A stretch of DNA of 61,023 nt. Origin: an uncultured Clostridia bacterium (GTDB taxonomy: Bacteria > Bacillota > Clostridia > Oscillospirales > Oscillospiraceae). How positions within the stretch are numbered: position 1 is the stretch's first letter; each line of letters begins with the position of its first letter. Under the pieces are notes generated by a model. It saw only the letters and a list, made by a program, of their open reading frames with translations, was not told the DNA's origin and did not search any database. The stretch is taken from positions 1-61,023 of the forward strand of contig CAMCRV010000012.1 in the NCBI GenBank assembly GCA_945877365.1. Reading direction: 5' to 3'. Of the stretch, positions 1 to 61,023 are shown in pieces. Position numbers and translations under genes: made by a program.

Positions 1-348
1 GGGGCCGTACTGGTTTCGACGGGGGTAGTGAGGCTGGAATAGCGGGCCGTGGCGCCTGACCACGATAAAACGGGTAACTTTTAAAATTAACTGACAACAA
101 GACTGTTGCTCTGGCTGCCTAATTAGGCGCCCATCCGCCCCGGAAGGTCCACGAGCCGGGCTCGGGTGTGATTTGAGTGGAGACCGTGCGTACGCTAAGC
201 TTTGCGCGTACCATGCATCATGAAGCTACTGATTTCCGTAGGGTGTTTGTTCCCGCCGGAATGAGGGAATGTAAATAACAAACTGCGCCCGGAGAAGTTC
301 TTTCCAAGTTGCTTTCGGACAGGGGTTCGATTCCCCTCGGCTCCACCA
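1..348 (+). ncRNA. ssrA: tmRNA (transfer-messenger RNA)
   Basis: One-piece tmRNA that rescues stalled ribosomes and tags the nascent chain for proteolysis. The 5' GGGGCCG pairs with CGGCTCC at 338-344, followed by ACCA, so both ends are visible. The T-arm GGTTCGATTCC lies at 324-334. The tag reading frame ends at 93-122 as D-N-K-T-V-A-L-A-A then TAA; the resume codon is not certain. The last 26 bases are also the left copy of the prophage att repeat, so the 3' end is phage-supplied but functionally identical to the host sequence. Confidence 0.96.
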
Positions 349-361
349 CTCAAAACCGCCT
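323..361 (+). repeat. attL core of prophage 1 (39-bp direct repeat, left copy)
   Basis: Starts GGGTTCGATTCCCC and ends AAAACCGCCT; it covers the ssrA T-arm, acceptor stem, CCA and the first arm of the terminator. It is identical over 39 bp to 43148-43186. Integration at the 3' end of ssrA is a classic tyrosine-integrase target. Confidence 0.93.
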
Positions 362-386
362 GGTATTCGAAAAAACGGGCGGTTTT
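352..386 (+). terminator. ssrA terminator rebuilt by prophage DNA
   Basis: AAAACCGCC (352-360) pairs with GGCGGTTTT (378-386), followed by T-rich sequence. The first arm belongs to the att repeat and the second arm is phage-specific, so insertion preserves a terminator for ssrA. Its stem (9 bp, 17-nt loop) is weaker than the 15-bp version at the right end. Confidence 0.75.
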
Positions 387-449
387 TCTGTTTTTCCTTC
401 ACTTTTTATTTCTATATGTTGAATAGCATTATCTCACAGGAAACACTTT

Positions 450-489
450 TTGCTAACAATGACACAATTTTGCTAACGGAATTGCTAAC
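450..489 (+). repeat. Arm-type integrase sites, left end (three TTGCTAAC copies)
   Basis: TTGCTAAC occurs at 450-457, 470-477 and 482-489, all in the same orientation; the last two are 12 bp apart. The same octamer recurs twice with 12-bp spacing at 43079-43098 at the other prophage end. Short direct repeats flanking the core on both sides fit arm-type binding sites of a lambda-type integrase. Confidence 0.65.
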
Positions 490-497
490 AAAAAACA

Positions 498-522
498 GGG
501 CTGGTCATCATTTGACCAGCCC
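498..522 (-). terminator. Late-operon terminator
   Basis: GGGCTGGTCA (498-507) and TGACCAGCCC (513-522) form a 10-bp stem with a 5-nt loop. On the minus strand it follows the holin stop and is followed by TGTTTTTTG, so it ends the late operon before it runs into ssrA. Confidence 0.85.
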
Positions 523-528
523 ATTTCT

Positions 529-987
529 TTATTCGTTTTGCTTCTCTCCAATGGCCTCCACAGCCTTCGCCCCGGCTTCCAGCAGCTTCACCAGCCACCC
601 GGGCACCGCCGCGCCCATCTTCACGGCATTCTCCAAAATGCTGCCCAGCTCGGTGATGATGTACCACGCCAGCACCAGCGGCAGGATCACACCCGGCCAC
701 TGAATTGTCACCGCAGGAATGTTTTCGCAGATAATCAACATAATAATGTCCGCCATGCCGGATACAGCCACCACAAGGATCATACCGCCCTTGTGCCACA
801 GCCCCTGCCTGGCTACCGCGCTGCTCCACTTGCCCTCCTTGCAGGCCGCCATGGTGCCGGAGATGTAGTCCATGGCCATGGCAGCCACCCACGCCACCAT
901 CATAATGCCCTTCCAGCCCAGCAGCTCCCCCAGCGCGGTGAAGAACACCACCAACGCCGCCTTCCATGCCAACATTGTTTCCTTCAT
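529..987 (-). CDS. Phage holin (holin_4 / Cph1-type family)
   Basis: Small membrane protein expected to permeabilise the cytoplasmic membrane and release the endolysin. The start at MKETMLAWKAALVVFF is chosen because AAGGAGG lies 8-9 bases upstream; a longer upstream frame lacks a site. Hydrophobic segments lie near residues 8-24, 27-45, 70-90 and 98-115, ending in a charged lysine/glutamate tail, as in family PF05105. It is the last gene of the late operon, directly before a terminator. A near-identical copy is at 55633-56091 in the second prophage. Confidence 0.9.
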   Translation of the reverse strand: MKETMLAWKAALVVFFTALGELLGWKGIMMVAWVAAMAMDYISGTMAACKEGKWSSAVARQGLWHKGGMILVVAVSGMADIIMLIICENIPAVTIQWPGVILPLVLAWYIITELGSILENAVKMGAAVPGWLVKLLEAGAKAVEAIGEKQNE

Positions 988-1007
988 TTGTGATTCCTCC
1001 TTCTTAC

Positions 1008-1277
1008 TTAGAGGCCTACGGGGATAGCCTTGTTCTCCCACTTTTTGTAGGCATCGAAATACAGTTCCTTCTTGTCCCCGTTGTAGGTAAGCTCATAGTA
1101 CATACCATCAAACAGGGTTGTGGAGAGAAGAGCCTTGCTGTTCTGCAGTGTCTTGCACATCCAGACAATGAAAACATCATCCTCGGTGATCTGCTTGCCG
1201 TCAGTCTTGTCGATATGCTCGTTGGCATACTTGACCACTTCCCGTCTGCACAGGGAAACAAATTCCTTTTCGTTCAT
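1008..1277 (-). CDS. DUF6275-like small phage protein
   Basis: 89-residue soluble protein (begins MNEKEFVSLC) in the lysis cassette, between the Tad2-like gene and the holin, with a GGAGG ribosome site. It resembles the DUF6275 family of clostridial phage proteins, with a conserved stretch around LQNSKALLSTTLFDGMYYE. The function is unknown. There is no counterpart in the second prophage, whose lysis cassette goes directly from the Tad2-like gene to the holin. Confidence 0.75.
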   Translation of the reverse strand: MNEKEFVSLCRREVVKYANEHIDKTDGKQITEDDVFIVWMCKTLQNSKALLSTTLFDGMYYELTYNGDKKELYFDAYKKWENKAIPVGL

Positions 1278-1282
1278 CGCTG

Positions 1283-1507
1283 TCTCCTCCTTTACTCCAC
1301 GATCATCCAGTCATCAGCCAGCATATCCGCCTGAGAAGCCAGCCAGCCAACCTGTCTGCCGCGTGTGCCAACAAACACCAGAGCCTGACTGTCAATGTCA
1401 AGGTGCTGCACAGGCCGAACCGGAATGTCGCCGGGAGCAGTATAGGAAAAATCGTGTCCCAGCTCGACATATTGATTCTTCCCATTCCAGCCTGCCCGGG
1501 CAATCTT
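1283..1507. repeat. Long direct repeat shared by the two lysis cassettes (left copy)
   Basis: These 225 bp match 56097-56321 with one mismatch seen by eye (A/T at 1317). Another near-identical tract is 1892-2083 against 56692-56883, inside the endolysin genes. The copies are in the same orientation about 54.8 kb apart and would support homologous recombination deleting everything between. Confidence 0.9.
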
Positions 1508-1744
1508 TTTGCCAATCTTGGCGGCCTCGATAGCCAGACCGAAGTTCATGCCGGAAGTCTCCCGGTAGGCTGCCTCAAACACATCCTTGGGAGACCAGCT
1601 TTCATATCCGTCAGGATACACGACTTTGTACCCATCCTCAGTGTGGACACCACAGGGAACAATGTTTGCCTTAACAAACACTTCTCCGTCCACTCTGTAT
1701 GCAGGCTCCGCCTGAATGATCTTGGTTCCAATGTACTGTTTCAT
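1292..1744 (-). CDS. Tad2-like (DUF2829) domain protein with N-terminal extension
   Basis: 150 residues. The C-terminal part (about 65-150) has the DUF2829 pattern: MNFGLAIEAAK, an ARAGWNGKN loop and a closing GWLASQADMLADDWMI. DUF2829 is the family of Tad2, a phage protein that sequesters the Thoeris signalling nucleotide. The N-terminal 60 residues (IGTKIIQAEP, then DGYKVVYPDGYESWSPKDVF) are an added domain seen in other phage proteins. ATG at 1744 follows GGAGG. It lies between endolysin and DUF6275 genes. Anti-Thoeris activity is inferred from the family only; a paralogue is at 56106-56543. Confidence 0.8.
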   Translation of the reverse strand: MKQYIGTKIIQAEPAYRVDGEVFVKANIVPCGVHTEDGYKVVYPDGYESWSPKDVFEAAYRETSGMNFGLAIEAAKIGKKIARAGWNGKNQYVELGHDFSYTAPGDIPVRPVQHLDIDSQALVFVGTRGRQVGWLASQADMLADDWMIVE

Positions 1745-1773
1745 AAATAATCCTCCTAAGTGAAATTGATCGC

Positions 1774-2436
1774 TTACCCATATGTAAACCGGTTGACAAA
1801 CCCCCGGTTCCACACGCCCACATGGATGCCCCAACTGTACACGCCGATTTCGCCATCGGTGATATGCCGGTTTACAACGGCCAGCAGCTTGTCCTTGTCC
1901 CGGCAGTGCAGATCCAGTGCGTTTCCGGTCATGTGCAGGCTTGCATATGCGCCGCCGACTTCGGAGTTGTGGATGCTGCACCGGTACCCGGAGCCTCCAG
2001 CCTGTGCGATTTGGATTGGTTCCCCGTAGTCATCCCGAATAAGCTGGAACATCTCCACCATCTGCTTGCTGATGATGGATTCTTTGCAGCATCCAGTCCC
2101 CTGACAGTGGATTTCATGCGCCCACAGATTTTTGGACAGCTTCACATCCACCCCCCTGGGAATGTGATAGCAGCCATCGGGCTGCAAGTATTGTTCCGCG
2201 TCAGCATATGCAGTTGCTGACATTTTGTCAGCAACTGCCTCCGGCATACCATAGGCCACAGCGTGGCGCAGTGCCTTATCCGTTTCATCCCCTGCCAGCC
2301 CGTCCACCACGATGCCGCCGAAGGCCTCCTGAAACCGCTCCACAGCCGCCTTGGTCTGCTGCCCATAGATACCGTCTATGTTCCCGGAGTAATAACCCAG
2401 ATACGCCAGCAGGTTTTGTCGCTGCTTTGTGGTCAC
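1774..2436 (-). CDS. Endolysin: peptidoglycan-binding domain plus M15 peptidase
   Basis: Cell-wall hydrolase for lysis. Residues 1-60 form a PG_binding_1 domain (LGYYSGNIDGIYGQQTKAAVERFQ). Residues 95-215 form a peptidase M15 (D-Ala-D-Ala carboxypeptidase/VanY-like) domain with the zinc ligands H168 and D175 in SLHMTGNALDLHC and H205 in WGIHVG. There is no signal peptide, so release depends on the holin. Its start overlaps the stop of the 60-residue gene upstream by 4 bp (ATGA), indicating translational coupling. A close paralogue is at 56574-57239. Confidence 0.93.
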   Translation of the reverse strand: MTTKQRQNLLAYLGYYSGNIDGIYGQQTKAAVERFQEAFGGIVVDGLAGDETDKALRHAVAYGMPEAVADKMSATAYADAEQYLQPDGCYHIPRGVDVKLSKNLWAHEIHCQGTGCCKESIISKQMVEMFQLIRDDYGEPIQIAQAGGSGYRCSIHNSEVGGAYASLHMTGNALDLHCRDKDKLLAVVNRHITDGEIGVYSWGIHVGVWNRGFVNRFTYG

Positions 2437-2615
2437 TGGATCACCACCCCGTATTTCGCCAGAATGGTTTTGATGTCATCCGTCAGCACCTTTTTCAGCT
2501 GTCCGGGCGGGAGCTGCTCCATAGCGGCGGCGATGGTGCGCATATCCTGTTCGCCGTCCTCCGCCGCCCGGATTTCCACCAACCGTTTCTTTGCACCGTT
2601 ACTCCACTTCTTCAT
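2433..2615 (-). CDS. Small conserved phage protein before endolysin
   Basis: 60 residues, helical and charged (begins MKKWSNGAKKRLVEI; ends AKYGVVIQ). It is translationally coupled: the start overlaps the preceding 40-residue gene and the stop overlaps the endolysin start. A homologue with the same C-terminal pattern (GQLKKVLT...ILAKYGV) is at 58068-58247. Function unknown. Confidence 0.75.
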   Translation of the reverse strand: MKKWSNGAKKRLVEIRAAEDGEQDMRTIAAAMEQLPPGQLKKVLTDDIKTILAKYGVVIQ

Positions 2616-2721
2616 CGGGCTTTACCTCCAACATTTCCAGGGCGGACTGCATATCCTGACCCTCTGCCTGCATCTGGGCAATTTTGTCCAGAATCCGCTG
2701 CTTGCGCTCCTCGATGGTCAT
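2599..2721 (-). CDS. 40-residue coiled-coil-like phage protein
   Basis: A very short gene in the unbroken chain of overlapping late genes: ATG at 2721 overlaps the TGA of the 99-residue gene (ATGA), and its TAA lies inside the next gene's start. The product, starting MTIEERKQRILDKIAQMQ, is glutamate/lysine/glutamine-rich and probably one helix. Overlap at both ends supports it being real. Function unknown. Confidence 0.6.
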   Translation of the reverse strand: MTIEERKQRILDKIAQMQAEGQDMQSALEMLEVKPDEEVE

Positions 2722-3017
2722 ACGCTCACCCCCAGTGCCGCCTCAATCTCGGACAGGGCGGCATCATAGGCGGCAAGCTGCTGCCGATCGTACTCCCTCT
2801 GAGCATCGTCCAGATCCTGCCAGTCCTTCCATGGGAATATCATTTCACCGAGGTATACCGTTCCGTCAGGAGCTATCCACGACTGACCTTCCGGGATATA
2901 GCAATAACCGTTGATATATTCTGCACATTTTCCGTCGAAAAAGTCGGTTTCCACTGCTGACATTGTTCCATCATCGGAAGCGTGGCACTTGAAATCTTTG
3001 CAAATATAAATTTTCAT
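2718..3017 (-). CDS. Conserved small tail-fibre-associated protein
   Basis: 99 residues. The first half has a beta-rich pattern with aromatic/glycine motifs (YINGYCYIPEGQSW, APDGTVYLGEMIFPW); the C-terminal 40 residues are an acidic helix. It immediately follows the receptor-binding protein gene, a usual place for fibre assembly factors or fibre-associated proteins. A homologue at 58240-58554 occupies the same position after a tail-fibre remnant. Function unknown. Confidence 0.75.
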   Translation of the reverse strand: MKIYICKDFKCHASDDGTMSAVETDFFDGKCAEYINGYCYIPEGQSWIAPDGTVYLGEMIFPWKDWQDLDDAQREYDRQQLAAYDAALSEIEAALGVSV

Positions 3018-3032
3018 GTTTCACTCCCCCCA

Positions 3033-4031
3033 TCATTCAAGCCAGCATTTTAAAACTGTGATATCCCTACTACCACCATTATTTAACCAAGTAGAAAGCG
3101 CAATGTATACGGACTTATTAATACTACTTATATCAAGAAACATTTGGCTTGCATTAGTTACAGAACCCATATCTTTAGCTGCAATAGTATTAGATGCAAG
3201 CGTATTTCTTCCACTTCCTGTTACAGATAGACTGAACCCACCAAGACTAGTGGATTCGCTATAAATCCATATCTTAGTATACGGAGTTAGGTCTACTGTT
3301 TTCTGAGTTCCAGCTATACAACATCCACTACCACTTTTAGATAGCTGCAACCTTATATCCGAACCAATTATCGGAGCGGTTTTTGGATAAGATGCATAGT
3401 TATATCCGTTATCGCTCCATCCGCCAGTTAGCTCCGTATACTGGTTCCCATCTTTAAACAGCCATCTTTTTGTAATGTCTACAGTTTCAATCTGCGATGT
3501 TCCTGTGATTGTTACAGTTTCTGTGATTGTTACGATCCCTTCTCCAGATGCTTCTACAACCCAAGTACCCACATTAGGAACCTTACACGCCCATGTGCCG
3601 CTGGTGTTCGGGGCAGTCAGCGTAGTTTTCCCATCCGTGACCGTACAGGTAGACCCGGCAGGATAGGTGACATTGATGGTTGCCGAAAAAAAGGTGATGG
3701 ATGTGGCATAGTCTGCAACGATCTCCACCGTCTTGCTGGCAGTCTGTTCACCGTCCGTGATGGACAGCGTCCATGTGCCTGTTTCCAGCCCACGGAATAT
3801 AACAATCCCATCAACCCCAGCCACCCGGGTCATCGTCTTGCCGTCCCTGGATACGGTGACGGTGGTGCCAGCCGGGGCGGTGACGGTTAGGGCTGCGCCC
3901 TTTCCACCCAAATTAGAAATTGCCGTCTGGAAACCTTCCGGAAACAACAGACTTTCCTCTGTTTCTCCGGCCGCCCGGATGGCATCGGCAATGCCTGTCA
4001 GGCTGCTCTCCTCTACAGATCTGAATGCCAT
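3033..4031 (-). CDS. Putative receptor-binding / tail fibre tip protein
   Basis: 332 residues. The N-terminus ([19 protein letters not shown]...LLFPEGF) matches the start of many gut-phage tail proteins. Residues about 45-190 are two PEGA/Ig-like beta repeats (threonine/valine-rich). The C-terminal 140 residues form a beta-rich tip ending in CWLE. Its start overlaps the stop of the collagen-like fibre gene. The DNA of the C-terminal part (about 3040-3480) falls to roughly 32-38% GC, against about 60-70% in the adjacent part, which suggests a swapped receptor-binding module. Confidence 0.75.
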   Translation of the reverse strand: MAFRSVEESSLTGIADAIRAAGETEESLLFPEGFQTAISNLGGKGAALTVTAPAGTTVTVSRDGKTMTRVAGVDGIVIFRGLETGTWTLSITDGEQTASKTVEIVADYATSITFFSATINVTYPAGSTCTVTDGKTTLTAPNTSGTWACKVPNVGTWVVEASGEGIVTITETVTITGTSQIETVDITKRWLFKDGNQYTELTGGWSDNGYNYASYPKTAPIIGSDIRLQLSKSGSGCCIAGTQKTVDLTPYTKIWIYSESTSLGGFSLSVTGSGRNTLASNTIAAKDMGSVTNASQMFLDISSINKSVYIALSTWLNNGGSRDITVLKCWLE

Positions 4032-5107
4032 CAGAAACTCACTCCTTCCGCCGCGGGAAGCGCGGTCAGAACTGCATTTACCAGTTCCTGCTTGTCTTCT
4101 TCCGTAAAGTAATCAACGGTTTTCACGGGTGTGTACCCAGCAGGGCCAGTCTCCCCCTGCGGGCCTTGCTCACCCTGCGGACCTTGTTCTCCGGGATCTC
4201 CCTTGGGACCTTGGATACCCTGCTCACCCTGAGGCCCCTGCGGGCCAATTTCTCCCTGAATGCCTTGTATTCCCTGAATGCCTTGAGGCCCCTGCTGTCC
4301 CGGGTCTCCCTTCTCGCCTTTTTCTCCCTTTTCACCGGGATCTCCCTTCGCTCCCTGAGGTCCAGTCAAAGCCGCAAGCTGCTCCTCCGTGAAATCATCA
4401 TAGGTGAATGGCTTACCCTGTTGCCCCTGGGGGCCAGTCTCGCCCTGCACTCCCTGCGGTCCTGTCAGTGCAATAAGCTGTTCCGGGGTGAAATCGTCGT
4501 AGGTAAATGGTTTCCCCTGCTCACCCTGCGGCCCCTGCGGGCCTGTTTCGCCTCTCAGGGATTCCCTCTGGGCATCTGTCAATTCCTCAAAGGATACAGT
4601 ACCATCTGCACCTTTTGGACCAACCGGACCGGAAGGGCCAATAAAGGCACCACTTGCCAGTCCTTCTTCGATTTCCTGCTTTATGGAAAGTGTTTCCGAT
4701 ATCAGGCTGGTAAGGGTTGTTACCTCGTCCTCAGATATAACCGGGTTTCCATCCTGGAACACAGTCTTGTCCACAAAAATCAGGAAACTGGCACTTGTCA
4801 GCAGCTTATTGTCTGCGCCGTACAGTTTGATCTCCGTAACCATCTTTCCGGGGCAGGAGCAGGTCTGCTGGGTAAATTCATAGAGGATTACGCCATCCAC
4901 AATCTGACACGGATTGTAGAGAATCTTTCCATCCGCCTTCACAGCAGAAAATACGGCGTAGCAGTCTTCCGTAATCTCATACGGATATCCGCAGTCAGAA
5001 AGAGAAATCCGAAGTATCCGCCCGGTGTCATCCTGCTTGCACCGGAGGCAAACGGGAGAATTGCTCTGGCTGATATCAATGGAAATGTTTGCGCAGCTGT
5101 CAATCAC
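4031..5107 (-). CDS. Tail fibre: BppU-like N-domain plus collagen-like repeats
   Basis: About 358 residues. Residues 1-140 resemble the BppU N-terminal domain of Firmicute phage baseplate/fibre proteins. Residues about 165-330 are Gly-X-Y collagen-like repeats ([10 protein letters not shown] type), interrupted by two copies of a [19 protein letters not shown] module, and would form a trimeric triple helix. The start is set at GTG 5107, 8 bases after GGGG; a GTG at 5116 is possible but too close to that site. It is likely a virion fibre stalk carrying the tip protein encoded next. Confidence 0.8.
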
Positions 5108-5142
5108 ATTCTTCACCCCTTTTTCTTTTCATCATAGCAAAA

Positions 5143-5172
5143 GCGGCACCGGGATTCTAAACCCAGTGCCGC
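5143..5172 (-). terminator. Terminator after the giant polyvalent gene
   Basis: On the minus strand GCGGCACTGGG pairs with CCCGGTGCCGC and is followed by TTTTGC. It lies just after the stop at 5182 and before the fibre gene, so it may separate expression of the giant gene from fibre and lysis genes, or act as an attenuator. Confidence 0.75.
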
Positions 5173-5181
5173 CCTTTTCAC

Positions 5182-8100
5182 TTAATGCCAGGGTGCATCC
5201 TTCTTCAGCTCATTTGCAGAATAGCCGAACATCTTGTAGATAGCATCCTTCTGAGATCTGGTAAGATTCTGTTTGTGAATGTAAGCCAGAACCTTTTTCT
5301 TCTTGCTGCCGGGAATGGCCTTACCCTTTTTGTCCACATCTGCCGTGGCATTTTTGCCGAAGGCAAGGATATCAAAACAAATTCCGGGTTCGATTCCGTT
5401 GGGCTTGCAGTATTCCAGATACTTCTGGACAGATGCTTCAGAGAACAGCTGTTCATCAGCATATTCGGGATACGCCTTCCGGAACGCCATAACAGATACC
5501 TTCTGTTCCGCCTCCTCGGCAGTAAAGCCGGCATCCCGTATCAGGGCATTCTGTGCCTCCAGCTCTGTCAGATAGCCGTCCTGGAAGCTGTACTTGATTT
5601 CCAGTTTCGGATCTTGCTCATAGGTGCGAACCAGGTAGCTGGGCACCATCTTTCCAACGGTGTTGTTCCATGCGGTCACAATTTCCCGTGTAGCAGCAGC
5701 CATAGGAAGGCCGGTCATTCCGGAAACAGCCTGCAGCAGCTTATAGGCACCTCCATACCAGGTGTATCTGTTGTTCTCGTCACCGGTGATCTTCTTATAG
5801 ATGATCTCCGTTCCCTTTACCAGGCTGTCATACCACTGCATGAGAACAGAGGTAGGGGAATTACCATAGGTGTCAACGCCTACAGCACGCAGAAGCTCCT
5901 TGGAAAGTTCATACACATCGCTGATGATGGGCAGTTTGTTGAAGGGCGCCAGCTCGTCAATGACATTCCCGATAAATGCCTCCTGCCACTTGTCAGCGTA
6001 CTTTTCGTACTTGTCATCATCCCGCAGTCCGTCTGCAACTGCCTGAACAGCTGCCAGAATCACGGCACTGACCGTATACACATAGGCAGTTCTTCCAATG
6101 TTTCTCCAATTCTTTTCCCATGCCTGCCTCGGCGTGAAGTCCTTCCTTTGCAGATCCATGCGGTACTTGTCAAAGGCATCCGCAAGCATACTGGCAGTAG
6201 TGGTGGGCTCGGACATGAAGGAGCCTGTTGCTCTGGCGAAGAAACCCTTGCTCCTGAGGAACTCATTTTTTGTCAGAACGCTGTCCACAACCTGTGTTTT
6301 GTAGATAACCTCCTCAAACAGAGAAGTAACCGCCTCATAGAAGGCTTCACTTCCCGGCTGGATTCCGTGCTTTCTGCTCACTTCCTCCTTGCAGGCACTC
6401 CAAATAGCCGCCCAGGTCAGTTGGTCAGCCTTTTCCGCTCCAAACATACCAACATTTCCAAGCTTGTCCCGGAAAGTCTCATTATGCTTGATGATATCCG
6501 TCAGACCCCGGGAAATATTGGTGTCGTAGAATCCCAGATCCTTCCATGCGGCAATGCCGCTGTATTTCTGCATCTGCTGAATATTGCGCTGGATGGCAGC
6601 AGGAGACAGCTTCATGCCCCGGATAATGGAGCCGTAGTCAATCAGCATGGCAGCACGGGTGATGGCAAGAGGCTGCTGCACTACAACCCGAAGATTGTAG
6701 GCAACCTGTGCCATGTTGTAGTGGCGAAGAGAATTGAGACCGGTGGTGTCGCTGCTGATACCCTGGGTTTCCGTTCCGTTGAAGGCCTTCAGAACGCCAA
6801 CGATGAAGTTCTCCGCATACCCACGCTTTCCGCTGCCCGGCCGGGTTTCCTCCGGAACGCCGAACACCCGGTCAAGCTGATCTCTGACGCTGTCCTTCAC
6901 CTCGTGGATAATCCGATCCTCCCCGTCCACATTGGTGACAACATCCTCCTTCTGCTGATAGTTGAACCATTTCAGGGCATCCAGCACCGGCAGAGCCATG
7001 GCATTGTACTGCGCCATGCCTGCCATGTGGTTGCTGAACACATCGAAGATGGAATAGACCACAAGGCGGTTGTTGGCCTTCTCCTGCAGTTTTTTGGTAA
7101 AGCCCATGTTCAGAAGGGCGTACAGGCTTGCCGCGCTGGGATTCTCGTCTGCGTTTACATCCAGATGACGGCCATCGGAGTTGATTGGGAAATAGTGCTC
7201 CTCTCCGAACTGCGCTTCTCCGAACCGCTTCATGCTGACGAAGTTGCCCCATTCGCCGCCCTTGCGCTGCATGAATTCCTGAAGCGCATCGGCAACCGCA
7301 ATCTGTCTGGGCGTCAGCTCCCCGATAATCCGGTTGGCATCCTCCAGGGAGATGATGTGCCCGGTGTCGGAGATCTTCTTTCCATCAACAGTGAAGGTGG
7401 CAGCCCGGATACCCTGTCCAAAGATATGTCCCCTTGCCTGATCCCGTTTCAGAAGCTCATACAATGACATGATCTGGGTAACCTTCATCCGAACGGTTTC
7501 CTCTCCGATTGTCACCGTTTTGACTTCCTTTTCCCAATCCCGTACTTCCTTCTCCGTGTATGCCTTCCCGGAAAACTCTACAATCTCCCTTGTGTTGAAA
7601 GCCAGTTTAGCCTGGCCTCTGCGAAGGCCGTCCCAGATTGCCTTTCCCCCTTTTCCGAACCGCTCAAAAGCATAGGCAGGCCGGATCTGCTGCCAGAACA
7701 CGAAGTGATTGACAGTCTCCCCGGCTTTTCCTCTGCTCTTTGCGTCCCGGTGCTGGTTCAGCTCCCGGATGGTGGCGTCACCGGCATCATATACATGGCT
7801 GTATACGGCGTTGGCATGGAACCGGTTGAAATTCTGAATGTGCTTTTTCAGAACGGTGACGATTCCGGAAAGCTCCTTCAGCTCCTGCGCAGTCATCTGA
7901 TTGATAACAAACTGCCCATTGCCATGGCTTACAATGTCATTCGCCGTTTTGATGAAGCCTTCCAGCCGCTCCATGAAATCCGGGGGAAGGTCGTTGTATC
8001 CGGAATACAGCCCGGTTTCGGAAATGTTCCCCTTCAGGCAGCTTTCCAGCGCGTTCAGCCGTTTCAGGAATGCTTCATCGGCCTTTGTCGCCTCGCCGCC

Positions 8101-11100
8101 TCGCAGCTGCCGTTTGCTGGTGAAGTCAATGCTGGTGAGGAATGGAATCACCGTATTTTTCAGAGCATCTGGCACATGCCGCAGATCTGCCTTGTTGCTG
8201 GGGCTTATAATCCAGTTGGTCATATCCCCCACATCCTTGCTGATTCTGTCCCGGTATTTCTTGATGGCAGCTGCATTGTTCCGCCGGTCGCGCCACCGCC
8301 GCAAGGTGGCGTCATCCTTTGCCTTCTGGTTCTGCTCCACAATCTTTCTGGCCTTGGGGAGCACCTGTTTCAGGATAGGGGCGGTTTCTGCCGCCAGCAC
8401 CTTGTTTTCCGCCTCCTGAATCCGGCTGTCCAGGCTTCGCATCTTCTCCAGGGTTTGCGAAGCCTTCTCCCGGTCAACATTTTCTCCGAACTGAAGCTCC
8501 TTGTATTCCCTGCCAAGATTGCGCCGCTCCTCCTGCAATTCATCCAGTTTGCTCAGCCTGTCACGGAAAATCTGAAGGGCATCGGATTCCGCAGCAGACA
8601 GATTCTCCTTACCCTGAACAGCTTCCGCAGCCAGAGAAAGTACATCTCGGTCTGTCAGTGTTTCGGTTCGCTGCTGGTAAAGTACATTTTCTCCGAAATC
8701 TCCATCAGGTCTTGCACTATATCCATAGTGTTTCAGGACGCTCTCAGGCAGAATATCCGGAAAATTCTGATTGACAACATCAAGAAGGTCAGCTATACTG
8801 ATAGTGGAACTGGTAACAGAAAGCGGCTTTGCCGTGGATCTGGGCGGCTGAGCCGCAGCCAGTTCTTTTTTTGCGTTAATGGCGTAAAGAACATCCATAG
8901 AAGCCAGCTCATTTTTGAAATGGTTTACAATCGACCTGACAACATAGGTATCTCCATTCACATTTCTGCAAATTCCTATCAGAACATAGGTGCCAGTGGC
9001 ATTCTCCTTCTTTGGGTTTATCTCGTTGATTTTGATGGAATTTTGAAGAATTTCCCCTGCTTTCATCGTAACGATATAATTGGGGTCATTCTGCGCGTTT
9101 CGGATTCTGCGTAGACCATGCTTTAATCCGTCTGTGCCGACTAAAACATCTGTTCCGATATCCTTTACATACACACTCACGCTGCCGTTCTGGGGATTCA
9201 CTTTCCCAATTTTGGCGGCGTTTTGTTTTGCGTAATAAACGACATCTGCGCGGCTGTTGGGAACGGTATCGGTGACGGTTGTGACAGCCATATCCGGTTT
9301 GCTGACAAACCAGTCATAGGAATATGGGGTATCTTCCTGTTCCCGTCCCTGATACTGTACCTTCCCTTCCTCCTCATCCAGAATCTGCTCCTGCTTCGGG
9401 TTCAGAAGCTCCATGACCTCCTGATACCGTGCCCGCTTCTGATCCAGTTCATCCTGCTTGGCGAAGGGAGCAGAGGAAATGGCCTCCTGCTCACCCAAAT
9501 CTGCCTTGGTGCTCTCAATAGCGTCAGACAGGGTCTCCAAACGGCTTTCCAATCCCTCCACAACGCTCACAATATGGTTTACCATGAATGTGGTGTTTCC
9601 GGGATAGGTCTTGAAATTGTACTTCTGGCTGCCGGAAAGCACACCGCGAATGCCCTCGTCCGTTTTGATAACCTTCATGGGGAACCCGGCAAAGGTGCCG
9701 ATCTGGGTGAAGTCATTCAAGTTTGCCTTTTTCATAGCGGCGGCCATCAGGGCGGTGCCAGCCTCCTTCTTCTCGGTGAAGGTTTTCTTCCCGATGACCA
9801 TGGAGAATTTCCCATCCTGATAGGCATCCGTTCTGACGGAAATGTCCTTTCTGACATTTTCCATTTCCCGGGTCATGGTCTGGATGGCTCCCATGTCGGC
9901 GATTTTCCGCATATTGGCCTCAGCCTTTGCGGAGTTATAGGCGCGGTACAGGCTTTCCAGCTTCTTGATATCCGTGTCCAGCTGCACCTGCTCCATAATC
10001 AGGGGGCTGCCGGAGGCAAGTGCCTTGACCTCTGCTGCAGAGAGTGTCACCTCGCCGGTGTCCTCTGCCTCGCGGCCAACATTCTCGCCGTTCATAATCT
10101 GGTCGATGAAGTTCTGCTTCCGCTCCAGAATATCCCACAGACGGGCATCGAAGCTGCCTTCCGTGACATAGGTAAAGCAGCTGACCTCGCTGTTCATGTT
10201 TCCCTGCCGGTATGCTCTGCCGTTACGCTGCTCCACATCGCCGGGTCTCCACGGGGCGTCCAGATGGTGAATGGCGGTGATCCGCTTCTGGGCGTTCAGG
10301 CCGACACCCATCTTTCCGGTGGAGCCGATGAGCACCCGGATCTTACCGTCATTCACATCCGCCTGAAGCTTTTTCTTCTTGGCGTCCGTGTCCGCATCAT
10401 GGATAAAGGCAATTTCCTTGGAAGGAACCCCTTTTCTCACAAGGCCGGATTTGATATCATCATAGATTCTTGCCGATTCCATATCCATGCCGGAATCCAC
10501 ATCCGCCTCGGCATTGCTGCTCTTGCCCTTGGGTGTAGCCATATCGCAGAAAATCATCTGGGTTCCGCTGATGGAGCCGCTGTCCTTATAAACCCTTGCC
10601 ACATTTTCAATGCAGCGGTTTACCTTGCATCCGGCTTCATAGGGAAGGGACGGGTCAATCATCCGCTGGGTGTAGGAGATCTTCCGTCCGTCAGAGGTGA
10701 TTTTCAGCATATTGTCCACGCTGGGGTCTACATTTTTCACATGGTCAGCCCGCTCCTCCAGCAGCTTCATATACTCCTGCTGGAACTGTCCGGGCTCGCA
10801 GACTACCACATTGACCTTGCCGCCCTTCATTTTCGGAACTTTCAGCCCCGGAACATCCGTCAGGACATCGGCAAAATTCCGGAACAGCAGCTGCAGCTCG
10901 CTGAGGTTTTTGAATTTGGAGAAGCTCTGCTTTACCCGGTATCCCTGTCCGCTGGGCTTGATCTCAACGCCGTTCACAACCTCGCCGAACTGCTTTGCCC
11001 AGGCATCAAAGGTGTTCAGGCCAAGCTGATTCAGCAGATCCGGCTGCAAATATTTCTGCATGATGTACATTTCGGACATACTGTTCATCACCGGCGTTGC

Positions 11101-14100
11101 AGTGGCAAACACAATTCCCCGGCCGCCGTTCAGCTTTTGCAGATAGCGAACCTTGGTGTACAGGTCAAATGCCCGTTTGGAGCCGTCCTTATTTCCAAGT
11201 CCTGCCACATTGGTCATGCTGGTTGTGTAAAAGAGGTTCTTAAAATTATGAGCCTCATCCACGAACAGGCTGTCCACACCCAATTCTTCAAAGGAGATGT
11301 TGTCCGTGTCCTTTGCAGAATCCGTCAGCTTATCGATTTTGGCCTGTAAGCTCTTGCGCTTCTTCTCAAGATCCTTGACGGAAAGAGACTTTCCGCCCTT
11401 TTCCGCCTTTGCTTCTTCGATGGCCTCGATAACACTGTCGATCTGCTCCTGATAAAGTTCAAGAGCAAAGGAATCGGAGATGGGAAGCCGTTCAAACTGC
11501 TCATAGCTCACAATCACAGCGTCATAGTCGCCGTTGGCAATCCGGTTGGCAAAGATTTTTCTGTTGCCGGCTGTGAAATCCCCCGCCTCAGCCACCAGAA
11601 TCCTTGCAGCCGGGAAGAAATCGTGGAACTCATTTCCCCACTGGGCAACCAGAGACTTGGGAACTGCGAACATGGGCTTTTTCACAAGGCCAAGTTCTTT
11701 CAGCTTCATTGCCGCAGCGGCCATCTCATAGGTTTTTCCTGCGCCAACCCTGTGGGCAAGCAGCGTATTTCCTCCGGAGGAAATGATTCTCTGCACCGCA
11801 TTTCTCTGGTGCGGTCTCAGGGGCTTGCTGGCATTTGCGCCGTTGACTGTCAGGTTGTCACCGTTATATTTCGGCGTAACGATGGCATTGAAGGTCTCGT
11901 TATAGAGCTTCTCCAATTCAACCCGTCTGCCATCGTCCTTCCAGAGCCAGTCCTGGAATTCCTTCCGGATTTCCTCAACCTTTTCATTGGCTGCTGCCGT
12001 TGCATCCTGATCCACCACAACCTTGTCATCCGCCGTTTTCTTCTTGACCACAACGCTCTTGCTGTTCAGCATGGCGTCAAACAGTTCCAGGAAACTGCGG
12101 CTGCTGGTGCCCCACTTCTGGGTGTTGCTGGAACCCCACTTAAGTCTCTGGTTTTTCAGGTCAACCGTAAAGTTTCCGGTCTCCGGATTTCGGGTAATGT
12201 CCACATCCTGCCGCCATTCTGTGTTTCTTCCACCCAGAATCTCTGCAGCAAAGTCAGAGTAAACGCTGGCAGGAATCCAGGGCGTTCCGGGGTTTACAAA
12301 GATCTCACTGTAGGAAATATCCTTTGGGATGACGGTTTTCAGGGCATCCACATTGTTCTGGAAATCCCTGTCAATGGGTGCCATGGCTTCCGCTTCCCTG
12401 AGCTTTGCCCTGACATTTCCGGATAGATACCGTTCAGCGGTTTCCAGTCCTCCGTCCACAGTCTTGAAGGCTTTCCGGCTGTCAATCAGTTCCCGGTATA
12501 CATCCTCAGCCGTTTTTCCGCTGAGCCGGGAAATCAGATCCACATCCACTCCGCCGGTCTGATTCACAGAAACAATCAGGCCGTCAGAAATGCTCTGAAC
12601 AGAGGTAATGGTTCTGTTGGGAGAAACTGTGTTCTTGGTGAAGATATCGGATTTCTCAGCCTTCCTGGTGTCTGGATTCCAGTTTTCCAGAGCAAGGACG
12701 CTGTAGTAGTCCGGGTCCATTTTGATGGCATTGCGGTTCGTCTGTGCGTTCAGGAAGCCGTATTGGGAAACAAAGGCATCATAGGAATCATTCAGCTGCT
12801 TGCGGACCTTCTGGATTTCACTGTCCTTTACGCCCTGCTGCTGGTAGTTCATCAGATCCCTGGCAAGGTCACGCAGTCCAATCATACCGGAAATACGCTC
12901 AGCGTATCCCTTTGGTGTTTGAACCTCCGTAAGACCGTCTTCGCTTCTGCGGTAGACCTTCCCGTCCTTCACCGTCAGGCTGTTCTTTTTTCCCATCCGG
13001 GTCTGATTCTCCACGGCGAAGTTTGTCTTCTCCGGGGAGAGTTTTGCGGGGTAATCCATTTTCCCTTCGATGTGGGTAAAGGCCTGCCGGATCTGATCGG
13101 AAAGTGTTCCTTTCCCTTCCAGAGGATTGTAGGTGAGCTGTCCGCCCCGGTACATACTTCCAGTGAAATCCGCCGTGCCCAGAACCATCTCCGGGTGCTG
13201 TGTGAAATAGGTGTTGATGTTGGCACCGTTATAGCTGTTTTCCACCGGTCTTGTGTAAGGAGCTTCCAGAAAGTCCTGCCCGGCATACGCCGTCCCCTCC
13301 GGCCGCTTTTTCAGCACCAGAATATCCGTCACAACCTCCGTGCCGGCATTGCCCTTGAAGGCGTTGTTGGGAAGCCGGATTGCCCCCAGCAGATCCGCAC
13401 GCTGCATCAGGTATTTTCTCACGGTGCTGTCTGCGCTGTCCATGGTGTAGGAGGAGGTGATGAACATCACGATTCCCCCAGGGCGAACCTTGTCCAGCGA
13501 CTTGGCAAAGAAATAGTTGTGGATGGAGCCTGTTACCTTCTTGGGATAGGCTTTGTCTGCCACAGCGTAGTTGCCGAAGGGAACATTGCTGATGGCCACA
13601 TCCATGGAGTTGTTGGCGATATTTGCTTTCTCGAAACCCTGAATCCGCACATCTGCATGGGGATACAGGCGCTTTGCAATCAGGCCGGTGATACTGTCCA
13701 GCTCCACCATTGTCCAGCTTTTCACCTTCTGGCTCATGGCAGACGGCATGGCTCCAACAAAGTTACCCACGCCGGAGGCAGGCTCCAGCATTCTGCCGCC
13801 CTGGAAGCCCAGACCGTTCAGGCCGTCATACATGGCCTTGATGACGGAAATATCCGTGTAGTGGGCATTCAGGGTAGAGCCTCTGGCATCCTTGTACTCC
13901 TGATCTGTCAGGATTTCCTTCAGCTCCTTGTATTCCTTTGTCCACTTGGAATTAAGGGAATCAAAGGCGCCTGCCAGGCCTCCCCAGCCCACATACTTGG
14001 AAAGCACTGCCTGCTCCTGCGCCGTGGCGTTCCGCTTCTCGGCTTCCAGCTGCTTAACCAGGCGAATGGCATCCACATTCGCCTTATACCGGCCCTTCTC

Positions 14101-17100
14101 GCCGGAGGGAAGGTCTAGGGTATCTCCAATAACGAAGTTGCTGCCGCCGGGCTCTTTCGTAGACTTTTGCTGGATCTCCTGAGAGACCTTTCTTTGAAGG
14201 GGCGAAGCCTCCTTCCCGGCATCGGAATCCGGGTTTACTCCTCCTCGTAGATCTCCGCTCTGGCCACTTCCAGTGCCTGCTCCACCGTCATCCCGTTGTG
14301 TATCAGGCTCAGCACCATGTCGTCCAGTCTCTCGTCCTCGCTCATCAGCACTTCCCAGAGTGTCCCGTCCTTCTCCATCTGCCTGTACAGCTTCGGCTTG
14401 AACTTCATCCAGTAATCGTGCAGCTCCCTCCCGATGGGGGACAGCAGATCGTACTGCGTCATCTTCCTTGCCATTGTTGTTTGCCTCCTCGGTAATATTC
14501 TGAACCTGATCCTCCGCAGTATCTGTCTGCGGAATTGTTTCAGGAATTTCAGCCTTTCCCATCTTTTCCCGGATAACCCCGGCAATGGTGTCCGGGTCAC
14601 CTTTTCCGTACCACAGCCTGTTCTTGCTGCTCCACCGGAATTTGTTGGCCTTCAGGCTTTCCCGGACTTCCTCGCCGGGCTTGCTGTCGAATCGGATTTC
14701 CAGCGTTCCCCGCTCTGTGTTAGGCGTAATGGAAAAACCGTCGTACTGAGAGGAAACCGGTGCTTCAACAGAAGTTTCCACAACTGGTTCTACAGATGTT
14801 TCTACAACCGGTTCCACGGATTCTTGTGAAGGCTTTTCCGTGGGATACATCCGGGTGAAGCCGCCCATGTTTTCTTCCATGGCGTCTACGACTTCCTGCC
14901 GCTCCTCCGGTGTTGCGTTCCGGAACACCTCCTCGAAGGAAGGCTCTTCTTCTGCCTGTTCAGCCGGTTCAGAAGAAGTCTCCCCGGAATCCGGTGTTCT
15001 ATTGTTTAGAACACTTTCCGGCTCCATAGCCTCAGTTTCCGCTGTTTTAGATTCTGCGGACTGGTTTTCTTCCGTCTTGGCAGCAACCGCTTCCTTTTTG
15101 GAAGCAGTTGCATCCTCGGCAACTGTCTTCTGGTAATTCTCCACAGACTCCACGGCAATGGCATCGAACTGCTTAACAATGTCCTCAAGATACGAGATGC
15201 TGTCTCCAACTTCCTTTTTCAGCTGCTTTGCCTCCGGGGCACCGTTCCGGGAAAGAGACCGGAAGTAGCTTTTCAGGTTTTCCACATACTCCGTGATCTT
15301 GTCCTTCAGGATCTTCAGCACACTGGGCTGCTTTTGGGCAAGCTCCTGCAGGAAGTTGGAATCCTCCAGAATGTCCGTCATGGCCTCCGCCACAACCTCC
15401 CGGCTGGCATCGTCATAGCTCATTTTCCCTGTGGAATCCTGGGAGAGCTTCTTTTCAATCAGATCCTCCGGGTTTTCCATGGTGGAAAACACCGCGTTTC
15501 TGAATTCATTGTAATGCTCCGGATTCCATTTTTCAATAAAATGTGTGAACTCATGGCCAAAGGTTCGCACCATGGCATACTTTGCAACGCTGCCCACATC
15601 CTTGGAGTAACGAAGACCGGCGTTGACATCGATATAGATTGCGTTGGAATTCCACTGGAACCGTCCCTGCGCCCCTTCAAATTCCCCGTTGCTGTTTTCG
15701 CCGGATTTGTACAGCACAATGTCAATTCCCGTTGCCTCGGCAATGGTGCTGAGCACGCTGTAGGCCTTCCGCTGGGGGTCGTTGAAGGTCTTGGTAAGGT
15801 CTGCGATTTTCACGCCCTCACCCCGCACAACGCCTCTGTGCCAACCGGTCTTTCCGTTGGCCGCCTGGGCATTTTCCGCGCTCTGAGCCTTGGCCTGTGC
15901 CTGTGCGGCTGCCTGTCCAATCTCATAGGCAATTTCTCTCTGGCTGTTTTTCAGGCTGCTCAGAGCCTCCACGCGGCTCATGGCGTCCTTATTCAGGCCG
16001 GATTTTCCCATGTCATAGGCAATCTGGAAAGCACGGTCATAGCCTTCCACATCCTGTCCGGGCAGGTAATTTTTCTGCATGGCCTCAGCGTAATTGCCAT
16101 ACTTTTGGGAAAGTGCTTCCAGTGTTACGGGTTCTTGGGATTGCGTTTGCGTTTCCACGCCCGTATCCTGCTGCACGGCGGTTTCCGGAGCAGGAATCGT
16201 TTCCTGTTTTCCGGCATCCTGCATCCCAGCCTGATTTTCCGGCATAACGCTGTCAACAGGTTCGGCTTTCTCCCAGAGTTTGTCAACCGCTTCTGCATTT
16301 TCCACGGTTTTGTCAACCGGAGAATCCGCCTTTGTCCCGGCAGCGGAGTCCGGCACATTCTTCTTTCCGCTGCGATAGGTGTTGACGGCCTGATACACGC
16401 CACCGGGGCCTTCCATCACACCGGCAGTCAGTGCGCCCAGCAGGCTGGAATAGGCCACCTCAGACCAGTTCACATCCTCGTCGGCATAGAGAACAAGGTT
16501 CTGGAACCATGGTGTCAGGATCTCCTGCAATCCTTCTTCCAGACCTTCCGAAGCCATCTTCAGGGGAAGTTTAACTGCCAGCTTCAAAAATGCGTTGTTT
16601 ATGCCGTCAATCATCTTCCCAACGACATTTCCGCTCACCTTACCGCCCAGCTTGCCGATACCACCCAGAAGGTACTGCAAGCCTGCCTCAGATGCGCCAA
16701 CCAGTGCGGAGTATGTCCTCGCCTGCTTTTTGTCGTAGCCGCTGTTCAGCATCTCCTGATAGGCATTGCCGGCAGCGGAGGCACCCATGAGGCCGGTACC
16801 AACAATCTCACCGGCAATGGGGTTGACCATACCAACCGCCATGGAGGCCAGAATGGAGGGTGCCATATTGGTGGTTGTGGTAATGGCATCGTAGCCAATC
16901 TGCCCAAGGGATGCGCCTCCCATCCAATCAGGCGTTTTTATACCCACATCCGCCAAATCCTCTCTGGCCATACCGGAGGCGATTTGCTTCGCGGAGTACG
17001 GAATGTAGTCATCCTCGGTGTTGAAAAGGCTCTTTACGCCTGAGGAAAACTGGTCAAGTCCGGCGGCAAAGCCGAAGGCCAGCTCCATGGGAGTGTTACC

Positions 17101-18105
17101 TTCCATGTTCTGGTAGTATGCCCCTGCCTTTCTCCGGTTCAGCTCCTCCTGCATGGTGTCCAGGTATTCCTGCGCCTTTTCCTTCCCGTCCCGGGCGTAG
17201 TAGTAGTTATATACAGCCACTTCGTCCTCGGTCAGGTAGTCGTAGCCCTTCTCCTCAAATTCCGTCTCCGCGAACCTGCTGGCACCGTAGGAGCGGTTTT
17301 CCTGCTTGATCCTGTCGCGCATACCGTTCCGGTTGTTGATATACTCATACTGCTGGTCATCAGAACCGATTCCGTATTGGCTCAGGGAGGAAAAATCCTT
17401 GTCATAGCCGGAAGAATTAGGGTCTGCCACAGAGGACAGCTGCACATTCTTCTGGATCTGCTTAGCCTGATTCAGATATTGCTTTCTGCGGCTGATCTCC
17501 GCCTTTCTGTCCTCGATCTCCTGCGACACCTGCTTTCTGGCATTGGTATCCGTCCAGTCAATATCCGGGTCGTATTCCTCCAGTGCCTTTTCCAGTGCGG
17601 AAAGCTCACGCTCATAGGAGGCAATGTCCAGATTCTTCTTTTCTTCGTAGTCTCTCTGATCATCTGATTCAGAAGAAGACACGATGCCAACTTTGTTAAC
17701 ATAATTTCTCAAAGAGGTCATCATCTTCCCAAGCTCTGAGAACTTCTTGATATCCTCTCCATCCAGTCCATTCGCAATATCCAGATAACTGCTCTGAAGA
17801 TATTCAAAGCGTTTCCGGCTGTCTTCCGTATACCCGTTGGTATAGATATCATTTCCAAGTTTCCGAAACTGCCGTTCCCATGTGGAAGCCCTGTTTCTCG
17901 CCGTTTCAAAGTTGGCAGTGCTGTAGTCCTTTTTGGAGGATCTGGTGGGAGGCTTCATACCAATCCCTTTGTATAAGCTGCTCCGGACAGAATCATAACT
18001 GGAAGTTCCTGTGGAAGCAGAAGAACCGGCGGAATTCCCCTGACTTCCGCCAGGGGTAACGCCGATCTGCTGATACAGTTTATTTCTCGTTTCCTGATAA
18101 GACAT
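5182..18105 (-). CDS. Giant phage polyvalent protein (protease, N6-methylase, SNF2 helicase, LPD domains)
   Basis: About 4307 residues; ATG at 18105 follows AAGGAGG. In order: a helical N-terminus; a membrane-active-looking Gly/Ala-rich region near 400-560; a zincin metalloprotease with HEFTHFIE near 851; low-complexity linkers; an adenine-methylase fold with motif I EPASGVGNF near 1440 and NVPFG near 1505; an SNF2/DEAH helicase with GAGKT near 2118, DEAH near 2281 and QRNGRAYRQG near 2623; LPD3-like and LPD38-like regions; and a helical C-terminus with one hydrophobic segment near 4005. This is the DarB-like polyvalent-protein architecture. Delivery with phage DNA and protection against restriction is inferred. 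Confidence 0.88.
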   Translation of the reverse strand: MSYQETRNKLYQQIGVTPGGSQGNSAGSSASTGTSSYDSVRSSLYKGIGMKPPTRSSKKDYSTANFETARNRASTWERQFRKLGNDIYTNGYTEDSRKRFEYLQSSYLDIANGLDGEDIKKFSELGKMMTSLRNYVNKVGIVSSSESDDQRDYEEKKNLDIASYERELSALEKALEEYDPDIDWTDTNARKQVSQEIEDRKAEISRRKQYLNQAKQIQKNVQLSSVADPNSSGYDKDFSSLSQYGIGSDDQQYEYINNRNGMRDRIKQENRSYGASRFAETEFEEKGYDYLTEDEVAVYNYYYARDGKEKAQEYLDTMQEELNRRKAGAYYQNMEGNTPMELAFGFAAGLDQFSSGVKSLFNTEDDYIPYSAKQIASGMAREDLADVGIKTPDWMGGASLGQIGYDAITTTTNMAPSILASMAVGMVNPIAGEIVGTGLMGASAAGNAYQEMLNSGYDKKQARTYSALVGASEAGLQYLLGGIGKLGGKVSGNVVGKMIDGINNAFLKLAVKLPLKMASEGLEEGLQEILTPWFQNLVLYADEDVNWSEVAYSSLLGALTAGVMEGPGGVYQAVNTYRSGKKNVPDSAAGTKADSPVDKTVENAEAVDKLWEKAEPVDSVMPENQAGMQDAGKQETIPAPETAVQQDTGVETQTQSQEPVTLEALSQKYGNYAEAMQKNYLPGQDVEGYDRAFQIAYDMGKSGLNKDAMSRVEALSSLKNSQREIAYEIGQAAAQAQAKAQSAENAQAANGKTGWHRGVVRGEGVKIADLTKTFNDPQRKAYSVLSTIAEATGIDIVLYKSGENSNGEFEGAQGRFQWNSNAIYIDVNAGLRYSKDVGSVAKYAMVRTFGHEFTHFIEKWNPEHYNEFRNAVFSTMENPEDLIEKKLSQDSTGKMSYDDASREVVAEAMTDILEDSNFLQELAQKQPSVLKILKDKITEYVENLKSYFRSLSRNGAPEAKQLKKEVGDSISYLEDIVKQFDAIAVESVENYQKTVAEDATASKKEAVAAKTEENQSAESKTAETEAMEPESVLNNRTPDSGETSSEPAEQAEEEPSFEEVFRNATPEERQEVVDAMEENMGGFTRMYPTEKPSQESVEPVVETSVEPVVETSVEAPVSSQYDGFSITPNTERGTLEIRFDSKPGEEVRESLKANKFRWSSKNRLWYGKGDPDTIAGVIREKMGKAEIPETIPQTDTAEDQVQNITEEANNNGKEDDAVRSAVPHREGAARLLDEVQAEAVQADGEGRDTLGSADERGRETGRHGAEPDTQRDDGGAGTGSGQSGDLRGGVNPDSDAGKEASPLQRKVSQEIQQKSTKEPGGSNFVIGDTLDLPSGEKGRYKANVDAIRLVKQLEAEKRNATAQEQAVLSKYVGWGGLAGAFDSLNSKWTKEYKELKEILTDQEYKDARGSTLNAHYTDISVIKAMYDGLNGLGFQGGRMLEPASGVGNFVGAMPSAMSQKVKSWTMVELDSITGLIAKRLYPHADVRIQGFEKANIANNSMDVAISNVPFGNYAVADKAYPKKVTGSIHNYFFAKSLDKVRPGGIVMFITSSYTMDSADSTVRKYLMQRADLLGAIRLPNNAFKGNAGTEVVTDILVLKKRPEGTAYAGQDFLEAPYTRPVENSYNGANINTYFTQHPEMVLGTADFTGSMYRGGQLTYNPLEGKGTLSDQIRQAFTHIEGKMDYPAKLSPEKTNFAVENQTRMGKKNSLTVKDGKVYRRSEDGLTEVQTPKGYAERISGMIGLRDLARDLMNYQQQGVKDSEIQKVRKQLNDSYDAFVSQYGFLNAQTNRNAIKMDPDYYSVLALENWNPDTRKAEKSDIFTKNTVSPNRTITSVQSISDGLIVSVNQTGGVDVDLISRLSGKTAEDVYRELIDSRKAFKTVDGGLETAERYLSGNVRAKLREAEAMAPIDRDFQNNVDALKTVIPKDISYSEIFVNPGTPWIPASVYSDFAAEILGGRNTEWRQDVDITRNPETGNFTVDLKNQRLKWGSSNTQKWGTSSRSFLELFDAMLNSKSVVVKKKTADDKVVVDQDATAAANEKVEEIRKEFQDWLWKDDGRRVELEKLYNETFNAIVTPKYNGDNLTVNGANASKPLRPHQRNAVQRIISSGGNTLLAHRVGAGKTYEMAAAAMKLKELGLVKKPMFAVPKSLVAQWGNEFHDFFPAARILVAEAGDFTAGNRKIFANRIANGDYDAVIVSYEQFERLPISDSFALELYQEQIDSVIEAIEEAKAEKGGKSLSVKDLEKKRKSLQAKIDKLTDSAKDTDNISFEELGVDSLFVDEAHNFKNLFYTTSMTNVAGLGNKDGSKRAFDLYTKVRYLQKLNGGRGIVFATATPVMNSMSEMYIMQKYLQPDLLNQLGLNTFDAWAKQFGEVVNGVEIKPSGQGYRVKQSFSKFKNLSELQLLFRNFADVLTDVPGLKVPKMKGGKVNVVVCEPGQFQQEYMKLLEERADHVKNVDPSVDNMLKITSDGRKISYTQRMIDPSLPYEAGCKVNRCIENVARVYKDSGSISGTQMIFCDMATPKGKSSNAEADVDSGMDMESARIYDDIKSGLVRKGVPSKEIAFIHDADTDAKKKKLQADVNDGKIRVLIGSTGKMGVGLNAQKRITAIHHLDAPWRPGDVEQRNGRAYRQGNMNSEVSCFTYVTEGSFDARLWDILERKQNFIDQIMNGENVGREAEDTGEVTLSAAEVKALASGSPLIMEQVQLDTDIKKLESLYRAYNSAKAEANMRKIADMGAIQTMTREMENVRKDISVRTDAYQDGKFSMVIGKKTFTEKKEAGTALMAAAMKKANLNDFTQIGTFAGFPMKVIKTDEGIRGVLSGSQKYNFKTYPGNTTFMVNHIVSVVEGLESRLETLSDAIESTKADLGEQEAISSAPFAKQDELDQKRARYQEVMELLNPKQEQILDEEEGKVQYQGREQEDTPYSYDWFVSKPDMAVTTVTDTVPNSRADVVYYAKQNAAKIGKVNPQNGSVSVYVKDIGTDVLVGTDGLKHGLRRIRNAQNDPNYIVTMKAGEILQNSIKINEINPKKENATGTYVLIGICRNVNGDTYVVRSIVNHFKNELASMDVLYAINAKKELAAAQPPRSTAKPLSVTSSTISIADLLDVVNQNFPDILPESVLKHYGYSARPDGDFGENVLYQQRTETLTDRDVLSLAAEAVQGKENLSAAESDALQIFRDRLSKLDELQEERRNLGREYKELQFGENVDREKASQTLEKMRSLDSRIQEAENKVLAAETAPILKQVLPKARKIVEQNQKAKDDATLRRWRDRRNNAAAIKKYRDRISKDVGDMTNWIISPSNKADLRHVPDALKNTVIPFLTSIDFTSKRQLRGGEATKADEAFLKRLNALESCLKGNISETGLYSGYNDLPPDFMERLEGFIKTANDIVSHGNGQFVINQMTAQELKELSGIVTVLKKHIQNFNRFHANAVYSHVYDAGDATIRELNQHRDAKSRGKAGETVNHFVFWQQIRPAYAFERFGKGGKAIWDGLRRGQAKLAFNTREIVEFSGKAYTEKEVRDWEKEVKTVTIGEETVRMKVTQIMSLYELLKRDQARGHIFGQGIRAATFTVDGKKISDTGHIISLEDANRIIGELTPRQIAVADALQEFMQRKGGEWGNFVSMKRFGEAQFGEEHYFPINSDGRHLDVNADENPSAASLYALLNMGFTKKLQEKANNRLVVYSIFDVFSNHMAGMAQYNAMALPVLDALKWFNYQQKEDVVTNVDGEDRIIHEVKDSVRDQLDRVFGVPEETRPGSGKRGYAENFIVGVLKAFNGTETQGISSDTTGLNSLRHYNMAQVAYNLRVVVQQPLAITRAAMLIDYGSIIRGMKLSPAAIQRNIQQMQKYSGIAAWKDLGFYDTNISRGLTDIIKHNETFRDKLGNVGMFGAEKADQLTWAAIWSACKEEVSRKHGIQPGSEAFYEAVTSLFEEVIYKTQVVDSVLTKNEFLRSKGFFARATGSFMSEPTTTASMLADAFDKYRMDLQRKDFTPRQAWEKNWRNIGRTAYVYTVSAVILAAVQAVADGLRDDDKYEKYADKWQEAFIGNVIDELAPFNKLPIISDVYELSKELLRAVGVDTYGNSPTSVLMQWYDSLVKGTEIIYKKITGDENNRYTWYGGAYKLLQAVSGMTGLPMAAATREIVTAWNNTVGKMVPSYLVRTYEQDPKLEIKYSFQDGYLTELEAQNALIRDAGFTAEEAEQKVSVMAFRKAYPEYADEQLFSEASVQKYLEYCKPNGIEPGICFDILAFGKNATADVDKKGKAIPGSKKKKVLAYIHKQNLTRSQKDAIYKMFGYSANELKKDAPWH
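14235..14474 (-). CDS. Nested 79-residue gene inside the giant gene (+1 frame)
   Basis: An out-of-frame reading frame lying wholly within the giant gene. It has GAGGAGG 9 bases before ATG 14474 (MARKMTQYDLLSPIGREL) and ends EIYEEE. The product looks like a normal helical protein (LSPIG, then KPKLYRQ and GTLWEVL), with a loose resemblance to TnpV-type small proteins. In contrast, the giant protein over the same bases is a Gly/Arg/Asp/Ala/Glu-rich linker of the kind produced by reading a real gene in the wrong frame. Both frames are open. It could be a separately translated protein or a fossil of a fusion event. Confidence 0.5.
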   Translation of the reverse strand: MARKMTQYDLLSPIGRELHDYWMKFKPKLYRQMEKDGTLWEVLMSEDERLDDMVLSLIHNGMTVEQALEVARAEIYEEE

Positions 18106-18116
18106 ACTCTGCCTCC

Positions 18117-19106
18117 TTATTTGTACTTGCCGTACTGCTGGTACCATTCGCCAGCCAACAGATTTGCTTGTTTCTGTGCCTCCTGTGCAGACATTCCTGC
18201 ATTCATGGCATCCTTCCTGAACTGATTGACTTCCTTGACCATCTGGTCATGGGTGACATAATAATTGCTGCCACCGTCATTTCCGCTACCGCCGCTGCGG
18301 CTACCACCGCCGCCACCGCCGCCGCCCCGTCTCGAGGCCTGCTCTCTCTGCCATGCCATGTTCTCGTTGTACTGCCGCACGGATTCGTCAAACTCCTTCT
18401 GCCACTGCTCGTCCGCAATCTTGTCCCGCTCCTGCTGGTATGCCCACTGTTCGTCCCAGCGGGTATCCTCCAGCTGATCCCGGTCAAGCTGATACTGGAA
18501 GTTCTGGTCATCCCGGAACATACCGTAGTCAAAGGACTGGTCATCGCTGAACCGGCCATAGTCGTAGTCCCGTTCGCTCTCATATGCACCCTGAAGCCGG
18601 TCAAGCTCTGCGTAGTACCGGTTCAGCTGATCCATGTACCGGCTGTAGGCCGTATCTTCCTGATCGGAAAGAAGGCCGTACTGATTGAGAAGGTCATCCC
18701 CTTCCATCTGGTACCGGTCAAGCGCCATCTGATAGAACTGGGGCATCATGTCGTTGACACCCTGCAAATACCCCTGGTATGTCTGCTGCCCTACCGTCTG
18801 GGCATAGCTGTTTCCATAGCCCCCGGTGAGAGCCGCAGCCTGACCCATGGTGTCCATCATGGCCTGCTTTCCCTGCTGCATATACCGGTCTACCATCTGC
18901 TGATACATGGCATCGGCATTGATGTCATACTGAAAAGGCCCCCGGTTCTGATATTTGGAAAGCAGATCGTTCATCTGCCCCTGCCACTGGCTCTGGTATT
19001 CCCCGGGCTTGTTCTGCTGGTGCTGCTGCAAGGCATTCTGCGCCTGGGTGACAGTATCGCTCTGTTTGTATTCCTTTTTCTCATACGGAACATAGGTAAA
19101 AGCCAT
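18117..19106 (-). CDS. Putative internal/ejection virion protein
   Basis: 329 residues, very rich in Gln, Asp, Tyr and Arg, with long amphipathic helices, a middle region of DYDYGRF-type repeats, then a Gly8 run with GGSRSGGSG and a short helical tail. It is encoded directly upstream of the giant gene, 11 bases from its start codon. An equivalent gene sits before the second giant gene (52322-53326, broken). Position and composition suggest a partner ejected with the giant protein, as internal core proteins are in podoviruses. No catalytic motif is seen. Confidence 0.65.
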   Translation of the reverse strand: MAFTYVPYEKKEYKQSDTVTQAQNALQQHQQNKPGEYQSQWQGQMNDLLSKYQNRGPFQYDINADAMYQQMVDRYMQQGKQAMMDTMGQAAALTGGYGNSYAQTVGQQTYQGYLQGVNDMMPQFYQMALDRYQMEGDDLLNQYGLLSDQEDTAYSRYMDQLNRYYAELDRLQGAYESERDYDYGRFSDDQSFDYGMFRDDQNFQYQLDRDQLEDTRWDEQWAYQQERDKIADEQWQKEFDESVRQYNENMAWQREQASRRGGGGGGGGSRSGGSGNDGGSNYYVTHDQMVKEVNQFRKDAMNAGMSAQEAQKQANLLAGEWYQQYGKYK

Positions 19107-19118
19107 TGTTTTCCCTCC

Positions 19119-21245
19119 TTAACTCGTCCAATAGTCCAGATATCCGTCAATCCAGACCACTTCCATATTCCCTGTCATCACCACATCCGTCATTCTCTGT
19201 GCCCATTCCACCTGGATATAGCCGTCCGGGTTTGCGCTTACCATGGCAATCCCCCGGTCATTGATGGGGCACAGGGAAAAAACCGGTCTGTCGGGCCGGA
19301 TGCTCTCCGGCAGGGGATCTTTGTTGATAACCACCGGAACACCGCCAAAATGAAATCCGCAGTTGAAAGCGGCATACACATGATTGCCGTTGGAGATCTG
19401 GTAATGGCAGCCCGTGTCCTCTTTTCTGCCGTAGGCATATACGGATTCCTCCACCCCGTCTGCAAGGTTCAGGCTTACCCAGGCGGAGCTCAGGGCAATC
19501 AGCTTGCCCCGAACCAGCAGTGTCATGTGGGAGGCAATGTCAATCACATGGGGTGATTCCGGGTATTTCCCGAATCCGGCTCCGTCCACTCCGTCATACA
19601 GCACAAAGCTGACGGCATCCGTCATAATTGGGAAGCTCAGAATGTGCTCGCTGCCGATATCGTCCACTGCGCTGATCTCAATTTCATAGGATGTGGACAG
19701 GGAGCTGACCACATCGGCAATCAGCAGGGATACTTCCGTCTTGGTGCTGTCCGGGGCAATCAGGGTAACCCAGTTCCCGAACTCCGGTGCATTGGTGGTT
19801 TTCCAGCGGTAGCGAAGGGTGCAGCTGTTTTTCTCCACACCATCTATTTTCACACTGGAATAGCTTCTGCCTGCCCGGATTGCCAGGAGCGTTCCCTTTG
19901 TGCTGAGCTCACCGGTTTCCAGAGCCCGGTCGCAGATAACCATATCGTATCCGATGTATGGTGTTACCTTTGGCCTGCGGTATGGGATAATGTAGATGCT
20001 GGTTGTCACCGTTGTGCTATACCCTCTGGCATCTGTGACCTTGGCAACCACCTTCACTTCCCCATCGTCTACCAGAAGATCCACCAGTGCCGGATTTCCT
20101 TCCGCGCTCAGGCTCCCCACAATTATGGAGTAGCTTCTAATTGTGGAGTAATCGGAACTGGCCGTAAACTCCGCCCTGACGCCGGTCTTGCCACGCATAT
20201 ACATTCCGGCGAAGTCCTGGCTCAGTTCACCAACCGGAGAGAGAATCAGCCCATCCGCTGTGAACTTAGGCCGTGTCACCTCGTTTTCCGGTACGAATAA
20301 ACGGATTGTTGTCTCACGGCTGCCAACCTCTGCTGTTCCATTCAGCGTAATGCATCGGATGGTTCCCGTTCCGTAGGTAAGGCTGGGAATCTCCTTTGCC
20401 AGATCGTAGGGCGGTGTCCACTCTGAGGATTCTATCTGCCCATCCTGGATAACCCCGGTGACGCTCTTGAAATCATATTCCAGCCGTAAAGTGAAGTTCT
20501 GAGAGTTTCTGGGGCAGCTGATGATGCCGGTGGATCCCATAGTGAACTCGCCGCCGGATACAGACGGAGTTGTGGGGTCTTGGACATTCAGCTTCACAAT
20601 TCCAACGGTCTGACCAAGCAATTTATTTTTTCGGTAGGTCTTGCAGGTGATTTCGCAGTTACCATAGGTGGCATCGCTGCAAAGGCTTGCCAGATCCGGA
20701 ATCTCCCAGGTATAGCTGCTTTCCACATTGGTTGCCAGTTCCACGGTGCTGCCGCCAAAGGAATAGGAGAGTGTATGGATACAATCCTCTTTATCCCTGG
20801 CAATGGAAATCAGCATCTTTTTCCCCATCTGCGCCGATGCCGGAACGGTGATTTCAGAAGGTCCGGCAACCTCAATCTTATCCAGTGTAACAGTCTGTCC
20901 TCCGGAAACACTGCTTCCGGACAGGGAAGTACCACTGGGGCCGTATGCCGCGCCGCTGATATAGCAGGTTCCGTTTCCGTCTGAATCGTGCTTGACAGTG
21001 ACGGAGGTGGAAACCACCATAACCTCATCTTTCAGCGACATATACTGCTGAAAGCTCTGTTCCGATGTGCCGGCTGCCACGCTTCCGGAGAAGGTTCCGG
21101 AGGTTGCGTACCCGTCCGTTTTCCATAGATACAGGTTAGCCCGAACGACGGAGGAATTTGAATCCTGATTTGGTGTGCTGCTCCATGCAATCCGTCCTCT
21201 GAATGCACTTTTGCTGTAGGAAAGGTCAAAACTTCCGCTTGCCAT
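19119..21245 (-). CDS. Large tail structural protein (DUF859-like, beta-rich)
   Basis: 708 residues. The N-terminus (MASGSFDLSY...) and strings of Ser/Thr/Gly-rich beta segments resemble DUF859-type minor structural proteins of Firmicute phages. The start is at 21245, where TAATG overlaps the preceding gene's stop and GGAGGAA lies about 8 bases upstream; a start 7 codons earlier has no site. The C-terminal 150 residues (FAFNCGFHFGGVPVVI pattern) may form a trimeric tip. It lies between a tail adaptor gene and the ejection protein. Possibly a tail spike or appendage. Confidence 0.65.
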   Translation of the reverse strand: MASGSFDLSYSKSAFRGRIAWSSTPNQDSNSSVVRANLYLWKTDGYATSGTFSGSVAAGTSEQSFQQYMSLKDEVMVVSTSVTVKHDSDGNGTCYISGAAYGPSGTSLSGSSVSGGQTVTLDKIEVAGPSEITVPASAQMGKKMLISIARDKEDCIHTLSYSFGGSTVELATNVESSYTWEIPDLASLCSDATYGNCEITCKTYRKNKLLGQTVGIVKLNVQDPTTPSVSGGEFTMGSTGIISCPRNSQNFTLRLEYDFKSVTGVIQDGQIESSEWTPPYDLAKEIPSLTYGTGTIRCITLNGTAEVGSRETTIRLFVPENEVTRPKFTADGLILSPVGELSQDFAGMYMRGKTGVRAEFTASSDYSTIRSYSIIVGSLSAEGNPALVDLLVDDGEVKVVAKVTDARGYSTTVTTSIYIIPYRRPKVTPYIGYDMVICDRALETGELSTKGTLLAIRAGRSYSSVKIDGVEKNSCTLRYRWKTTNAPEFGNWVTLIAPDSTKTEVSLLIADVVSSLSTSYEIEISAVDDIGSEHILSFPIMTDAVSFVLYDGVDGAGFGKYPESPHVIDIASHMTLLVRGKLIALSSAWVSLNLADGVEESVYAYGRKEDTGCHYQISNGNHVYAAFNCGFHFGGVPVVINKDPLPESIRPDRPVFSLCPINDRGIAMVSANPDGYIQVEWAQRMTDVVMTGNMEVVWIDGYLDYWTS

Positions 21246-21976
21246 TAGCTGCTTCCTCCTATCCACTGAAATGCCAGACCGTGATTAAAGTAAATTTTGA
21301 ATCTCCCGGTTACCGTAAGAGAGCCGGATATCTCCGCATTGGTGATATACAGCTTGTAGTCGGAAATGTAGGCAACCTCGACATCGTTGCTGTCGAAGAA
21401 ACTGAGCCGGTCTGCGGTGAACCTTGCAAATTTGTCAAACACCTGCTGCCCGTTGGAATCGTTGGTCTGCCCGATCTCCAGACCGTACACCGGGTTTCCG
21501 CTTTTGTCGTCATACAGAAGTCCCGTCTTGATATAGGCGTTGGTGCTGACCATCTGGCTGTACATCTCATCCACCGTTCCGGATATGGTTCTGGTATTGG
21601 TAAACAGCTGGCTGATGCTGTTGGAAAACGCCGTCAGATCCAGTGCCGTTTTCTCCGTGTATGTGCCAAAATCAGACTGTGCCACATAAAGACCTTCCAG
21701 CCTGTGATTGATCTGGGAATAAAATGCGCTGACAATTTCAGAGCTTTTGATTATCAGATCCTTAATCCCGGAGAATACCTTCTCGTTTTCCTTGCTGGCA
21801 GAGCCTCCTGCCTGATTTGCGGCATTTGGAGCGGATTCAGAAATCCCAGCAGAGGTATCTATGGTGGAAAATGCCCATTGCAGCTGTTGGGAAAGCTGAT
21901 ACAGATAGGAGCGCATCTGAATAAGCTGCTCTTTTTCCGTTTGGGCTGTGATATTCGGCTGTCTGATATCAATCAA
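21245..21976 (-). CDS. Tail adaptor / fibre-attachment protein
   Basis: 243 residues; begins at TTG 21976 overlapping the TGA of the nozzle gene (TTGA). The N-terminus (IDIRQPNITAQTEKEQLIQMRSYLY) is typical of a common clostridial phage tail family; a central helical segment is followed by a beta-rich C-terminus (VTGRFKIYF). Tight coupling to genes on both sides points to a stoichiometric tail component. Its positional counterpart in the second prophage (55018-55533) is shorter and divergent. Confidence 0.65.
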   Translation of the reverse strand: MIDIRQPNITAQTEKEQLIQMRSYLYQLSQQLQWAFSTIDTSAGISESAPNAANQAGGSASKENEKVFSGIKDLIIKSSEIVSAFYSQINHRLEGLYVAQSDFGTYTEKTALDLTAFSNSISQLFTNTRTISGTVDEMYSQMVSTNAYIKTGLLYDDKSGNPVYGLEIGQTNDSNGQQVFDKFARFTADRLSFFDSNDVEVAYISDYKLYITNAEISGSLTVTGRFKIYFNHGLAFQWIGGSS

Positions 21977-23736
21977 GGCTTGTCACTTCCTTCGGACATA
22001 CTCTTGGTGATGGAAAAGATCATTGCCTTCCCGATTCCTTCCAACCGAAGCCGCAGGTGGTCGCACCTTCTGGGTCTTACTGGCAGTGTAAAGCTGCGAA
22101 GGTCAGCACCCGTCATAAATCCAAGGCTTTCCCATGCGCCGCAGGAATCATACTGGGCAAGAATGGTCACCTGGCTTCCCGGCTCCAGCACCATGCGGAT
22201 GCTGATCCGCTTCAGGTACTGCCGCTGGGGTGAGGCTGCATTGATAATCCCAGTCTCGGCCATCCATGCCACTTCCTGCTCATATTCCTCTCCACTGCCA
22301 AGAAGGGTGAGAATCCTGCCGTCAGGGAGGGAGCAGTACAATTCATCCCGGCAGGAGCACATCTGTACCGCCTCCATGCCGTCCTCCCGGTGCCAAAGTC
22401 CCTTTGCGGTGTCGTAGACCATCAGGCACCAATCTGCGCTCATGGTCTCCTGCATGGACACATAGTATTTGTTCCCGTGGGAAGAAGCCACGGCGTTTTC
22501 ATACTGGATATCCCCCAGCGCACCGGACATCTCCGTGGGAAGTGATCCGTCATAGGCGCAGATGGCGTGCCTGGACTTGTAGTACAGAATCTCGTTCACA
22601 ATGGCCAGGCTCCTGCTGCATCCCTTCTGCACACCCCGGCAGGCCGTGGTCTGAACCTGGAAGTTCGACGGCATCTGGCCGTATACCTTGTGCATACAGT
22701 TTTCCTTGAAGAAAAGCGGATACCCGGCGTGTGCAATGGCACCGGTAAACTGCCCGTCAGATCCCAGGGAAACCGCATAGCTGTCCGTGCTGATTCCCAT
22801 GAAGCAATTCCAGTTTTTGAAATCCCCCAGCTTGCAGGCGTACAGCTCGTTGACTACCTCTCCCTCATTATTCAGGCCATACCGGCAGCCCCAGAGCCGG
22901 TTGTCGTTCTCTATGACAAAGTCCATCAGCGGCATTTTTCTGGATACCGTGACCACACCGTCGATGGTGGTATCTGCATCCAGAATCCCAACCACGGTAA
23001 TGGCATCGTCCTCCTGTGCATAGACAATGGCCGCGCCTTCCAGTGCTTTGATCTGCTCCGCTGTTGCCCCTGTCAGTCCCTCCGGCAGTTTGAGGTGTAC
23101 CCCGTCATACTGGCTGAACATCCTGCCGATTCCCGCGCTCTGGATCTTGATGTAGGTAACCGTAATGCTTGCCCACATTCCGGTACTTTCGGACCACTGC
23201 TTCAGGGAGTGTGGTGTGGTGCTGGTATCCATCCACAGAGCCATGTTGGCAGGCTCTTTGGGCTGGGAAGACTGGATATAGTCCGGGGAAAATGTGGTGC
23301 CGTCCTGCCTGCATGGGGAGAATACCACGCTTGCCGTGGTGGAAAACTCTGCTTCAATGCTTCCAAAGTCGGAGGTATCCGCCGTGTTTATGTATTTTTT
23401 GTCCGGCAGGATGATGACATAGGCACCCATGGATATCAGCTGCTTGGGGCAGTCCTGACTTTCCGTGGACAGACCCATGTCAATCCGGTAGCCGTTCATC
23501 ACGAAGGCACTACCGTCCACATAGCACAGGCCGTCCTTTGCAATCATGCCCTGGGTATTTGCATCCTTCCGGTAAAGCCCACGCTTTTTCCGGGGGGAAA
23601 GCACCGGGGCAGCGTCCGAACTGAGATTTCGCATATCATAGAACTCATTTTCCGAGATTCTCAGGTTGTGGTTATACCCGGCAAACACATCGATGGTCTG
23701 TCTGGCTTCCGGTGTAACATTCAAAATCGGCCGCAT
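21973..23736 (-). CDS. Nozzle / tail hub-like structural protein
   Basis: 587 residues. The N-terminal pattern (GYNHNLRISENEFYDMRNLSSDAAPVL split by short gaps) and repeated WG/LWG beta blades suggest a beta-propeller nozzle or hub protein at the end of a short tail. A divergent homologue of 555 residues lies at 53340-55007 with matching features (DMENMCTDHYPVL, ENRLWG, SWTV). It is encoded just after a head-tail connector gene, as expected for the distal tail tube of a podovirus. The assignment is by architecture and position. Confidence 0.6.
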   Translation of the reverse strand: MRPILNVTPEARQTIDVFAGYNHNLRISENEFYDMRNLSSDAAPVLSPRKKRGLYRKDANTQGMIAKDGLCYVDGSAFVMNGYRIDMGLSTESQDCPKQLISMGAYVIILPDKKYINTADTSDFGSIEAEFSTTASVVFSPCRQDGTTFSPDYIQSSQPKEPANMALWMDTSTTPHSLKQWSESTGMWASITVTYIKIQSAGIGRMFSQYDGVHLKLPEGLTGATAEQIKALEGAAIVYAQEDDAITVVGILDADTTIDGVVTVSRKMPLMDFVIENDNRLWGCRYGLNNEGEVVNELYACKLGDFKNWNCFMGISTDSYAVSLGSDGQFTGAIAHAGYPLFFKENCMHKVYGQMPSNFQVQTTACRGVQKGCSRSLAIVNEILYYKSRHAICAYDGSLPTEMSGALGDIQYENAVASSHGNKYYVSMQETMSADWCLMVYDTAKGLWHREDGMEAVQMCSCRDELYCSLPDGRILTLLGSGEEYEQEVAWMAETGIINAASPQRQYLKRISIRMVLEPGSQVTILAQYDSCGAWESLGFMTGADLRSFTLPVRPRRCDHLRLRLEGIGKAMIFSITKSMSEGSDKP

Positions 23737-23745
23737 AAACCCTCC

Positions 23746-24117
23746 TTAGAACCGGAACCGCCCATAGCCTTTGGGGGTGTGGCTCTTTTTGTAGATACCC
23801 TTGAACTGGTCGAAGATGGAATTGAACATGGTCATGGCTCTGTTGTACCGGTCAATTTCATCGTTGGCATAGTAGACCTGTGCCTGAAGCCAGTGCACAT
23901 AGCACTCGTCATAGGGCTGCGGCATAATCAGAACCGTGTTTCTGTCTGTGTTGTCATCGTAGCCGGAAAACTGGATGCTTTCTCCGCCGTCGTGGGCATC
24001 GATCACATCGTGCTTGACCATGGCCTCACACCGGGAAAGCCAGGTCACCTTCTGGCTGAAGGAATAGGAATTCCGGTTTGTTTCATCGCTCTGAATGATT
24101 GCTTCCTGCAATGTCAT
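23746..24117 (-). CDS. Head-tail connector / adaptor protein
   Basis: 123 residues, mostly helical, with VTWLSRCEAMVKHDVIDAHDG and a helix pair YVHWLQAQVYYANDEIDRYNRAMTMF (separate segments). The C-terminus is basic and aromatic (YGRFRF). Size, helical content and position between capsid genes and the nozzle match gp6/gp15-type head completion adaptors. Confidence rests mainly on position. Confidence 0.6.
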   Translation of the reverse strand: MTLQEAIIQSDETNRNSYSFSQKVTWLSRCEAMVKHDVIDAHDGGESIQFSGYDDNTDRNTVLIMPQPYDECYVHWLQAQVYYANDEIDRYNRAMTMFNSIFDQFKGIYKKSHTPKGYGRFRF

Positions 24118-24143
24118 ACATTTTCCCTCCCATTACCAAAAAA

Positions 24144-24163
24144 GGGAGGCATTGCCGCCTCCC
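24144..24163 (-). terminator. Hairpin after the acidic head gene
   Basis: On the minus strand GGGAGGC pairs with GCCTCCC and is followed by TTTTTTGG. It lies 8 bases after the stop at 24172, and probably acts as an attenuator lowering expression of downstream tail genes. Confidence 0.75.
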
Positions 24164-24171
24164 TCCTTGCT

Positions 24172-24525
24172 TTAATTCGCTGCCTTGATTCCCTTCCTCT
24201 CGGCAACCGTCTGATCGGCCTTGTACTGGGCACGCTTGGCGCGGTCGTACTCGTCCTTGATATATTTGGGAACCCGGGAAACCTGGCCTCTGGGCATGAC
24301 GAAATTCTTTCCGTTCACGCAGATCACCAGATTGGGATTCTCATCGCTGGGGTCACGCTCCACAAACAGATCCACCAGGTCCAGTTCCGGCTTCACAGGA
24401 GCCGCAGCTTCCGGATTGGTCATGGCCTTTTCGGTTTCCTGCGTGTTGTTTTCTGCCTGATTGGTGGTTTCTACGGTTTCCGCAGGTGCCAGGTTTTCAG
24501 GCGCATTGTTGGTTGCTCTTGCCAT
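24172..24525 (-). CDS. Small head-associated protein downstream of the capsid gene
   Basis: 117 residues. The first 50 are low-complexity (Asn/Glu/Thr/Ala-rich, probably disordered); the rest holds a compact segment (VICVNGKNFVMPRGQVSRVPKY in parts) and a basic helical tail. It lies between two hairpin terminators right after the major capsid gene. A minor head or decoration protein is plausible. No family is recognised with certainty. Confidence 0.55.
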   Translation of the reverse strand: MARATNNAPENLAPAETVETTNQAENNTQETEKAMTNPEAAAPVKPELDLVDLFVERDPSDENPNLVICVNGKNFVMPRGQVSRVPKYIKDEYDRAKRAQYKADQTVAERKGIKAAN

Positions 24526-24548
24526 ATGATTTCCTCCTGAAAAAAATG

Positions 24549-24575
24549 GGGGGCAAGGGCTTATCCCCTGCCCCC
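24549..24575 (-). terminator. Strong hairpin after the major capsid gene
   Basis: On the minus strand GGGGGCAGGGG and CCCTTGCCCCC pair around ATAAG and are followed by CATTTTTTT. It lies 7 bases after the capsid stop. Such a terminator would create a short, abundant capsid transcript. Confidence 0.8.
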
Positions 24576-24582
24576 GGAAAGT

Positions 24583-25680
24583 TTAGTTGGCCTCGTCCAC
24601 GGCGGAGTAGCTGGAGCAGCTCATAATCCGCAGAACGCGCTCGGTATACAGCACCGTTGCGCCGTTGGTCTCGAACTTGTAGCCCACGGTGGAGAACTGG
24701 TTCAGGGGGCCGCCTGCCTGCTCCTTGCCCTTGACAATCATCTCAAGACCGCCCTCCTCCGGGTCGATAATGCCAAAGGCATCCTTGCCGAAGCAGTAGG
24801 TGGCGTAGGTTACGGTGCCTGCCTTGTTCTGGTAGTCACCGCCTCCCAGGACGGGGGCAAAGGTGTCCTCCACAAAGCACATACCGTGCAGCTCGCCGAT
24901 TTCACCGTTGAAGATCTCCCGGACGGAAGCGTACTTGTGGGCATCAATCCACTCCTTGGACTTTCTCAGGTCATAGGCTACGCTGGGATGGATGACACAG
25001 TAGTACTTGCCGTTGATGGTGGGCACCTTGTTCTTCTTCATGATGGTCACCGCTTTGGCAACCATATCCGGTGTGAACAGGGACATGACGGTGGCAGATG
25101 CTTCCATGGTGGCAGGGCTTGTGGGGGTGGAAGCAACCGCACCGGTGGCCAGGGTGATGTTGTCGCAGTACAGGACATTGGTGTTGGTCAGCAGGGCATC
25201 CCGAATCAGAACCTCCTGGGTCTCTGCGGCGGATGCGCCCATTTCCTCGGTTGCGCCCAGGATCACATCGTCATAGGCGTGCATCTCCAGCTGGTCGGTA
25301 ATGGCGGTGTAAGTACCGTACTGGTCGATGGAGCCGGTCTTCGTGGTCATGCCGAACTTCTGACCGGTGGGGATGACACCCTCCTGCAGCTTGGATGCCC
25401 GGGCGAAGGTGTTCCATTTCCGCCATTCCACGGTCTTGCCACGGCCCTTGGGAAGGGGCTGGGTAACTGCGAACTGTGCATAGTACATTTCTGCTCTGGC
25501 GTTCACCAGAAGGCTGGTGTCGTAGAAGGTCTTCAGCTCGGGAGCAAGGGTGTTGCTGCCGCTGAAGTTCTCCACTGCGCCGGTGTAGGCGTTCACATAG
25601 CCGCCCGTGGCGTTTACCACATTGCCGGCCTCGGCAAACAGCTGAAGGAACGCGAAAAGCATGGTTTTGATGGTTTTCAT
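24583..25680 (-). CDS. Major capsid protein
   Basis: 365 residues, HK97-like by size, position after a scaffold gene and the pattern of an N4-gp56/coat-type capsid (long central helix, ALLTNTNVLYCDN, IHPSVAYDL). The N-terminus MLFAFLQLFAEAGN carries an L27-like motif (FLQLFA, then acidic/Gly) matching the consensus cut by Prp proteases, and a Prp homologue is encoded two genes upstream. Cleavage would fall after residue 15 or 16. An alternative start is Met7. It is followed by a strong terminator. Confidence 0.87.
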   Translation of the reverse strand: MKTIKTMLFAFLQLFAEAGNVVNATGGYVNAYTGAVENFSGSNTLAPELKTFYDTSLLVNARAEMYYAQFAVTQPLPKGRGKTVEWRKWNTFARASKLQEGVIPTGQKFGMTTKTGSIDQYGTYTAITDQLEMHAYDDVILGATEEMGASAAETQEVLIRDALLTNTNVLYCDNITLATGAVASTPTSPATMEASATVMSLFTPDMVAKAVTIMKKNKVPTINGKYYCVIHPSVAYDLRKSKEWIDAHKYASVREIFNGEIGELHGMCFVEDTFAPVLGGGDYQNKAGTVTYATYCFGKDAFGIIDPEEGGLEMIVKGKEQAGGPLNQFSTVGYKFETNGATVLYTERVLRIMSCSSYSAVDEAN

Positions 25681-25718
25681 AAGTTTCTCCTTCCGTCTTC
25701 ACGGGGAGAAAGTGGCGG

Positions 25719-26741
25719 TTATTCGCCGGGTCTCAGCTTTCTCCCCTGGGCAGCCGCCAAACGGATTCTTTTTGCCTGTTCCTGAATCTGCTTGGGGGTT
25801 GCGTGTTTCCAGTCTACCTGTGTGACAGAAGAAGCCTGAGCGGAAGCGCCGCTTTCATCGGGTCTGGCAGCACCGGCGCGGATGGTGTTCTGAACACGCT
25901 CCGCTGCCTTCTGATCCACAATCTGAGCCTGAGCCAGTTCCAGTTCCTTGCGGTGTACCAGGTGATACGCGTCCTCAACACTGATATTCACACCTCTGGA
26001 AGTCAGGCGGCGGAATTGGGGATTCTCCATTTCCTTCCGAAGATCGAAGTTGGGGAAAACAGCCTTCATCTGCTCTCCCTGCTGAATCAGACCCATGATG
26101 TGCTGTCTGTTCAGGTTGTCCTCGTTGATACGCTGCTGCTGATCCATCTTGACCACAGTCTCCCGGGGCAGACCCAGTTCCAGAGCCTTGTCGTCGTATT
26201 CGCCGGTCATGTGCTTGGCTAGGGAAACATAATCAATGTTCTCAGGGTCAAGGCCGTTCTGCTGAGCCACGGCTTTCAGAGCCGGTGCCAGAGCTGCCAT
26301 AGCATCCTCCGCATCCTTGGCCTTCCGCTTGCTGGCCTGAACGATTTCCTGCATCCGGCGGTTGCACTCCGGGTCTTTCATGATCTCGTCCCAGTTGTAC
26401 TTGGGTGCAGCATCCTGCCTGTGTTCTTCTGCCTGGGCGGTTTGGTTTTCAGCAGCGGCGGCCTGCTGACCTTCCTGGCCGGAAGTCTGAGCTTCCTTCC
26501 GGGATGTCTGTGCTTCCTGCATGGCAGGGGCACTGTTCGCCCGTTTTCCGTACTTGGCGTACTTGGCAATCTTCTTTTCGGGCACGCCCAATGCCCGCAA
26601 GCTCTGCGCGGCGTCCGCAGCTGCCTCGCCCGAAGCCGGTGCTCCGCTGCCGCCGTCCCCGGCAGTCCCGCCAGTGCCTCCGGCACCCGAACCTTCACCG
26701 CCGAACAGCTGCAGGAAGCTCAGCTTTTCCTTGAATGTCAT
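25719..26741 (-). CDS. Scaffolding protein
   Basis: About 340 residues; N-terminus MTFKEKLSFLQLFGGEGSG, then Gly/Ala-rich and Gln/Ala-rich low-complexity stretches, a long charged helical centre and a basic C-terminus (KRIRLAAAQGRKLRPGE). This is the classic scaffold composition, placed directly before the capsid gene. The start is ATG 26741 (GGAGG 10 bases upstream); an in-frame TTG at 26756 overlaps that site and is unlikely. The FLQLFG-G motif parallels the capsid N-terminus and is a second candidate site for the phage Prp. Confidence 0.85.
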   Translation of the reverse strand: MTFKEKLSFLQLFGGEGSGAGGTGGTAGDGGSGAPASGEAAADAAQSLRALGVPEKKIAKYAKYGKRANSAPAMQEAQTSRKEAQTSGQEGQQAAAAENQTAQAEEHRQDAAPKYNWDEIMKDPECNRRMQEIVQASKRKAKDAEDAMAALAPALKAVAQQNGLDPENIDYVSLAKHMTGEYDDKALELGLPRETVVKMDQQQRINEDNLNRQHIMGLIQQGEQMKAVFPNFDLRKEMENPQFRRLTSRGVNISVEDAYHLVHRKELELAQAQIVDQKAAERVQNTIRAGAARPDESGASAQASSVTQVDWKHATPKQIQEQAKRIRLAAAQGRKLRPGE

Positions 26742-26819
26742 AGATTTGACCTCCAAATCAAATTAGGTATCTAACCTGTGGCAAGCATAGCAAATTCCAT
26801 TGGGAATCTCTAAACCCAT

Positions 26820-27143
26820 TTACCCCAGAATTTTGTAAGAAATGTACTCCGGGAATTTGTCTGCCAGAATCTCAAAGCCTACGCAGACCGCCTGAAAGAT
26901 GCTGGAAACCGTGCTTTCATGTCCCATCAAAGCCCTGCAACTGATGGTTGCATACCCGTCCTGAATATCAGCCACGGTCCTTGCCGCAATCCCTGCTTTC
27001 TCCATCTGCGTCACATTGGCGCTCAGGGTGTGCACCAGAATGGATGCCGCACTGCAAACCAGATCCTCGCCCTTGGGTGCTGCCTGGGCGTGGCCATGGA
27101 CACTGACCCGGTTGTAAAAGCGATTGTATCTCACATGAATCAT
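26820..27143 (-). CDS. prp: Prp-type cysteine protease (phage-encoded)
   Basis: 107 residues. Homologue of the ribosomal-processing cysteine protease that removes the N-terminus of ribosomal protein L27 in Firmicutes. The catalytic pair is visible: His18 in VHGHA and Cys30 in EDLVCSAAS. The 12-residue spacing equals that of the H22/C34 pair known for the Staphylococcus aureus enzyme. It is encoded between portal and scaffold, the usual slot of a head maturation protease. Likely role: trimming scaffold and capsid N-termini, both of which carry L27-like sites. GGAGGG lies before ATG 27143. Confidence 0.88.
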   Translation of the reverse strand: MIHVRYNRFYNRVSVHGHAQAAPKGEDLVCSAASILVHTLSANVTQMEKAGIAARTVADIQDGYATISCRALMGHESTVSSIFQAVCVGFEILADKFPEYISYKILG

Positions 27144-27146
27144 CTG

Positions 27147-29072
27147 TTATCCCTCCCTGGGCGTTGTGGTGTTTGCGGTCCGCTCCCTGGCGTTCTGGGT
27201 GATGCTGGATTCTGCCGGGGGTGTTCCACCCAGCTGCACAGGCTGTCCGCCTGCCGGTGCTGCCATGACTATACCCATCTTCTGCATATCCATTGCCGCC
27301 TGCTGGGCAAGTGCCAGGTTACCGGTCTGCTGTGCCATCATGAAGCACTGCTGGATATAGAAAGCGCACATCTGGAATACCTGTGCATTCCTGGCAATCT
27401 TCCGAAGAATGTCCTCCTTGCCTTCAAAGTCCATCATCTCCATGCAAAGAAGTGCCTGATCTGCCAGCTGCGGATTGAAGAAGCCCAGCTGGAAGAACTG
27501 GATTGCCATTTCGTTGTTGGCAACCTTGTTGTAGGCCGTCCGCTTCTGGGGGTAAACCTTGATGTCGAACTCCGGCTTCCGGTAGCCGATCTCTCCGCCA
27601 ACGCCCATCTGCTGCTGCATGAGGTTTTTGTTGCTGTAGGCGATAAATTCCTCGGCCCCGTTTTCCCCGATAATCCGGAACTTCCGATCCAGGGTGTAGA
27701 ACTGCCTTATCAGCTCGATGCACAGCTTCACGATGCTGGCATAGGCTCTGTAGGATGCCTGGATACAGTCCCGGCTTCCCTTACCTGCCGCCTCCTGCAA
27801 GGCCGCAATGGCCGAAGCGGCGGTGACACCGGAGGAGATATTGCCGGTGCTGGTCTCCGTGTTTCCCGTGGTCTCCCGCATCTCCTGCACATATCTGTCC
27901 AGCAGATTCAGGTAGTTCCCGTCCAGGGAGTTGTGGGGAATCAGCCGAAGGGACTGCTCATCAATGCTTCCCTTGATGTGCACCACGGGCTTGCTGGTGT
28001 CCAGCAGCTCCTTTTCATTGATGGTTGCCTCGTCATTGTTGGATAGATACCTGGGCAGAGACCCAACCACGGCATTCTTCACAAAGGCCGTGTTCATCAG
28101 GTCGATGGCAATCTGGGGATTCAGGCCAAGGTCTATAAAGCCGTAGCCGCAGGGGCTTCCCTCGATGGGAAACAGCGGGTCAAACACATAGGGATATTCA
28201 CCGTGGTTATACAGTCCGGTTTTCGCCATGGGCTCCGCAATGACATTTCCCATATCGTCTGTAACCGGCTGCACCTCGTTTTCGCTGGCATAGATGACAA
28301 AGTCCTCCACATACTTGCAGTAGTGCAGCACCTTCCTGGAGCCCTGATAGGCGTGGTAGTATACCTCTATGACGGTGGCCTTGTCCGTGGTATTCACGGT
28401 ATCGTCGTAAAGGAACTTGGCATTGATGAACCCCTGCCCCTTCAGCCTGCCCTCCAGCTCCGGGTACTTCTGCCGCAGGATATCCTTGTCCACCAGCTCC
28501 GTCTGGAAGATGTACCGGCTTTTCTGGATATCCTCCACCCCGGGCTCCCAGTAGATATTCAGCAGGCTCACCTTGTCCACCCGGATATCCCCAAGGCCGT
28601 TGAGCTTGTTCTTGTCCCACACAACCTTGTAGCACCCGGTGCCGAACTTCATTTTTGCCCACATGGACTTGTCATAGGTGCCCTCAAACCCGTTCTGTTC
28701 CAGGATCACCGGGACGATGGCAGACAGCATGGTAGCCTCAGCCCTGTCCCCTGCCTCCCTGGGCAGAAGATTCGGTGTGGGGTAGCTCTCAATGGCGTCG
28801 GCGTGCTTGGAAGTCACCACATTGTGCAGCCAGGCAGATACGGAGGTAAAGCCACCGTCCGCCCCAATCTCCGTCTTTTTCTGCTCCTCGGCGGTGTTGC
28901 GCAGCTTCCACCACTGTTCCGCGGCAATGATTCTGGCCTCGGTGTGCACCTTCCCGGCCTTATATTCCCGCAGGATCTTTGTGAACTTCTTCAGCTGCTC
29001 CTTCCCGATGGGCTCCGGCCGCTTTTCTGCCGGGCTTCCCGATTCCAGCATACCTTCCTGATTGATTTCCAT
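27147..29072 (-). CDS. Portal protein
   Basis: 641 residues; dodecameric head-tail portal through which DNA is packaged and released. Length, a helical wing region, an acidic N-terminus (EINQEGMLESG) and a Gln/Met/Ala-rich C-terminal barrel (MQKMGIVMAAPAGG) fit P22-like portal proteins of podoviruses. It is encoded directly after the large terminase and 3 bases before the protease gene, with AGGAGG before ATG 29072. Confidence 0.88.
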   Translation of the reverse strand: MEINQEGMLESGSPAEKRPEPIGKEQLKKFTKILREYKAGKVHTEARIIAAEQWWKLRNTAEEQKKTEIGADGGFTSVSAWLHNVVTSKHADAIESYPTPNLLPREAGDRAEATMLSAIVPVILEQNGFEGTYDKSMWAKMKFGTGCYKVVWDKNKLNGLGDIRVDKVSLLNIYWEPGVEDIQKSRYIFQTELVDKDILRQKYPELEGRLKGQGFINAKFLYDDTVNTTDKATVIEVYYHAYQGSRKVLHYCKYVEDFVIYASENEVQPVTDDMGNVIAEPMAKTGLYNHGEYPYVFDPLFPIEGSPCGYGFIDLGLNPQIAIDLMNTAFVKNAVVGSLPRYLSNNDEATINEKELLDTSKPVVHIKGSIDEQSLRLIPHNSLDGNYLNLLDRYVQEMRETTGNTETSTGNISSGVTAASAIAALQEAAGKGSRDCIQASYRAYASIVKLCIELIRQFYTLDRKFRIIGENGAEEFIAYSNKNLMQQQMGVGGEIGYRKPEFDIKVYPQKRTAYNKVANNEMAIQFFQLGFFNPQLADQALLCMEMMDFEGKEDILRKIARNAQVFQMCAFYIQQCFMMAQQTGNLALAQQAAMDMQKMGIVMAAPAGGQPVQLGGTPPAESSITQNARERTANTTTPREG

Positions 29073-29082
29073 ATCTGACCTC

Positions 29083-30567
29083 CTATTTCGTAAACTGATT
29101 CAGCGGATCGGAGAGAATGTAATTCTTCTCCACCGGCATAATGGGCTTTATGGGACGGGACATACAGATGTACCGCCAATCGTCGGCAATGTGGTCTTCC
29201 AGATCACTGTCCAGGTCCTCTGGCCTGTGCTGGTCATACATCATCAGCGGAATCGTCCGTATGAAATCCTTGCAGTTTCGGAACACATAGAACCTGGGAT
29301 ACCCTCTCTCATCGAATTGCAGCCGGTAGTGGCATTGCATCCATCCGGGTATCCGTTCATGGTCTCCCGGGGAGAAGTAAACCCCATACTTTGCCGCCGT
29401 GTCCGCAATGCTGATGCCCCTGCTCTTGTCCCAGATTGCCGGATCTGCAATGCCAATGATGTTCTTGCCCCGAAGCCACGGATGCTCGCTTTCAATCCGC
29501 CGGATCTCCTGAAACTGCTGCTCCGGTGTCCACTTGACGCCGTTGTTGGGAACCCCTGTGCAGCCGTACAGCTCCATGATGCGGTAAAGCACCCCGTCAT
29601 AGTCCACGGCATACCAGCCGCAGGAAAAGGGTTTGTTGTAACCAAAGTCATAGCCGCGCATGATTGTCCAGCCCCTACGGCTTCCGCTTTCCAGATCCAG
29701 AGGATCAATGACATGGGTGAACCGGTTCTGCTGCCTTGCCTGCTCCACGGTGATTCCGGCCTTCTTGCACATGGCTGCATCCGGCTCCGTCCGAAACTCC
29801 GTGAAGTACTGGCCTTCAAAGGTGTCCCAGTCCCCATACAGCAGCGCATTTCTCTCCTTCTCCGGCAGCAGTGCCAGGGAGCCAAGGTATCCGGGGTTTT
29901 CCTCCAGCAGAGCCTGATTGTCAAAGATGGTGGCCGGGATAAACACCCTGTCACGCTTCACGGTCTTTGTGCTGCCGTCCGGCATTTTGATTTCCATTTC
30001 CTCCACAATGGGTGTTCCCGGCTCGGCAGCATCGATAAACCGCTGTTTCACCCAGCCGTGGCCGATACCCCCGGGGTTTGTGGTTGCCCGGATATAGCAG
30101 ATGGTCTTTCGCTTTGACTTTGGGTTCTTGCTTGGGCGGTTCCGGGAGAACATATAGCTGTATTCCTCCCAGGTGAAGTGGGTCAGCTCATCGAAGCCGA
30201 TGAAGTCATATCGCTTGCCCTGATAGTTGGTCTTGTCCTGGCTGTGCTGCATGGCTCCAAAATAGATCTTCGCACCACTGGGAAACTGCCAGAGGTGCTT
30301 GCTGTCGTTGTACTTTGCCTTGGGAAATGCCAGGGAATACAATGTCTGGCTCCTGTCAATCAGCTCCGACAGCTGCGGATAGGTTTTCCGGAAGACAATG
30401 CCACGGTAATGGGGAATATCCACCTGCCGCAGAGCCTCCACCAGCAGGGAATCGCTCTTGCCGCCTCCGGCTGCCCCACCATACAGCACCTCATACTCGG
30501 TTCGCTCCATAAACCGAACCTGTTTCGGCTGTGGCTTCCAGATCACATTACTCTCCATCATCCGCAT
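29083..30567 (-). CDS. terL: Terminase large subunit
   Basis: 494 residues. DNA packaging motor: ATPase domain with Walker A GGAAGGGKS near residues 30-38, a Walker B-like FIGFDELTHF near 128 and the coupling segment ATTNPGG near 180; C-terminal nuclease domain with GYDFGYNKPFSCGW near 310 and ADPAIWD near 385. The start overlaps the small-terminase stop; ATG at 30567, 30561 or 30558 are all possible. Confidence 0.95.
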   Translation of the reverse strand: MRMMESNVIWKPQPKQVRFMERTEYEVLYGGAAGGGKSDSLLVEALRQVDIPHYRGIVFRKTYPQLSELIDRSQTLYSLAFPKAKYNDSKHLWQFPSGAKIYFGAMQHSQDKTNYQGKRYDFIGFDELTHFTWEEYSYMFSRNRPSKNPKSKRKTICYIRATTNPGGIGHGWVKQRFIDAAEPGTPIVEEMEIKMPDGSTKTVKRDRVFIPATIFDNQALLEENPGYLGSLALLPEKERNALLYGDWDTFEGQYFTEFRTEPDAAMCKKAGITVEQARQQNRFTHVIDPLDLESGSRRGWTIMRGYDFGYNKPFSCGWYAVDYDGVLYRIMELYGCTGVPNNGVKWTPEQQFQEIRRIESEHPWLRGKNIIGIADPAIWDKSRGISIADTAAKYGVYFSPGDHERIPGWMQCHYRLQFDERGYPRFYVFRNCKDFIRTIPLMMYDQHRPEDLDSDLEDHIADDWRYICMSRPIKPIMPVEKNYILSDPLNQFTK

Positions 30568-31114
30568 CCCTTCTCGGCGGCATCAGAATCACGCCGGTAC
30601 CGTCATCGTCATCATCTGCGCCATTGCTTCTGGCGCGAAGTGCCGCAATCCGTGCCTCCTGCTCTTTTCTGTCCATCTCAGACCGTACATCCAGAATGGA
30701 TTTCAGATCCCGAAGGGTATTGGTAAGCTGCTGCAAGCCGCCCTTGTCCACAGGCCCTTCCTTTTCCCTGTCCAGCTTCTTATACTCGGTGGTTACCTTC
30801 GCCGCGCCGGTCTTCATGGTGGTCTTCATGGTCACGGTCTTCATGTCCAGCTCGTCCACGGCCTTCTCCAGCTTGTCAATCAGCCGGTTAGCTAACCTGT
30901 TAATCCGGTCATCCACCCTGGCATTTTGCCTTGCCACGGCCTCCACGGTTTTTGTGGCCGCTTTGTGGTTCGCCTGTTCCCGCAGCCCAACCCAATTTTC
31001 TTCCTTTGCCCTCCTGGCAAGATTCTTCAGCGGAACCCCATATTTGGCGGCAAGCTCCCGGTAAGATACGCCGCCCCGAATGTATTCCTTTCGGATTTCG
31101 TTCCAATCCACCAC
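30548..31114 (-). CDS. terS: Terminase small subunit
   Basis: About 188 residues. N-terminal helix-turn-helix for pac/cos recognition (YIRGGVSYRELAAKYGVPLKNL), then a helical oligomerisation core and an acidic C-terminus (DDDDDGTGVI) that would contact TerL. The start is placed at GTG 31114 (or 31111) because AGGAGG lies about 11 bases upstream; a longer frame to 31231 would run through the divergent promoter at 31188-31218. First gene of the late operon. Confidence 0.85.
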   Translation of the reverse strand: MVDWNEIRKEYIRGGVSYRELAAKYGVPLKNLARRAKEENWVGLREQANHKAATKTVEAVARQNARVDDRINRLANRLIDKLEKAVDELDMKTVTMKTTMKTGAAKVTTEYKKLDREKEGPVDKGGLQQLTNTLRDLKSILDVRSEMDRKEQEARIAALRARSNGADDDDDGTGVILMPPRRDADDGE

Positions 31115-31187
31115 AACGCCTGCCGCCTCCTTTCCGGTCAATCGTAGCAAATCAGAGCCCTGATTTCTAAACCCCCTGAAAACCCCC

Positions 31188-31218
31188 TTGACATATCCTA
31201 GGATATATGCTAGGATAT
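31188..31218 (+). promoter_or_regulatory. Promoter with palindromic operator for the plus-strand cassette
   Basis: TTGACA (31188-31193), a 17-bp spacer, then TAGGAT (31211-31216). The spacer contains the perfect 14-bp palindrome ATATCCTAGGATAT (31193-31206), and a further half-site TAGGATAT (31211-31218) covers the -10. The same TATCCTA element recurs in the promoter of the RHH gene at 32116, suggesting control by that protein. Confidence 0.8.
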
Positions 31219-31276
31219 ACTTGGAAAGCAAAAGAAACCAGAAAAACAGGGCATTGCCCAGAAAGAGGTTATCAAT

Positions 31277-31468
31277 ATGAAATATAGAAATGTGAAGTTT
31301 ACTGCAATCGCTACTTACTCAGACGGTAGTCTTAGTAAGTGCAGAGCATTCGCAACGGAACGGGCAATGAGCAACTGGGCGAACCGCCAGTTCCGAAAGG
31401 ATGAAGGCGTTACCGTTACCGTTTGGGAAGGATACACCGACAAGGTATATTGCACCTACCACGCTTAA
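31277..31468 (+). CDS. Small cassette protein 1 (63 residues, unknown)
   Basis: First gene after the TTGACA promoter; AAAGAGG before the ATG. The product (MKYRNVKFTAIATYSDG...) has an alternating beta pattern, then a helix (AFATERAMSNWANRQF) and a second beta stretch, a small alpha/beta fold. It is oriented opposite to the surrounding late and early genes. No family is recognised. Context (small proteins followed by a regulator whose site overlaps the promoter) suggests an accessory or anti-defence role, which is inference only. Confidence 0.65.
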   Translation: MKYRNVKFTAIATYSDGSLSKCRAFATERAMSNWANRQFRKDEGVTVTVWEGYTDKVYCTYHA

Positions 31469-31516
31469 ATCTTTGGGCCCCGGCTCTGGGGCCCGCCACC
31501 AAGAGGAGGAGTACTG

Positions 31517-31855
31517 ATGAAAAAGCAAACAATCACCCAGAAGCGGGCGACCCTGTTCCGCGAGTGGCTGCTGGCCACCCTGGGAAATGACGAGCGTTAT
31601 TACTGCTGCACCCTGGTTGAGGGAATCCCTGATGGGGACGACATTGAAACCGTTCTTGATGACCTGGCGGATGGCTTCTATGATGATTATCTCGATGAGA
31701 TGATCGACCTGTATCTCCGGGCTAAGAAGCGATACGCGGAGAGCGGCTGGTATGTGAACGGGCAGCTGATCTTGGATGAATCTGAGGCTCTGGTGCAAGG
31801 CTTGAATGGAACTGGCTATGAGATCCCGGGTCGCATTTACAAGAAGCGGGCTTGA
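31517..31855 (+). CDS. Small acidic cassette protein 2 (112 residues, unknown)
   Basis: 112 residues with AGAGGAGG before ATG 31517. Helical and strongly acidic in the middle (DGDDIETVLDDLADGFYDDY), with a basic C-terminus (RIYKKRA). Acidic, DNA-mimic-like composition is common among anti-restriction and some anti-CRISPR proteins, but no family is recognised. Second gene of the plus-strand cassette. Confidence 0.65.
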   Translation: MKKQTITQKRATLFREWLLATLGNDERYYCCTLVEGIPDGDDIETVLDDLADGFYDDYLDEMIDLYLRAKKRYAESGWYVNGQLILDESEALVQGLNGTGYEIPGRIYKKRA

Positions 31856-31898
31856 GAATACGCTGGGCCATCGGCGATACGGGCAGAAAGGAATAATC

Positions 31899-32096
31899 AT
31901 GGAAGTCTGTCTCATTGAGCGAACCTACAGCAGCGGCACCTGGTATCAGATCATGCGGCGCGACCGGAACTGCACCGGCTACGACCATTGTTTCCCCGGA
32001 AAGCTGTTTACGCTCCGGGAAGCAGTTGAGACAGCCATTGCCCACGACATGAAAATCGTAGCCATCGGTGACACATGGCAGTGCCTAAGACATTGA
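31899..32096 (+). CDS. Small cassette protein 3 (65 residues, unknown)
   Basis: 65 residues; GAAAGGA before ATG 31899. The sequence shows a beta pattern (CLIERTYSSGTWYQIM), a cysteine/histidine-containing loop (CTGYDHCFPGK) and a helix (LREAVETAIAHD), ending VAIGDTWQCLRH. Third gene of the cassette; the regulator gene's promoter overlaps its stop codon. Function unknown. Confidence 0.6.
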   Translation: MEVCLIERTYSSGTWYQIMRRDRNCTGYDHCFPGKLFTLREAVETAIAHDMKIVAIGDTWQCLRH

Positions 32097-32130
32097 CATC
32101 TTCCAGCCTGCATGGTATCCTATGATATAT
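32093..32130 (+). promoter_or_regulatory. Promoter/operator of the RHH regulator gene
   Basis: TTGACA (32093-32098), 17-bp spacer, TATCCT (32116-32121) inside TATCCTATGATATAT. TATCCTATGATA differs by one base from the palindrome core TATCCTAGGATA at 31194-31205, so the two promoters share an operator. This suggests autoregulation. Confidence 0.75.
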
Positions 32131-32145
32131 AAAGGGGGTGCCGAA

Positions 32146-32346
32146 ATGGCAGTGAAAACACCGCCGTCTCAAACACGATGGAAAGCCGATAACACTGTGG
32201 CCGTGAACATCACCATCAGCAAAAACGCAGACCCGGAATTATACGACCTGTTTGCAGGGTCACCCGGAAATCGCGGTGCCATCGCCAGGGAGCTTCTCCG
32301 GGAAGCCATATCCACCAGAAAAGAAAAGGAAGCCAGCGCCGAGTAA
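32146..32346 (+). CDS. Ribbon-helix-helix (Arc/CopG-like) regulator of the cassette
   Basis: 66 residues. A short N-terminal strand region (NTVAVNITISK) followed by two helices (DPELYDLFAGSPGNRGAIARELLREAIS, in parts) fits an RHH DNA-binding fold. GGGGG precedes ATG 32146. Last gene of the plus-strand cassette, with its own promoter sharing a palindromic element with the first promoter. The stop codon is embedded in a terminator hairpin. Likely a dimeric repressor of both promoters; the DNA target is inferred. Confidence 0.7.
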   Translation: MAVKTPPSQTRWKADNTVAVNITISKNADPELYDLFAGSPGNRGAIARELLREAISTRKEKEASAE

Positions 32347-32361
32347 GGCGTTGGCTTTTTT
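32331..32361 (+). terminator. Terminator of the plus-strand cassette
   Basis: AGCCAGCGCC (32331-32340) pairs with GGCGTTGGCT (32347-32356), followed by TTTTT. It overlaps the last codons and the stop of the RHH gene. Confidence 0.85.
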
Positions 32362-32370
32362 CCATGTATC

Positions 32371-32420
32371 ATTGCACGCCAATAGCACGCGTGCAATTCC
32401 CGTGCAATCCCCAGTGCAAA
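32371..32420. repeat. GTGCAA repeat array (possible operator or iteron cluster)
   Basis: ATTGCAC at 32371-32377 faces GTGCAAT at 32391-32397; further copies are GTGCAAT at 32402-32408 and GTGCAAA at 32414-32420, spaced 11 and 12 bp. It lies between two convergent terminators, so it is not a simple promoter. Binding partner unknown. Confidence 0.5.
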
Positions 32421-32429
32421 TGCAAAAGA

Positions 32430-32445
32430 GGGAGCCGAAGCTCCC
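32430..32445 (-). terminator. Early-operon terminator
   Basis: GGGAGC, a TTCG tetraloop (minus strand), and GCTCCC, followed by TCTTTTGC. It lies directly after the stop of the last early gene (32448). Confidence 0.85.
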
Positions 32446-32447
32446 CC

Positions 32448-32750
32448 TTATCCCGATTCCTTTTCCCGATGATTCTGCCACCAGCCCACGCTTACTTCCC
32501 CGGTTTTGGTGTTCTCAAGAATCTGCACCGTGCAGTCCCGGTAGATGTGCTCCTGATCGTAGATATTGCACTCCACCCTGACCTGTTCCGGGTGGATATT
32601 CTTCATGGCCTTGATATCCTCCACCACATGGCCAAGGGTGTCCAGTATGGTTGCCTTCATAAGCCCGGCATACATGGAACGCTTCACAGTGCGCATCCAG
32701 CTTTCCAGAATATCCAGAATCGCCTTGCGGTCAACCAAATCAGGCATCAT
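32448..32750 (-). CDS. Early phage protein, unknown
   Basis: 100 residues; the start is taken at ATG 32750 (GGAGG five bases upstream), overlapping the end of the zinc-ribbon gene. It has a helical N-terminal half (DLVDRKAILDILESWMRTVKR, in parts) and a beta C-terminal half (DCTVQILENTKTGEVSVGWW). Last gene of the early operon before the terminator. Function unknown. Confidence 0.65.
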   Translation of the reverse strand: MMPDLVDRKAILDILESWMRTVKRSMYAGLMKATILDTLGHVVEDIKAMKNIHPEQVRVECNIYDQEHIYRDCTVQILENTKTGEVSVGWWQNHREKESG

Positions 32751-32928
32751 TCTCGCCTCCATCCATAATTTTTCCGCAGTTAGGACAAAATCTGTATCCG
32801 TTCACATCCGGGTATTTCGCACCACATACAGAACAGCGATATAGCATTTCTTCTCCTGTCATAATCAATGCGCAATCTCCGGGAAACCATTCCTGCCATT
32901 TCCCATGAACTGATTCTTTCGCATCCAC
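32740..32928 (-). CDS. Zinc-ribbon early protein
   Basis: 62 residues; two CxxC pairs (CSVC and CPNC) separated by about 15 residues form a zinc ribbon. A GTG at 32928 is the only in-frame start near GGAGG. Common in phage early regions; probably nucleic-acid or protein binding. Function unknown. Confidence 0.65.
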   Translation of the reverse strand: MDAKESVHGKWQEWFPGDCALIMTGEEMLYRCSVCGAKYPDVNGYRFCPNCGKIMDGGENDA

Positions 32929-32947
32929 GACAACCGCATTCCTCCAA

Positions 32948-33142
32948 TCACTTGAAAACTCTATGGGTTTTCACATCCCGAAGCTCCACCCGGTTGATGA
33001 TGTCAAACCCGGCCATTCTGGCCACATACCGGATGTGCTTCACCAGATCTGCGACCCTCTGTTCCTCCATCTGAATGGCCTTCTCGCCCTTGTAGGCGGT
33101 AGGGTCAGGACAACCTGACCCATTTTCCCACGGCCTTGCCAT
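32948..33142 (-). CDS. Small early phage protein
   Basis: 64 residues with a Pro/Gly-rich N-terminus (MARPWENGSGCPDPTAYKG) and a helical C-terminus (MEEQRVADLVKHIRYVARM) ending in basic residues. The start codon overlaps the stop of the 240-residue gene (TGATGG), implying coupling. Function unknown. Confidence 0.65.
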   Translation of the reverse strand: MARPWENGSGCPDPTAYKGEKAIQMEEQRVADLVKHIRYVARMAGFDIINRVELRDVKTHRVFK

Positions 33143-33864
33143 CAGCGCAGCACCACAACCTCACCGGCTTCCACCAGCTTGGACAGCTTCTCCTCGAAGT
33201 ATGCCGCAATGTTCCGGGTGGCCTCCAGTTTCCACACGCCGCCGTCCGCCTCGAACAGGCCAACCTTGCCGCCGCCATCCAGCCGCAGCAGGAAGGTGGA
33301 TTCCGGCTGTTCCACATCCAGGAAGGTGCGGAACGGTTTCAGATCCACATAGGGTCTGACCTCCAAGGACTGGGTAAGAGCAACGCCGCTTCTGGCCTCC
33401 ACAACCTGGCTCACGCCGTTGTCGTTGGATGTGACCTTGCTCTCCCGGCTGACACTGGACAGCAGCTTCAGCAGATAATCGGTGTCTTCGTTGGGGATGT
33501 ACAGGGAGCGCAGCTGAATCACGGCCTCCTCATGCTCCTGATAGCAGTTGACCTTTACCTTTGGGGTGTCCGCCTGGCACTCATACAGCCAGCAGCGATC
33601 CATCTCACCGTCCAGCGTGGTAAACACACGAACCGTCCGGTAATCCACAACCTGAATCAGGATCTGATCTGCCGCGAACAGGTCATTGGCTTCGTTTTCC
33701 ACCATCTTGCACACGCTGTCAAGGCCGGTCAGGGTGATGGACTTGGGGAAATCCTTCTTAGGGTCAATGCGGATAAGCTGCCCGGAGGCGTAGTGCTCCT
33801 TGCCCACCTCATACACCTTGGGGCCTGCCATCTTCTCGATTTTCTCAATCATTGCTTTCAACAT
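33142..33864 (-). CDS. Conserved early phage protein (240 residues)
   Basis: Begins MLKAMIEKIEKMAGPKVYEVG after AGGAGG. Alpha/beta protein with no catalytic motif that I recognise; the C-terminus has a beta segment, LLRLDGGGKVGLFEADGGVW. It is paired with the 122-residue gene immediately upstream, a pairing common in Firmicute prophage early operons. Likely tied to replication or host takeover; not assigned. Confidence 0.7.
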   Translation of the reverse strand: MLKAMIEKIEKMAGPKVYEVGKEHYASGQLIRIDPKKDFPKSITLTGLDSVCKMVENEANDLFAADQILIQVVDYRTVRVFTTLDGEMDRCWLYECQADTPKVKVNCYQEHEEAVIQLRSLYIPNEDTDYLLKLLSSVSRESKVTSNDNGVSQVVEARSGVALTQSLEVRPYVDLKPFRTFLDVEQPESTFLLRLDGGGKVGLFEADGGVWKLEATRNIAAYFEEKLSKLVEAGEVVVLR

Positions 33865-33879
33865 GGTTTTTTCCTCCTG

Positions 33880-34248
33880 TTATTTCATGGCTGCTACTTT
33901 CAGCAGCTTGGGTACTTCCTGAACGCTCCCATCCATGCCAACCTGCCCGGGCACCTGGGGTGTGCTCTCCACCAGAACCATCTCACCGGTGTCCGGGTTG
34001 GCGGCAATGCCCAGGGTGGTTCCCACCGGCAGAACCGGGGCAAGGGCGCTCTTTGCGCTGGCGGAAATCTTGATGTACTGCCGGTTCTCGTCCGGCTTCA
34101 TCTCGATCACCAGGGTGATTTTCCGCTTTGCGCAGGGGTCGGTGTTCAGGTCGAGGATGTTGTCCACAGCCTTACCCACCTCATAGTCCACCCGTTCGGA
34201 AATGGCGCCCCGCGCCATCTGAAGGATGCTTGCTCTTTCGTTTGTCAT
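33880..34248 (-). CDS. Replication terminator protein-like early phage protein
   Basis: 122 residues beginning MTNERASILQMARGAISERVDYEVGK, a start shared by a widespread Firmicute phage family often labelled replication terminator protein. Central part PNT/KRKITLVIEMKPDENRQY-like beta strands; C-terminus VPQ/PGQVGMDGSVQEVPK. The label is a family name, not a shown function. Precedes the 240-residue partner gene by 15 bases. Confidence 0.65.
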   Translation of the reverse strand: MTNERASILQMARGAISERVDYEVGKAVDNILDLNTDPCAKRKITLVIEMKPDENRQYIKISASAKSALAPVLPVGTTLGIAANPDTGEMVLVESTPQVPGQVGMDGSVQEVPKLLKVAAMK

Positions 34249-34344
34249 AGTTGTCGTTCCTTTCTGTTTTGGTTTTCCAGTGCCTGTCCCGGCACCGGTT
34301 ATTGGGAATCCCCTTCCGGGGAATGCCGTACATTTTTGCGTTCA

Positions 34345-34560
34345 TCAGGCCACTTCCCCATTCCACGCTACCTGTGCCTCATGCCGGAATACCTTCTTCC
34401 TGTCCACGGTGAAGCCGCAGTCGAAGCACCGAACACGCCACGGCTCCTGAACGCCATGCAAATACTGGCAATAGGCCACATTGTCGCTGCCGCATTTGCA
34501 CCGGCGGAGGCGAAACTGACTGTCCGGGTCAGGAACCATGATCTGAATTTCATCATCCAT
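34345..34560 (-). CDS. Zinc-binding early protein
   Basis: 71 residues. CKCGSDN...C and CFDCGF form a four-cysteine zinc site (restriction alleviation protein-like Lar family shape: RRCKCGSDNVAYCQY, WRVRCFDCG). The start ATG 34560 overlaps the preceding gene's TGA (ATGGATGA). Lar-type anti-restriction activity is a guess from the cysteine pattern; general nucleic-acid binding is as likely. Confidence 0.6.
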   Translation of the reverse strand: MDDEIQIMVPDPDSQFRLRRCKCGSDNVAYCQYLHGVQEPWRVRCFDCGFTVDRKKVFRHEAQVAWNGEVA

Positions 34561-34783
34561 TGTCATCATCCTCATAAATCTGTTTCAGCATCTGATAAAC
34601 CTCACAGTTCTTGTATTTGTCACAGCAGAATACCTTGACCTGAATATTCAGATCCTCCGAATTGCCAAACTCCCAGCACAGGCGGCTGCCGTCCGACACG
34701 CCCTGGCAGATTACCTTCTTCTTGCCGTCGCAGTGCCGGTAGTAGGGGCACTGTGCATAGTGGTCGAACCAATTCGTAGCCAT
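34553..34783 (-). CDS. Cysteine-rich early protein
   Basis: 76 residues with six cysteines in a pattern (C-x6-C, C-x10-C, CC-x5-C) suggesting one or two metal sites, and an acidic C-terminus EDDDNG. Overlaps the downstream zinc protein by 8 bases. Frequently found beside replisome organizers in clostridial prophages. Function unknown. Confidence 0.6.
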   Translation of the reverse strand: MATNWFDHYAQCPYYRHCDGKKKVICQGVSDGSRLCWEFGNSEDLNIQVKVFCCDKYKNCEVYQMLKQIYEDDDNG

Positions 34784-34786
34784 GAT

Positions 34787-35632
34787 CTATCCTCCGCATA
34801 GGCTGTCATCCGCAAGCACCCGGCGGATGGCGTCCAGCTCTGCCTCCCCCAGCTCCCCGGATGCTCCCTTGGGCATGGCCATCTTCTCCGGCTTTGTATT
34901 CCAGGTGCCGCGCATCAGCCAGTTTGCCAGGTACGGAATGAATCTGCCGCCCTCCTTTGTCCACTGCTCTGAGGATTTCCATAACCGCAGGCTCTCAAGG
35001 AGAACCGGTACAGCCTCCGGATTCTGCGCAGCCTGTATGTACGCCTGATACGCACTATCCTTGTTGCCTTTCCTGTCCTCGGGATACTCCGCCCAGACAG
35101 CCTCAAAGGATTCTGCCACACCCACGCCTTGGGTTCGGTTCTCTTCGGTTCTCTTCTGTTCTGTTCTCTTCTCTTCGGTTGGGAATCCATTTGGAATCCA
35201 TTCGGAATCCGTTTGGAATCCATTTGGAACAGCTTCAGGCTCAGGCTTCAGTCCGGTTCTGGCTTCATACAGGGTAATTCCTCCCGGGCAATTGTGGTCT
35301 GTATACGCCTTATTCGGCTTAATCCAAACTTTTTTTGCGATTTCAGGATACATGAGCGGTTTGATTCTGTCGTTTTTCAGGCTGTTGGAAATCCGCCAGT
35401 GCTTAATGACATAAACCGTACGGAATTTCAAAATGAACCGCTTCTCCACCAATTTGGCCATAGCAGACGCGCCATTTTTGATTCTGGAGTACGCGCTGGC
35501 CGCATTGTTGATGAATCCGTCATCGTCCGAAAGCATATTCAGATGGAGATAAAGTGCCTGTGCATCGGTGGGGAGGCTGAAAAAATCGTCGCTCTCCGTG
35601 ATCTTGCTGCTGAAACATCGTCTGCCAGCCAT
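34787..35632 (-). CDS. Replisome organizer (DnaD/phage O-like)
   Basis: 281 residues. The N-terminal winged helix (MAGRRCFSSKITESDDFFSLPTDAQAL in parts, with ALYLHLNMLSDDDGFI) matches phage replisome organizers. The middle is a low-complexity linker encoded by iteron-like repeats. The C-terminal helical domain (AVWAEYPEDRKGNKDSAYQAY; WTKEGGRFIPYLANWLMRGTW) resembles DnaD/helicase-loader tails. Start ATG 35632 after GAGGTG. Expected to bind the phage origin, probably within this gene, and recruit host helicase; no phage helicase gene is seen. Confidence 0.8.
   Translation of the reverse strand: MAGRRCFSSKITESDDFFSLPTDAQALYLHLNMLSDDDGFINNAASAYSRIKNGASAMAKLVEKRFILKFRTVYVIKHWRISNSLKNDRIKPLMYPEIAKKVWIKPNKAYTDHNCPGGITLYEARTGLKPEPEAVPNGFQTDSEWIPNGFPTEEKRTEQKRTEENRTQGVGVAESFEAVWAEYPEDRKGNKDSAYQAYIQAAQNPEAVPVLLESLRLWKSSEQWTKEGGRFIPYLANWLMRGTWNTKPEKMAMPKGASGELGEAELDAIRRVLADDSLCGG
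35182..35225 (-). repeat. 11-bp iterons inside the replisome organizer gene (candidate origin)
   Basis: Four tandem 11-bp units, GGAATCCATTT, GGAATCCATTC, GGAATCCGTTT and GGAATCCATTT, followed by a partial GGAAC. They are next to a polypyrimidine tract (35130-35180) with imperfect TCTTCGGTTC repeats. Eleven bp is not a multiple of three, so the repeat is selected at DNA level. Origins inside the initiator gene are known from lambda O. Confidence 0.65.
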
Positions 35633-35643
35633 GGACATTCACC

Positions 35644-36348
35644 TCACTTTCCCCTGCACGCGGCAGTCACTTGGATTCCGCCAGGTACGCAGCGGGAAAC
35701 CTTGTTGATGAAGTGTCCCTCATGGCTTGTGGCGTCAGAAAGGTGCAGAAGATGGATCTCCCGGCAGGCGCTCAGGTCAAGGGTACGGAGGTAATCACAC
35801 AGGGTATCAATCTCCATGTGGGCGTTGGTAATCCGGTGCCTCACCTTCTCCGGCATCTTCTCGCAGCGTGAAAGGATATCCTTGTCATAGTTGGCTTCGA
35901 TGGCCAGAATGTTCAGGCCGGGGAACTTGTACCGCAGATTCACGGTATCCGTGGCGAATGCCAGCACATCCCCGTCCACCCGGGACTTGATCAGAAAGCC
36001 AAGGGGCTCCTGTGCATCGTGAAAGGTGGCGAATGGTACAATGTCCAGGGAACCGATGTTGAACTGTTCCATGTCTGCGATGGTACTCACGCAGTCCGTT
36101 TCCAGGGCATCCGCCGTGCCCTCGCTCATGTAGATGGTCATGCCGTCCTTGATAAGCTCCTGAACCGCCTTGGCGTGGTCTTTGTGCTCGTGGCTTACCA
36201 GGCAGGCAGCGAATTGGGAAAGAGAAAAGCCGGAAAGCTGTTTCAGCTTCCGATGGGAAACACCGCACTCCAGAAGAATGCGGGTTTCCTGATCGTCAAC
36301 GATATACGCATTTCCGGCAGAGGAGGAAGCCAGTGCCGTAAACATCAT
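35644..36348 (-). CDS. MBL-fold metallo-hydrolase (YycJ/WalJ-like)
   Basis: 234 residues. The metal-binding signature SHEHKDH (H53, H55, D57, H58) is followed by later ligands (HDAQEP, ATDTVNL, NAHMEID). Start ATG 36348 overlaps the previous stop (ATGATG), with AGGAGGT 9 bases upstream. YycJ-type phage enzymes are suspected 5'-to-3' exonucleases. Placed in an operon with an SSB-like protein and an SbcC-like ATPase, it may supply the nuclease of a recombination or replication-repair unit. Confidence 0.85.
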   Translation of the reverse strand: MMFTALASSSAGNAYIVDDQETRILLECGVSHRKLKQLSGFSLSQFAACLVSHEHKDHAKAVQELIKDGMTIYMSEGTADALETDCVSTIADMEQFNIGSLDIVPFATFHDAQEPLGFLIKSRVDGDVLAFATDTVNLRYKFPGLNILAIEANYDKDILSRCEKMPEKVRHRITNAHMEIDTLCDYLRTLDLSACREIHLLHLSDATSHEGHFINKVSRCVPGGIQVTAACRGK

Positions 36349-36992
36349 ATCGGGCATACCTCCTGTTTCGCTGCCGTGGAAGCTGCCGCTGCCTGTGCCA
36401 TAAGCCCGGAGAAATCCACCCCTGCAGGAGGTGTCACTGCCACGGTGGTCTCCGGGGCGTGCTCCTTCTGGTACTGGCTGCTCTTCTTGATCTTCTCCTG
36501 AACCCACTCAGGGAGCTCGCAGAAGGCATTGTCGTCCCAGTGATCCATGTCCCAGGTCTGCAATTTCGTTGCCGTGGTGGGGGCAGGAAGGCCGGGAAAC
36601 AGGGGCATGATGGTGTCGATGTTGGCATATTCCCCGGTCTCGTTGAGGATCACATTGATCATGGCCGGTTTTCCGATCTGGGTCAGAGGGTCAAAGTCTC
36701 CGAAGGCATCATCGGAATACTGCATCCCGTTCCAGCTGGAGATAAAGGCGCGGAGCTTGCTGTTGTTCTTGCCGGAGATATTAAACTCCCGGCTCAGCTG
36801 TCTGGGCTCCTGCTTCCCGTCCACCTCAATGGTGATAGCCGGAATGTCAAAGGTGAAGATAATCTTCGGGGAATACTTCTTGTACATTTCGCTAAACTGC
36901 TCCCCCAGATCGAATACTCCCACGCATACCGCCAGATACTGCCCGGCAGGCACCGGGGGGATTGCCGGTTTGGCTCTGTCCTTAATTTTCAT
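36345..36992 (-). CDS. Putative ssDNA-binding protein of phage type
   Basis: 215 residues. Conserved clostridial phage family with N-terminus KIKDRAKPAIPPVPAGQYLAV, a beta-barrel-like core with Trp/Phe residues and a Pro/Ala-rich tail. Its place between the SbcC-like ATPase and the MBL hydrolase, and its OB-like pattern, suggest ssDNA binding. It overlaps both neighbours, so the three are co-translated. Assigned by context; no hallmark motif is certain. Confidence 0.55.
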   Translation of the reverse strand: MKIKDRAKPAIPPVPAGQYLAVCVGVFDLGEQFSEMYKKYSPKIIFTFDIPAITIEVDGKQEPRQLSREFNISGKNNSKLRAFISSWNGMQYSDDAFGDFDPLTQIGKPAMINVILNETGEYANIDTIMPLFPGLPAPTTATKLQTWDMDHWDDNAFCELPEWVQEKIKKSSQYQKEHAPETTVAVTPPAGVDFSGLMAQAAAASTAAKQEVCPI

Positions 36993-38925
36993 GTTCGATT
37001 CTCAGCTCCTTATCATTCTCGCTGACCACCAGGCGAACCACCTGACAGTCGGTTTTTTCCAATCTGGTAACGCTCTCCGCATTGTCCACGAAAAGCGGAA
37101 CGCTTACCCCATAGGCGCGGCTCAGGGTGTTGATGATATCCATGCCCACATTGATCTTCATGCCGTTGTTCAGACCCAGATAGGGAACGCCATCGTATAC
37201 CACATCACACCGGTCTTCCACGCCGCCGTTGGCCTGTTCCCGGAACAGCCGGAACCGGGCAATCCGAAACAGGTTGTTGATACCCTGCTCCACAAATCCA
37301 GCCTTGTACCGGCTGTATTCGTCCATCAGGAACAGCAGCCTGTCCAGCTTGGAAAGGTTTTCCGAAGCAGCCCGAGCATCCTCCCGAAGCTCCTCAATCC
37401 GGCTCATGGCGTACGCATAGGCGCCGCGCTTTCCGGCCACCTCGCTGGCTCTTTGAATCTCAGCGTTTACCTCGCTGATTCTGCGGCGAAGTTCACTTCC
37501 CGATCTGGAAGCATCCTGTCTCAGGCCGTCCAGCTCCCTCTGAACGGAGGAAATCCAGCTGGTGACAGATTCCCTCCTCTGCCCATAGTCCGGCATATCG
37601 CTAACCTCGGCATTCTCAGCGGCCTTCTTCGCTTCCTTCAGTTCCAGCTCATTTCTGGCAATATTGCGTTCCAGATTGGCAATGAATAGTTTCTGATCCT
37701 CTGCTTCCTTCAGGAACTGTGCCTTCAGATTCTTGTACGACTTTGATTTCTCCACCAGAGATACCAGCCGCTTTTTCTTGTCCTCAGCAAAGGCCTTGAC
37801 CGCCTGATTGATCTGAGACGCGGGTAACTGCTGGCCGCAGGTGGGGCAGGTGTCGCTCCCGGAATACTGCTCGGCATTAACATCCATCCACGCCTTACGG
37901 ATTTCATCGATCATGCTGTCACACCGATCAATTTCCCTGATACGCATATCCATGCCGCGTTCGGCAGAGGCAAGCGCATACTTGTCCTTCTCAATCGCCT
38001 CAGTAAGCCTCCCAGTGTCCGGCAGCGTCCTCCGCTGATCCTCCCGGAACTGCCGATTCTCCCCTTCCAGCCTGTCCAGCTCCATCTGCGCCTCGCGAAG
38101 CTCCAACTGCTTGCTCTGCACGGCGGTGTTCTGCTCAATGCTCAGCAGCTCTTTTTGCAACTGATCCCGCCGGGAGGAAAGGATTCCAACCTGAACCAGT
38201 GCATCGTCAAAATCAATGCCGCTCAAGTCGGAAATGGTCTTTTCGCACTCACTGATTCTGGCAGGAACCTCGTTCCGGGTGGTGGTGAAGTCCTTGCGCT
38301 TTCTGGTAAGCATTGCTCGGGTATCTTCCAGACTGCGCCTTCCCATGGCCTCCAGAAGCGGCGCAAACCGTTCCTCCGTCCCCATGATCTGGCGGTCATC
38401 CACGCTGCCGAACAGGTCAAACAGAGCCTCCCTGCGCTTCTGCCAGGGCAGGACTGCGGCGAAGTAGCTGACGGTGGTCAGCAGCCGGAACTTGTCCTCG
38501 TCCACAAGTTCCGCAACCCTGGCTTTGTAGGCGTTTGCCTTGCAGGGAACCCCGTCCACAAAGTAGTCGGAGGTATTCCCAACATACACGGCTTCACTGC
38601 TGCCCCTCCTGGTTGCCCACTCCTCCCGGTATGTACGCTTCAGGGAGACTTCCTCCCCGTCCGCCAGAATCACCGCCTCCACCTCCGTCACGGCCTGATG
38701 ATCCCGGACGCTGCCATCCGGTGCCAGTGGCTTGATATCGATGTTCTTCTCCCCGTTGCCGGAGCTGTCCTTGCCGAACAGCAGCCACACAAAGGCATCG
38801 TAAATGCTGGTCTTTCCGGTGGCGTTGTCGCCGTAGATGCTGGCGTTTTTCCCGTCAAAGTCCAGTGTCAGGGAATTGTGGCACTTGAAATTTTCCAAAT
38901 GAAGGGATTTTAACCTGATTTCCAT
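36982..38925 (-). CDS. SbcC/Rad50-like AAA ATPase
   Basis: 647 residues. Walker A GDNATGKTS at about 32-40, long coiled coils interrupted by a zinc hook CPTCGQQLP near 359, and a C-terminal VPLFVDNAES Walker B near 610. This is the SMC/Rad50 architecture, shortened. ATG 38925 (MEIRLKSLHLENFKCHN) follows AAAGGA; a frame 25 codons longer starts in unrelated sequence. Probably works with the adjacent MBL hydrolase and SSB-like protein in DNA end processing, replacing an Mre11-type partner; that pairing is inferred. Confidence 0.88.
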   Translation of the reverse strand: MEIRLKSLHLENFKCHNSLTLDFDGKNASIYGDNATGKTSIYDAFVWLLFGKDSSGNGEKNIDIKPLAPDGSVRDHQAVTEVEAVILADGEEVSLKRTYREEWATRRGSSEAVYVGNTSDYFVDGVPCKANAYKARVAELVDEDKFRLLTTVSYFAAVLPWQKRREALFDLFGSVDDRQIMGTEERFAPLLEAMGRRSLEDTRAMLTRKRKDFTTTRNEVPARISECEKTISDLSGIDFDDALVQVGILSSRRDQLQKELLSIEQNTAVQSKQLELREAQMELDRLEGENRQFREDQRRTLPDTGRLTEAIEKDKYALASAERGMDMRIREIDRCDSMIDEIRKAWMDVNAEQYSGSDTCPTCGQQLPASQINQAVKAFAEDKKKRLVSLVEKSKSYKNLKAQFLKEAEDQKLFIANLERNIARNELELKEAKKAAENAEVSDMPDYGQRRESVTSWISSVQRELDGLRQDASRSGSELRRRISEVNAEIQRASEVAGKRGAYAYAMSRIEELREDARAASENLSKLDRLLFLMDEYSRYKAGFVEQGINNLFRIARFRLFREQANGGVEDRCDVVYDGVPYLGLNNGMKINVGMDIINTLSRAYGVSVPLFVDNAESVTRLEKTDCQVVRLVVSENDKELRIEHEN

Positions 38926-39051
38926 ATTGATTTTCCTTTCATCTTCCCCTATAATAGGGGTAGCGTTCTTTTTCTGTTTGCCGCTTTCCGATCTGCTCAT
39001 CGGGAGGCGGCAATTTTATTTCTCCTTCTTCGGCGGAAATGTGGCAAACAC

Positions 39052-39276
39052 TTACATAGCAGCCTTAGACTTCAAAGAAGTGTCCCAGACCGGGGATTCC
39101 CTGCTGGCCACAAGCCCGATAATTGCTTCCTTGAACAAACAGCCCATAATCGGGTTGTGCGCCGCCATTGTGCAGTAAAGCTCATGAATCAGAAAGGTGC
39201 ATCCTAAGATGGTATCCTCCATCGTGCCGCTGTTCTGGATGGAACAGTCTTTCTCGCTGTACTCAAATTTCAGCAT
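39052..39276 (-). CDS. Small early phage protein (74 residues)
   Basis: Start taken at MLKFEYSEKDCSIQNSG (39276), which overlaps the end of the membrane-protein gene and follows GGAGGTGAA; a longer in-frame extension to 39324 lies inside the previous gene. Mixed alpha/beta with three Cys. Conserved type in clostridial phages near recombination genes. Function unknown. Confidence 0.65.
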   Translation of the reverse strand: MLKFEYSEKDCSIQNSGTMEDTILGCTFLIHELYCTMAAHNPIMGCLFKEAIIGLVASRESPVWDTSLKSKAAM

Positions 39277-39623
39277 CCTTCCTTCACCTCCCTTGGAACC
39301 TTCGCAAGGTACGGAAGTAAACACAGCTCAAACAGGAGCACATACAGCCCCGGATTCCCAGCCCCGGTTATCGCACTGATTATCGAGGCAGCCAGGAACA
39401 CCAGGCAGAAGCAGCCGATGGCAGCCCAGATAACTGTGTGCACCAGCTTCCGTTTCCGTGCCACATATTCCTTGCGAATCAGGAAGATTTCCTCCCCCTG
39501 CTGAATCAGGAGCATATCCTGAAGGGAGGACATCCGGCTCCGAGGGAACATCCGCATCAGATCCTGATCCTCGGAATCCAGCTCTACCCGGATATCCTGA
39601 ATGTCCGTAGAAACCATCTTCAT
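39270..39623 (-). CDS. Small membrane protein with two predicted TM segments
   Basis: 117 residues (start MKMVSTDIQDIRVEL at 39623, overlapping the preceding stop). A soluble, charged N-terminal half is followed by hydrophobic segments LVHTVIWAAIGCFCLVFLAA and NPGLYVLLFELCLLPYLA. An early-lysogenic membrane protein; exclusion or signalling is possible. Function unknown. Confidence 0.65.
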   Translation of the reverse strand: MKMVSTDIQDIRVELDSEDQDLMRMFPRSRMSSLQDMLLIQQGEEIFLIRKEYVARKRKLVHTVIWAAIGCFCLVFLAASIISAITGAGNPGLYVLLFELCLLPYLAKVPREVKEGC

Positions 39624-39877
39624 TTGCTCCCCTCCTTGCACCCCAGCAGCCGCAGCACCGTCTCCGGCTCCAGCTGTAAGTAGTTGATGATCTTCCGCAG
39701 CCGCGCCACGGAGATCTTGTCCGGGCAGTGCAGCAGGCCGCTCATGGTGGGCTTGCTGATTTCCATGTGCTCTGCAAGGTCTGTCTGATTCAGGCCCAGA
39801 TAGGCAAGCCGTACCAGCACATCCCGGCGGAAATCCTGATTCCGATATTCATCGGCCTTCTGTCGGATTCTGGGCAT
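39620..39877 (-). CDS. XRE-family helix-turn-helix protein
   Basis: 85 residues; HTH of LGLNQTDLAEHMEISKPTMSGLL type, then helices RLRKIINYLQLEPETVLRLLG. GGAGGTGAG before ATG 39877. Early-operon regulator, third HTH protein besides Cro-like and CI-like. Overlaps the next gene's start by 4 bp. Confidence 0.8.
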   Translation of the reverse strand: MPRIRQKADEYRNQDFRRDVLVRLAYLGLNQTDLAEHMEISKPTMSGLLHCPDKISVARLRKIINYLQLEPETVLRLLGCKEGSK

Positions 39878-40076
39878 CCGACTCACCTCCCCTCGCAAGA
39901 ATCTGCCTTGCCTCCTTGTTGGGGTAAAACCGCTGGCACCCTGCCGTCATGGGGCCAAAGAGATCCTTCTGACCGGGCTCAGCTACCAGGCACTGCCCCT
40001 TTGCGCTCCGGTCCTTGGCCAGCCGGTGGAAGTGCTCACAGTACCGGCACCGCTTCAGAGAATTATATAATTTCAT
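39849..40076 (-). CDS. Cysteine-containing early protein
   Basis: 75 residues with CRYCEHFHR and a C-terminal GCQRFYPNKEARQIL. Four Cys/His clusters suggest a zinc site. Overlaps both neighbours, consistent with a polycistronic early operon. Function unknown. Confidence 0.6.
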   Translation of the reverse strand: MKLYNSLKRCRYCEHFHRLAKDRSAKGQCLVAEPGQKDLFGPMTAGCQRFYPNKEARQILARGGESDAQNPTEGR

Positions 40077-40299
40077 CCGGATTTCCCTCCTTCTGAATCA
40101 GCTCCTCCAGATCCTCCATGGTGACCCCGGCCTCCATCAGCTTGATGCCCAGCTTCTCCTTCTGCCGCAGGGTGTACATATAGTTCCGGCGGCGGTTCTT
40201 GTAGCCCTCATACTTGTAGGCCAGTCTTACGGCATCACTGCTCTGAAGCCGCTGGATCTCCAGCTCTACCTGATCTTCCTTGATGATTTGTCTTGCCAT
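40063..40299 (-). CDS. Early phage protein, helical
   Basis: 78 residues starting MARQIIKEDQVELEIQRLQSS, highly charged and helical, with a Tyr/Arg-rich middle (YKYEGYKNRRRNYMYTLRQ). GAAAGGAAG precedes the ATG. Second gene of the early operon, with an operator palindrome 54 bp upstream of its start. Function unknown. Confidence 0.65.
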   Translation of the reverse strand: MARQIIKEDQVELEIQRLQSSDAVRLAYKYEGYKNRRRNYMYTLRQKEKLGIKLMEAGVTMEDLEELIQKEGNPDEII

Positions 40300-40352
40300 A
40301 GCGTTCTTCCTTTCTGTTTTTCAAACCATCCATTCGGGTGGTTCTTTTGATT

Positions 40353-40368
40353 GTCCCAGTTCTGGGAC
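40353..40368. promoter_or_regulatory. Additional repressor operator upstream of the second early gene
   Basis: Perfect inverted repeat GTCCCAGTTCTGGGAC, the same half-site (TGGGAC) found three times in the cro-cI intergenic region. It is located just after the Cro-like stop, so repressor could also block read-through or a second early promoter. Confidence 0.7.
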
Positions 40369-40370
40369 GG

Positions 40371-40574
40371 TCAGCCTAAAAAAATAGAGGCCTTCTCAGC
40401 TCCGTCATGAATGCCAAGTTTTTCGCATATACGCTCAATCTCGACAGTATTAAACGGAATCTTCCCGTTGACTTTGGAATTCAAGGTATTTTTGGACATA
40501 CCAAGCTCCAAAGCAAGGGAACGCTGAGAATAGCCAGCTTCAGCAATCTTACCCTTGAGTTTATTTGTTGCCAT
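40371..40574 (-). CDS. Cro-like XRE repressor
   Basis: 67 residues. HTH YSQRSLALELGMSKNTLNSKVNG in two helices, then helices MTVEIERICEKLGI-like. AAAGGAGG precedes ATG 40574. First gene of the leftward early operon, divergent from the CI-like gene across shared operators. Likely represses the CI promoter during lytic growth. Confidence 0.85.
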   Translation of the reverse strand: MATNKLKGKIAEAGYSQRSLALELGMSKNTLNSKVNGKIPFNTVEIERICEKLGIHDGAEKASIFLG

Positions 40575-40590
40575 AATAGCACCTCCTTTC

Positions 40591-40711
40591 GTCTCATTTC
40601 TGGGACATTTTTATAATAGCGTCCCGATCCACATTTGTCAACCCATTTATGGGACATTTTTGAAAAATTTTTGTATTTTGTATTGCATTTTTGGGACACT
40701 TGTAGTATTAT
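40591..40711. promoter_or_regulatory. Divergent early/lysogenic promoters with repressor operators
   Basis: Leftward promoter: TTGACA (40641-40636), 17-bp spacer, TATTAT (40618-40613). Rightward promoter: TTGCAT (40683-40688), 17-bp spacer, TATTAT (40706-40711). Operator-like elements with TGGGAC half-sites: GTCTCA-TTTC-TGGGAC at 40591-40606, CCCA-TTTA-TGGG at 40643-40654, and a half-site TGGGAC at 40692-40697 in the rightward spacer. Together with 40353-40368 this is a standard phage switch. Confidence 0.85.
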
Positions 40712-40740
40712 GAAGTAAACTTACAAAAGGGTGTGATGAA

Positions 40741-41361
40741 ATGAGTGATATTTCTGATAGAATACTGACCATCATTACAGAAAAAGAAATCTCATACGGA
40801 GAACTATCTGACAAAACCGGAATACCTAAATCGGCATTGCAACGCTATGCAACAGGTCAAACGGAAAAAATCCCGATTGACAGGCTACAAATCATTGCAT
40901 CTGCAATCGGGACTACACCAGAGTTCCTTATGGGATGGGATACCACAAACGCAAATCCATTTGACAAGCTTCTTCCGCTTCCCAGAATGAAACGCTGGCA
41001 GGTAATCGGAGGCACAGCCTGCGGCACCCCCATTCACAAAGAGATCGAAGAGGAAACCGTTGTGGCTCCCGAGGACATTGATGCAGACCGTGTCTTCCGC
41101 TGCGTTGGTGACAGCATGATCGGCGCCCACATCTTCGATGGAGATCTGGTCTTCGTCAAAACCGGGGAGCAGGTGGAAAACGGCAGAATCGCCGTTGTCC
41201 GCATTGAGGATGAATACACCCTGAAGCGTATCTACCGCGGCGAGGACTATCTGGAACTTCGCTCAGAGAATCCCAAGTATCCTCCCATCATCATCCGCGG
41301 CGAACAGGAGAATGCAGAGATCGTCGGCAAGGCCGTTCAATTCCTCAGCCGGGTAGTTTAA
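40741..41361 (+). CDS. CI-like repressor with LexA-type (S24) autopeptidase domain
   Basis: 206 residues. N-terminal HTH (ISYGELSDKTGIPKSALQRYATG), then a linker and S24 peptidase with Ser125 in GDSMIGAHIFDGD and Lys162 in YTLKRI. The cleavage pair is probably Cys94-Gly95 in GGTACGTPI. Maintains lysogeny and is expected to self-cleave with RecA after DNA damage. Promoter at 40683-40711 with an operator inside the spacer. Confidence 0.92.
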   Translation: MSDISDRILTIITEKEISYGELSDKTGIPKSALQRYATGQTEKIPIDRLQIIASAIGTTPEFLMGWDTTNANPFDKLLPLPRMKRWQVIGGTACGTPIHKEIEEETVVAPEDIDADRVFRCVGDSMIGAHIFDGDLVFVKTGEQVENGRIAVVRIEDEYTLKRIYRGEDYLELRSENPKYPPIIIRGEQENAEIVGKAVQFLSRVV

Positions 41362-41380
41362 TGAAAAAGAGGTATTTGAA

Positions 41381-41842
41381 ATGACATATTGGGTGACTAC
41401 TTTTTCTTGGGCGATACTTGGAACGGTTGTTTTTTGGTGTATATTAGGCTCCAAATGGAAACGGATTGACCCATTATATGCTTCCTGCATTCATTCTTAT
41501 CGGATTTTGGAGCCAATAATACCTGGTGATCCGGGTTACCTTGATATAAAGTTTACACTGATTCGACATGGTTTTTCTTTTTTGGTATCTTCTTTTATCA
41601 TTTACTTCGTAAAAATCAAATTTATATTATCGATTATTCTGATAATGAACGGGCTGTATGCTTTATCCACAATTTCCAGATACAACTACAGAAAGCGTTA
41701 TATTCAGGAGGAAGCAAAGAATCCGGAAAATGAAGCCAGTGTATCCATCATCTCCATTCCAGTGAAAGATTCGTTCTGTGCAGTCGTTTATTCTGTCCTG
41801 TGTGTAGTTATCTTGTACTTTTTATACCTAATTAGGCCATAG
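41381..41842 (+). CDS. Lysogeny-expressed membrane protein
   Basis: 153 residues with four hydrophobic segments (near 4-22, 63-80, 84-102 and 130-150) and a charged loop. Follows CI by 20 bases, likely on the same transcript, with AAGAGG before the ATG. AT-rich relative to neighbours. Genes co-expressed with the repressor often encode superinfection exclusion or other lysogenic-conversion functions; no family is recognised. Confidence 0.65.
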   Translation: MTYWVTTFSWAILGTVVFWCILGSKWKRIDPLYASCIHSYRILEPIIPGDPGYLDIKFTLIRHGFSFLVSSFIIYFVKIKFILSIILIMNGLYALSTISRYNYRKRYIQEEAKNPENEASVSIISIPVKDSFCAVVYSVLCVVILYFLYLIRP

Positions 41843-41863
41843 GCTACTTTAGGAGGATACATC

Positions 41864-41905
41864 ATGTTAGATGCCCTGAAGCTGTCCGTCGCAAAAATAA
41901 AATAA
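41864..41905 (+). CDS. Putative 13-residue peptide
   Basis: ATG TTA GAT ... TAA encoding MLDALKLSVAKIK, with AGGAGG 8 bases upstream and a terminator 3 bases after the stop. Short amphipathic, cationic peptide at the end of the CI transcript. The good ribosome site argues for translation, but chance is possible. Confidence 0.35.
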   Translation: MLDALKLSVAKIK

Positions 41906-41907
41906 AA

Positions 41908-41942
41908 AAACCGCCCCGGTGTTACCAGCACCGAAGCGGTTT
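41908..41942 (+). terminator. Terminator of the CI operon
   Basis: AAACCGC (41908-41914) pairs with GCGGTTT (41936-41942), with an inner CGGTG/CACCG stem. Shared stem bases suggest it may also work on the opposite strand. Confidence 0.8.
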
Positions 41943-42054
41943 GCCCGGAAATGCTCCCCACATTCCCAGGCGATACAGAAAACCTCTCACACAACTATAG
42001 GGGTAGTCTGCCCTTTCATAATAGCAGAATTGCCCCGGAAAGGCAAGGTCATTT

Positions 42055-43107
42055 ATGAAAATTCCAAAAGCCAGGCGCTTGCCGTCAGGCTCATGGACGG
42101 TTCAGCTGCGGATAAATGGAGGAAGTATCTCCATAACCCGGGATACCGAAAAAGAAGCCGTGGCAGAAGCCATGGCCTACAAGGCAGGAATTATGAAGGC
42201 CAAGCGAGCGCCGGACAGGAAAACACTTGGCGAGGCCTATGATTGCTATATCAAGGATCACAGTATGCTTTCCCCTTCCACCATAGCCGGCTACAAGCGT
42301 TTGCGAAAGAACACCTTCCAATCTCTGATGCCCCGGCAGCTTTCCAACATCACCAACGAGGCCATAAACCGGGAGATTCGGTTAATGTCCGAAGCAGGGA
42401 AATCTCCAAAGTACATTGCAAATGCTGTCGGTCTCCTTCGCCCGGTTTTGAAGGAGTACCACAAGGACTTCGAGCTGGAAATCAAAATGCCAAAGAAGAA
42501 AAAACCGAAGTCAAAAGCGAAGTCGAAGCTTCCCACGGATAAAGAGATTCAGGATATCCTGACGGCTGCCAAAGATACGGAGATGGAGCTGCCGATTCTG
42601 ATGGGCGTCTGGATGGGTATGCGGATATCGGAAATCCGTGGCGTTCGTTTCCGGGATATCGAGGATAATCAGCTCCATATCTGCTGTGTAATTGTGGATG
42701 ATGAAAACGGCAAACCGGCAGAAAAAGACCCGAAGACCGATGCCGGTGACAGGTGGATTGACATTCCGCCCTATGTGAAGTCCCTGATTCCAGACGGTGA
42801 ACCGGATGACCATATTGTAAAGCTGTCTGGCCAGGCGATTTACAAACGGTACTCCCGTCTGCTGGAGAAGGCCGGAATCCGACACTTCCGTTTCCACGAT
42901 CTGCGCTGTGCAAATGCAGCTGCCATGATACGGCTTGGAATTGACAGCAAATACGCCATGGAGCGAAACGGCTGGGCAACGGAACATATGTATAAGCAGG
43001 TATACGGCTATATCATGGACGATCAGATGTCAAAAGAATCCGCTGCCATCAACGCCTACTTTATGCCGAAAATCAGAATTGCTAACAAGATTGCTAACAA
43101 AAAATAA
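42055..43107 (+). CDS. int: Tyrosine integrase
   Basis: 350 residues. N-terminal arm-binding domain (1-50), core-binding domain (about 55-145), a lysine-rich linker, and a C-terminal catalytic domain with R190 (GMRISEIRG), K227, H281-D-L-R284, W307 in place of the second histidine, and Y317 (VYGY). Mediates site-specific recombination at ssrA; the att core begins 41 bp after its stop. Its last codons contain two TTGCTAAC arm-type sites, so coding and binding sequences overlap. Confidence 0.95.
   Translation: MKIPKARRLPSGSWTVQLRINGGSISITRDTEKEAVAEAMAYKAGIMKAKRAPDRKTLGEAYDCYIKDHSMLSPSTIAGYKRLRKNTFQSLMPRQLSNITNEAINREIRLMSEAGKSPKYIANAVGLLRPVLKEYHKDFELEIKMPKKKKPKSKAKSKLPTDKEIQDILTAAKDTEMELPILMGVWMGMRISEIRGVRFRDIEDNQLHICCVIVDDENGKPAEKDPKTDAGDRWIDIPPYVKSLIPDGEPDDHIVKLSGQAIYKRYSRLLEKAGIRHFRFHDLRCANAAAMIRLGIDSKYAMERNGWATEHMYKQVYGYIMDDQMSKESAAINAYFMPKIRIANKIANKK
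43079..43098 (+). repeat. Arm-type integrase sites, right end (two TTGCTAAC copies)
   Basis: TTGCTAAC at 43079-43086 and 43091-43098, 12 bp apart, inside the 3' end of int (encoding IANKIANKK). Same sequence, orientation and spacing as two of the three copies at 470-489. Confidence 0.65.
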
Positions 43108-43147
43108 ATTCTCATAGAGCCGCAATAAGTTTTCCGTTTTTGACAAT

Positions 43148-43186
43148 GGGTTCGATTCCCCTCGGCTCCACCACTCAAAACCGCCT
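43148..43186 (+). repeat. attR core of prophage 1 (right copy of 39-bp repeat)
   Basis: Identical to 323-361. It contains the displaced ssrA 3' end. Because a second, incomplete prophage begins immediately after it, this copy may also be the old attL of that element. Confidence 0.93.
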
Positions 43187-43210
43187 ACAGTACCCACTGT
43201 AGGCGGTTTT
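43177..43210 (+). terminator. Displaced ssrA terminator (15-bp perfect stem)
   Basis: AAAACCGCCTACAGT pairs perfectly with ACTGTAGGCGGTTTT around a 4-base loop, followed by TTG. It is left orphaned from ssrA by prophage 1. Confidence 0.9.
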
Positions 43211-43349
43211 TTGTTGCATTTTACTAACTATTTGCCATTAGTCCCCTCCTTCTTTATCTCATTTTTGTGCATTTTATTTCTGCTCAGAAATTGTAAACCA
43301 CTCCAAAAATCAAAAACTGGAATGAAAACTGTAACAACTGGAACGGCAA

Positions 43350-43371
43350 ACACCCCCTTTTCAGGGGGTGT
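43350..43371 (-). terminator. Terminator after the second giant gene
   Basis: ACACCCCC (43350-43357) and GGGGGTGT (43364-43371) form an 8-bp stem; on the minus strand it is followed by TTTGCC. It lies 7 bases past the giant gene's stop, the expected end of the late transcript. Confidence 0.8.
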
Positions 43372-43377
43372 CCGCTA

Positions 43378-46300
43378 TTACCGCAATCCCAGAATCCTGT
43401 CCACCTCTGCGTTACCGGTAGACAATCCTGTACTTGCTTTATCCGTCTGTTTCTCCTCCTGCTCTTTGTCTTTCTCTCCTGCCGCATTGATGTCCGCTTT
43501 TACCTTCTCTCCCACCTTCCTGTCATATGGATTCTTCCTGGCAGAGAACTGCTTGTTGTAGCTCTGCCACATTGCCGCCTTCTCTGCCGTAGTCCATGCC
43601 GGTCCCGAGCTGCTGGTGATTCCCATCAGTGCCTCCAACGGATTGTTGTTTCCTCCCGGGAAACTGTCCAGGCAGGCTCTTACCTCCCTCTGGTTCAGCT
43701 TCCCGCTGCCGTCCGCATCGAAGTCGAAGATCTTCTCCCAGAATTGCAGCTGCTTCTGGATGGATACGCCGTTGTCCACCAGAATCGGCAGTCTGGTTTT
43801 CATGGTTGTAGAGATGCTGGCGCTCTGAACCATCTTTACCATGTCCTTTTCAGACAACCCGGAATCCACGATCACCCGCAGCTTCTGCGCATCCGATACA
43901 GAATTGCTCCCGGCCTTCGGCTTCAGCGCGGTGATTTTGTTGACTACCTCGTATGCCTTGTCCGCATCCACCCCTGCCTCCACGGCCTGATTGAAATACT
44001 TGGCATCCGCCGGCACCATGCTGTAGAAGGTGAAGCAGTCCTTTGCCGTCTTCTTCTGCCTATCTGTCAGATTCTGCTTTTCCAGCCAATAGGAGAAGTC
44101 CTGTGCCTGCTGGCTTGCCTTCTTTCCGGTGTCCTTGATCCGGCTGTACTCGTTCTGCACCTCTATGAAGGTATCCAGATCCATACCCGCCGCCCGGAAC
44201 TGGGATATCTCGTCCTCCTTGCTGTCGGAGATCTTCTTCCGGTACAGTTCCAGCTTGTGCTCCTCTTCCAGGTTGCTGTCGGCAATGGCATTTCGCTTTG
44301 CTGTGCTTTTTTCTGTCCCTTTCAATCTGTCGGCATCCTGAATCTGCATCAGCGTCTTTGCCACCTCTGCGCCGCTGGCTCCTTCGTCTGTCATTTTGTC
44401 CATCAGCTCCCGGGTCTCATCGCTGGCCACCATACCATAGTAAAGTGCCGCCTTTGCATCATCACTGATATCCGCCCTCTGGATTTCCCGGATCTTGGCA
44501 ATCGTTACAGTCTCGTTTTCCTTCGCCTGTGCATTCTCCACCTCCGGAGCTGTGGTATACACCTCCTCGTTGTCCCGGTTTTCCTCCATGAAGGTCTTTG
44601 TCTTGCTTTTGTCGATACTCCTCTCATAGGTCATAGCCCGTGCCTTCGGTGATAAATCCATACCCAGCAGCACTTCCAGCATATTCTGGTTTTTGCTCTT
44701 TTCCTCTGTCTTCTCGGCTTCCGCCATCTTCTGAATCACATCATAGGCAACCTTGTCTTTCGTCCCTGCATCAATAAGATCCTGATACAATGCCGTCTGC
44801 TTTGCATTCAGACCTTTATACCCATTCTCTGCCCATTGCTGCGCCTGGGGCAGACTGCTCTTGCCCATCACCGCCGCCTGGAGCACCTGTCCCGGTGTCA
44901 TGTCCTCTTGGAAGATCGGGTATTGCAGCTGCTTTTCTCCCTCGTTATTGACGGTGTAGCTTCCCCCGTCCAGCAGTGCCTTCACGCCCTTCCAGCTCTT
45001 CTGTAGCTGTCCATAGCCGAAAGGTGCCACCAGATACCCCAGTTTCTGTGCCTCTGTCAGCGCGATCTCCCGCTTCTTCTCGTCTGCAATATCCTCATTG
45101 TTCAGCTTTGTCAGGTTCGTGAAGGAAGGCACCGCTGCACTCATTGGGATTCTTCCTCCGTTGATTGCTGATGTAAACGGCAGCTGATCCAGCACATTGG
45201 ATTTCAGGTTCTGCAATGCCTTCTGCCCGTTCACCTTCTCCGTAGTAAAATCGATTCCCTCCCCGGAAATCAGATCCTCCCCTGCATCCCAGAGATTCGG
45301 CATCTGGTATCCTTTGAAATCTCCCACGGTATCATTCAGGATTCCGAATGGATCCATGGCAGGCCGTCTGCCTGTGAATTTCTCATAGGTGTCGTTGAAC
45401 AGGTATGCCAGCAGGAAGTATTTCATAAGCATCGCCGCCAGCACCGCCGCGCCTTCCTCCGCCGCCTGTCTCGGCATATCCTTGAAAACCTCGCTGAACT
45501 GATTGTTCACCTCCAGCTGGAATTGTGTGAATGCCTTGAATATCGGATTCCTGCTTTCAAACAGGGTCGGCATGGCTCCCTTGCTCCTGTCTGCCATCAC
45601 CCCGGCTGCAAACAGATCTGCCTGGTGCATGGCCTCGCTTTCGCTCAGCCCTCTTCGAATATTCTGCTTGTATGCTGCCCTCACGATGGATTCCGATGTA
45701 AACCCATCGATCCAGTCCATTGGCTTTCCCAGCCAACCGCTGACCTTTTCCAGCCCCGTCTGCACCAGAGCCTCGCTGCCCCTTCTGTTGGTCAGGAAAT
45801 CACTGCGGTATACAAAGTCATCCCCCTGTTTCATGTTCCGCAGACTGTCCCACATTCCCTCCAGAATCATCCCTCTGTCCAGTCTTCCGGCTGCCTGCTG
45901 CAATGGGATAAAGTTGGTAATGGCAGATCCCAGGTTACCGGCGATCATGTTTGCCCCCAGCTTGCCCTCCAGCTTCTTCATGAAGGAATAAATCTTTCTG
46001 CCCAGCAGAGATTCCACGCCTCTGTCCAGCCGGCTCTTTTTCCCGGCCAGCAGATTTGTGTATTCCATCAGCTCATTGACGAAGTTGCTCAGGGTGAATC
46101 TCCCGTGTTCATAGATTTTATTTATCTTGTCTTCCTTCTCTTCGTCTGTCAGACGGGTGTCCGCCCTTACCTCGTCCACCTGCTTCCGGATTCCGTCATC
46201 CGTGGATAGATACCGGATCTGGCTTTCCAATGCCCTCAGCTTCTGGATGTCCTCCGTGTGGTAGATCACATTGGCAACACCCTCGATGTACTTGTCGAAG

Positions 46301-49300
46301 CCCTTCACCGCATCGTATGTGGTCTTTCCGCCCTTCCGCTCCAGCGCGTTTCCGAACCACTGAATACCCGGCTTGAACTGGCTTGTCAGACCGTTTATGG
46401 AGGTCGGCAGCGCGTCTGCGTTCAGATCCACGCCGATTCCAAAGCCCATCCGCACCAGCATATTGTCCACGGTTTCCTCGCTGAAGTGTGGGAAATACCC
46501 TGAACGATATGGCACCGGCTCATAGCCGAATTGCACCCGCACCTCGTTCATCCTCTGGAACAGCTCATCATAGATCTTTCGGAAGCTCTCCACATTGCTC
46601 TTCACCTTGTTGGGATCCAGGCTTGGATTGTCGGCAAACACGCTGTCAATCACGCCCTGCCACTGCTCCATGTTCAGTCCGCCAATCTTCACGCTTCCCT
46701 GCGTCTTGCTCAGCTGTGCGATGGCGTCCATGGCCTCTCCCACGATCTGGGTTGCTGCGCTCTCGCTGATCTTGTCCCCGTCTGCTGTCTTTGTGCTGAT
46801 CTCCATGTTCCGCACCAGACTCCGCATATCGTTTTTGAATCTGGTTGCCTCCGCCTCATGGATCTGCACCGGCTCAAAGTACATCTGGTTGATCTTCTCT
46901 CCCTGCGCCCGGTACTTCACGATGTCCAGAACATTTCTCTGCATGGTCTCCCGGGCGTACAGCAGCCCCATGGGCTTGTCCTTCCATTCTATGATGTCCG
47001 TCAGCACACTGTCAGCCTCGTCTCTCAGCTTCTGCTTCACGCCCCGCTTATAGGCCGACATTCGCTTGTTCAGGTCTTCGTATGCTTTCTTTGCCTCATA
47101 TAGCTGCAAAAGCTGCCCCGGCTTCATATCCTTGTATACATCCGCCTGCAGGTCTTCCGGTGTCATCTCCCCTCTCAGCAGCTTCCCGATGATCCGCTCC
47201 TTTTCATCGTCAATGAGCATTTTATCCCGGATCTTCTCGTACTCCCGCCTTGCCTTCCGCAGGTCATTTCCTGCTTCCAGTGCCTCCTCCACCGTCTTCG
47301 GCACATTGGCATTTTCAATTCTTCTGGCCTTCTCCCGGTTGGCGTATCCCCGCACATCCCGCAAATCCGGCATAACATCCCTCAAGGCGCTGGCCATGTC
47401 GTTTCGGAACCACTGCTTCGCGGTTTCCGCATTCTCTCCGTAATAATCATCCAGGCTCTGCTTGCTCTGTTCGATGCTGTGGGAAACCTGATACATCCTT
47501 TGCAGCTGCTCGGCTGGCGTTGTGATGCTCTCCGGGAACAGCTCCGGCGCCCTCTGGTTCAGCTGTCTGTATGCTTCCGCCACCGGCATACCGTTCTTTA
47601 CGATCTTCACATTCCCGAAGGCGTGATTCTTGAAATTAGCGTAGTCCGGTATTCCCGCCTTGTCCTCCTGTCCGATGCTCACCTCGGTGTTTCGCAGCCA
47701 GTCCTTCACATCCCTGTAGGTGTCATAGAACAGTGTATTCGTCATCATGGCCTTGTCCATGATCTCGTCAAACAGCTGCCGCTCCTGCTCCGGGTCGATC
47801 CTTCCCCCTTCCAGATATCCGTCCACCAGCTTCTGCAAAGTCGGCATCAGCTCCTGCCGCTGCACTGTCCGCGGCACTCCGAGGCTGTCCGCCATTTTGT
47901 TCATCAGCCGTCTTTCCACGCCGTTCAGGTAGTTGGTTCCCTTCTTGTTCAGATTCTGCCGCACCGTCTCCCCCACGGCGGTCTCCTCCTCCGTGTTCCT
48001 CGCGGCACTTAAGGAATACCGGATATCTGGGTTCTGTCCGTCAAAAGTACCCACATTATCTGTTGCTGACTTTATCTGCGTATTGTTGAACACCACATAG
48101 AAGGTATCTTTTGCCATAGGATCATCCGTGTCATTCTCAATAATCACACCGTCATATCCGTTTTTCTTTGCATAGTCTAGAATTGGTCTTTCAAAACTCG
48201 GGTCTGAAAACTGTCCGGGCGACAGTTTGGCATTATATGGGTTTTTCATATTCAGGTATACAGCCTTGACTTCTCCGCCGCCCCGTTCTTCCATCATGGC
48301 TTCTGCATAGTCATCGGATTCTGAGAACCAGTATTCTCCCTTTCCCGACTGAAACACATGAAACTGTCCGTTCGTCCCATGATACACAATCTTCGGTGTT
48401 CCGTCTGAATTAACCACCTTACTTGCAGTATGCGGATGCTTCTCCCAGTCCCCAAACCACCTCTTAAACTGTGTACTCTGCGTAACATTTTCAAATCTAG
48501 GCTTGACAGGTGACTTTGCATCGCGTATACTGTTTACAAAGCCATCAAGGCTGCTAAGACCCCTGGGTATCGGATTCCCAGCGCTCTTCAGCACTTTGGT
48601 GGTTTTTTCTTTATTCACATAAAAAAGCGATACTTCCCCATTTTGGTGTGCGTTTATTGCATCAATCAGCCTTGTAATGCTATCTGTATTCCCGTGAGCA
48701 GTTGCCACTTTATTTGTGTCAATTCGTAATCCGTTGATATGTCCATGTCCTCCAACCTGAATGGCACAAATAACTTGTTTCCCACTTGCTACCTTCATTT
48801 CAACAAGAACATCAATATTTGATTCCGAAGCGTTTGCCTTTCCTATGCGCTTATCGTAGATAATAGCAATAGGATCAGCAATTTTTTCAGGTAATGAAGA
48901 TAGTTCCCTAAGTGTGAATGTGTGATCAAGTTTTTCCTGATCACTTCCCTTGTATGTTCCATTTAGTGATTCGTTTATATGCTTCTGATTTATCGTCAAA
49001 GGAAGATTTGCAAGTCCTATCTTCTGTAAAACACTCGGTGTTCCTCCCAATACAAAAGAATCCCTCTCCGGAAATACTCCTTGTTGGAAGTCTGTAAGTT
49101 GCTGTTCAAATGATTTGCTGAAATCATACCCTGAATTGCTTGAAAATATCTGTTTTTGTCCGCTATCTGTATCTTCTTCTTCACCATCCACCCCGGACGG
49201 TGTTTTTTTATTCTCAATCCCGTCTTCCTGTGTCCCGTTGTCTGTGCCTGTATCAAACCTCCATTTCCCGTCATCTCCCCGGAACCATCCTGTCTGCTGC

Positions 49301-52300
49301 CGGATGGTCTCAGCGGAAACCTCCTGCTCCTCCATCTGTCTGGCCGTTTCCAGACTTTGCAGGTCGGCAGTCCTCGCCCCCTGCCCGGCGTAGCTGAACT
49401 TCTTTTTCAGCTCCCCGGTTTCCTCCATCTGGTGGAACATTTCCAGCTTCTGCTCATAGGTTTCCTCGTCCATGTCCCCGTTGCGGTACATTTCCTCCAC
49501 ATAGTCCCGGTATTCCTCCATGCTTCTGGGTTCTCTTTCTGTCCATTGTTTCCCCGTCTGCATGGTCTGTTCCGCCTGTCCAATCCCAGTCGTTTGGGAA
49601 TCCGCTGCCGGATATCGCATTCCCGTTGTCTCCTTCAGGGCCTGTGCGTACAGCTGCCTGGTATTCCGCAGGAAAATCCGCTCCTCTGCCTTCTCGCTGC
49701 CCCTGTGCTTCACCAGCATACCGTCGATCCAGTTCAGAATCTTCGTGGCAATGGGTCTCTGCTTCTTGGCCAGCTCCCGGATGCTCTTCTCGTCCCGCAG
49801 AAGATATTGTGATACATAGTTTGCCACGATCTCCCTGTCCAGCTCCTCCGGTGTCACCGTCTGCCCGTTGGCTTCATACAGCCTTTTCTGCTCTGTCCGG
49901 TAGTTGTCGATATCCACGCCTTGAGCGAACCTTTCCAGTGCAATCTGCTTCAGGGTTCCATACAGTTTGCTCCCCTCTATGCTGTGGGTCAGCTCATGGC
50001 TGAATACCTGCAAATGGGGAAGGTCTCCCTCTGTGTTGATCCAGATTTCCCCATTCAGGAAGAATCCGTTCTCCACCACCTGCAATCCCTTCGGCTTTGT
50101 GTAGGCGTGTACCTTCCGCCCGGTGATCCGTCCCAGTCTTCCCAGCATGGCTGCCCAATCCGCTCCCAGCTCCTCCAGCGGCACCTCGTCATTTGCCGTC
50201 ACAACAGTCTCCTGCTCCGGCTGCATGATGTCCTTTACGCCCTGCTCCTCCGTGTCTGCCTGTTCCCCTGTTTGCACGGCATTTACATCCGATTCCACGC
50301 CCGTGTTATCCGTTTGCACGCCCGTGTTATTGTTCTGTTCCGCTGTAACCGGATTCTGTTCCGCTGTAATGGTGTTTTGTTCCGCTGTATCAGTATTCTG
50401 TTCTCCCTGCTGCCCCGTCATCACCGAGCTTTGATACAGCCGTCCCATGTCATACTGGCTCAGGCTCTTCCCCTTGCTCAGCTTCTGCTGCATCTCCTGC
50501 GCCACCTGATAGGCAGGTGTCTGTGGATCCTGTGCCAAACCGTCCCGGATGACTTCGTTGATATTCTCCTGTGTGACCCCGGCTCTGTCCAGTTTAATTC
50601 CCAGTCCCTTTGCTCTGGCAGCGCCCACGGCCTGAGCTGCGCCGCCCATCATGCCGCCGGACATGGCGCTTTCAATCAGGGTCATGGCTCCCTGCATCAC
50701 CATTTCCCTGTCCGCCGCTGCCTTGGCCTGCTGATAGTCCACGCCCTGCATCATCAGCTGGGCGATATTCTGGTTGTATTCGCTCTTGTCTCTCAGGATC
50801 ACGCTCTGGGCGATGGCAGAGCCGATGAAGTTGGTTCCTTCCTCCCCCATCTCGATTACTGCGCTCTTTGCACTTTCCTTCAGCCACTGCCCTAGGCTTG
50901 CCGGGGCAATCTCCGCCTGTTTGATAATTCTGTCCAGCGGGATTTCTTCTGTCAGCACCTCCAGTCCAGCGTCCACGGTGCTCATCAGCACTGCCTCCAT
51001 GGGGCTTGCCCCCTGTGCGCTGTATTCTGCCATGGCGTTCCCGAAGGCAGAGGAGGCGATCAGCGCCCGGGAGATTCCCTTCACGCCGCCGCCCATGTAT
51101 GCCCGAATCAGGCTGTCCGCCGAACTCATACCGGCCTTGTATATCGCCGCCAGTGCCTCGCTCCCTGCTGTTGGCTTCTGCCCCCGGATGTTCTCCGCCA
51201 CGGCTCCCGTCAAAGTCTGTCCCACCACATTGGGAAGGTTCCCCAGATTGTTGGGATCCAGTGTGGAATACTGCCCCGTAGGCTTGATAATCAGATTCTG
51301 CATCTGCCCCAGCGTTCCGGTGACAGATCCCGCTGCGTTGTATGCCCGTCCCTCGATACTGGCCCACAGCCCCGGCCAGAATCCGTCCTCCACATTGGAA
51401 TACTTCTCTCTGGCCGCATTGGTTTTCGCCTCGTTCTCCACCCGGCTCAGGCTCTCGGCGATTTTCTGTACCTTGTCCTCGCCGTACTTCTGCGCCAACT
51501 CCATCTCCGCCGCTCTGGCAAGTCCCAGCCGTTCCGCGTTCTCATAGGCCTGCCTGGTATTTGCCTGATCTGCCGAAGCGGAGAAGTATGCCAGCCGTCC
51601 TGCCCGGTTTGCGTTGAACAGCCGCATCTTCTGCTGGTCTTCCTCCGACCAGCTCAAAAACTCCTGCACATTGCGCATGGTGGTTACTCTGTCGTTCTGG
51701 GCATTCTCCTGCTGTGTCCAGAAGTCCACCATGGTTTTCAGCTCCACTTCCTTCTGATCCTGCCGCGGCTGCACCGCCCCTGCCGTCTCGCTTGCGCTGT
51801 AGGCATCCAGCATATCCAGCCGAAGGTTCTTTTCCTTCTGCCGTGTGTACTCCGGTGAGGCTATGTATGCGTCATACTGCGCCTTCGCCTGATTCTTCAT
51901 CTCGGTGATGTAGCTAAGCCCCTGCTGTGCAGCCTCCGTCTTATATCCCGTGTTGAATCCAGTTCCTAGTCTGGTAAATGTCTGTTGTCCCGGCAGTACC
52001 ACTCTCTGTTGTCCCTGCCCAACCTGCATCAGCCGGGAGTTTCCCCCCGGCTGTCCTTTTGGATAATACACACCGTTTATGTTAGCTACCCGTTTTGGTT
52101 CCATCAGAGCGATATGCTCCTGCCGTGCCGCCTCAGAACTGGCTCCGGCAATGATTGCCTGCTGTTTCGCCTGCTGATATCCCTGATGGAACTCCTGAAA
52201 ACTCATAGGCTTCGGAACAGGATTATAAATCGGCTTTCCCGTAGATACTGCTCTTTCATTGGTTGCTGTTGCCGCAGCCATTTCGTTCAGGATCTTCTGA

Positions 52301-52311
52301 TAAGCGTTCAT
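43378..52311 (-). CDS. Giant polyvalent protein 2 (zincin, MuF-C-like, ADP-ribosyltransferase-like, LPD38-like, EF-hand)
   Basis: 2977 residues; TAAGGAGG precedes ATG 52311. In order: charged helical N-terminus; Gly/Ala-rich membrane-active-type region about 380-600; low-complexity TAEQN repeats near 640-690; metalloprotease HELTHSIE near 771; MuF C-terminal-like domain starting near 1090; ADP-ribosyltransferase polyvalent domain near 1290-1430 (FGDWEK, VYHGTNGQF, WFSES, ending NPDIRYSLS); long helical region; LPD38-like domain near 2050-2350; and an EF-hand loop DADGSGKLNQRE near 2860. It lacks the methylase and helicase of giant 1. Likely injected with phage DNA. Confidence 0.87.
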   Translation of the reverse strand: MNAYQKILNEMAAATATNERAVSTGKPIYNPVPKPMSFQEFHQGYQQAKQQAIIAGASSEAARQEHIALMEPKRVANINGVYYPKGQPGGNSRLMQVGQGQQRVVLPGQQTFTRLGTGFNTGYKTEAAQQGLSYITEMKNQAKAQYDAYIASPEYTRQKEKNLRLDMLDAYSASETAGAVQPRQDQKEVELKTMVDFWTQQENAQNDRVTTMRNVQEFLSWSEEDQQKMRLFNANRAGRLAYFSASADQANTRQAYENAERLGLARAAEMELAQKYGEDKVQKIAESLSRVENEAKTNAAREKYSNVEDGFWPGLWASIEGRAYNAAGSVTGTLGQMQNLIIKPTGQYSTLDPNNLGNLPNVVGQTLTGAVAENIRGQKPTAGSEALAAIYKAGMSSADSLIRAYMGGGVKGISRALIASSAFGNAMAEYSAQGASPMEAVLMSTVDAGLEVLTEEIPLDRIIKQAEIAPASLGQWLKESAKSAVIEMGEEGTNFIGSAIAQSVILRDKSEYNQNIAQLMMQGVDYQQAKAAADREMVMQGAMTLIESAMSGGMMGGAAQAVGAARAKGLGIKLDRAGVTQENINEVIRDGLAQDPQTPAYQVAQEMQQKLSKGKSLSQYDMGRLYQSSVMTGQQGEQNTDTAEQNTITAEQNPVTAEQNNNTGVQTDNTGVESDVNAVQTGEQADTEEQGVKDIMQPEQETVVTANDEVPLEELGADWAAMLGRLGRITGRKVHAYTKPKGLQVVENGFFLNGEIWINTEGDLPHLQVFSHELTHSIEGSKLYGTLKQIALERFAQGVDIDNYRTEQKRLYEANGQTVTPEELDREIVANYVSQYLLRDEKSIRELAKKQRPIATKILNWIDGMLVKHRGSEKAEERIFLRNTRQLYAQALKETTGMRYPAADSQTTGIGQAEQTMQTGKQWTEREPRSMEEYRDYVEEMYRNGDMDEETYEQKLEMFHQMEETGELKKKFSYAGQGARTADLQSLETARQMEEQEVSAETIRQQTGWFRGDDGKWRFDTGTDNGTQEDGIENKKTPSGVDGEEEDTDSGQKQIFSSNSGYDFSKSFEQQLTDFQQGVFPERDSFVLGGTPSVLQKIGLANLPLTINQKHINESLNGTYKGSDQEKLDHTFTLRELSSLPEKIADPIAIIYDKRIGKANASESNIDVLVEMKVASGKQVICAIQVGGHGHINGLRIDTNKVATAHGNTDSITRLIDAINAHQNGEVSLFYVNKEKTTKVLKSAGNPIPRGLSSLDGFVNSIRDAKSPVKPRFENVTQSTQFKRWFGDWEKHPHTASKVVNSDGTPKIVYHGTNGQFHVFQSGKGEYWFSESDDYAEAMMEERGGGEVKAVYLNMKNPYNAKLSPGQFSDPSFERPILDYAKKNGYDGVIIENDTDDPMAKDTFYVVFNNTQIKSATDNVGTFDGQNPDIRYSLSAARNTEEETAVGETVRQNLNKKGTNYLNGVERRLMNKMADSLGVPRTVQRQELMPTLQKLVDGYLEGGRIDPEQERQLFDEIMDKAMMTNTLFYDTYRDVKDWLRNTEVSIGQEDKAGIPDYANFKNHAFGNVKIVKNGMPVAEAYRQLNQRAPELFPESITTPAEQLQRMYQVSHSIEQSKQSLDDYYGENAETAKQWFRNDMASALRDVMPDLRDVRGYANREKARRIENANVPKTVEEALEAGNDLRKARREYEKIRDKMLIDDEKERIIGKLLRGEMTPEDLQADVYKDMKPGQLLQLYEAKKAYEDLNKRMSAYKRGVKQKLRDEADSVLTDIIEWKDKPMGLLYARETMQRNVLDIVKYRAQGEKINQMYFEPVQIHEAEATRFKNDMRSLVRNMEISTKTADGDKISESAATQIVGEAMDAIAQLSKTQGSVKIGGLNMEQWQGVIDSVFADNPSLDPNKVKSNVESFRKIYDELFQRMNEVRVQFGYEPVPYRSGYFPHFSEETVDNMLVRMGFGIGVDLNADALPTSINGLTSQFKPGIQWFGNALERKGGKTTYDAVKGFDKYIEGVANVIYHTEDIQKLRALESQIRYLSTDDGIRKQVDEVRADTRLTDEEKEDKINKIYEHGRFTLSNFVNELMEYTNLLAGKKSRLDRGVESLLGRKIYSFMKKLEGKLGANMIAGNLGSAITNFIPLQQAAGRLDRGMILEGMWDSLRNMKQGDDFVYRSDFLTNRRGSEALVQTGLEKVSGWLGKPMDWIDGFTSESIVRAAYKQNIRRGLSESEAMHQADLFAAGVMADRSKGAMPTLFESRNPIFKAFTQFQLEVNNQFSEVFKDMPRQAAEEGAAVLAAMLMKYFLLAYLFNDTYEKFTGRRPAMDPFGILNDTVGDFKGYQMPNLWDAGEDLISGEGIDFTTEKVNGQKALQNLKSNVLDQLPFTSAINGGRIPMSAAVPSFTNLTKLNNEDIADEKKREIALTEAQKLGYLVAPFGYGQLQKSWKGVKALLDGGSYTVNNEGEKQLQYPIFQEDMTPGQVLQAAVMGKSSLPQAQQWAENGYKGLNAKQTALYQDLIDAGTKDKVAYDVIQKMAEAEKTEEKSKNQNMLEVLLGMDLSPKARAMTYERSIDKSKTKTFMEENRDNEEVYTTAPEVENAQAKENETVTIAKIREIQRADISDDAKAALYYGMVASDETRELMDKMTDEGASGAEVAKTLMQIQDADRLKGTEKSTAKRNAIADSNLEEEHKLELYRKKISDSKEDEISQFRAAGMDLDTFIEVQNEYSRIKDTGKKASQQAQDFSYWLEKQNLTDRQKKTAKDCFTFYSMVPADAKYFNQAVEAGVDADKAYEVVNKITALKPKAGSNSVSDAQKLRVIVDSGLSEKDMVKMVQSASISTTMKTRLPILVDNGVSIQKQLQFWEKIFDFDADGSGKLNQREVRACLDSFPGGNNNPLEALMGITSSSGPAWTTAEKAAMWQSYNKQFSARKNPYDRKVGEKVKADINAAGEKDKEQEEKQTDKASTGLSTGNAEVDRILGLR
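50332..50402 (-). repeat. 21-bp tandem repeats within giant gene 2
   Basis: TGTTCCGCTGTA recurs every 21 bp (three full copies plus a part), encoding a 7-residue TAEQN-type repeat. An unstructured linker; a likely site of copy-number change. Confidence 0.75.
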
Positions 52312-52321
52312 ATGCTCCTCC

Positions 52322-53326
52322 TTACGAATTTCTGTACCACATCTTATCTGCCGCTGTCATCTTCCCCGTGTCATTACGGTTCTGCACCTTCTGAGCAGTC
52401 AATGCCGCAGACAACTGCTTGATTCTGGCATCTTGTGATTTCTTATACGCCTTCAATGCAGCAGCGTCGATTTTATCTCCTCCGCCACCTCCGCTGTAGT
52501 ATCCTCCATCTCCGCCACCACCAGAGCTTGCCGCCTGAATGGCCTCCATGTTGTCCAGAAATGTGGTGATCCCCGGTGCCGTGTAGCCCAGTCCCTTGAA
52601 CATCTCCCGCAGCGCAGGAATCCCCATGGTTCCTGCATAGGTGTTATACAGGTTGATGGCGCTCTGCATATCCTCCCTGTCCTTCTGGATCTGGTTCAGG
52701 TAGGCCGTGTAGTCGAAGTCCCTCTCATCCGTCAGTGCCCCCAGCTGGCTGATGTTCTTCTGGAACTCCTGCAAATACCGCTGGTAGGCCGTCTGTTCCA
52801 GCTCTGCCTCCCGGTCAGCAAGCTGGGTCAGGTAGTTGTTGCCTGCCTGCTGTGCCGCCGTCACCGCGTAGGAGCTTGCCACGCCCCCGCTTCCAGCCGC
52901 AGCCTTTGCCATGGTGTCCTCTCTGGCTCTCTCCGCCTCCCGAAGGTAGCGTTTGCGCACCGCTGCCGCGCTGGCGTTGTTGGGGTCATAGCTGAAGCTC
53001 CCCCCGTTTACCACCTTCTGCTGTATATCGTCCAGCTGATCCTGCTTTCCGAAGGTAAAGGAGCCTGTGCTCCCTGCCCCGTCCGTGGTGGAGGCTGCCG
53101 CCCCGGTGGTCAGCCCTCCTTAAACCTTTCTCAGCTGGTTCTGTGCCTCCTGTGCCAGCAGCTTCTGCTCTGTGGTGCTTGCGCTGTTGATGTCCTGCTG
53201 CAGCTTCACCATGCTCAGCCCAAACTCCGGGTTCTTCTGCACCAGCCCCAGATCATCCTGGCTGAACATATCCATCACCCCTGCACCGTTGGCAGCGGTT
53301 ACAAAATCATCATAGGTGTATGCCAT
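52322..53326 (-). pseudogene. Ejection-type virion protein interrupted by an in-frame TAA
   Basis: One reading frame from ATG 53326 (MAYTYDDFVTAANGAGVMD) to 52322 (MWYRNS), broken only by TAA at 53120-53122. The codons after the stop continue in frame (GGLTTGAAS...FTFGKQDQLDDIQ) with no ATG, GTG or TTG start near the AAGGAGG that overlaps the stop. Homologous phage proteins are continuous and typically have a tyrosine here (LRK-x-YG), so TAC/TAT to TAA is the simplest change. The middle is helical; the end has GGGGDGGYYSGGGGG. Counterpart of 18117-19106. Confidence 0.75.
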
Positions 53327-53339
53327 TTTACCTTCCTCC

Positions 53340-55007
53340 TTATTCCTGATTCTTCACATGGCTCTGCTGGTAGTATTCTCTTGTGATTTCCAGAATCTTC
53401 ACCTGATTGTCCGTCTCCTGGCTGCAGTACCGCGTTCCCTCTATGCGGATCTCATACTGCCGAACCGCCCCGATTCCGATGCTTGCATAGGCGTTCTGAT
53501 TTTGGATACTCTCCACAAGTCCCGATTGTCCTTTTGTTCCGCCCCATCCTGTCCATCCCTGCCCGTCCAGCCTGATCCGGATTCCGATGGGATGGGATGC
53601 CCGGATATGCAGCCGCTTCACCGACCTGCGGTACATACTCCGCCCCGTGGTCACATTGTTGTAGGTACTGTTGTCCGTGAAGGGTGCAAACTGCGCCCAG
53701 AACTCCACACTTTCCTCCATCTGCGCCCCCTGCGGCACATTGGCGGCATCTCCGTTCAGCCAGATCTCCCCCTTGTCGTTGAGCCAGTAAAGATCCATTC
53801 CGATTCTGGCAAACTGTACCGCATGGGTGTCGTCCTCCCGGCTCCACTGGCTGCACCTTGTGTCAAATACATACATCCCCCACTGTCCGTTTTCGTCCTC
53901 CATGGAGATGTAGTATTTCACCCCATTGCTTCCTGCCACTGCGTTTCGGAATCTCCGCTCCCCCAGCTTCTTGGAGATCAGCGTGGGAATGCCGCCGCTG
54001 TAGGCCACCACCCCATTCAGCCCCAGCCAGAACAGCGTCTCCCCGGCTACGGCAAGGCTGTCTCCGCTCCCCGGCTCCACGCCCATTGTTGCGCTGCTCA
54101 GCAGCTGAAAGTTACTTGGGTAGCTTCCGTATACCTTGTAGATTTTGTCCTCCTTGAAAAGCTGTGGAAAGCCCTTGTAGCTCACCGCACCGCTGAACCG
54201 CCCCGGGGATTCCGGCATCACAGTCCAGCTGTCGCTTTCCAGCCCATCGAAGACATTCCAGTTGGTTGGGTCTCCCGGCTTGCTGGCGTATACGGTCTTC
54301 CCGTCTGTGCCCCACAGCCGGTTCTCATTCTCCGTCATGGCGATCATGTCCGGCACGGTTCTCTCGATGGTGATTGTCCCGGTCTCCGTCACTGGCTCCT
54401 CCCCCTTCAGGGTGAAGGTGTTCTCGTAGAAATGCATGGTGTCCCCGGCAATTTCCCGGATAATCGGGGTCTTATTGTTCTTTGGCTCTGCCGTGCATCC
54501 ACTGATGGTCACGGCATCCCCCTCTTTGAAGTAGTCCCCCCAGTTTACGCCCTCTGCCCGGATTGCGTTGGCCTTGGCATTCTCGTCATACAGCTTTCCG
54601 TCCTGAAACACCGCCCCGGTGCCTTCCCATTTGCTTCCCATACCGGTCATGGTTCCGTCCTCGGTGTTGAAGATCAGCTTGTCCGGCAGAATCAGAATCC
54701 GCTTTCCCATAGTGCAGAAGCGTTTCTTCCCAGGCGTGACCTCCGCCACCTTCTGCCCATCGTAATAGAATCCGCTTCCGTCCACCCATCCCAGCTTGTC
54801 CAGTGCCACCAGTCCCCCGGGATCATTCAGCTTCCCGATTTTGTATCTCGGCAGACGGCTGGCCAGCACCGGGTAGTGGTCTGTGCACATATTTTCCATG
54901 TCCCATATCTCGCCGTCTCTGGCTCCCTGGGTGTGGTTCATCCCTCCGAACTGCACCTGTGTTGCCATTCGGTTCCGCTTCACATACTGCATACTCGGCA
55001 GTCTCAT
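53340..55007 (-). CDS. Nozzle / tail hub-like protein, prophage 2
   Basis: 555 residues, AAGGAGG before ATG 55007. Repeated Trp/Gly beta blades (ENRLWGTDGKTV, SWTVMPESPG, LFWLGLNGVV) suggest a beta-propeller. Divergent homologue of 21973-23736, keeping DMENMCTDHYPVLASR and the DQLEIT-like C-terminal beta sandwich. Lies before the broken ejection gene as in prophage 1 (with other tail genes lost or never present). Confidence 0.6.
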   Translation of the reverse strand: MRLPSMQYVKRNRMATQVQFGGMNHTQGARDGEIWDMENMCTDHYPVLASRLPRYKIGKLNDPGGLVALDKLGWVDGSGFYYDGQKVAEVTPGKKRFCTMGKRILILPDKLIFNTEDGTMTGMGSKWEGTGAVFQDGKLYDENAKANAIRAEGVNWGDYFKEGDAVTISGCTAEPKNNKTPIIREIAGDTMHFYENTFTLKGEEPVTETGTITIERTVPDMIAMTENENRLWGTDGKTVYASKPGDPTNWNVFDGLESDSWTVMPESPGRFSGAVSYKGFPQLFKEDKIYKVYGSYPSNFQLLSSATMGVEPGSGDSLAVAGETLFWLGLNGVVAYSGGIPTLISKKLGERRFRNAVAGSNGVKYYISMEDENGQWGMYVFDTRCSQWSREDDTHAVQFARIGMDLYWLNDKGEIWLNGDAANVPQGAQMEESVEFWAQFAPFTDNSTYNNVTTGRSMYRRSVKRLHIRASHPIGIRIRLDGQGWTGWGGTKGQSGLVESIQNQNAYASIGIGAVRQYEIRIEGTRYCSQETDNQVKILEITREYYQQSHVKNQE

Positions 55008-55017
55008 AGCTTCCTCC

Positions 55018-55533
55018 TTATACCGTGCTTCCGTTTACAGTCACATTCCCCACCAGCTTCACGCTCACGCCTGTCCCTCCTATGGTAATGCTCCCGTCCT
55101 CTCCGATGGTTACGGCCTGCCCCAGCTCGTCCAGTGCAATCTGTGCCTGTCCCACCTGCTCCTCAAGCCCCTGCACCAGCGCTTCCATGCTGCCCTTCCA
55201 GCTCTGCACCGTAGCCAGATCCGTTTCGTTCTCCGTCACCCGGGCAGCCAGATTCCGTATCCGCTCGTCCAGCTTCTCAAGGTCAGCCACCACCGCCAGA
55301 AGCTCCTTGTCTGTGCTGTCCACCGCATCGGCCACCTCTTTTGTGGTGTCCTTCTGGAAATTCTTCATAGCCTTCTGGTTCCAGTTGCTTGCTTCCAGAT
55401 TGCTCAGCTGGTATTTCAGGCTCTCCACCAGAATGGGAATGAAGTTGTGCAGCTCCATTACCATCTGCCATGTGCTTTCCCTGCCTGTGATGGTAGGCAT
55501 ATTGTTGTCGATGCTCAGCCAGTTGCTCGCCAT
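55018..55533 (-). CDS. Tail protein with coiled coil, prophage 2
   Basis: 171 residues. N-terminal segment MASNWLSIDNNMPTITGRES, a long coiled coil (about 50-135) and a short beta end (TIGEDGSITIGGTGVSVKLVG) resembling a trimeric stalk with a knob. Encoded 10 bases before the nozzle start. Positional counterpart of 21245-21976. Confidence 0.65.
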   Translation of the reverse strand: MASNWLSIDNNMPTITGRESTWQMVMELHNFIPILVESLKYQLSNLEASNWNQKAMKNFQKDTTKEVADAVDSTDKELLAVVADLEKLDERIRNLAARVTENETDLATVQSWKGSMEALVQGLEEQVGQAQIALDELGQAVTIGEDGSITIGGTGVSVKLVGNVTVNGSTV

Positions 55534-55552
55534 ATGTTCCTCCTTGCAAAAA

Positions 55553-55574
55553 GGGGCTGGCTATCCGCCAGCCC
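55553..55574 (-). terminator. Terminator downstream of the prophage 2 lysis cassette
   Basis: GGGGCTGGC and GCCAGCCCC form a 9-bp stem with a 4-base loop; on the minus strand it is followed by TTTTTGC. Separates lysis from tail genes, so expression of the latter may need read-through. Confidence 0.8.
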
Positions 55575-55632
55575 CACGCTGTATTCCCCTGTCATTGCGA
55601 ACCAGTGATCACACTGGTGTGGCAATCCGTCC

Positions 55633-56091
55633 TTATTCCTGCTGCTTCTCTCCCATAGCCTCCACGGCCTTCGCCCCGGCTTCCAGCAGCTTCACCAGCC
55701 ACCCGGGGACGCTGGCACCCATCTTCACGGCATTCTCCAAAATACTGCCCAGCTCCGTAATGATGTACCACGCCAGTACCAGCGGCAGGATCACACCCGG
55801 CCACTGAATCGTCACCGCCGGAATGTTTTCGCAGATAATCAGCATAATAATGTCCGCCATGCCGGATACTGCCACCACAAGGATCATGCCGCCCTTGTGC
55901 CACAGCCCCTGCCGGGCTACCGCGCTGCTCCACTTGCCCTCCTTGCAGGCCGCCATGGTGCCGGAGATGTAGTCAAGAGCCATGGCGATGACCCATGCCA
56001 CCATCATAATGCCCTTCCAGCCCAGCAGCTCCCCCAGCGCTGTGAAGAACACCACCAACGCCGCTTTCCATGCCAACATTGTTTCCTTCAT
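55633..56091 (-). CDS. Phage holin (second copy)
   Basis: 152 residues, same N-terminus as 529-987 (MKETMLAWKAALVVFF) and only a few substitutions across the length; ends MGEKQQE. Four hydrophobic segments, PF05105-type. GGAGGAG precedes ATG 56091. Probably still functional, and able to complement or interfere with the lysis timing of prophage 1. Confidence 0.9.
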   Translation of the reverse strand: MKETMLAWKAALVVFFTALGELLGWKGIMMVAWVIAMALDYISGTMAACKEGKWSSAVARQGLWHKGGMILVVAVSGMADIIMLIICENIPAVTIQWPGVILPLVLAWYIITELGSILENAVKMGASVPGWLVKLLEAGAKAVEAMGEKQQE

Positions 56092-56096
56092 TTGAT

Positions 56097-56321
56097 TCTC
56101 CTCCTTTACTCCACGATCATCCAGTCATCTGCCAGCATATCCGCCTGAGAAGCCAGCCAGCCAACCTGTCTGCCGCGTGTGCCAACAAACACCAGAGCCT
56201 GACTGTCAATGTCAAGGTGCTGCACAGGCCGAACCGGAATGTCGCCGGGAGCAGTATAGGAAAAATCGTGTCCCAGCTCGACATATTGATTCTTCCCATT
56301 CCAGCCTGCCCGGGCAATCTT
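56097..56321. repeat. Long direct repeat shared by the two lysis cassettes (right copy)
   Basis: Matches 1283-1507 with one visible mismatch over 225 bp. See left copy. Confidence 0.9.
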
Positions 56322-56543
56322 CTTTCCCATCTTCGCCGCCTCAATGGCCAGACCGAAGTTCATGCCGGAAGTCTCCCGGTAGGCTGCCTCGAACACATCC
56401 TTGGGAGACCAGCTCTCATAGCCGTCAGGGTAGATGACCTTGTAGCCGTCCTCAAACCCACGGTCAGCAAGGCAGTTTTCTGCGGGAACCTTTCGCATCT
56501 TAGGCTCCGCCTGAATGATCTTGGTTCCAATGTACTGTTTCAT
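56106..56543 (-). CDS. Tad2-like (DUF2829) domain protein, second copy
   Basis: 145 residues. The C-terminal DUF2829 domain is identical or nearly so to that at 1292-1744, but residues 15-36 differ completely (KMRKVPAENCLADRGF here), so a variable segment lies between two conserved ones (IGTKIIQAEP and DGYKV-YPDGYESW). GGAGG before the start. Located between endolysin and holin. Thoeris inhibition is inferred from family membership. Confidence 0.8.
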   Translation of the reverse strand: MKQYIGTKIIQAEPKMRKVPAENCLADRGFEDGYKVIYPDGYESWSPKDVFEAAYRETSGMNFGLAIEAAKMGKKIARAGWNGKNQYVELGHDFSYTAPGDIPVRPVQHLDIDSQALVFVGTRGRQVGWLASQADMLADDWMIVE

Positions 56544-56573
56544 AAAATAATCCTCCTAAGTAAAATTGATTTC

Positions 56574-57239
56574 TTATCCATATGTAAACCGGTTCACAAA
56601 CCCACGGTTCCACATGCCTGCATGGATGCCCCAGCTGTACACGCCGATTTCGCCGTCTGTGATATGCCGGCTGACAACGGCCAGCAGCTTCTCCTTGTCC
56701 CGGCAGTGCAGATCCAGTGCGTTTCCGGTCATGTGCAGGCTTGCATATGCGCCGCCGACTTCGGAGTTGTGGATGCTGCACCGGTACCCGGAGCCTCCAG
56801 CCTGTGCGATTTGGATTGGTTCCCCGTAGTCATCCCGAATAAGCTGGAACATCTCCACCATCTGCTTGCTGATGATGGATTCCCGGCAGCACCCATTTCC
56901 CTGACAGTGGATTTCATGCGCCCAAAGATTTTTGGACAGCTGCACATCCACCCCCCGGGGAATGTGATAGCAGCCATCGGATTGCAGGTATTTGGCAGCA
57001 TCATCAGATGCAGCTGTTAAGTTTTCCTTAACAGCTTCCTCCGGCATACCGTAGGCCACAGCGTGGCGTAGTGCCTTATCCGTTTCCTGCCCTGCCAGCC
57101 CGTCCACCACGATGCCGCCGAAGTCCTCCTGAAACCGCTCAACAGCCGCTTTGGTCTGCTGCCCATAGATGCCGTCTATGTTCCCGGAGTAATAACCCAG
57201 ATACGCCAGCAGGTTTTGTCGCTGCTTTATGGATGCCAC
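56574..57239 (-). CDS. Endolysin: peptidoglycan-binding plus M15 peptidase (second copy)
   Basis: 221 residues; near-identical to 1774-2436 except the linker at 63-85 (EEAVKENLTAASDDAAKYL here). Zinc ligands are intact (SLHMTGNALDLHC; WGIHAG). Probably active. The 192-bp tract 56692-56883 appears identical to 1892-2083. Confidence 0.92.
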   Translation of the reverse strand: MASIKQRQNLLAYLGYYSGNIDGIYGQQTKAAVERFQEDFGGIVVDGLAGQETDKALRHAVAYGMPEEAVKENLTAASDDAAKYLQSDGCYHIPRGVDVQLSKNLWAHEIHCQGNGCCRESIISKQMVEMFQLIRDDYGEPIQIAQAGGSGYRCSIHNSEVGGAYASLHMTGNALDLHCRDKEKLLAVVSRHITDGEIGVYSWGIHAGMWNRGFVNRFTYG

Positions 57240-57240
57240 A

Positions 57241-57531
57241 CTATGTCCTCCTTAAATGCTGCTGTGCAGCAGCCTTTTTCACCTTTTTCATCTTCTGCTT
57301 ATCGTTAAATCCATACCGTTCCGCTTTGTCTGCGTTCCCGATAGTATAATAATTCTCCATCAGGAAAATAAGGTCATTTGTTTGCGTAAGCATCGGTTCG
57401 AGATCTCTAATTCGCCGTTTAAGCCAGAATGCTTTCTCCGGAGATGTCTCCGTCGCCAACTCAGCCCTGAGCATCCGCAGCCGTTCACGCAGCATTTTCG
57501 CAGACCGCTTGTATTCATCGACCGGAAACAC
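57241..57531 (-). CDS. Helical protein in the prophage 2 lysis cassette, unknown
   Basis: 96 residues, highly charged (MFPVDEYKRSAKMLRERLRML), mostly helical, with a basic C-terminus (KMKKVKKAAAQQHLRRT). Lies between the Spo0A-C-type gene and the endolysin; absent from prophage 1. A small accessory gene, possibly working with its neighbour. No family recognised. Confidence 0.6.
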   Translation of the reverse strand: MFPVDEYKRSAKMLRERLRMLRAELATETSPEKAFWLKRRIRDLEPMLTQTNDLIFLMENYYTIGNADKAERYGFNDKQKMKKVKKAAAQQHLRRT

Positions 57532-57573
57532 AGCATCACCTCCCGAGATTCTGCGAATGGCTTCTGATCCGGT

Positions 57574-58071
57574 TTATTTCCCGGTTTTCATCCGCTGCTT
57601 TACCACATTGGCCATCCTGGCAATAAACTGTCCATTGGTTGGATTTCCCGTGTTTTCGCGCACAGTGTTTCCAAAATACTTCATCTGCGCGCTCTGGTCA
57701 CCGCGCTGCCATGTAATCTCAATAAGATTTCGGATACTTCGCTCCACCCGTCCAGCCGTGGTGTTGAATTCCGCCCCCAATCTGGGGTAAAGCCCTAATG
57801 TAAGGTTGCCCATCATCTTGTAGTCGCTGATCACAAGCATGATGCCCCGAACCGCATATGCAAAACCGTTCAGATGATCCGGCGCACCCAGATCCAGCAG
57901 CACCTGCCGAATTAACGCTTCCGGATCTTCATACACATATCCTTCGCATTCCGCGATATACTCTCCCTCCATGAGATCCCAGAGCCGTTTCCGTGCTTCC
58001 TCCATCTGTTTTTCATTCTGTGCCAGCAAAAGCTGCGCAATTGCGTTGATTTTCAACTCAATGCCAATCAT
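57574..58071 (-). CDS. Spo0A C-terminal DNA-binding-domain protein (phage-encoded)
   Basis: 165 residues; start ATG 58071 overlaps the preceding TGA (ATGA). Residues about 55-160 match the Spo0A_C effector domain: LLDLGAPDHLNGFAY, LYPRLGAEFNTTAGRVERS, then IEITWQRGD, FGNTV and GNPTNGQFIA, which include the conserved recognition helix NTT-x-RVER-IR. There is no receiver domain; the first 50 residues form a helical hairpin. It sits in the lysis cassette and has no counterpart in prophage 1. Binding to Spo0A boxes and interference with host sporulation is plausible but inferred. Confidence 0.88.
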   Translation of the reverse strand: MIGIELKINAIAQLLLAQNEKQMEEARKRLWDLMEGEYIAECEGYVYEDPEALIRQVLLDLGAPDHLNGFAYAVRGIMLVISDYKMMGNLTLGLYPRLGAEFNTTAGRVERSIRNLIEITWQRGDQSAQMKYFGNTVRENTGNPTNGQFIARMANVVKQRMKTGK

Positions 58072-58247
58072 AAAGTAACCCCGTATTTCGCAAGGATAGC
58101 AATGAAATCCTCCGTCAGCACCTTTTTCAGCTGGCCGGATGGCAGCTTGGCAAAGGCTTCTGCCATGGCGCGCATATCTGCCGCCGCGCTTTCGTCCGCC
58201 TGAATCTCCACCAGCCGCACCTTTGCCGCCTTTGTCCACTTATTCAT
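58068..58247 (-). CDS. Small conserved phage protein (homologue of 2433-2615)
   Basis: 59 residues (MNKWTKAAKVRLVEIQADES; ends LAKYGVTL). Shares K-W-A-K-RLVEI and GQLKKVLT-ILAKYGV with its prophage 1 homologue. The stop overlaps the Spo0A-C gene start by 4 bp, and the start overlaps the previous stop. In prophage 1 the homologue is coupled directly to the endolysin, so here two genes have been inserted between them. Confidence 0.75.
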   Translation of the reverse strand: MNKWTKAAKVRLVEIQADESAAADMRAMAEAFAKLPSGQLKKVLTEDFIAILAKYGVTL

Positions 58248-58554
58248 CCGCGCTCACCCCCAGCATCTCCAGCGCAGCCTTTGCATCCGCAAGCTCCGCC
58301 TCCATATCCGCCAACTGTTGCAGCTCGTACTCCCTCTGGGCAGCATCCAGCGAATCCCACGGCTTCCACGGAGACAGCATTTCACCACGGTATACCGTGC
58401 CATCCGGTGCTGTCCACGAATGTCCATCCGGGATGTAGCGATAGCCGTTGATATAGGTAGGGCATTTACCATCAAAGTGATCAACATCCACTGCCGCCAG
58501 ATTACCGCCATTTTCTGCATGGCAGATATAGTTTTCATCCAAAAAAACAATCAC
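58240..58554 (-). CDS. Conserved small tail-fibre-associated protein (homologue of 2718-3017)
   Basis: 104 residues; start taken at GTG 58554 (IVFLDENYICHAENGG), 7 bases after GGAGG. An ATG at 58578 lies inside the tail-fibre remnant and has no site. Conserved block YINGYRYIPDGHSWTAPDGT (cut here) and an acidic C-terminal helix. Same position after a tail-fibre gene as in prophage 1. Confidence 0.75.
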   Translation of the reverse strand: MIVFLDENYICHAENGGNLAAVDVDHFDGKCPTYINGYRYIPDGHSWTAPDGTVYRGEMLSPWKPWDSLDAAQREYELQQLADMEAELADAKAALEMLGVSADE

Positions 58555-58565
58555 GCACACCCCTC

Positions 58566-58671
58566 CTATTCCAGCCACATTTGCGATATTTTTAAAATGC
58601 TGTTAGCATTTGCGCCATTGCATCTGATATCGTTCAGGAATGCTCCATCCACAATGTGGAATACTAGCACA
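58566..58671 (-). pseudogene. C-terminal remnant of a tail-fibre/receptor-binding gene
   Basis: An open minus-strand frame ends at TAG 58566-58568, reading ...DGAFLNDIRCNGANANSILKISQMWLE. The ending (-WLE followed at once by the 2718-3017-type gene) parallels the end of the prophage 1 tip protein (CWLE). There is no start codon, and homology cannot extend past the gene at 58684, so the deletion junction of prophage 2 lies at about 58660-58680. Confidence 0.6.
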
Positions 58672-58683
58672 GAGGTGATGATT

Positions 58684-58938
58684 ATGGCAAAGAAAGGTAT
58701 GACCCATCCCGATGTGACCCGTGGGCCGAGAAATGAGACTTCCCCTGTCCCCCAGATTCAGGGCAAGGCCAAAAGCGGTAAGGAAAAAGCAAATCCTATC
58801 ATCGCAGGAACCACCGGCGCAAACCAGAAGGTGTGGCACGAAAAGCCCATATCCAAGGCTCACGGAATCATTGATACAGATCTGGCGAGGGATAATCTGG
58901 AAAACGGCATTCCGTTTGCAGATCTCCAGGACTTGTAA
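58684..58938 (+). CDS. Small basic protein, unknown
   Basis: 84 residues; AGAGGTG before the ATG. Pro/Lys/Gly-rich, probably disordered N-terminus (MAKKGMTHPDVTRGP), then a helix-poor middle and an acidic end (DLARDNLENGIPFADLQDL). On the plus strand, opposite to the flanking phage and mobile-element genes. I recognise no family. Either host or element cargo. Confidence 0.55.
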   Translation: MAKKGMTHPDVTRGPRNETSPVPQIQGKAKSGKEKANPIIAGTTGANQKVWHEKPISKAHGIIDTDLARDNLENGIPFADLQDL

Positions 58939-59024
58939 TTCCCAATGCAGGGCACGGTACCAACGTGCCCTGTTCATAGGCCATTCCTTCAAACGAAGCA
59001 GACGGCTATGTACTGACAACAAGA

Positions 59025-59057
59025 AACCGCTTACTCGAAACAATCAAGTAAGCGGTT
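59025..59057. terminator. Bidirectional-type hairpin
   Basis: AACCGCTTACT pairs with AGTAAGCGGTT (11 bp, 11-nt loop). Located between convergent genes 58684-58938 and 59067-59231. On the minus strand it is followed by TCTTGTTG; weak U-tract on either side. Confidence 0.55.
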
Positions 59058-59066
59058 CGGTATGTA

Positions 59067-59231
59067 TTAGATTCTTTTAACTGGGACAGAAAGGACTTTC
59101 AGAATCAGGTTATCCACGCAGTCCGTGAAGCGTCCCTGCTGAATCAGTTTGTTCTTCATCTGGACAAGGCTTCTGATCAGAACTCTGTGTTCACTCTCAC
59201 TCAGATACAGGTAGTGTCTTTTCTTCATCAT
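59067..59231 (-). CDS. Small conserved protein of Firmicute mobile elements
   Basis: 54 residues (MMKKRHYLYLSESEHRVLI...DNLILKVLSVPVKRI); AGGGGG before ATG 59231. The KRHYLYLS-E-E start is typical of tiny proteins in clostridial conjugative elements. Possibly a ribbon-helix-helix-like or helical regulator. Function unknown. Confidence 0.6.
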   Translation of the reverse strand: MMKKRHYLYLSESEHRVLIRSLVQMKNKLIQQGRFTDCVDNLILKVLSVPVKRI

Positions 59232-59324
59232 GGGATAATCCCCCTTCTTGTTGTTTCTATGATTCCATTATAAACACTTATCGTTCCCTTTCAAATGTGC
59301 AGCATACTTTTGGAGTATGGATTT

Positions 59325-59534
59325 TCACCTTCCATTCCTCGGCCCTTGCAGAATATCCTTTCCAACCAGCCAGAGCTGCCCAAGCGGATTTTTTACAATC
59401 ACCTGACAAAGCGGCAGCTTCCGAAGATTGGTATGCTCGACCCCCTCCTCCAGTTTGCTGCTGGGATCGGATTCATCCGCAATATGCCCCCACGCCTCCG
59501 AAATCGGCAGCGGTTCGGCTCCACCACAAGGGTA
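59325..59534 (-). pseudogene. Start-less coding fragment (mobile-element gene remnant)
   Basis: An open frame with protein-like composition: EPLPISEAWGHIADESDP, then KLEEGVEHTNLRKLPL and VIVKNPLGQLWLVGKDIL, ending GPRNGR-stop at 59325. Upstream it is closed by TAA at 59537-59535 with no start codon in between. Looks like the C-terminal end of an element-encoded protein. Rest of 59232-59639 shows only the hairpin at 59602-59637. Confidence 0.4.
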
Positions 59535-59601
59535 TTAAACAAACCTTATTTCTTCAAAGGTGGCTTTGCTGTAACGGTTTGGCTATAATACCATCACAGA
59601 A

Positions 59602-59637
59602 AAAGACGGTTTTCCATCACGGAAAGCCGCCTTTTTT
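59602..59637. terminator. Hairpin terminator after the minus-strand small-gene run
   Basis: AAAGACGGTTTTCC and GGAAAGCCGCCTTT fold with one or two mismatches; T-rich on both strands. Lies directly after the stop of 59640-59972. Confidence 0.6.
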
Positions 59638-59639
59638 CG

Positions 59640-59972
59640 TTAATTTGGGCAAGAGAAAACCGCCCAGCGATTGCCGGACGGCTTCCCTAAAGGAGAAACT
59701 CTGCACCGAATGTGCTCTTTTTTGGCTCTCTGTTCGTGGAAAGCCCTGTGTGCTGCGTTCAGCTGTTCACGCCGTTCCTGTTCCCACATTGCATTATAAA
59801 ACGCATTCAAGGCACGCTCTGCCGATCTCCGGTCAGCTTGATATATTCGCTGTTGGTTCTTTTTGCGTTGCTGGTAACAGGCAGCAGCTCCGGTGCATTC
59901 CGGTTTCGTGCACATCAAACAAATAGCGGCATCCCTACGGCTGGCTTCTTCCTCTGTCAGCTTATCAGCCAT
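59640..59972 (-). CDS. Cysteine-motif small protein, element-type
   Basis: 110 residues from ATG 59972 (MADKLTEEEASRRDAAICLM), which overlaps the preceding TGA (ATGGCTGA). Contains CLMCTKPECTGAAAC, a four-cysteine cluster, and a basic, helical C-terminal half. Such proteins accompany small genes in clostridial integrative elements. Function unknown. Confidence 0.6.
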   Translation of the reverse strand: MADKLTEEEASRRDAAICLMCTKPECTGAAACYQQRKKNQQRIYQADRRSAERALNAFYNAMWEQERREQLNAAHRAFHEQRAKKEHIRCRVSPLGKPSGNRWAVFSCPN

Positions 59973-60300
59973 CGGCATCACCGTCCAGAATATGCTGGAT
60001 TTCGGCTGCTACCTTCTGGATATGTTCAGCTCGTTCTGCTTCTGTCCTAAATTGTGAAGGCTTCCGCAAGGGTTCGTCCAGACCGTCACCCACACCGATT
60101 TCCGCTAACTGCATCAGCAGGGAAGCAAACATCTTGCCGCTACCATAGCCCATAAACCGGGCATACATATCTTGCTGATCTTCCGTCAAATCAGAATATC
60201 GCTTACCATACCGCATAGCAGCCGCCACCAGAGCGAATGCCTGGGTTTCCTGTGCGACCTTTTCAAGCTGTGCCAGCTTCCTTTTGGATATTCCTGCCAT
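59965..60300 (-). CDS. Small conserved protein, element-type
   Basis: 111 residues (MAGISKRKLAQLEKVAQETQAFALVAAAM...). Helical; an LTEDQQDMYARFMGYGSGKMF segment in the centre; acidic C-terminus. Translationally coupled to the genes on both sides. Function unknown; context is a conjugative-element-like cluster. Confidence 0.6.
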   Translation of the reverse strand: MAGISKRKLAQLEKVAQETQAFALVAAAMRYGKRYSDLTEDQQDMYARFMGYGSGKMFASLLMQLAEIGVGDGLDEPLRKPSQFRTEAERAEHIQKVAAEIQHILDGDADG

Positions 60301-60304
60301 AGCT

Positions 60305-60520
60305 TCAGCCCCTTTCGTCAGCGGTTGCCGTCTGGACAGCGTGCAGTAATGTTTCCATTGCCGGGTTATCCTTCACAGAAAAGGACACAGAGGCATCCTG
60401 TGCGGCAATACCAAACGCCGCCAGAGCATTAACTGTCTTTGTGCTGCCATCCGGATATAGCACCCTTACCACAGAAGGGCTGTTACGCTCCAATTCTGCA
60501 AGCCGTTTCTTAAAGTCCAT
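60305..60520 (-). CDS. Small conserved protein, element-type
   Basis: 71 residues from ATG 60520 (MDFKKRLAELERNSPSVVRVLYPDGST). A coiled start, then beta and helical segments. A longer frame upstream overlaps the preceding gene and has no site. GAGGAAAAC lies just before the start. Function unknown. Confidence 0.6.
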   Translation of the reverse strand: MDFKKRLAELERNSPSVVRVLYPDGSTKTVNALAAFGIAAQDASVSFSVKDNPAMETLLHAVQTATADERG

Positions 60521-60771
60521 AGTTTTCCTCCATCTGCCGGGCGATCTCTTGTAGGCTGGGTTCGGCTGGGTCAATAACGCCCAGCCTTTCCAGATATTCA
60601 TGAATGACACGGTTGCAGGGCCTATTCTTGACCCTATCTTTTCCCGTTGGAATCTCGAAGAGAAAAATACGGGGATTTCCCGCCCGTTTCTTTGCGTTGA
60701 AACGATAATATGATGGGGGAAAATTGGGGTTTGCCCAGGGATATATGACGTTTCTTTCTGGGTCTGCTCAT
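60510..60771 (-). pseudogene. Probable frameshifted small gene, element-type
   Basis: ATG 60771 opens MSRPRKKRHISLGKPQFSPI...QRKETGG, which soon runs out of frame. The adjacent frame carries a convincing C-terminal part: NPRIFLFEIPTGKDRVKN, then RPCNRVIHEYLERLGVIDP and EIARQMEENYGL, stop at 60510, overlapping the next start (ATGGACTTTAA). The two frames differ by one base, with the switch near 60680-60700 in a run of Gs and As. Could be a true frameshift, programmed slippage or a sequencing error. Confidence 0.45.
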
Positions 60772-60833
60772 GTCCCGAAGGGGAGGAAAGCAGGGGTGGC
60801 TGAGTGATTTGCAAGGACAAAATAAGAAGAAAA

Positions 60834-60875
60834 AAGACCTTATGCAGCACACCGAAATGTACTGCACAAGGTCTT
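60834..60875. repeat. Inverted repeat at the right edge
   Basis: AAGACCTTATGCAG (60834-60847) and CTGCACAAGGTCTT (60862-60875) pair with one mismatch around 14 bases. No gene is supported from 60781 to 61023; this hairpin is the only structure seen there. Could be a terminator for a gene beyond the window or a mobile-element end. Confidence 0.5.
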
Positions 60876-61023
60876 AAATTCTTAGGTTTTCTTGGGAGGT
60901 CTCAGGATGCGAGAAGTTGCCTTTTGCGGGCGGTTAGAGGATGCCGAGATTTCCCAAAAACATTTAACTTATTCCCACTCGCAAAATGAAACTTAATTCT
61001 AAACGCTTTTGTTTGGGGGATTT

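Follow-up and report, generated by a model that had tools for sequence, protein, structure and literature searches.

Sporulation is one of the routes by which bacteria escape phages. Genes that touch its regulation are themselves carried by phages, e.g., homologues of the sigma factors SigF and SigG (sigF/sigG), which have been tested experimentally and depress the spore yield of B. subtilis by up to 99% (PMC10294663). Closer to the gene considered here, which is likewise phage-borne, is the truncated Spo0A of human-gut phages (Schwartz et al. 2023, mBio, PMC10294663), in which phages of spore formers encode the Spo0A effector domain without the receiver. That study aligned 29 effector-only Spo0A sequences from viromes and proposed a signal-independent control of sporulation; in the available part of the paper the receiver-less forms are presented as a sequence finding without a test. 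In Spo0A proper, the receiver keeps the effector domain inactive until phosphorylation, and the isolated DNA-binding domain needs no phosphorylation to bind its targets (PMC3485338).

The gene analyzed here lies in a window of 61,023 bases, the whole of one contig (C12) of a 2.15-Mb genome in 61 contigs. Since effector-only Spo0A of gut phages was reported by Schwartz et al. 2023, it is a further member of a published type. As far as the available text goes, that report makes no mention of a lysis-cassette position, an N-terminal helical hairpin, relatives beside XRE-ImmA pairs or changes at positions 258 and 260, features that the window protein or its clade has. What our comparisons appear to add is a clade of proteins of about 160 aa in the host genus (hereafter mini-Spo0As), their chromosomal relatives next to XRE-ImmA genes and the changed positions 258 and 260. 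The case ties a phage protein to a clade whose host members adjoin an XRE-ImmA pair, and it yields a concrete prediction of sign, repression or competition and not activation, from natural changes in a known activation region. The features discussed below are the following.

58240..58578, minus strand: first gene of the lysis operon, function not assigned; 57% identical to 3011-2724 of prophage 1 (tblastn)
58068..58247, minus strand: 59-aa phage gene directly upstream of mini-Spo0A; 59% identical to 2615-2439 of prophage 1 (tblastn)
57574..58071, minus strand: mini-Spo0A, a Spo0A effector-domain protein of 165 aa with an ATG start
57241..57531, minus strand: 96-aa protein, the second extra gene, with a GTG start; no Pfam match over the cut-off
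56574..57239, minus strand: endolysin with PG_binding_1 and Peptidase_M15_3; 89% identical to the prophage 1 copy
56106..56543, minus strand: Tad2-like (Thoeris anti-defence 2-like) protein, PF11195 at 74.5 bits; prophage 1 copy 87% identical
55633..56091, minus strand: holin, Phage_holin_4_1 at 106.8 bits; prophage 1 copy 97% identical
55553..55575, minus strand: terminator-like hairpin after the holin; 9 pairs, 8 of them G-C, with a T-run
55018..55533, minus strand: coiled-coil-like gene of prophage 2 after the lysis operon
53340..55007, minus strand: gene after the coiled-coil-like one, assigned by PHROGs to family 511, "internal virion protein"

Identity and predicted fold of the mini-Spo0A

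The original prediction had placed a phage-encoded Spo0A DNA-binding domain at 57574-58071; the reading frame is real, and its strand is here corrected to minus, with the ATG at 58071 and the stop at 57574, the plus strand of the same span being closed by stops. PF08769 (Spo0A_C) is the only Pfam family in the ORF and matches residues 54-155 at 106.1 bits (E 1.1e-30; the cut-off is 25 bits), covering positions 1-102 of the 104 in the profile. The motifs on which the claim of a retained recognition region had been based, NTTAGRVERSIR, IEITWQRG, FGNTV and PTNGQFIA, are all present, and in the PDB a phmmer search matches the ORF to the Spo0A chains 1lq1 (E 6.9e-24) and 1fc3 (E 1.8e-23). By sequence, the protein is a Spo0A homologue but not Spo0A proper: the Spo0A equivalog of NCBIfam (TIGR02875) scores 100.7 bits against a cut-off of 200 and aligns at only positions 146-261 of 262. 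No receiver domain with a phosphoacceptor is found in the 165 residues, of which Spo0A_C takes up those from 54 onward; the receiver is missing, just as had been supposed, and residues 1-49 are modeled as a helical hairpin and linker. Compared to Spo0A (TIGR02875; 1LQ1, 1FC3), the window protein has the C-terminal fold and the recognition helix and is without the receiver.

The AlphaFold2 model (39-row alignment; mean pLDDT 86.6, pTM 0.68) consists of a well-predicted hairpin of helices 3-16 and 20-34, a poorly predicted linker and then the six helices of Spo0A_C. A Foldseek search of the PDB with this model gave seven matches at E<=0.001, all seven of them Spo0A chains, and the one from the DNA complex (1lq1_D) superimposes on the predicted structure with a target-normalised TM of 0.94 and an rmsd of 1.1. 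The predicted fold is that of the Spo0A effector domain. The best viral structure matches, both deposited as "Sporulation initiation factor Spo0A C terminal" and both of the same length class and fold, are A0A8S5TNE3 (Podoviridae sp. ct90d35, 160 aa; 30% identity, E 2.4e-8) and A0A8S5N4T4 (Podoviridae sp. ctiJY10, 163 aa; 24% identity, E 2.3e-5). PHROGs assigns the window protein to two unnamed families, 37855 and 24603, and a PADLOC search returned no defence-system match for the gene.

A protein search with the window protein gave 152 matches, the closest listed being P0002, which is 97% identical and present on two contigs, followed among the listed matches by a relative of 56% identity; the best 120 of the 152 are 158-166 aa long with Spo0A_C as sole Pfam domain. 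Estimates of dN/dS against five chromosomal homologues are 0.19-0.37, and these, obtained at dS values of 1.3-2.8 that approach saturation and averaged over host and phage branches, are signs of purifying selection on the gene.

The lysis operon and its junctions

Prophage 1 occupies about 0.4-43.1 kb and is integrated in the tmRNA gene (1-348), the 3' end of which is repeated exactly, giving a 39-bp att-like repeat at 323-361 and 43148-43186. Prophage 2 spans 43.4-58.6 kb and is incomplete here, the contig ending at 61,023. Its lysis operon is transcribed from 58240-58578 through 58068-58247, the Spo0A_C gene, the 96-aa gene, the endolysin, the Tad2-like gene and the holin to the terminator-like hairpin; the attribution to a lysis cassette is borne out by the Pfam assignments of the endolysin, Tad2-like and holin genes and by the hairpin at 55575-55553. 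Prophage 1 has homologues of every gene of this operon except the Spo0A_C and 96-aa genes (tblastn), and its homologue of 58068-58247 (2615-2439) directly adjoins the endolysin (from 2433). At the junctions, CGAAATACGGGGT is common to both prophages, and prophage 2 resumes at AAAGCAGCGACAAA after the two extra genes. The pair does lie between two genes that are neighbors in prophage 1, as originally described; that it was inserted there is a direction which the junctions leave unpolarised, since the site is a mosaic boundary, with DNA identity between the prophages of 72-77% upstream and 92% downstream. A loss of both genes from prophage 1 is the other possibility. When 15 genes of prophage 2 or just upstream of it were compared, only the five lysis-operon genes and two others had prophage 1 homologues.

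The same arrangement bears on whether a host contig might have been joined to prophage DNA in assembly or binning, a reading that we consider extremely improbable. The window is one of 61 contigs, and its two lysis modules are about 90-92% identical, a known cause of misjoins; against this, the start of mini-Spo0A overlaps the stop of the phage gene upstream by 4 bases (ATGA), the 97% identical P0002 lies on other contigs, and the order of holin, coiled-coil and PHROG-511 genes recurs in the IMG/VR loci L223, L224 and L225. At L218-L220 the coiled-coil and PHROG-511 genes have the same order after other small genes.

Several minor features of the two prophages may be recorded here. The Tad2-like gene is present in both lysis cassettes (1292-1744 and 56106-56543). 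Each prophage has a giant ORF (5182-18105, 4307 aa; 43378-52311, 2977 aa), and these possibly encode phage polyvalent or injected proteins. A 94-aa gene (58654-58938, plus strand) and a 54-aa gene (59067-59231, minus strand) precede the prophage 2 lysis operon, and their homologues are seen together after the holin at L272 (by eye).

Relatives on chromosomes and in phages

In 136 genus genomes searched, we examined 33 distinct intact mini-type loci (places among the matches listed): 24 are chromosomal, six are prophage early loci (L089, L199, L200, L201, L203, L204), and the remaining three are L088, L205, where XRE and IrrE-like genes lie near the mini-Spo0A, and the window. Outside this count stand two truncated copies (L209, L210), a duplicate (L193) and three further Spo0A_C loci that came from a Pfam search (L206, L207, L208). 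In the tree, one clade of 42 of the 59 rows (support 98/98; bootstrap not settled) holds the window protein together with the chromosomal copies, eight phage-early copies (the six of the genus plus L038 and L039 from IMG/VR), L088, L205, L206, L208 and database proteins; full-length Spo0A falls apart from it. Within the clade, the window protein groups with P0002, P0003 and P0021, and window plus P0002 share a long stem of 0.79 changes per column. When 394 genomes of the order were searched with P0003, the genome of the window alone gave matches at E<=1e-35; at this strict threshold the clade looks genus-bound, with weaker members possible elsewhere.

The chromosomal mini-Spo0As of the genus (e.g., the one on contig C53 of the window's own genome, and L077-L087) share with the window protein the clade, a conserved N-terminal stretch, N258 and mostly V260. 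All 24 (L006, L077-L087, L186-L192, L194-L198) face a divergent XRE gene that is followed by an ImmA/IrrE-type metalloprotease gene, across a gap of ~280-510 bp and, within the genus, in several distinct chromosomal locations; as the loci were sorted by their context, the count describes the group and is no test of a prediction. Pfam recognizes HTH_3 (XRE) and Peptidase_M78 (ImmA/IrrE) in the pair at L077. In contrast, the window gene lies in a lysis operon, with neither XRE nor ImmA/IrrE genes within five genes of it. Among the open-licence papers listed in our searches, those citing Schwartz et al. 2023 on Spo0A included, we saw no report linking XRE-ImmA to truncated Spo0A or to Spo0A paralogues.

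A gene for a small protein, frequently with what looks like a hydrophobic segment, directly precedes Spo0A_C in several of the chromosomal and phage loci (L006:6368-6613, L081:9404-9607, L084:3245-3526, L088:3231-3518, L089:63-317, L038:4387-4848), and its product is a possible partner of mini-Spo0A; the window copy is without this gene. At L088:2214-5474, outside an obvious prophage, an XRE-ImmA pair faces a row of small protein, mini-Spo0A, amidase endolysin and holin, and this locus possibly combines a chromosomal module with the remains of an adjacent prophage.

The 96-aa partner is likewise widespread, with homologues in 72 of the 136 genus genomes (about one per genome; four genomes have two), those in L077, L078, L079, L082 and L085 being 49-51% identical to it. 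In several genomes the homologue is followed by a sigma-70 region-4-like gene (80 aa with Sigma70_r4 at L077). It lies 2.0-2.3 kb from a chromosomal mini-Spo0A in G062, G064, G140, G142, G143 and G158, and in G028 and G031 it shares what looks like an operon with another Spo0A_C gene under 1 kb away; because the six genomes form one syntenic lineage and the latter two look like the same locus, these amount to two independent co-localisations besides the window, which suggest a shared origin or function. As both genes have chromosomal homologues near each other in several genomes, the pair was probably acquired by the phage from a host-type locus.

Further phage copies of Spo0A_C were sought by scanning IMG/VR with a phage-weighted alignment, which yielded 104 related stretches, 80 of them examined. 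Self-trained gene calling gave a Spo0A_C gene in 68 of these 80 loci, with 58 proteins of 90-189 aa, four longer and six shorter. From these genes' surroundings, 173 neighbors within two genes were selected and 136 scanned against PHROGs and Pfam, the counts being lower bounds, as 25 of 171 PHROGs families and 25 of 53 Pfam families are listed. The commonest named neighbors are an SbcC-like nuclease (at least 7), regulators or repressors (up to 5 each) and anti-repressors (2-3 each), again as lower bounds, followed by SSB (at least 3), RecT (at least 2) and Sak4 (at least 2); lysis-like neighbors are Phage_holin_4_1, PG_binding_1 and SLT (at least 2 each) and Amidase_3 (at least 1). The phage copies that belong to the clade adjoin replication and recombination genes (SbcC-like, Sak4, exonuclease, DnaB). 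Such neighborhoods raise the alternative of a local phage regulator, which would bind promoters of its own or a co-resident prophage and tune lysis, lysogeny or early transcription, with Spo0A ancestry providing merely the raw material. The replication genes beside the clade's phage copies, the repressors, anti-repressors, SSB and RecT beside phage copies that mostly fall outside the clade, and the 24 chromosomal copies facing XRE-ImmA, which look like a self-contained switch, all favor it; we rate it as unlikely, given also the sites and surfaces described below.

Lysis genes occur within four genes of Spo0A_C at seven IMG/VR loci (L357, L358, L359, L327, L346, L351, L307). At L307 the phage copy lies two genes after an endolysin-like gene; L327 is truncated at the contig edge and L346 and L351 are on the opposite strand, each with a lysis-like gene within four genes. 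A recurrent lysis-linked Spo0A_C, an idea prompted by L088, L357 and L358 (plus the duplicate L359), is not accepted for these UViGs. L357 and the genus loci L276 and L281 look like a host gene at the prophage end because a similar gene follows (by eye), L357, L358 and L359 probably represent such a host-type gene, and the recognition helix is degenerate in L357 and L358 (VEQSIRE). At L276, L281, L357 and L358, the holin side of the prophage is bordered by a divergent Spo0A_C gene (at L281 a tblastn match with no called gene), and by eye a similar host-like gene comes next in three of these; this is possibly a recurrent attachment neighborhood.

In surveys starting from the lysis genes, a Spo0A_C gene was detectable at 0 of 15 IMG/VR loci whose holin is related to that of the window (4-kb flanks), and three endolysin loci elsewhere than in the window (L213, L214, L216) had none. 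Among 30 genus holin loci, three had Spo0A_C (L268, which equals L088, L276 and L281), a survey that would miss a placement of the window type because its flanks were only 1.5 kb. Judged from these loci, the lysis-cassette position of the window gene is unusual and not typical. This rarity, the mosaic boundary, the long stem of window plus P0002 and the incompleteness of prophage 2 on the contig would all suit a pair of hitchhiking genes that recombination at the boundary took from the host and that are of no selected use to the phage. We nevertheless hold this to be improbable: the ORF is intact with its contact residues retained, the dN/dS estimates are low, though averaged over host and phage branches, the gene fits exactly into the operon through its 4-base overlap, and the 97% identical P0002 exists on two other contigs.

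In INPHARED, 14 of 50,697 records match, all labeled Bacteriophage sp. and all from human faecal samples. Eight of the 14 were examined, judged by eye from the called gene and the genes around it, and are not counted as phage evidence. Six (L158, L160, L161, L162, L164, L165) encode a Spo0A of 251-266 aa with a receiver-like N terminus among chromosomal-looking genes (by eye); L163 has a 125-aa protein in a chromosomal-looking context, and in L159 no gene was found. These MT83xxxx "Bacteriophage sp." records with apparently full-length Spo0A call for caution in counts of phage Spo0A.

Regulatory surfaces and possible roles

The B. subtilis domain served as reference, also for the numbering, in an alignment of 83 full-length Spo0As with 24 chromosomal and 8 phage-early minis, positions 247-254 being partly biased because many of the full-length proteins came from scan patterns that include part of them. 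E213, R214 and R217 are found in 100% of all three groups and in the window protein, and position 211 holds R in every one of the 24 chromosomal minis and in the window protein, and mostly R or K in the other proteins. The presumed DNA-contacting residues are thus kept and PF08769 matches significantly, so that neither of the two outcomes named beforehand as refuting the prediction has occurred. We take R211, E213 and R214 to be base contacts. Structural work has defined the contact residues of Spo0A, which C. difficile shares (PMC3485338). This constancy of the recognition helix argues against the local phage regulator introduced above. Other positions have changed: K195, at which the minis have F and the window protein L, differs from full-length Spo0As, as do Y173, R177, A219, A223 and 255 (R) in the minis, and Y238 is N in 96% of the minis and in the window protein. 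The changes at K195, R177 and Y173 might alter the DNA affinity or specificity of the minis.

The surface implicated in activation has changed as well. All 24 chromosomal minis and the window protein have N at position 258, where 99% of the 83 full-length proteins have D, and two of the eight phage-early minis (25%) keep D258; position 260 is V in 88% of the minis and in the window protein versus L in 74% of the full-length proteins, and A257 is kept in the window protein. Also kept there are G227, F236 and V240, presumably part of the first activation region of Spo0A. D258V and L260V were reportedly tested by Rowe-Magnus in 2000 with the same outcome as changes of A257, whereas the natural change at 258 in the minis is to N and not to the V reportedly tested in that work. 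In B. subtilis, A257 changes block sporulation while abrB repression remains (PMC9195935, which cites Rowe-Magnus 2000 for a "second region" of Spo0A needed for transcription activation). In Paenibacillus, A257V did not abolish spores, and changes at 162 and 174 suppress A257V (PMC9195935); because the minis differ from full-length Spo0As at both 162 and 174, compensation for the changes in the activation region is possible. Overall, the natural substitutions suggest binding with poor activation.

These surfaces also bear on the opposite proposal, that an unphosphorylated and always-on Spo0A domain triggers host sporulation, thereby taking the prophage along inside the spore. The retained G227, F236 and V240, with their presumed role in the first activation region, would fit it, as would the ability of receiver-less effector domains to bind without phosphorylation. 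Positions 258 and 260 have, however, changed in the direction expected to lose activation, and expression with the lysis genes would kill the cell and not let it sporulate; we regard a trigger as quite improbable.

Candidate Spo0A sites were counted in the window and upstream of the relatives. TGTCGAA occurs 5 times in the window versus 5.8 expected and not at all beyond 46.3 kb, where most of prophage 2 lies, which speaks against a local regulator and lends no support to the earlier idea that Spo0A-like sites time lysis. TTTGTCRAA with one mismatch gives 30 versus 24.2 expected in the window, a count reached by 11 of 100 shuffles, and the strict box upstream of 27 minis gives 1 match versus 1.3 expected. 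A loose 0A-like pattern is more frequent upstream of the 27 minis (16 versus 7.6; reached by 1 of 300 mononucleotide shuffles), which would favor a local regulator, and is given little weight because a single syntenic site accounts for 7 of the 16 and the count includes one site twice. For SpoIIGA of the genus, 20 of 30 loci could be framed, and their upstream regions held 0 strict matches and 3 loose ones versus 3.8 expected; because TGTCGAA is absent there too, it may not be the box of these hosts, which makes the counts in the window a weak test.

Taking these findings together, we tentatively propose, with somewhat less than even confidence, that the receiver-less mini-Spo0A carried by the phage is an unregulated binder that represses or competes, activates poorly and antagonizes host Spo0A. 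Through the 4-base ATGA overlap it would be translated together with the lysis genes and, as the receiver normally inhibits the effector domain, it would bind host Spo0A sites without phosphorylation. Because D258 has become N and L260 V in a region on which transcription activation depends, it is expected to occupy the site, so as to repress or compete, and to activate poorly; the net effect would be that a cell in which the phage finishes its cycle is kept from committing to spores. Interference with host sporulation is plausible, as the genome has a full-length Spo0A (contig C30), SpoIVA, SpoIVB and SpoIIGA, the last found in 59 of the 61 genus genomes scanned, its own included. The weak point of an antagonist is its presumed late expression with the lysis genes, which seems a strange time to block a developmental choice, and the six genus phage copies of the clade, being early genes, also count against it, as does the lack of XRE-ImmA neighbors at the window gene.

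A wider and more doubtful, if possible, scenario is that host and phages of this genus share a second Spo0A-type switch, in which mini-Spo0A has kept the recognition helix and lost the activation surface, XRE holds off the host copy, ImmA/IrrE inactivates XRE, and phages took the effector to override the spore decision. It would be a site-blocking protein released by proteolysis and not by phosphorylation, e.g., after DNA damage or prophage induction, and phages would have put this effector under early or lysis-gene control.

Outside prophage 2, the host genome has two receiver-less Spo0A_C genes, on C53 and C32. The one on C32 (L007:5214-6713) follows SpoIVB and encodes a 111-aa protein matching Spo0A_C at 97.5 bits.
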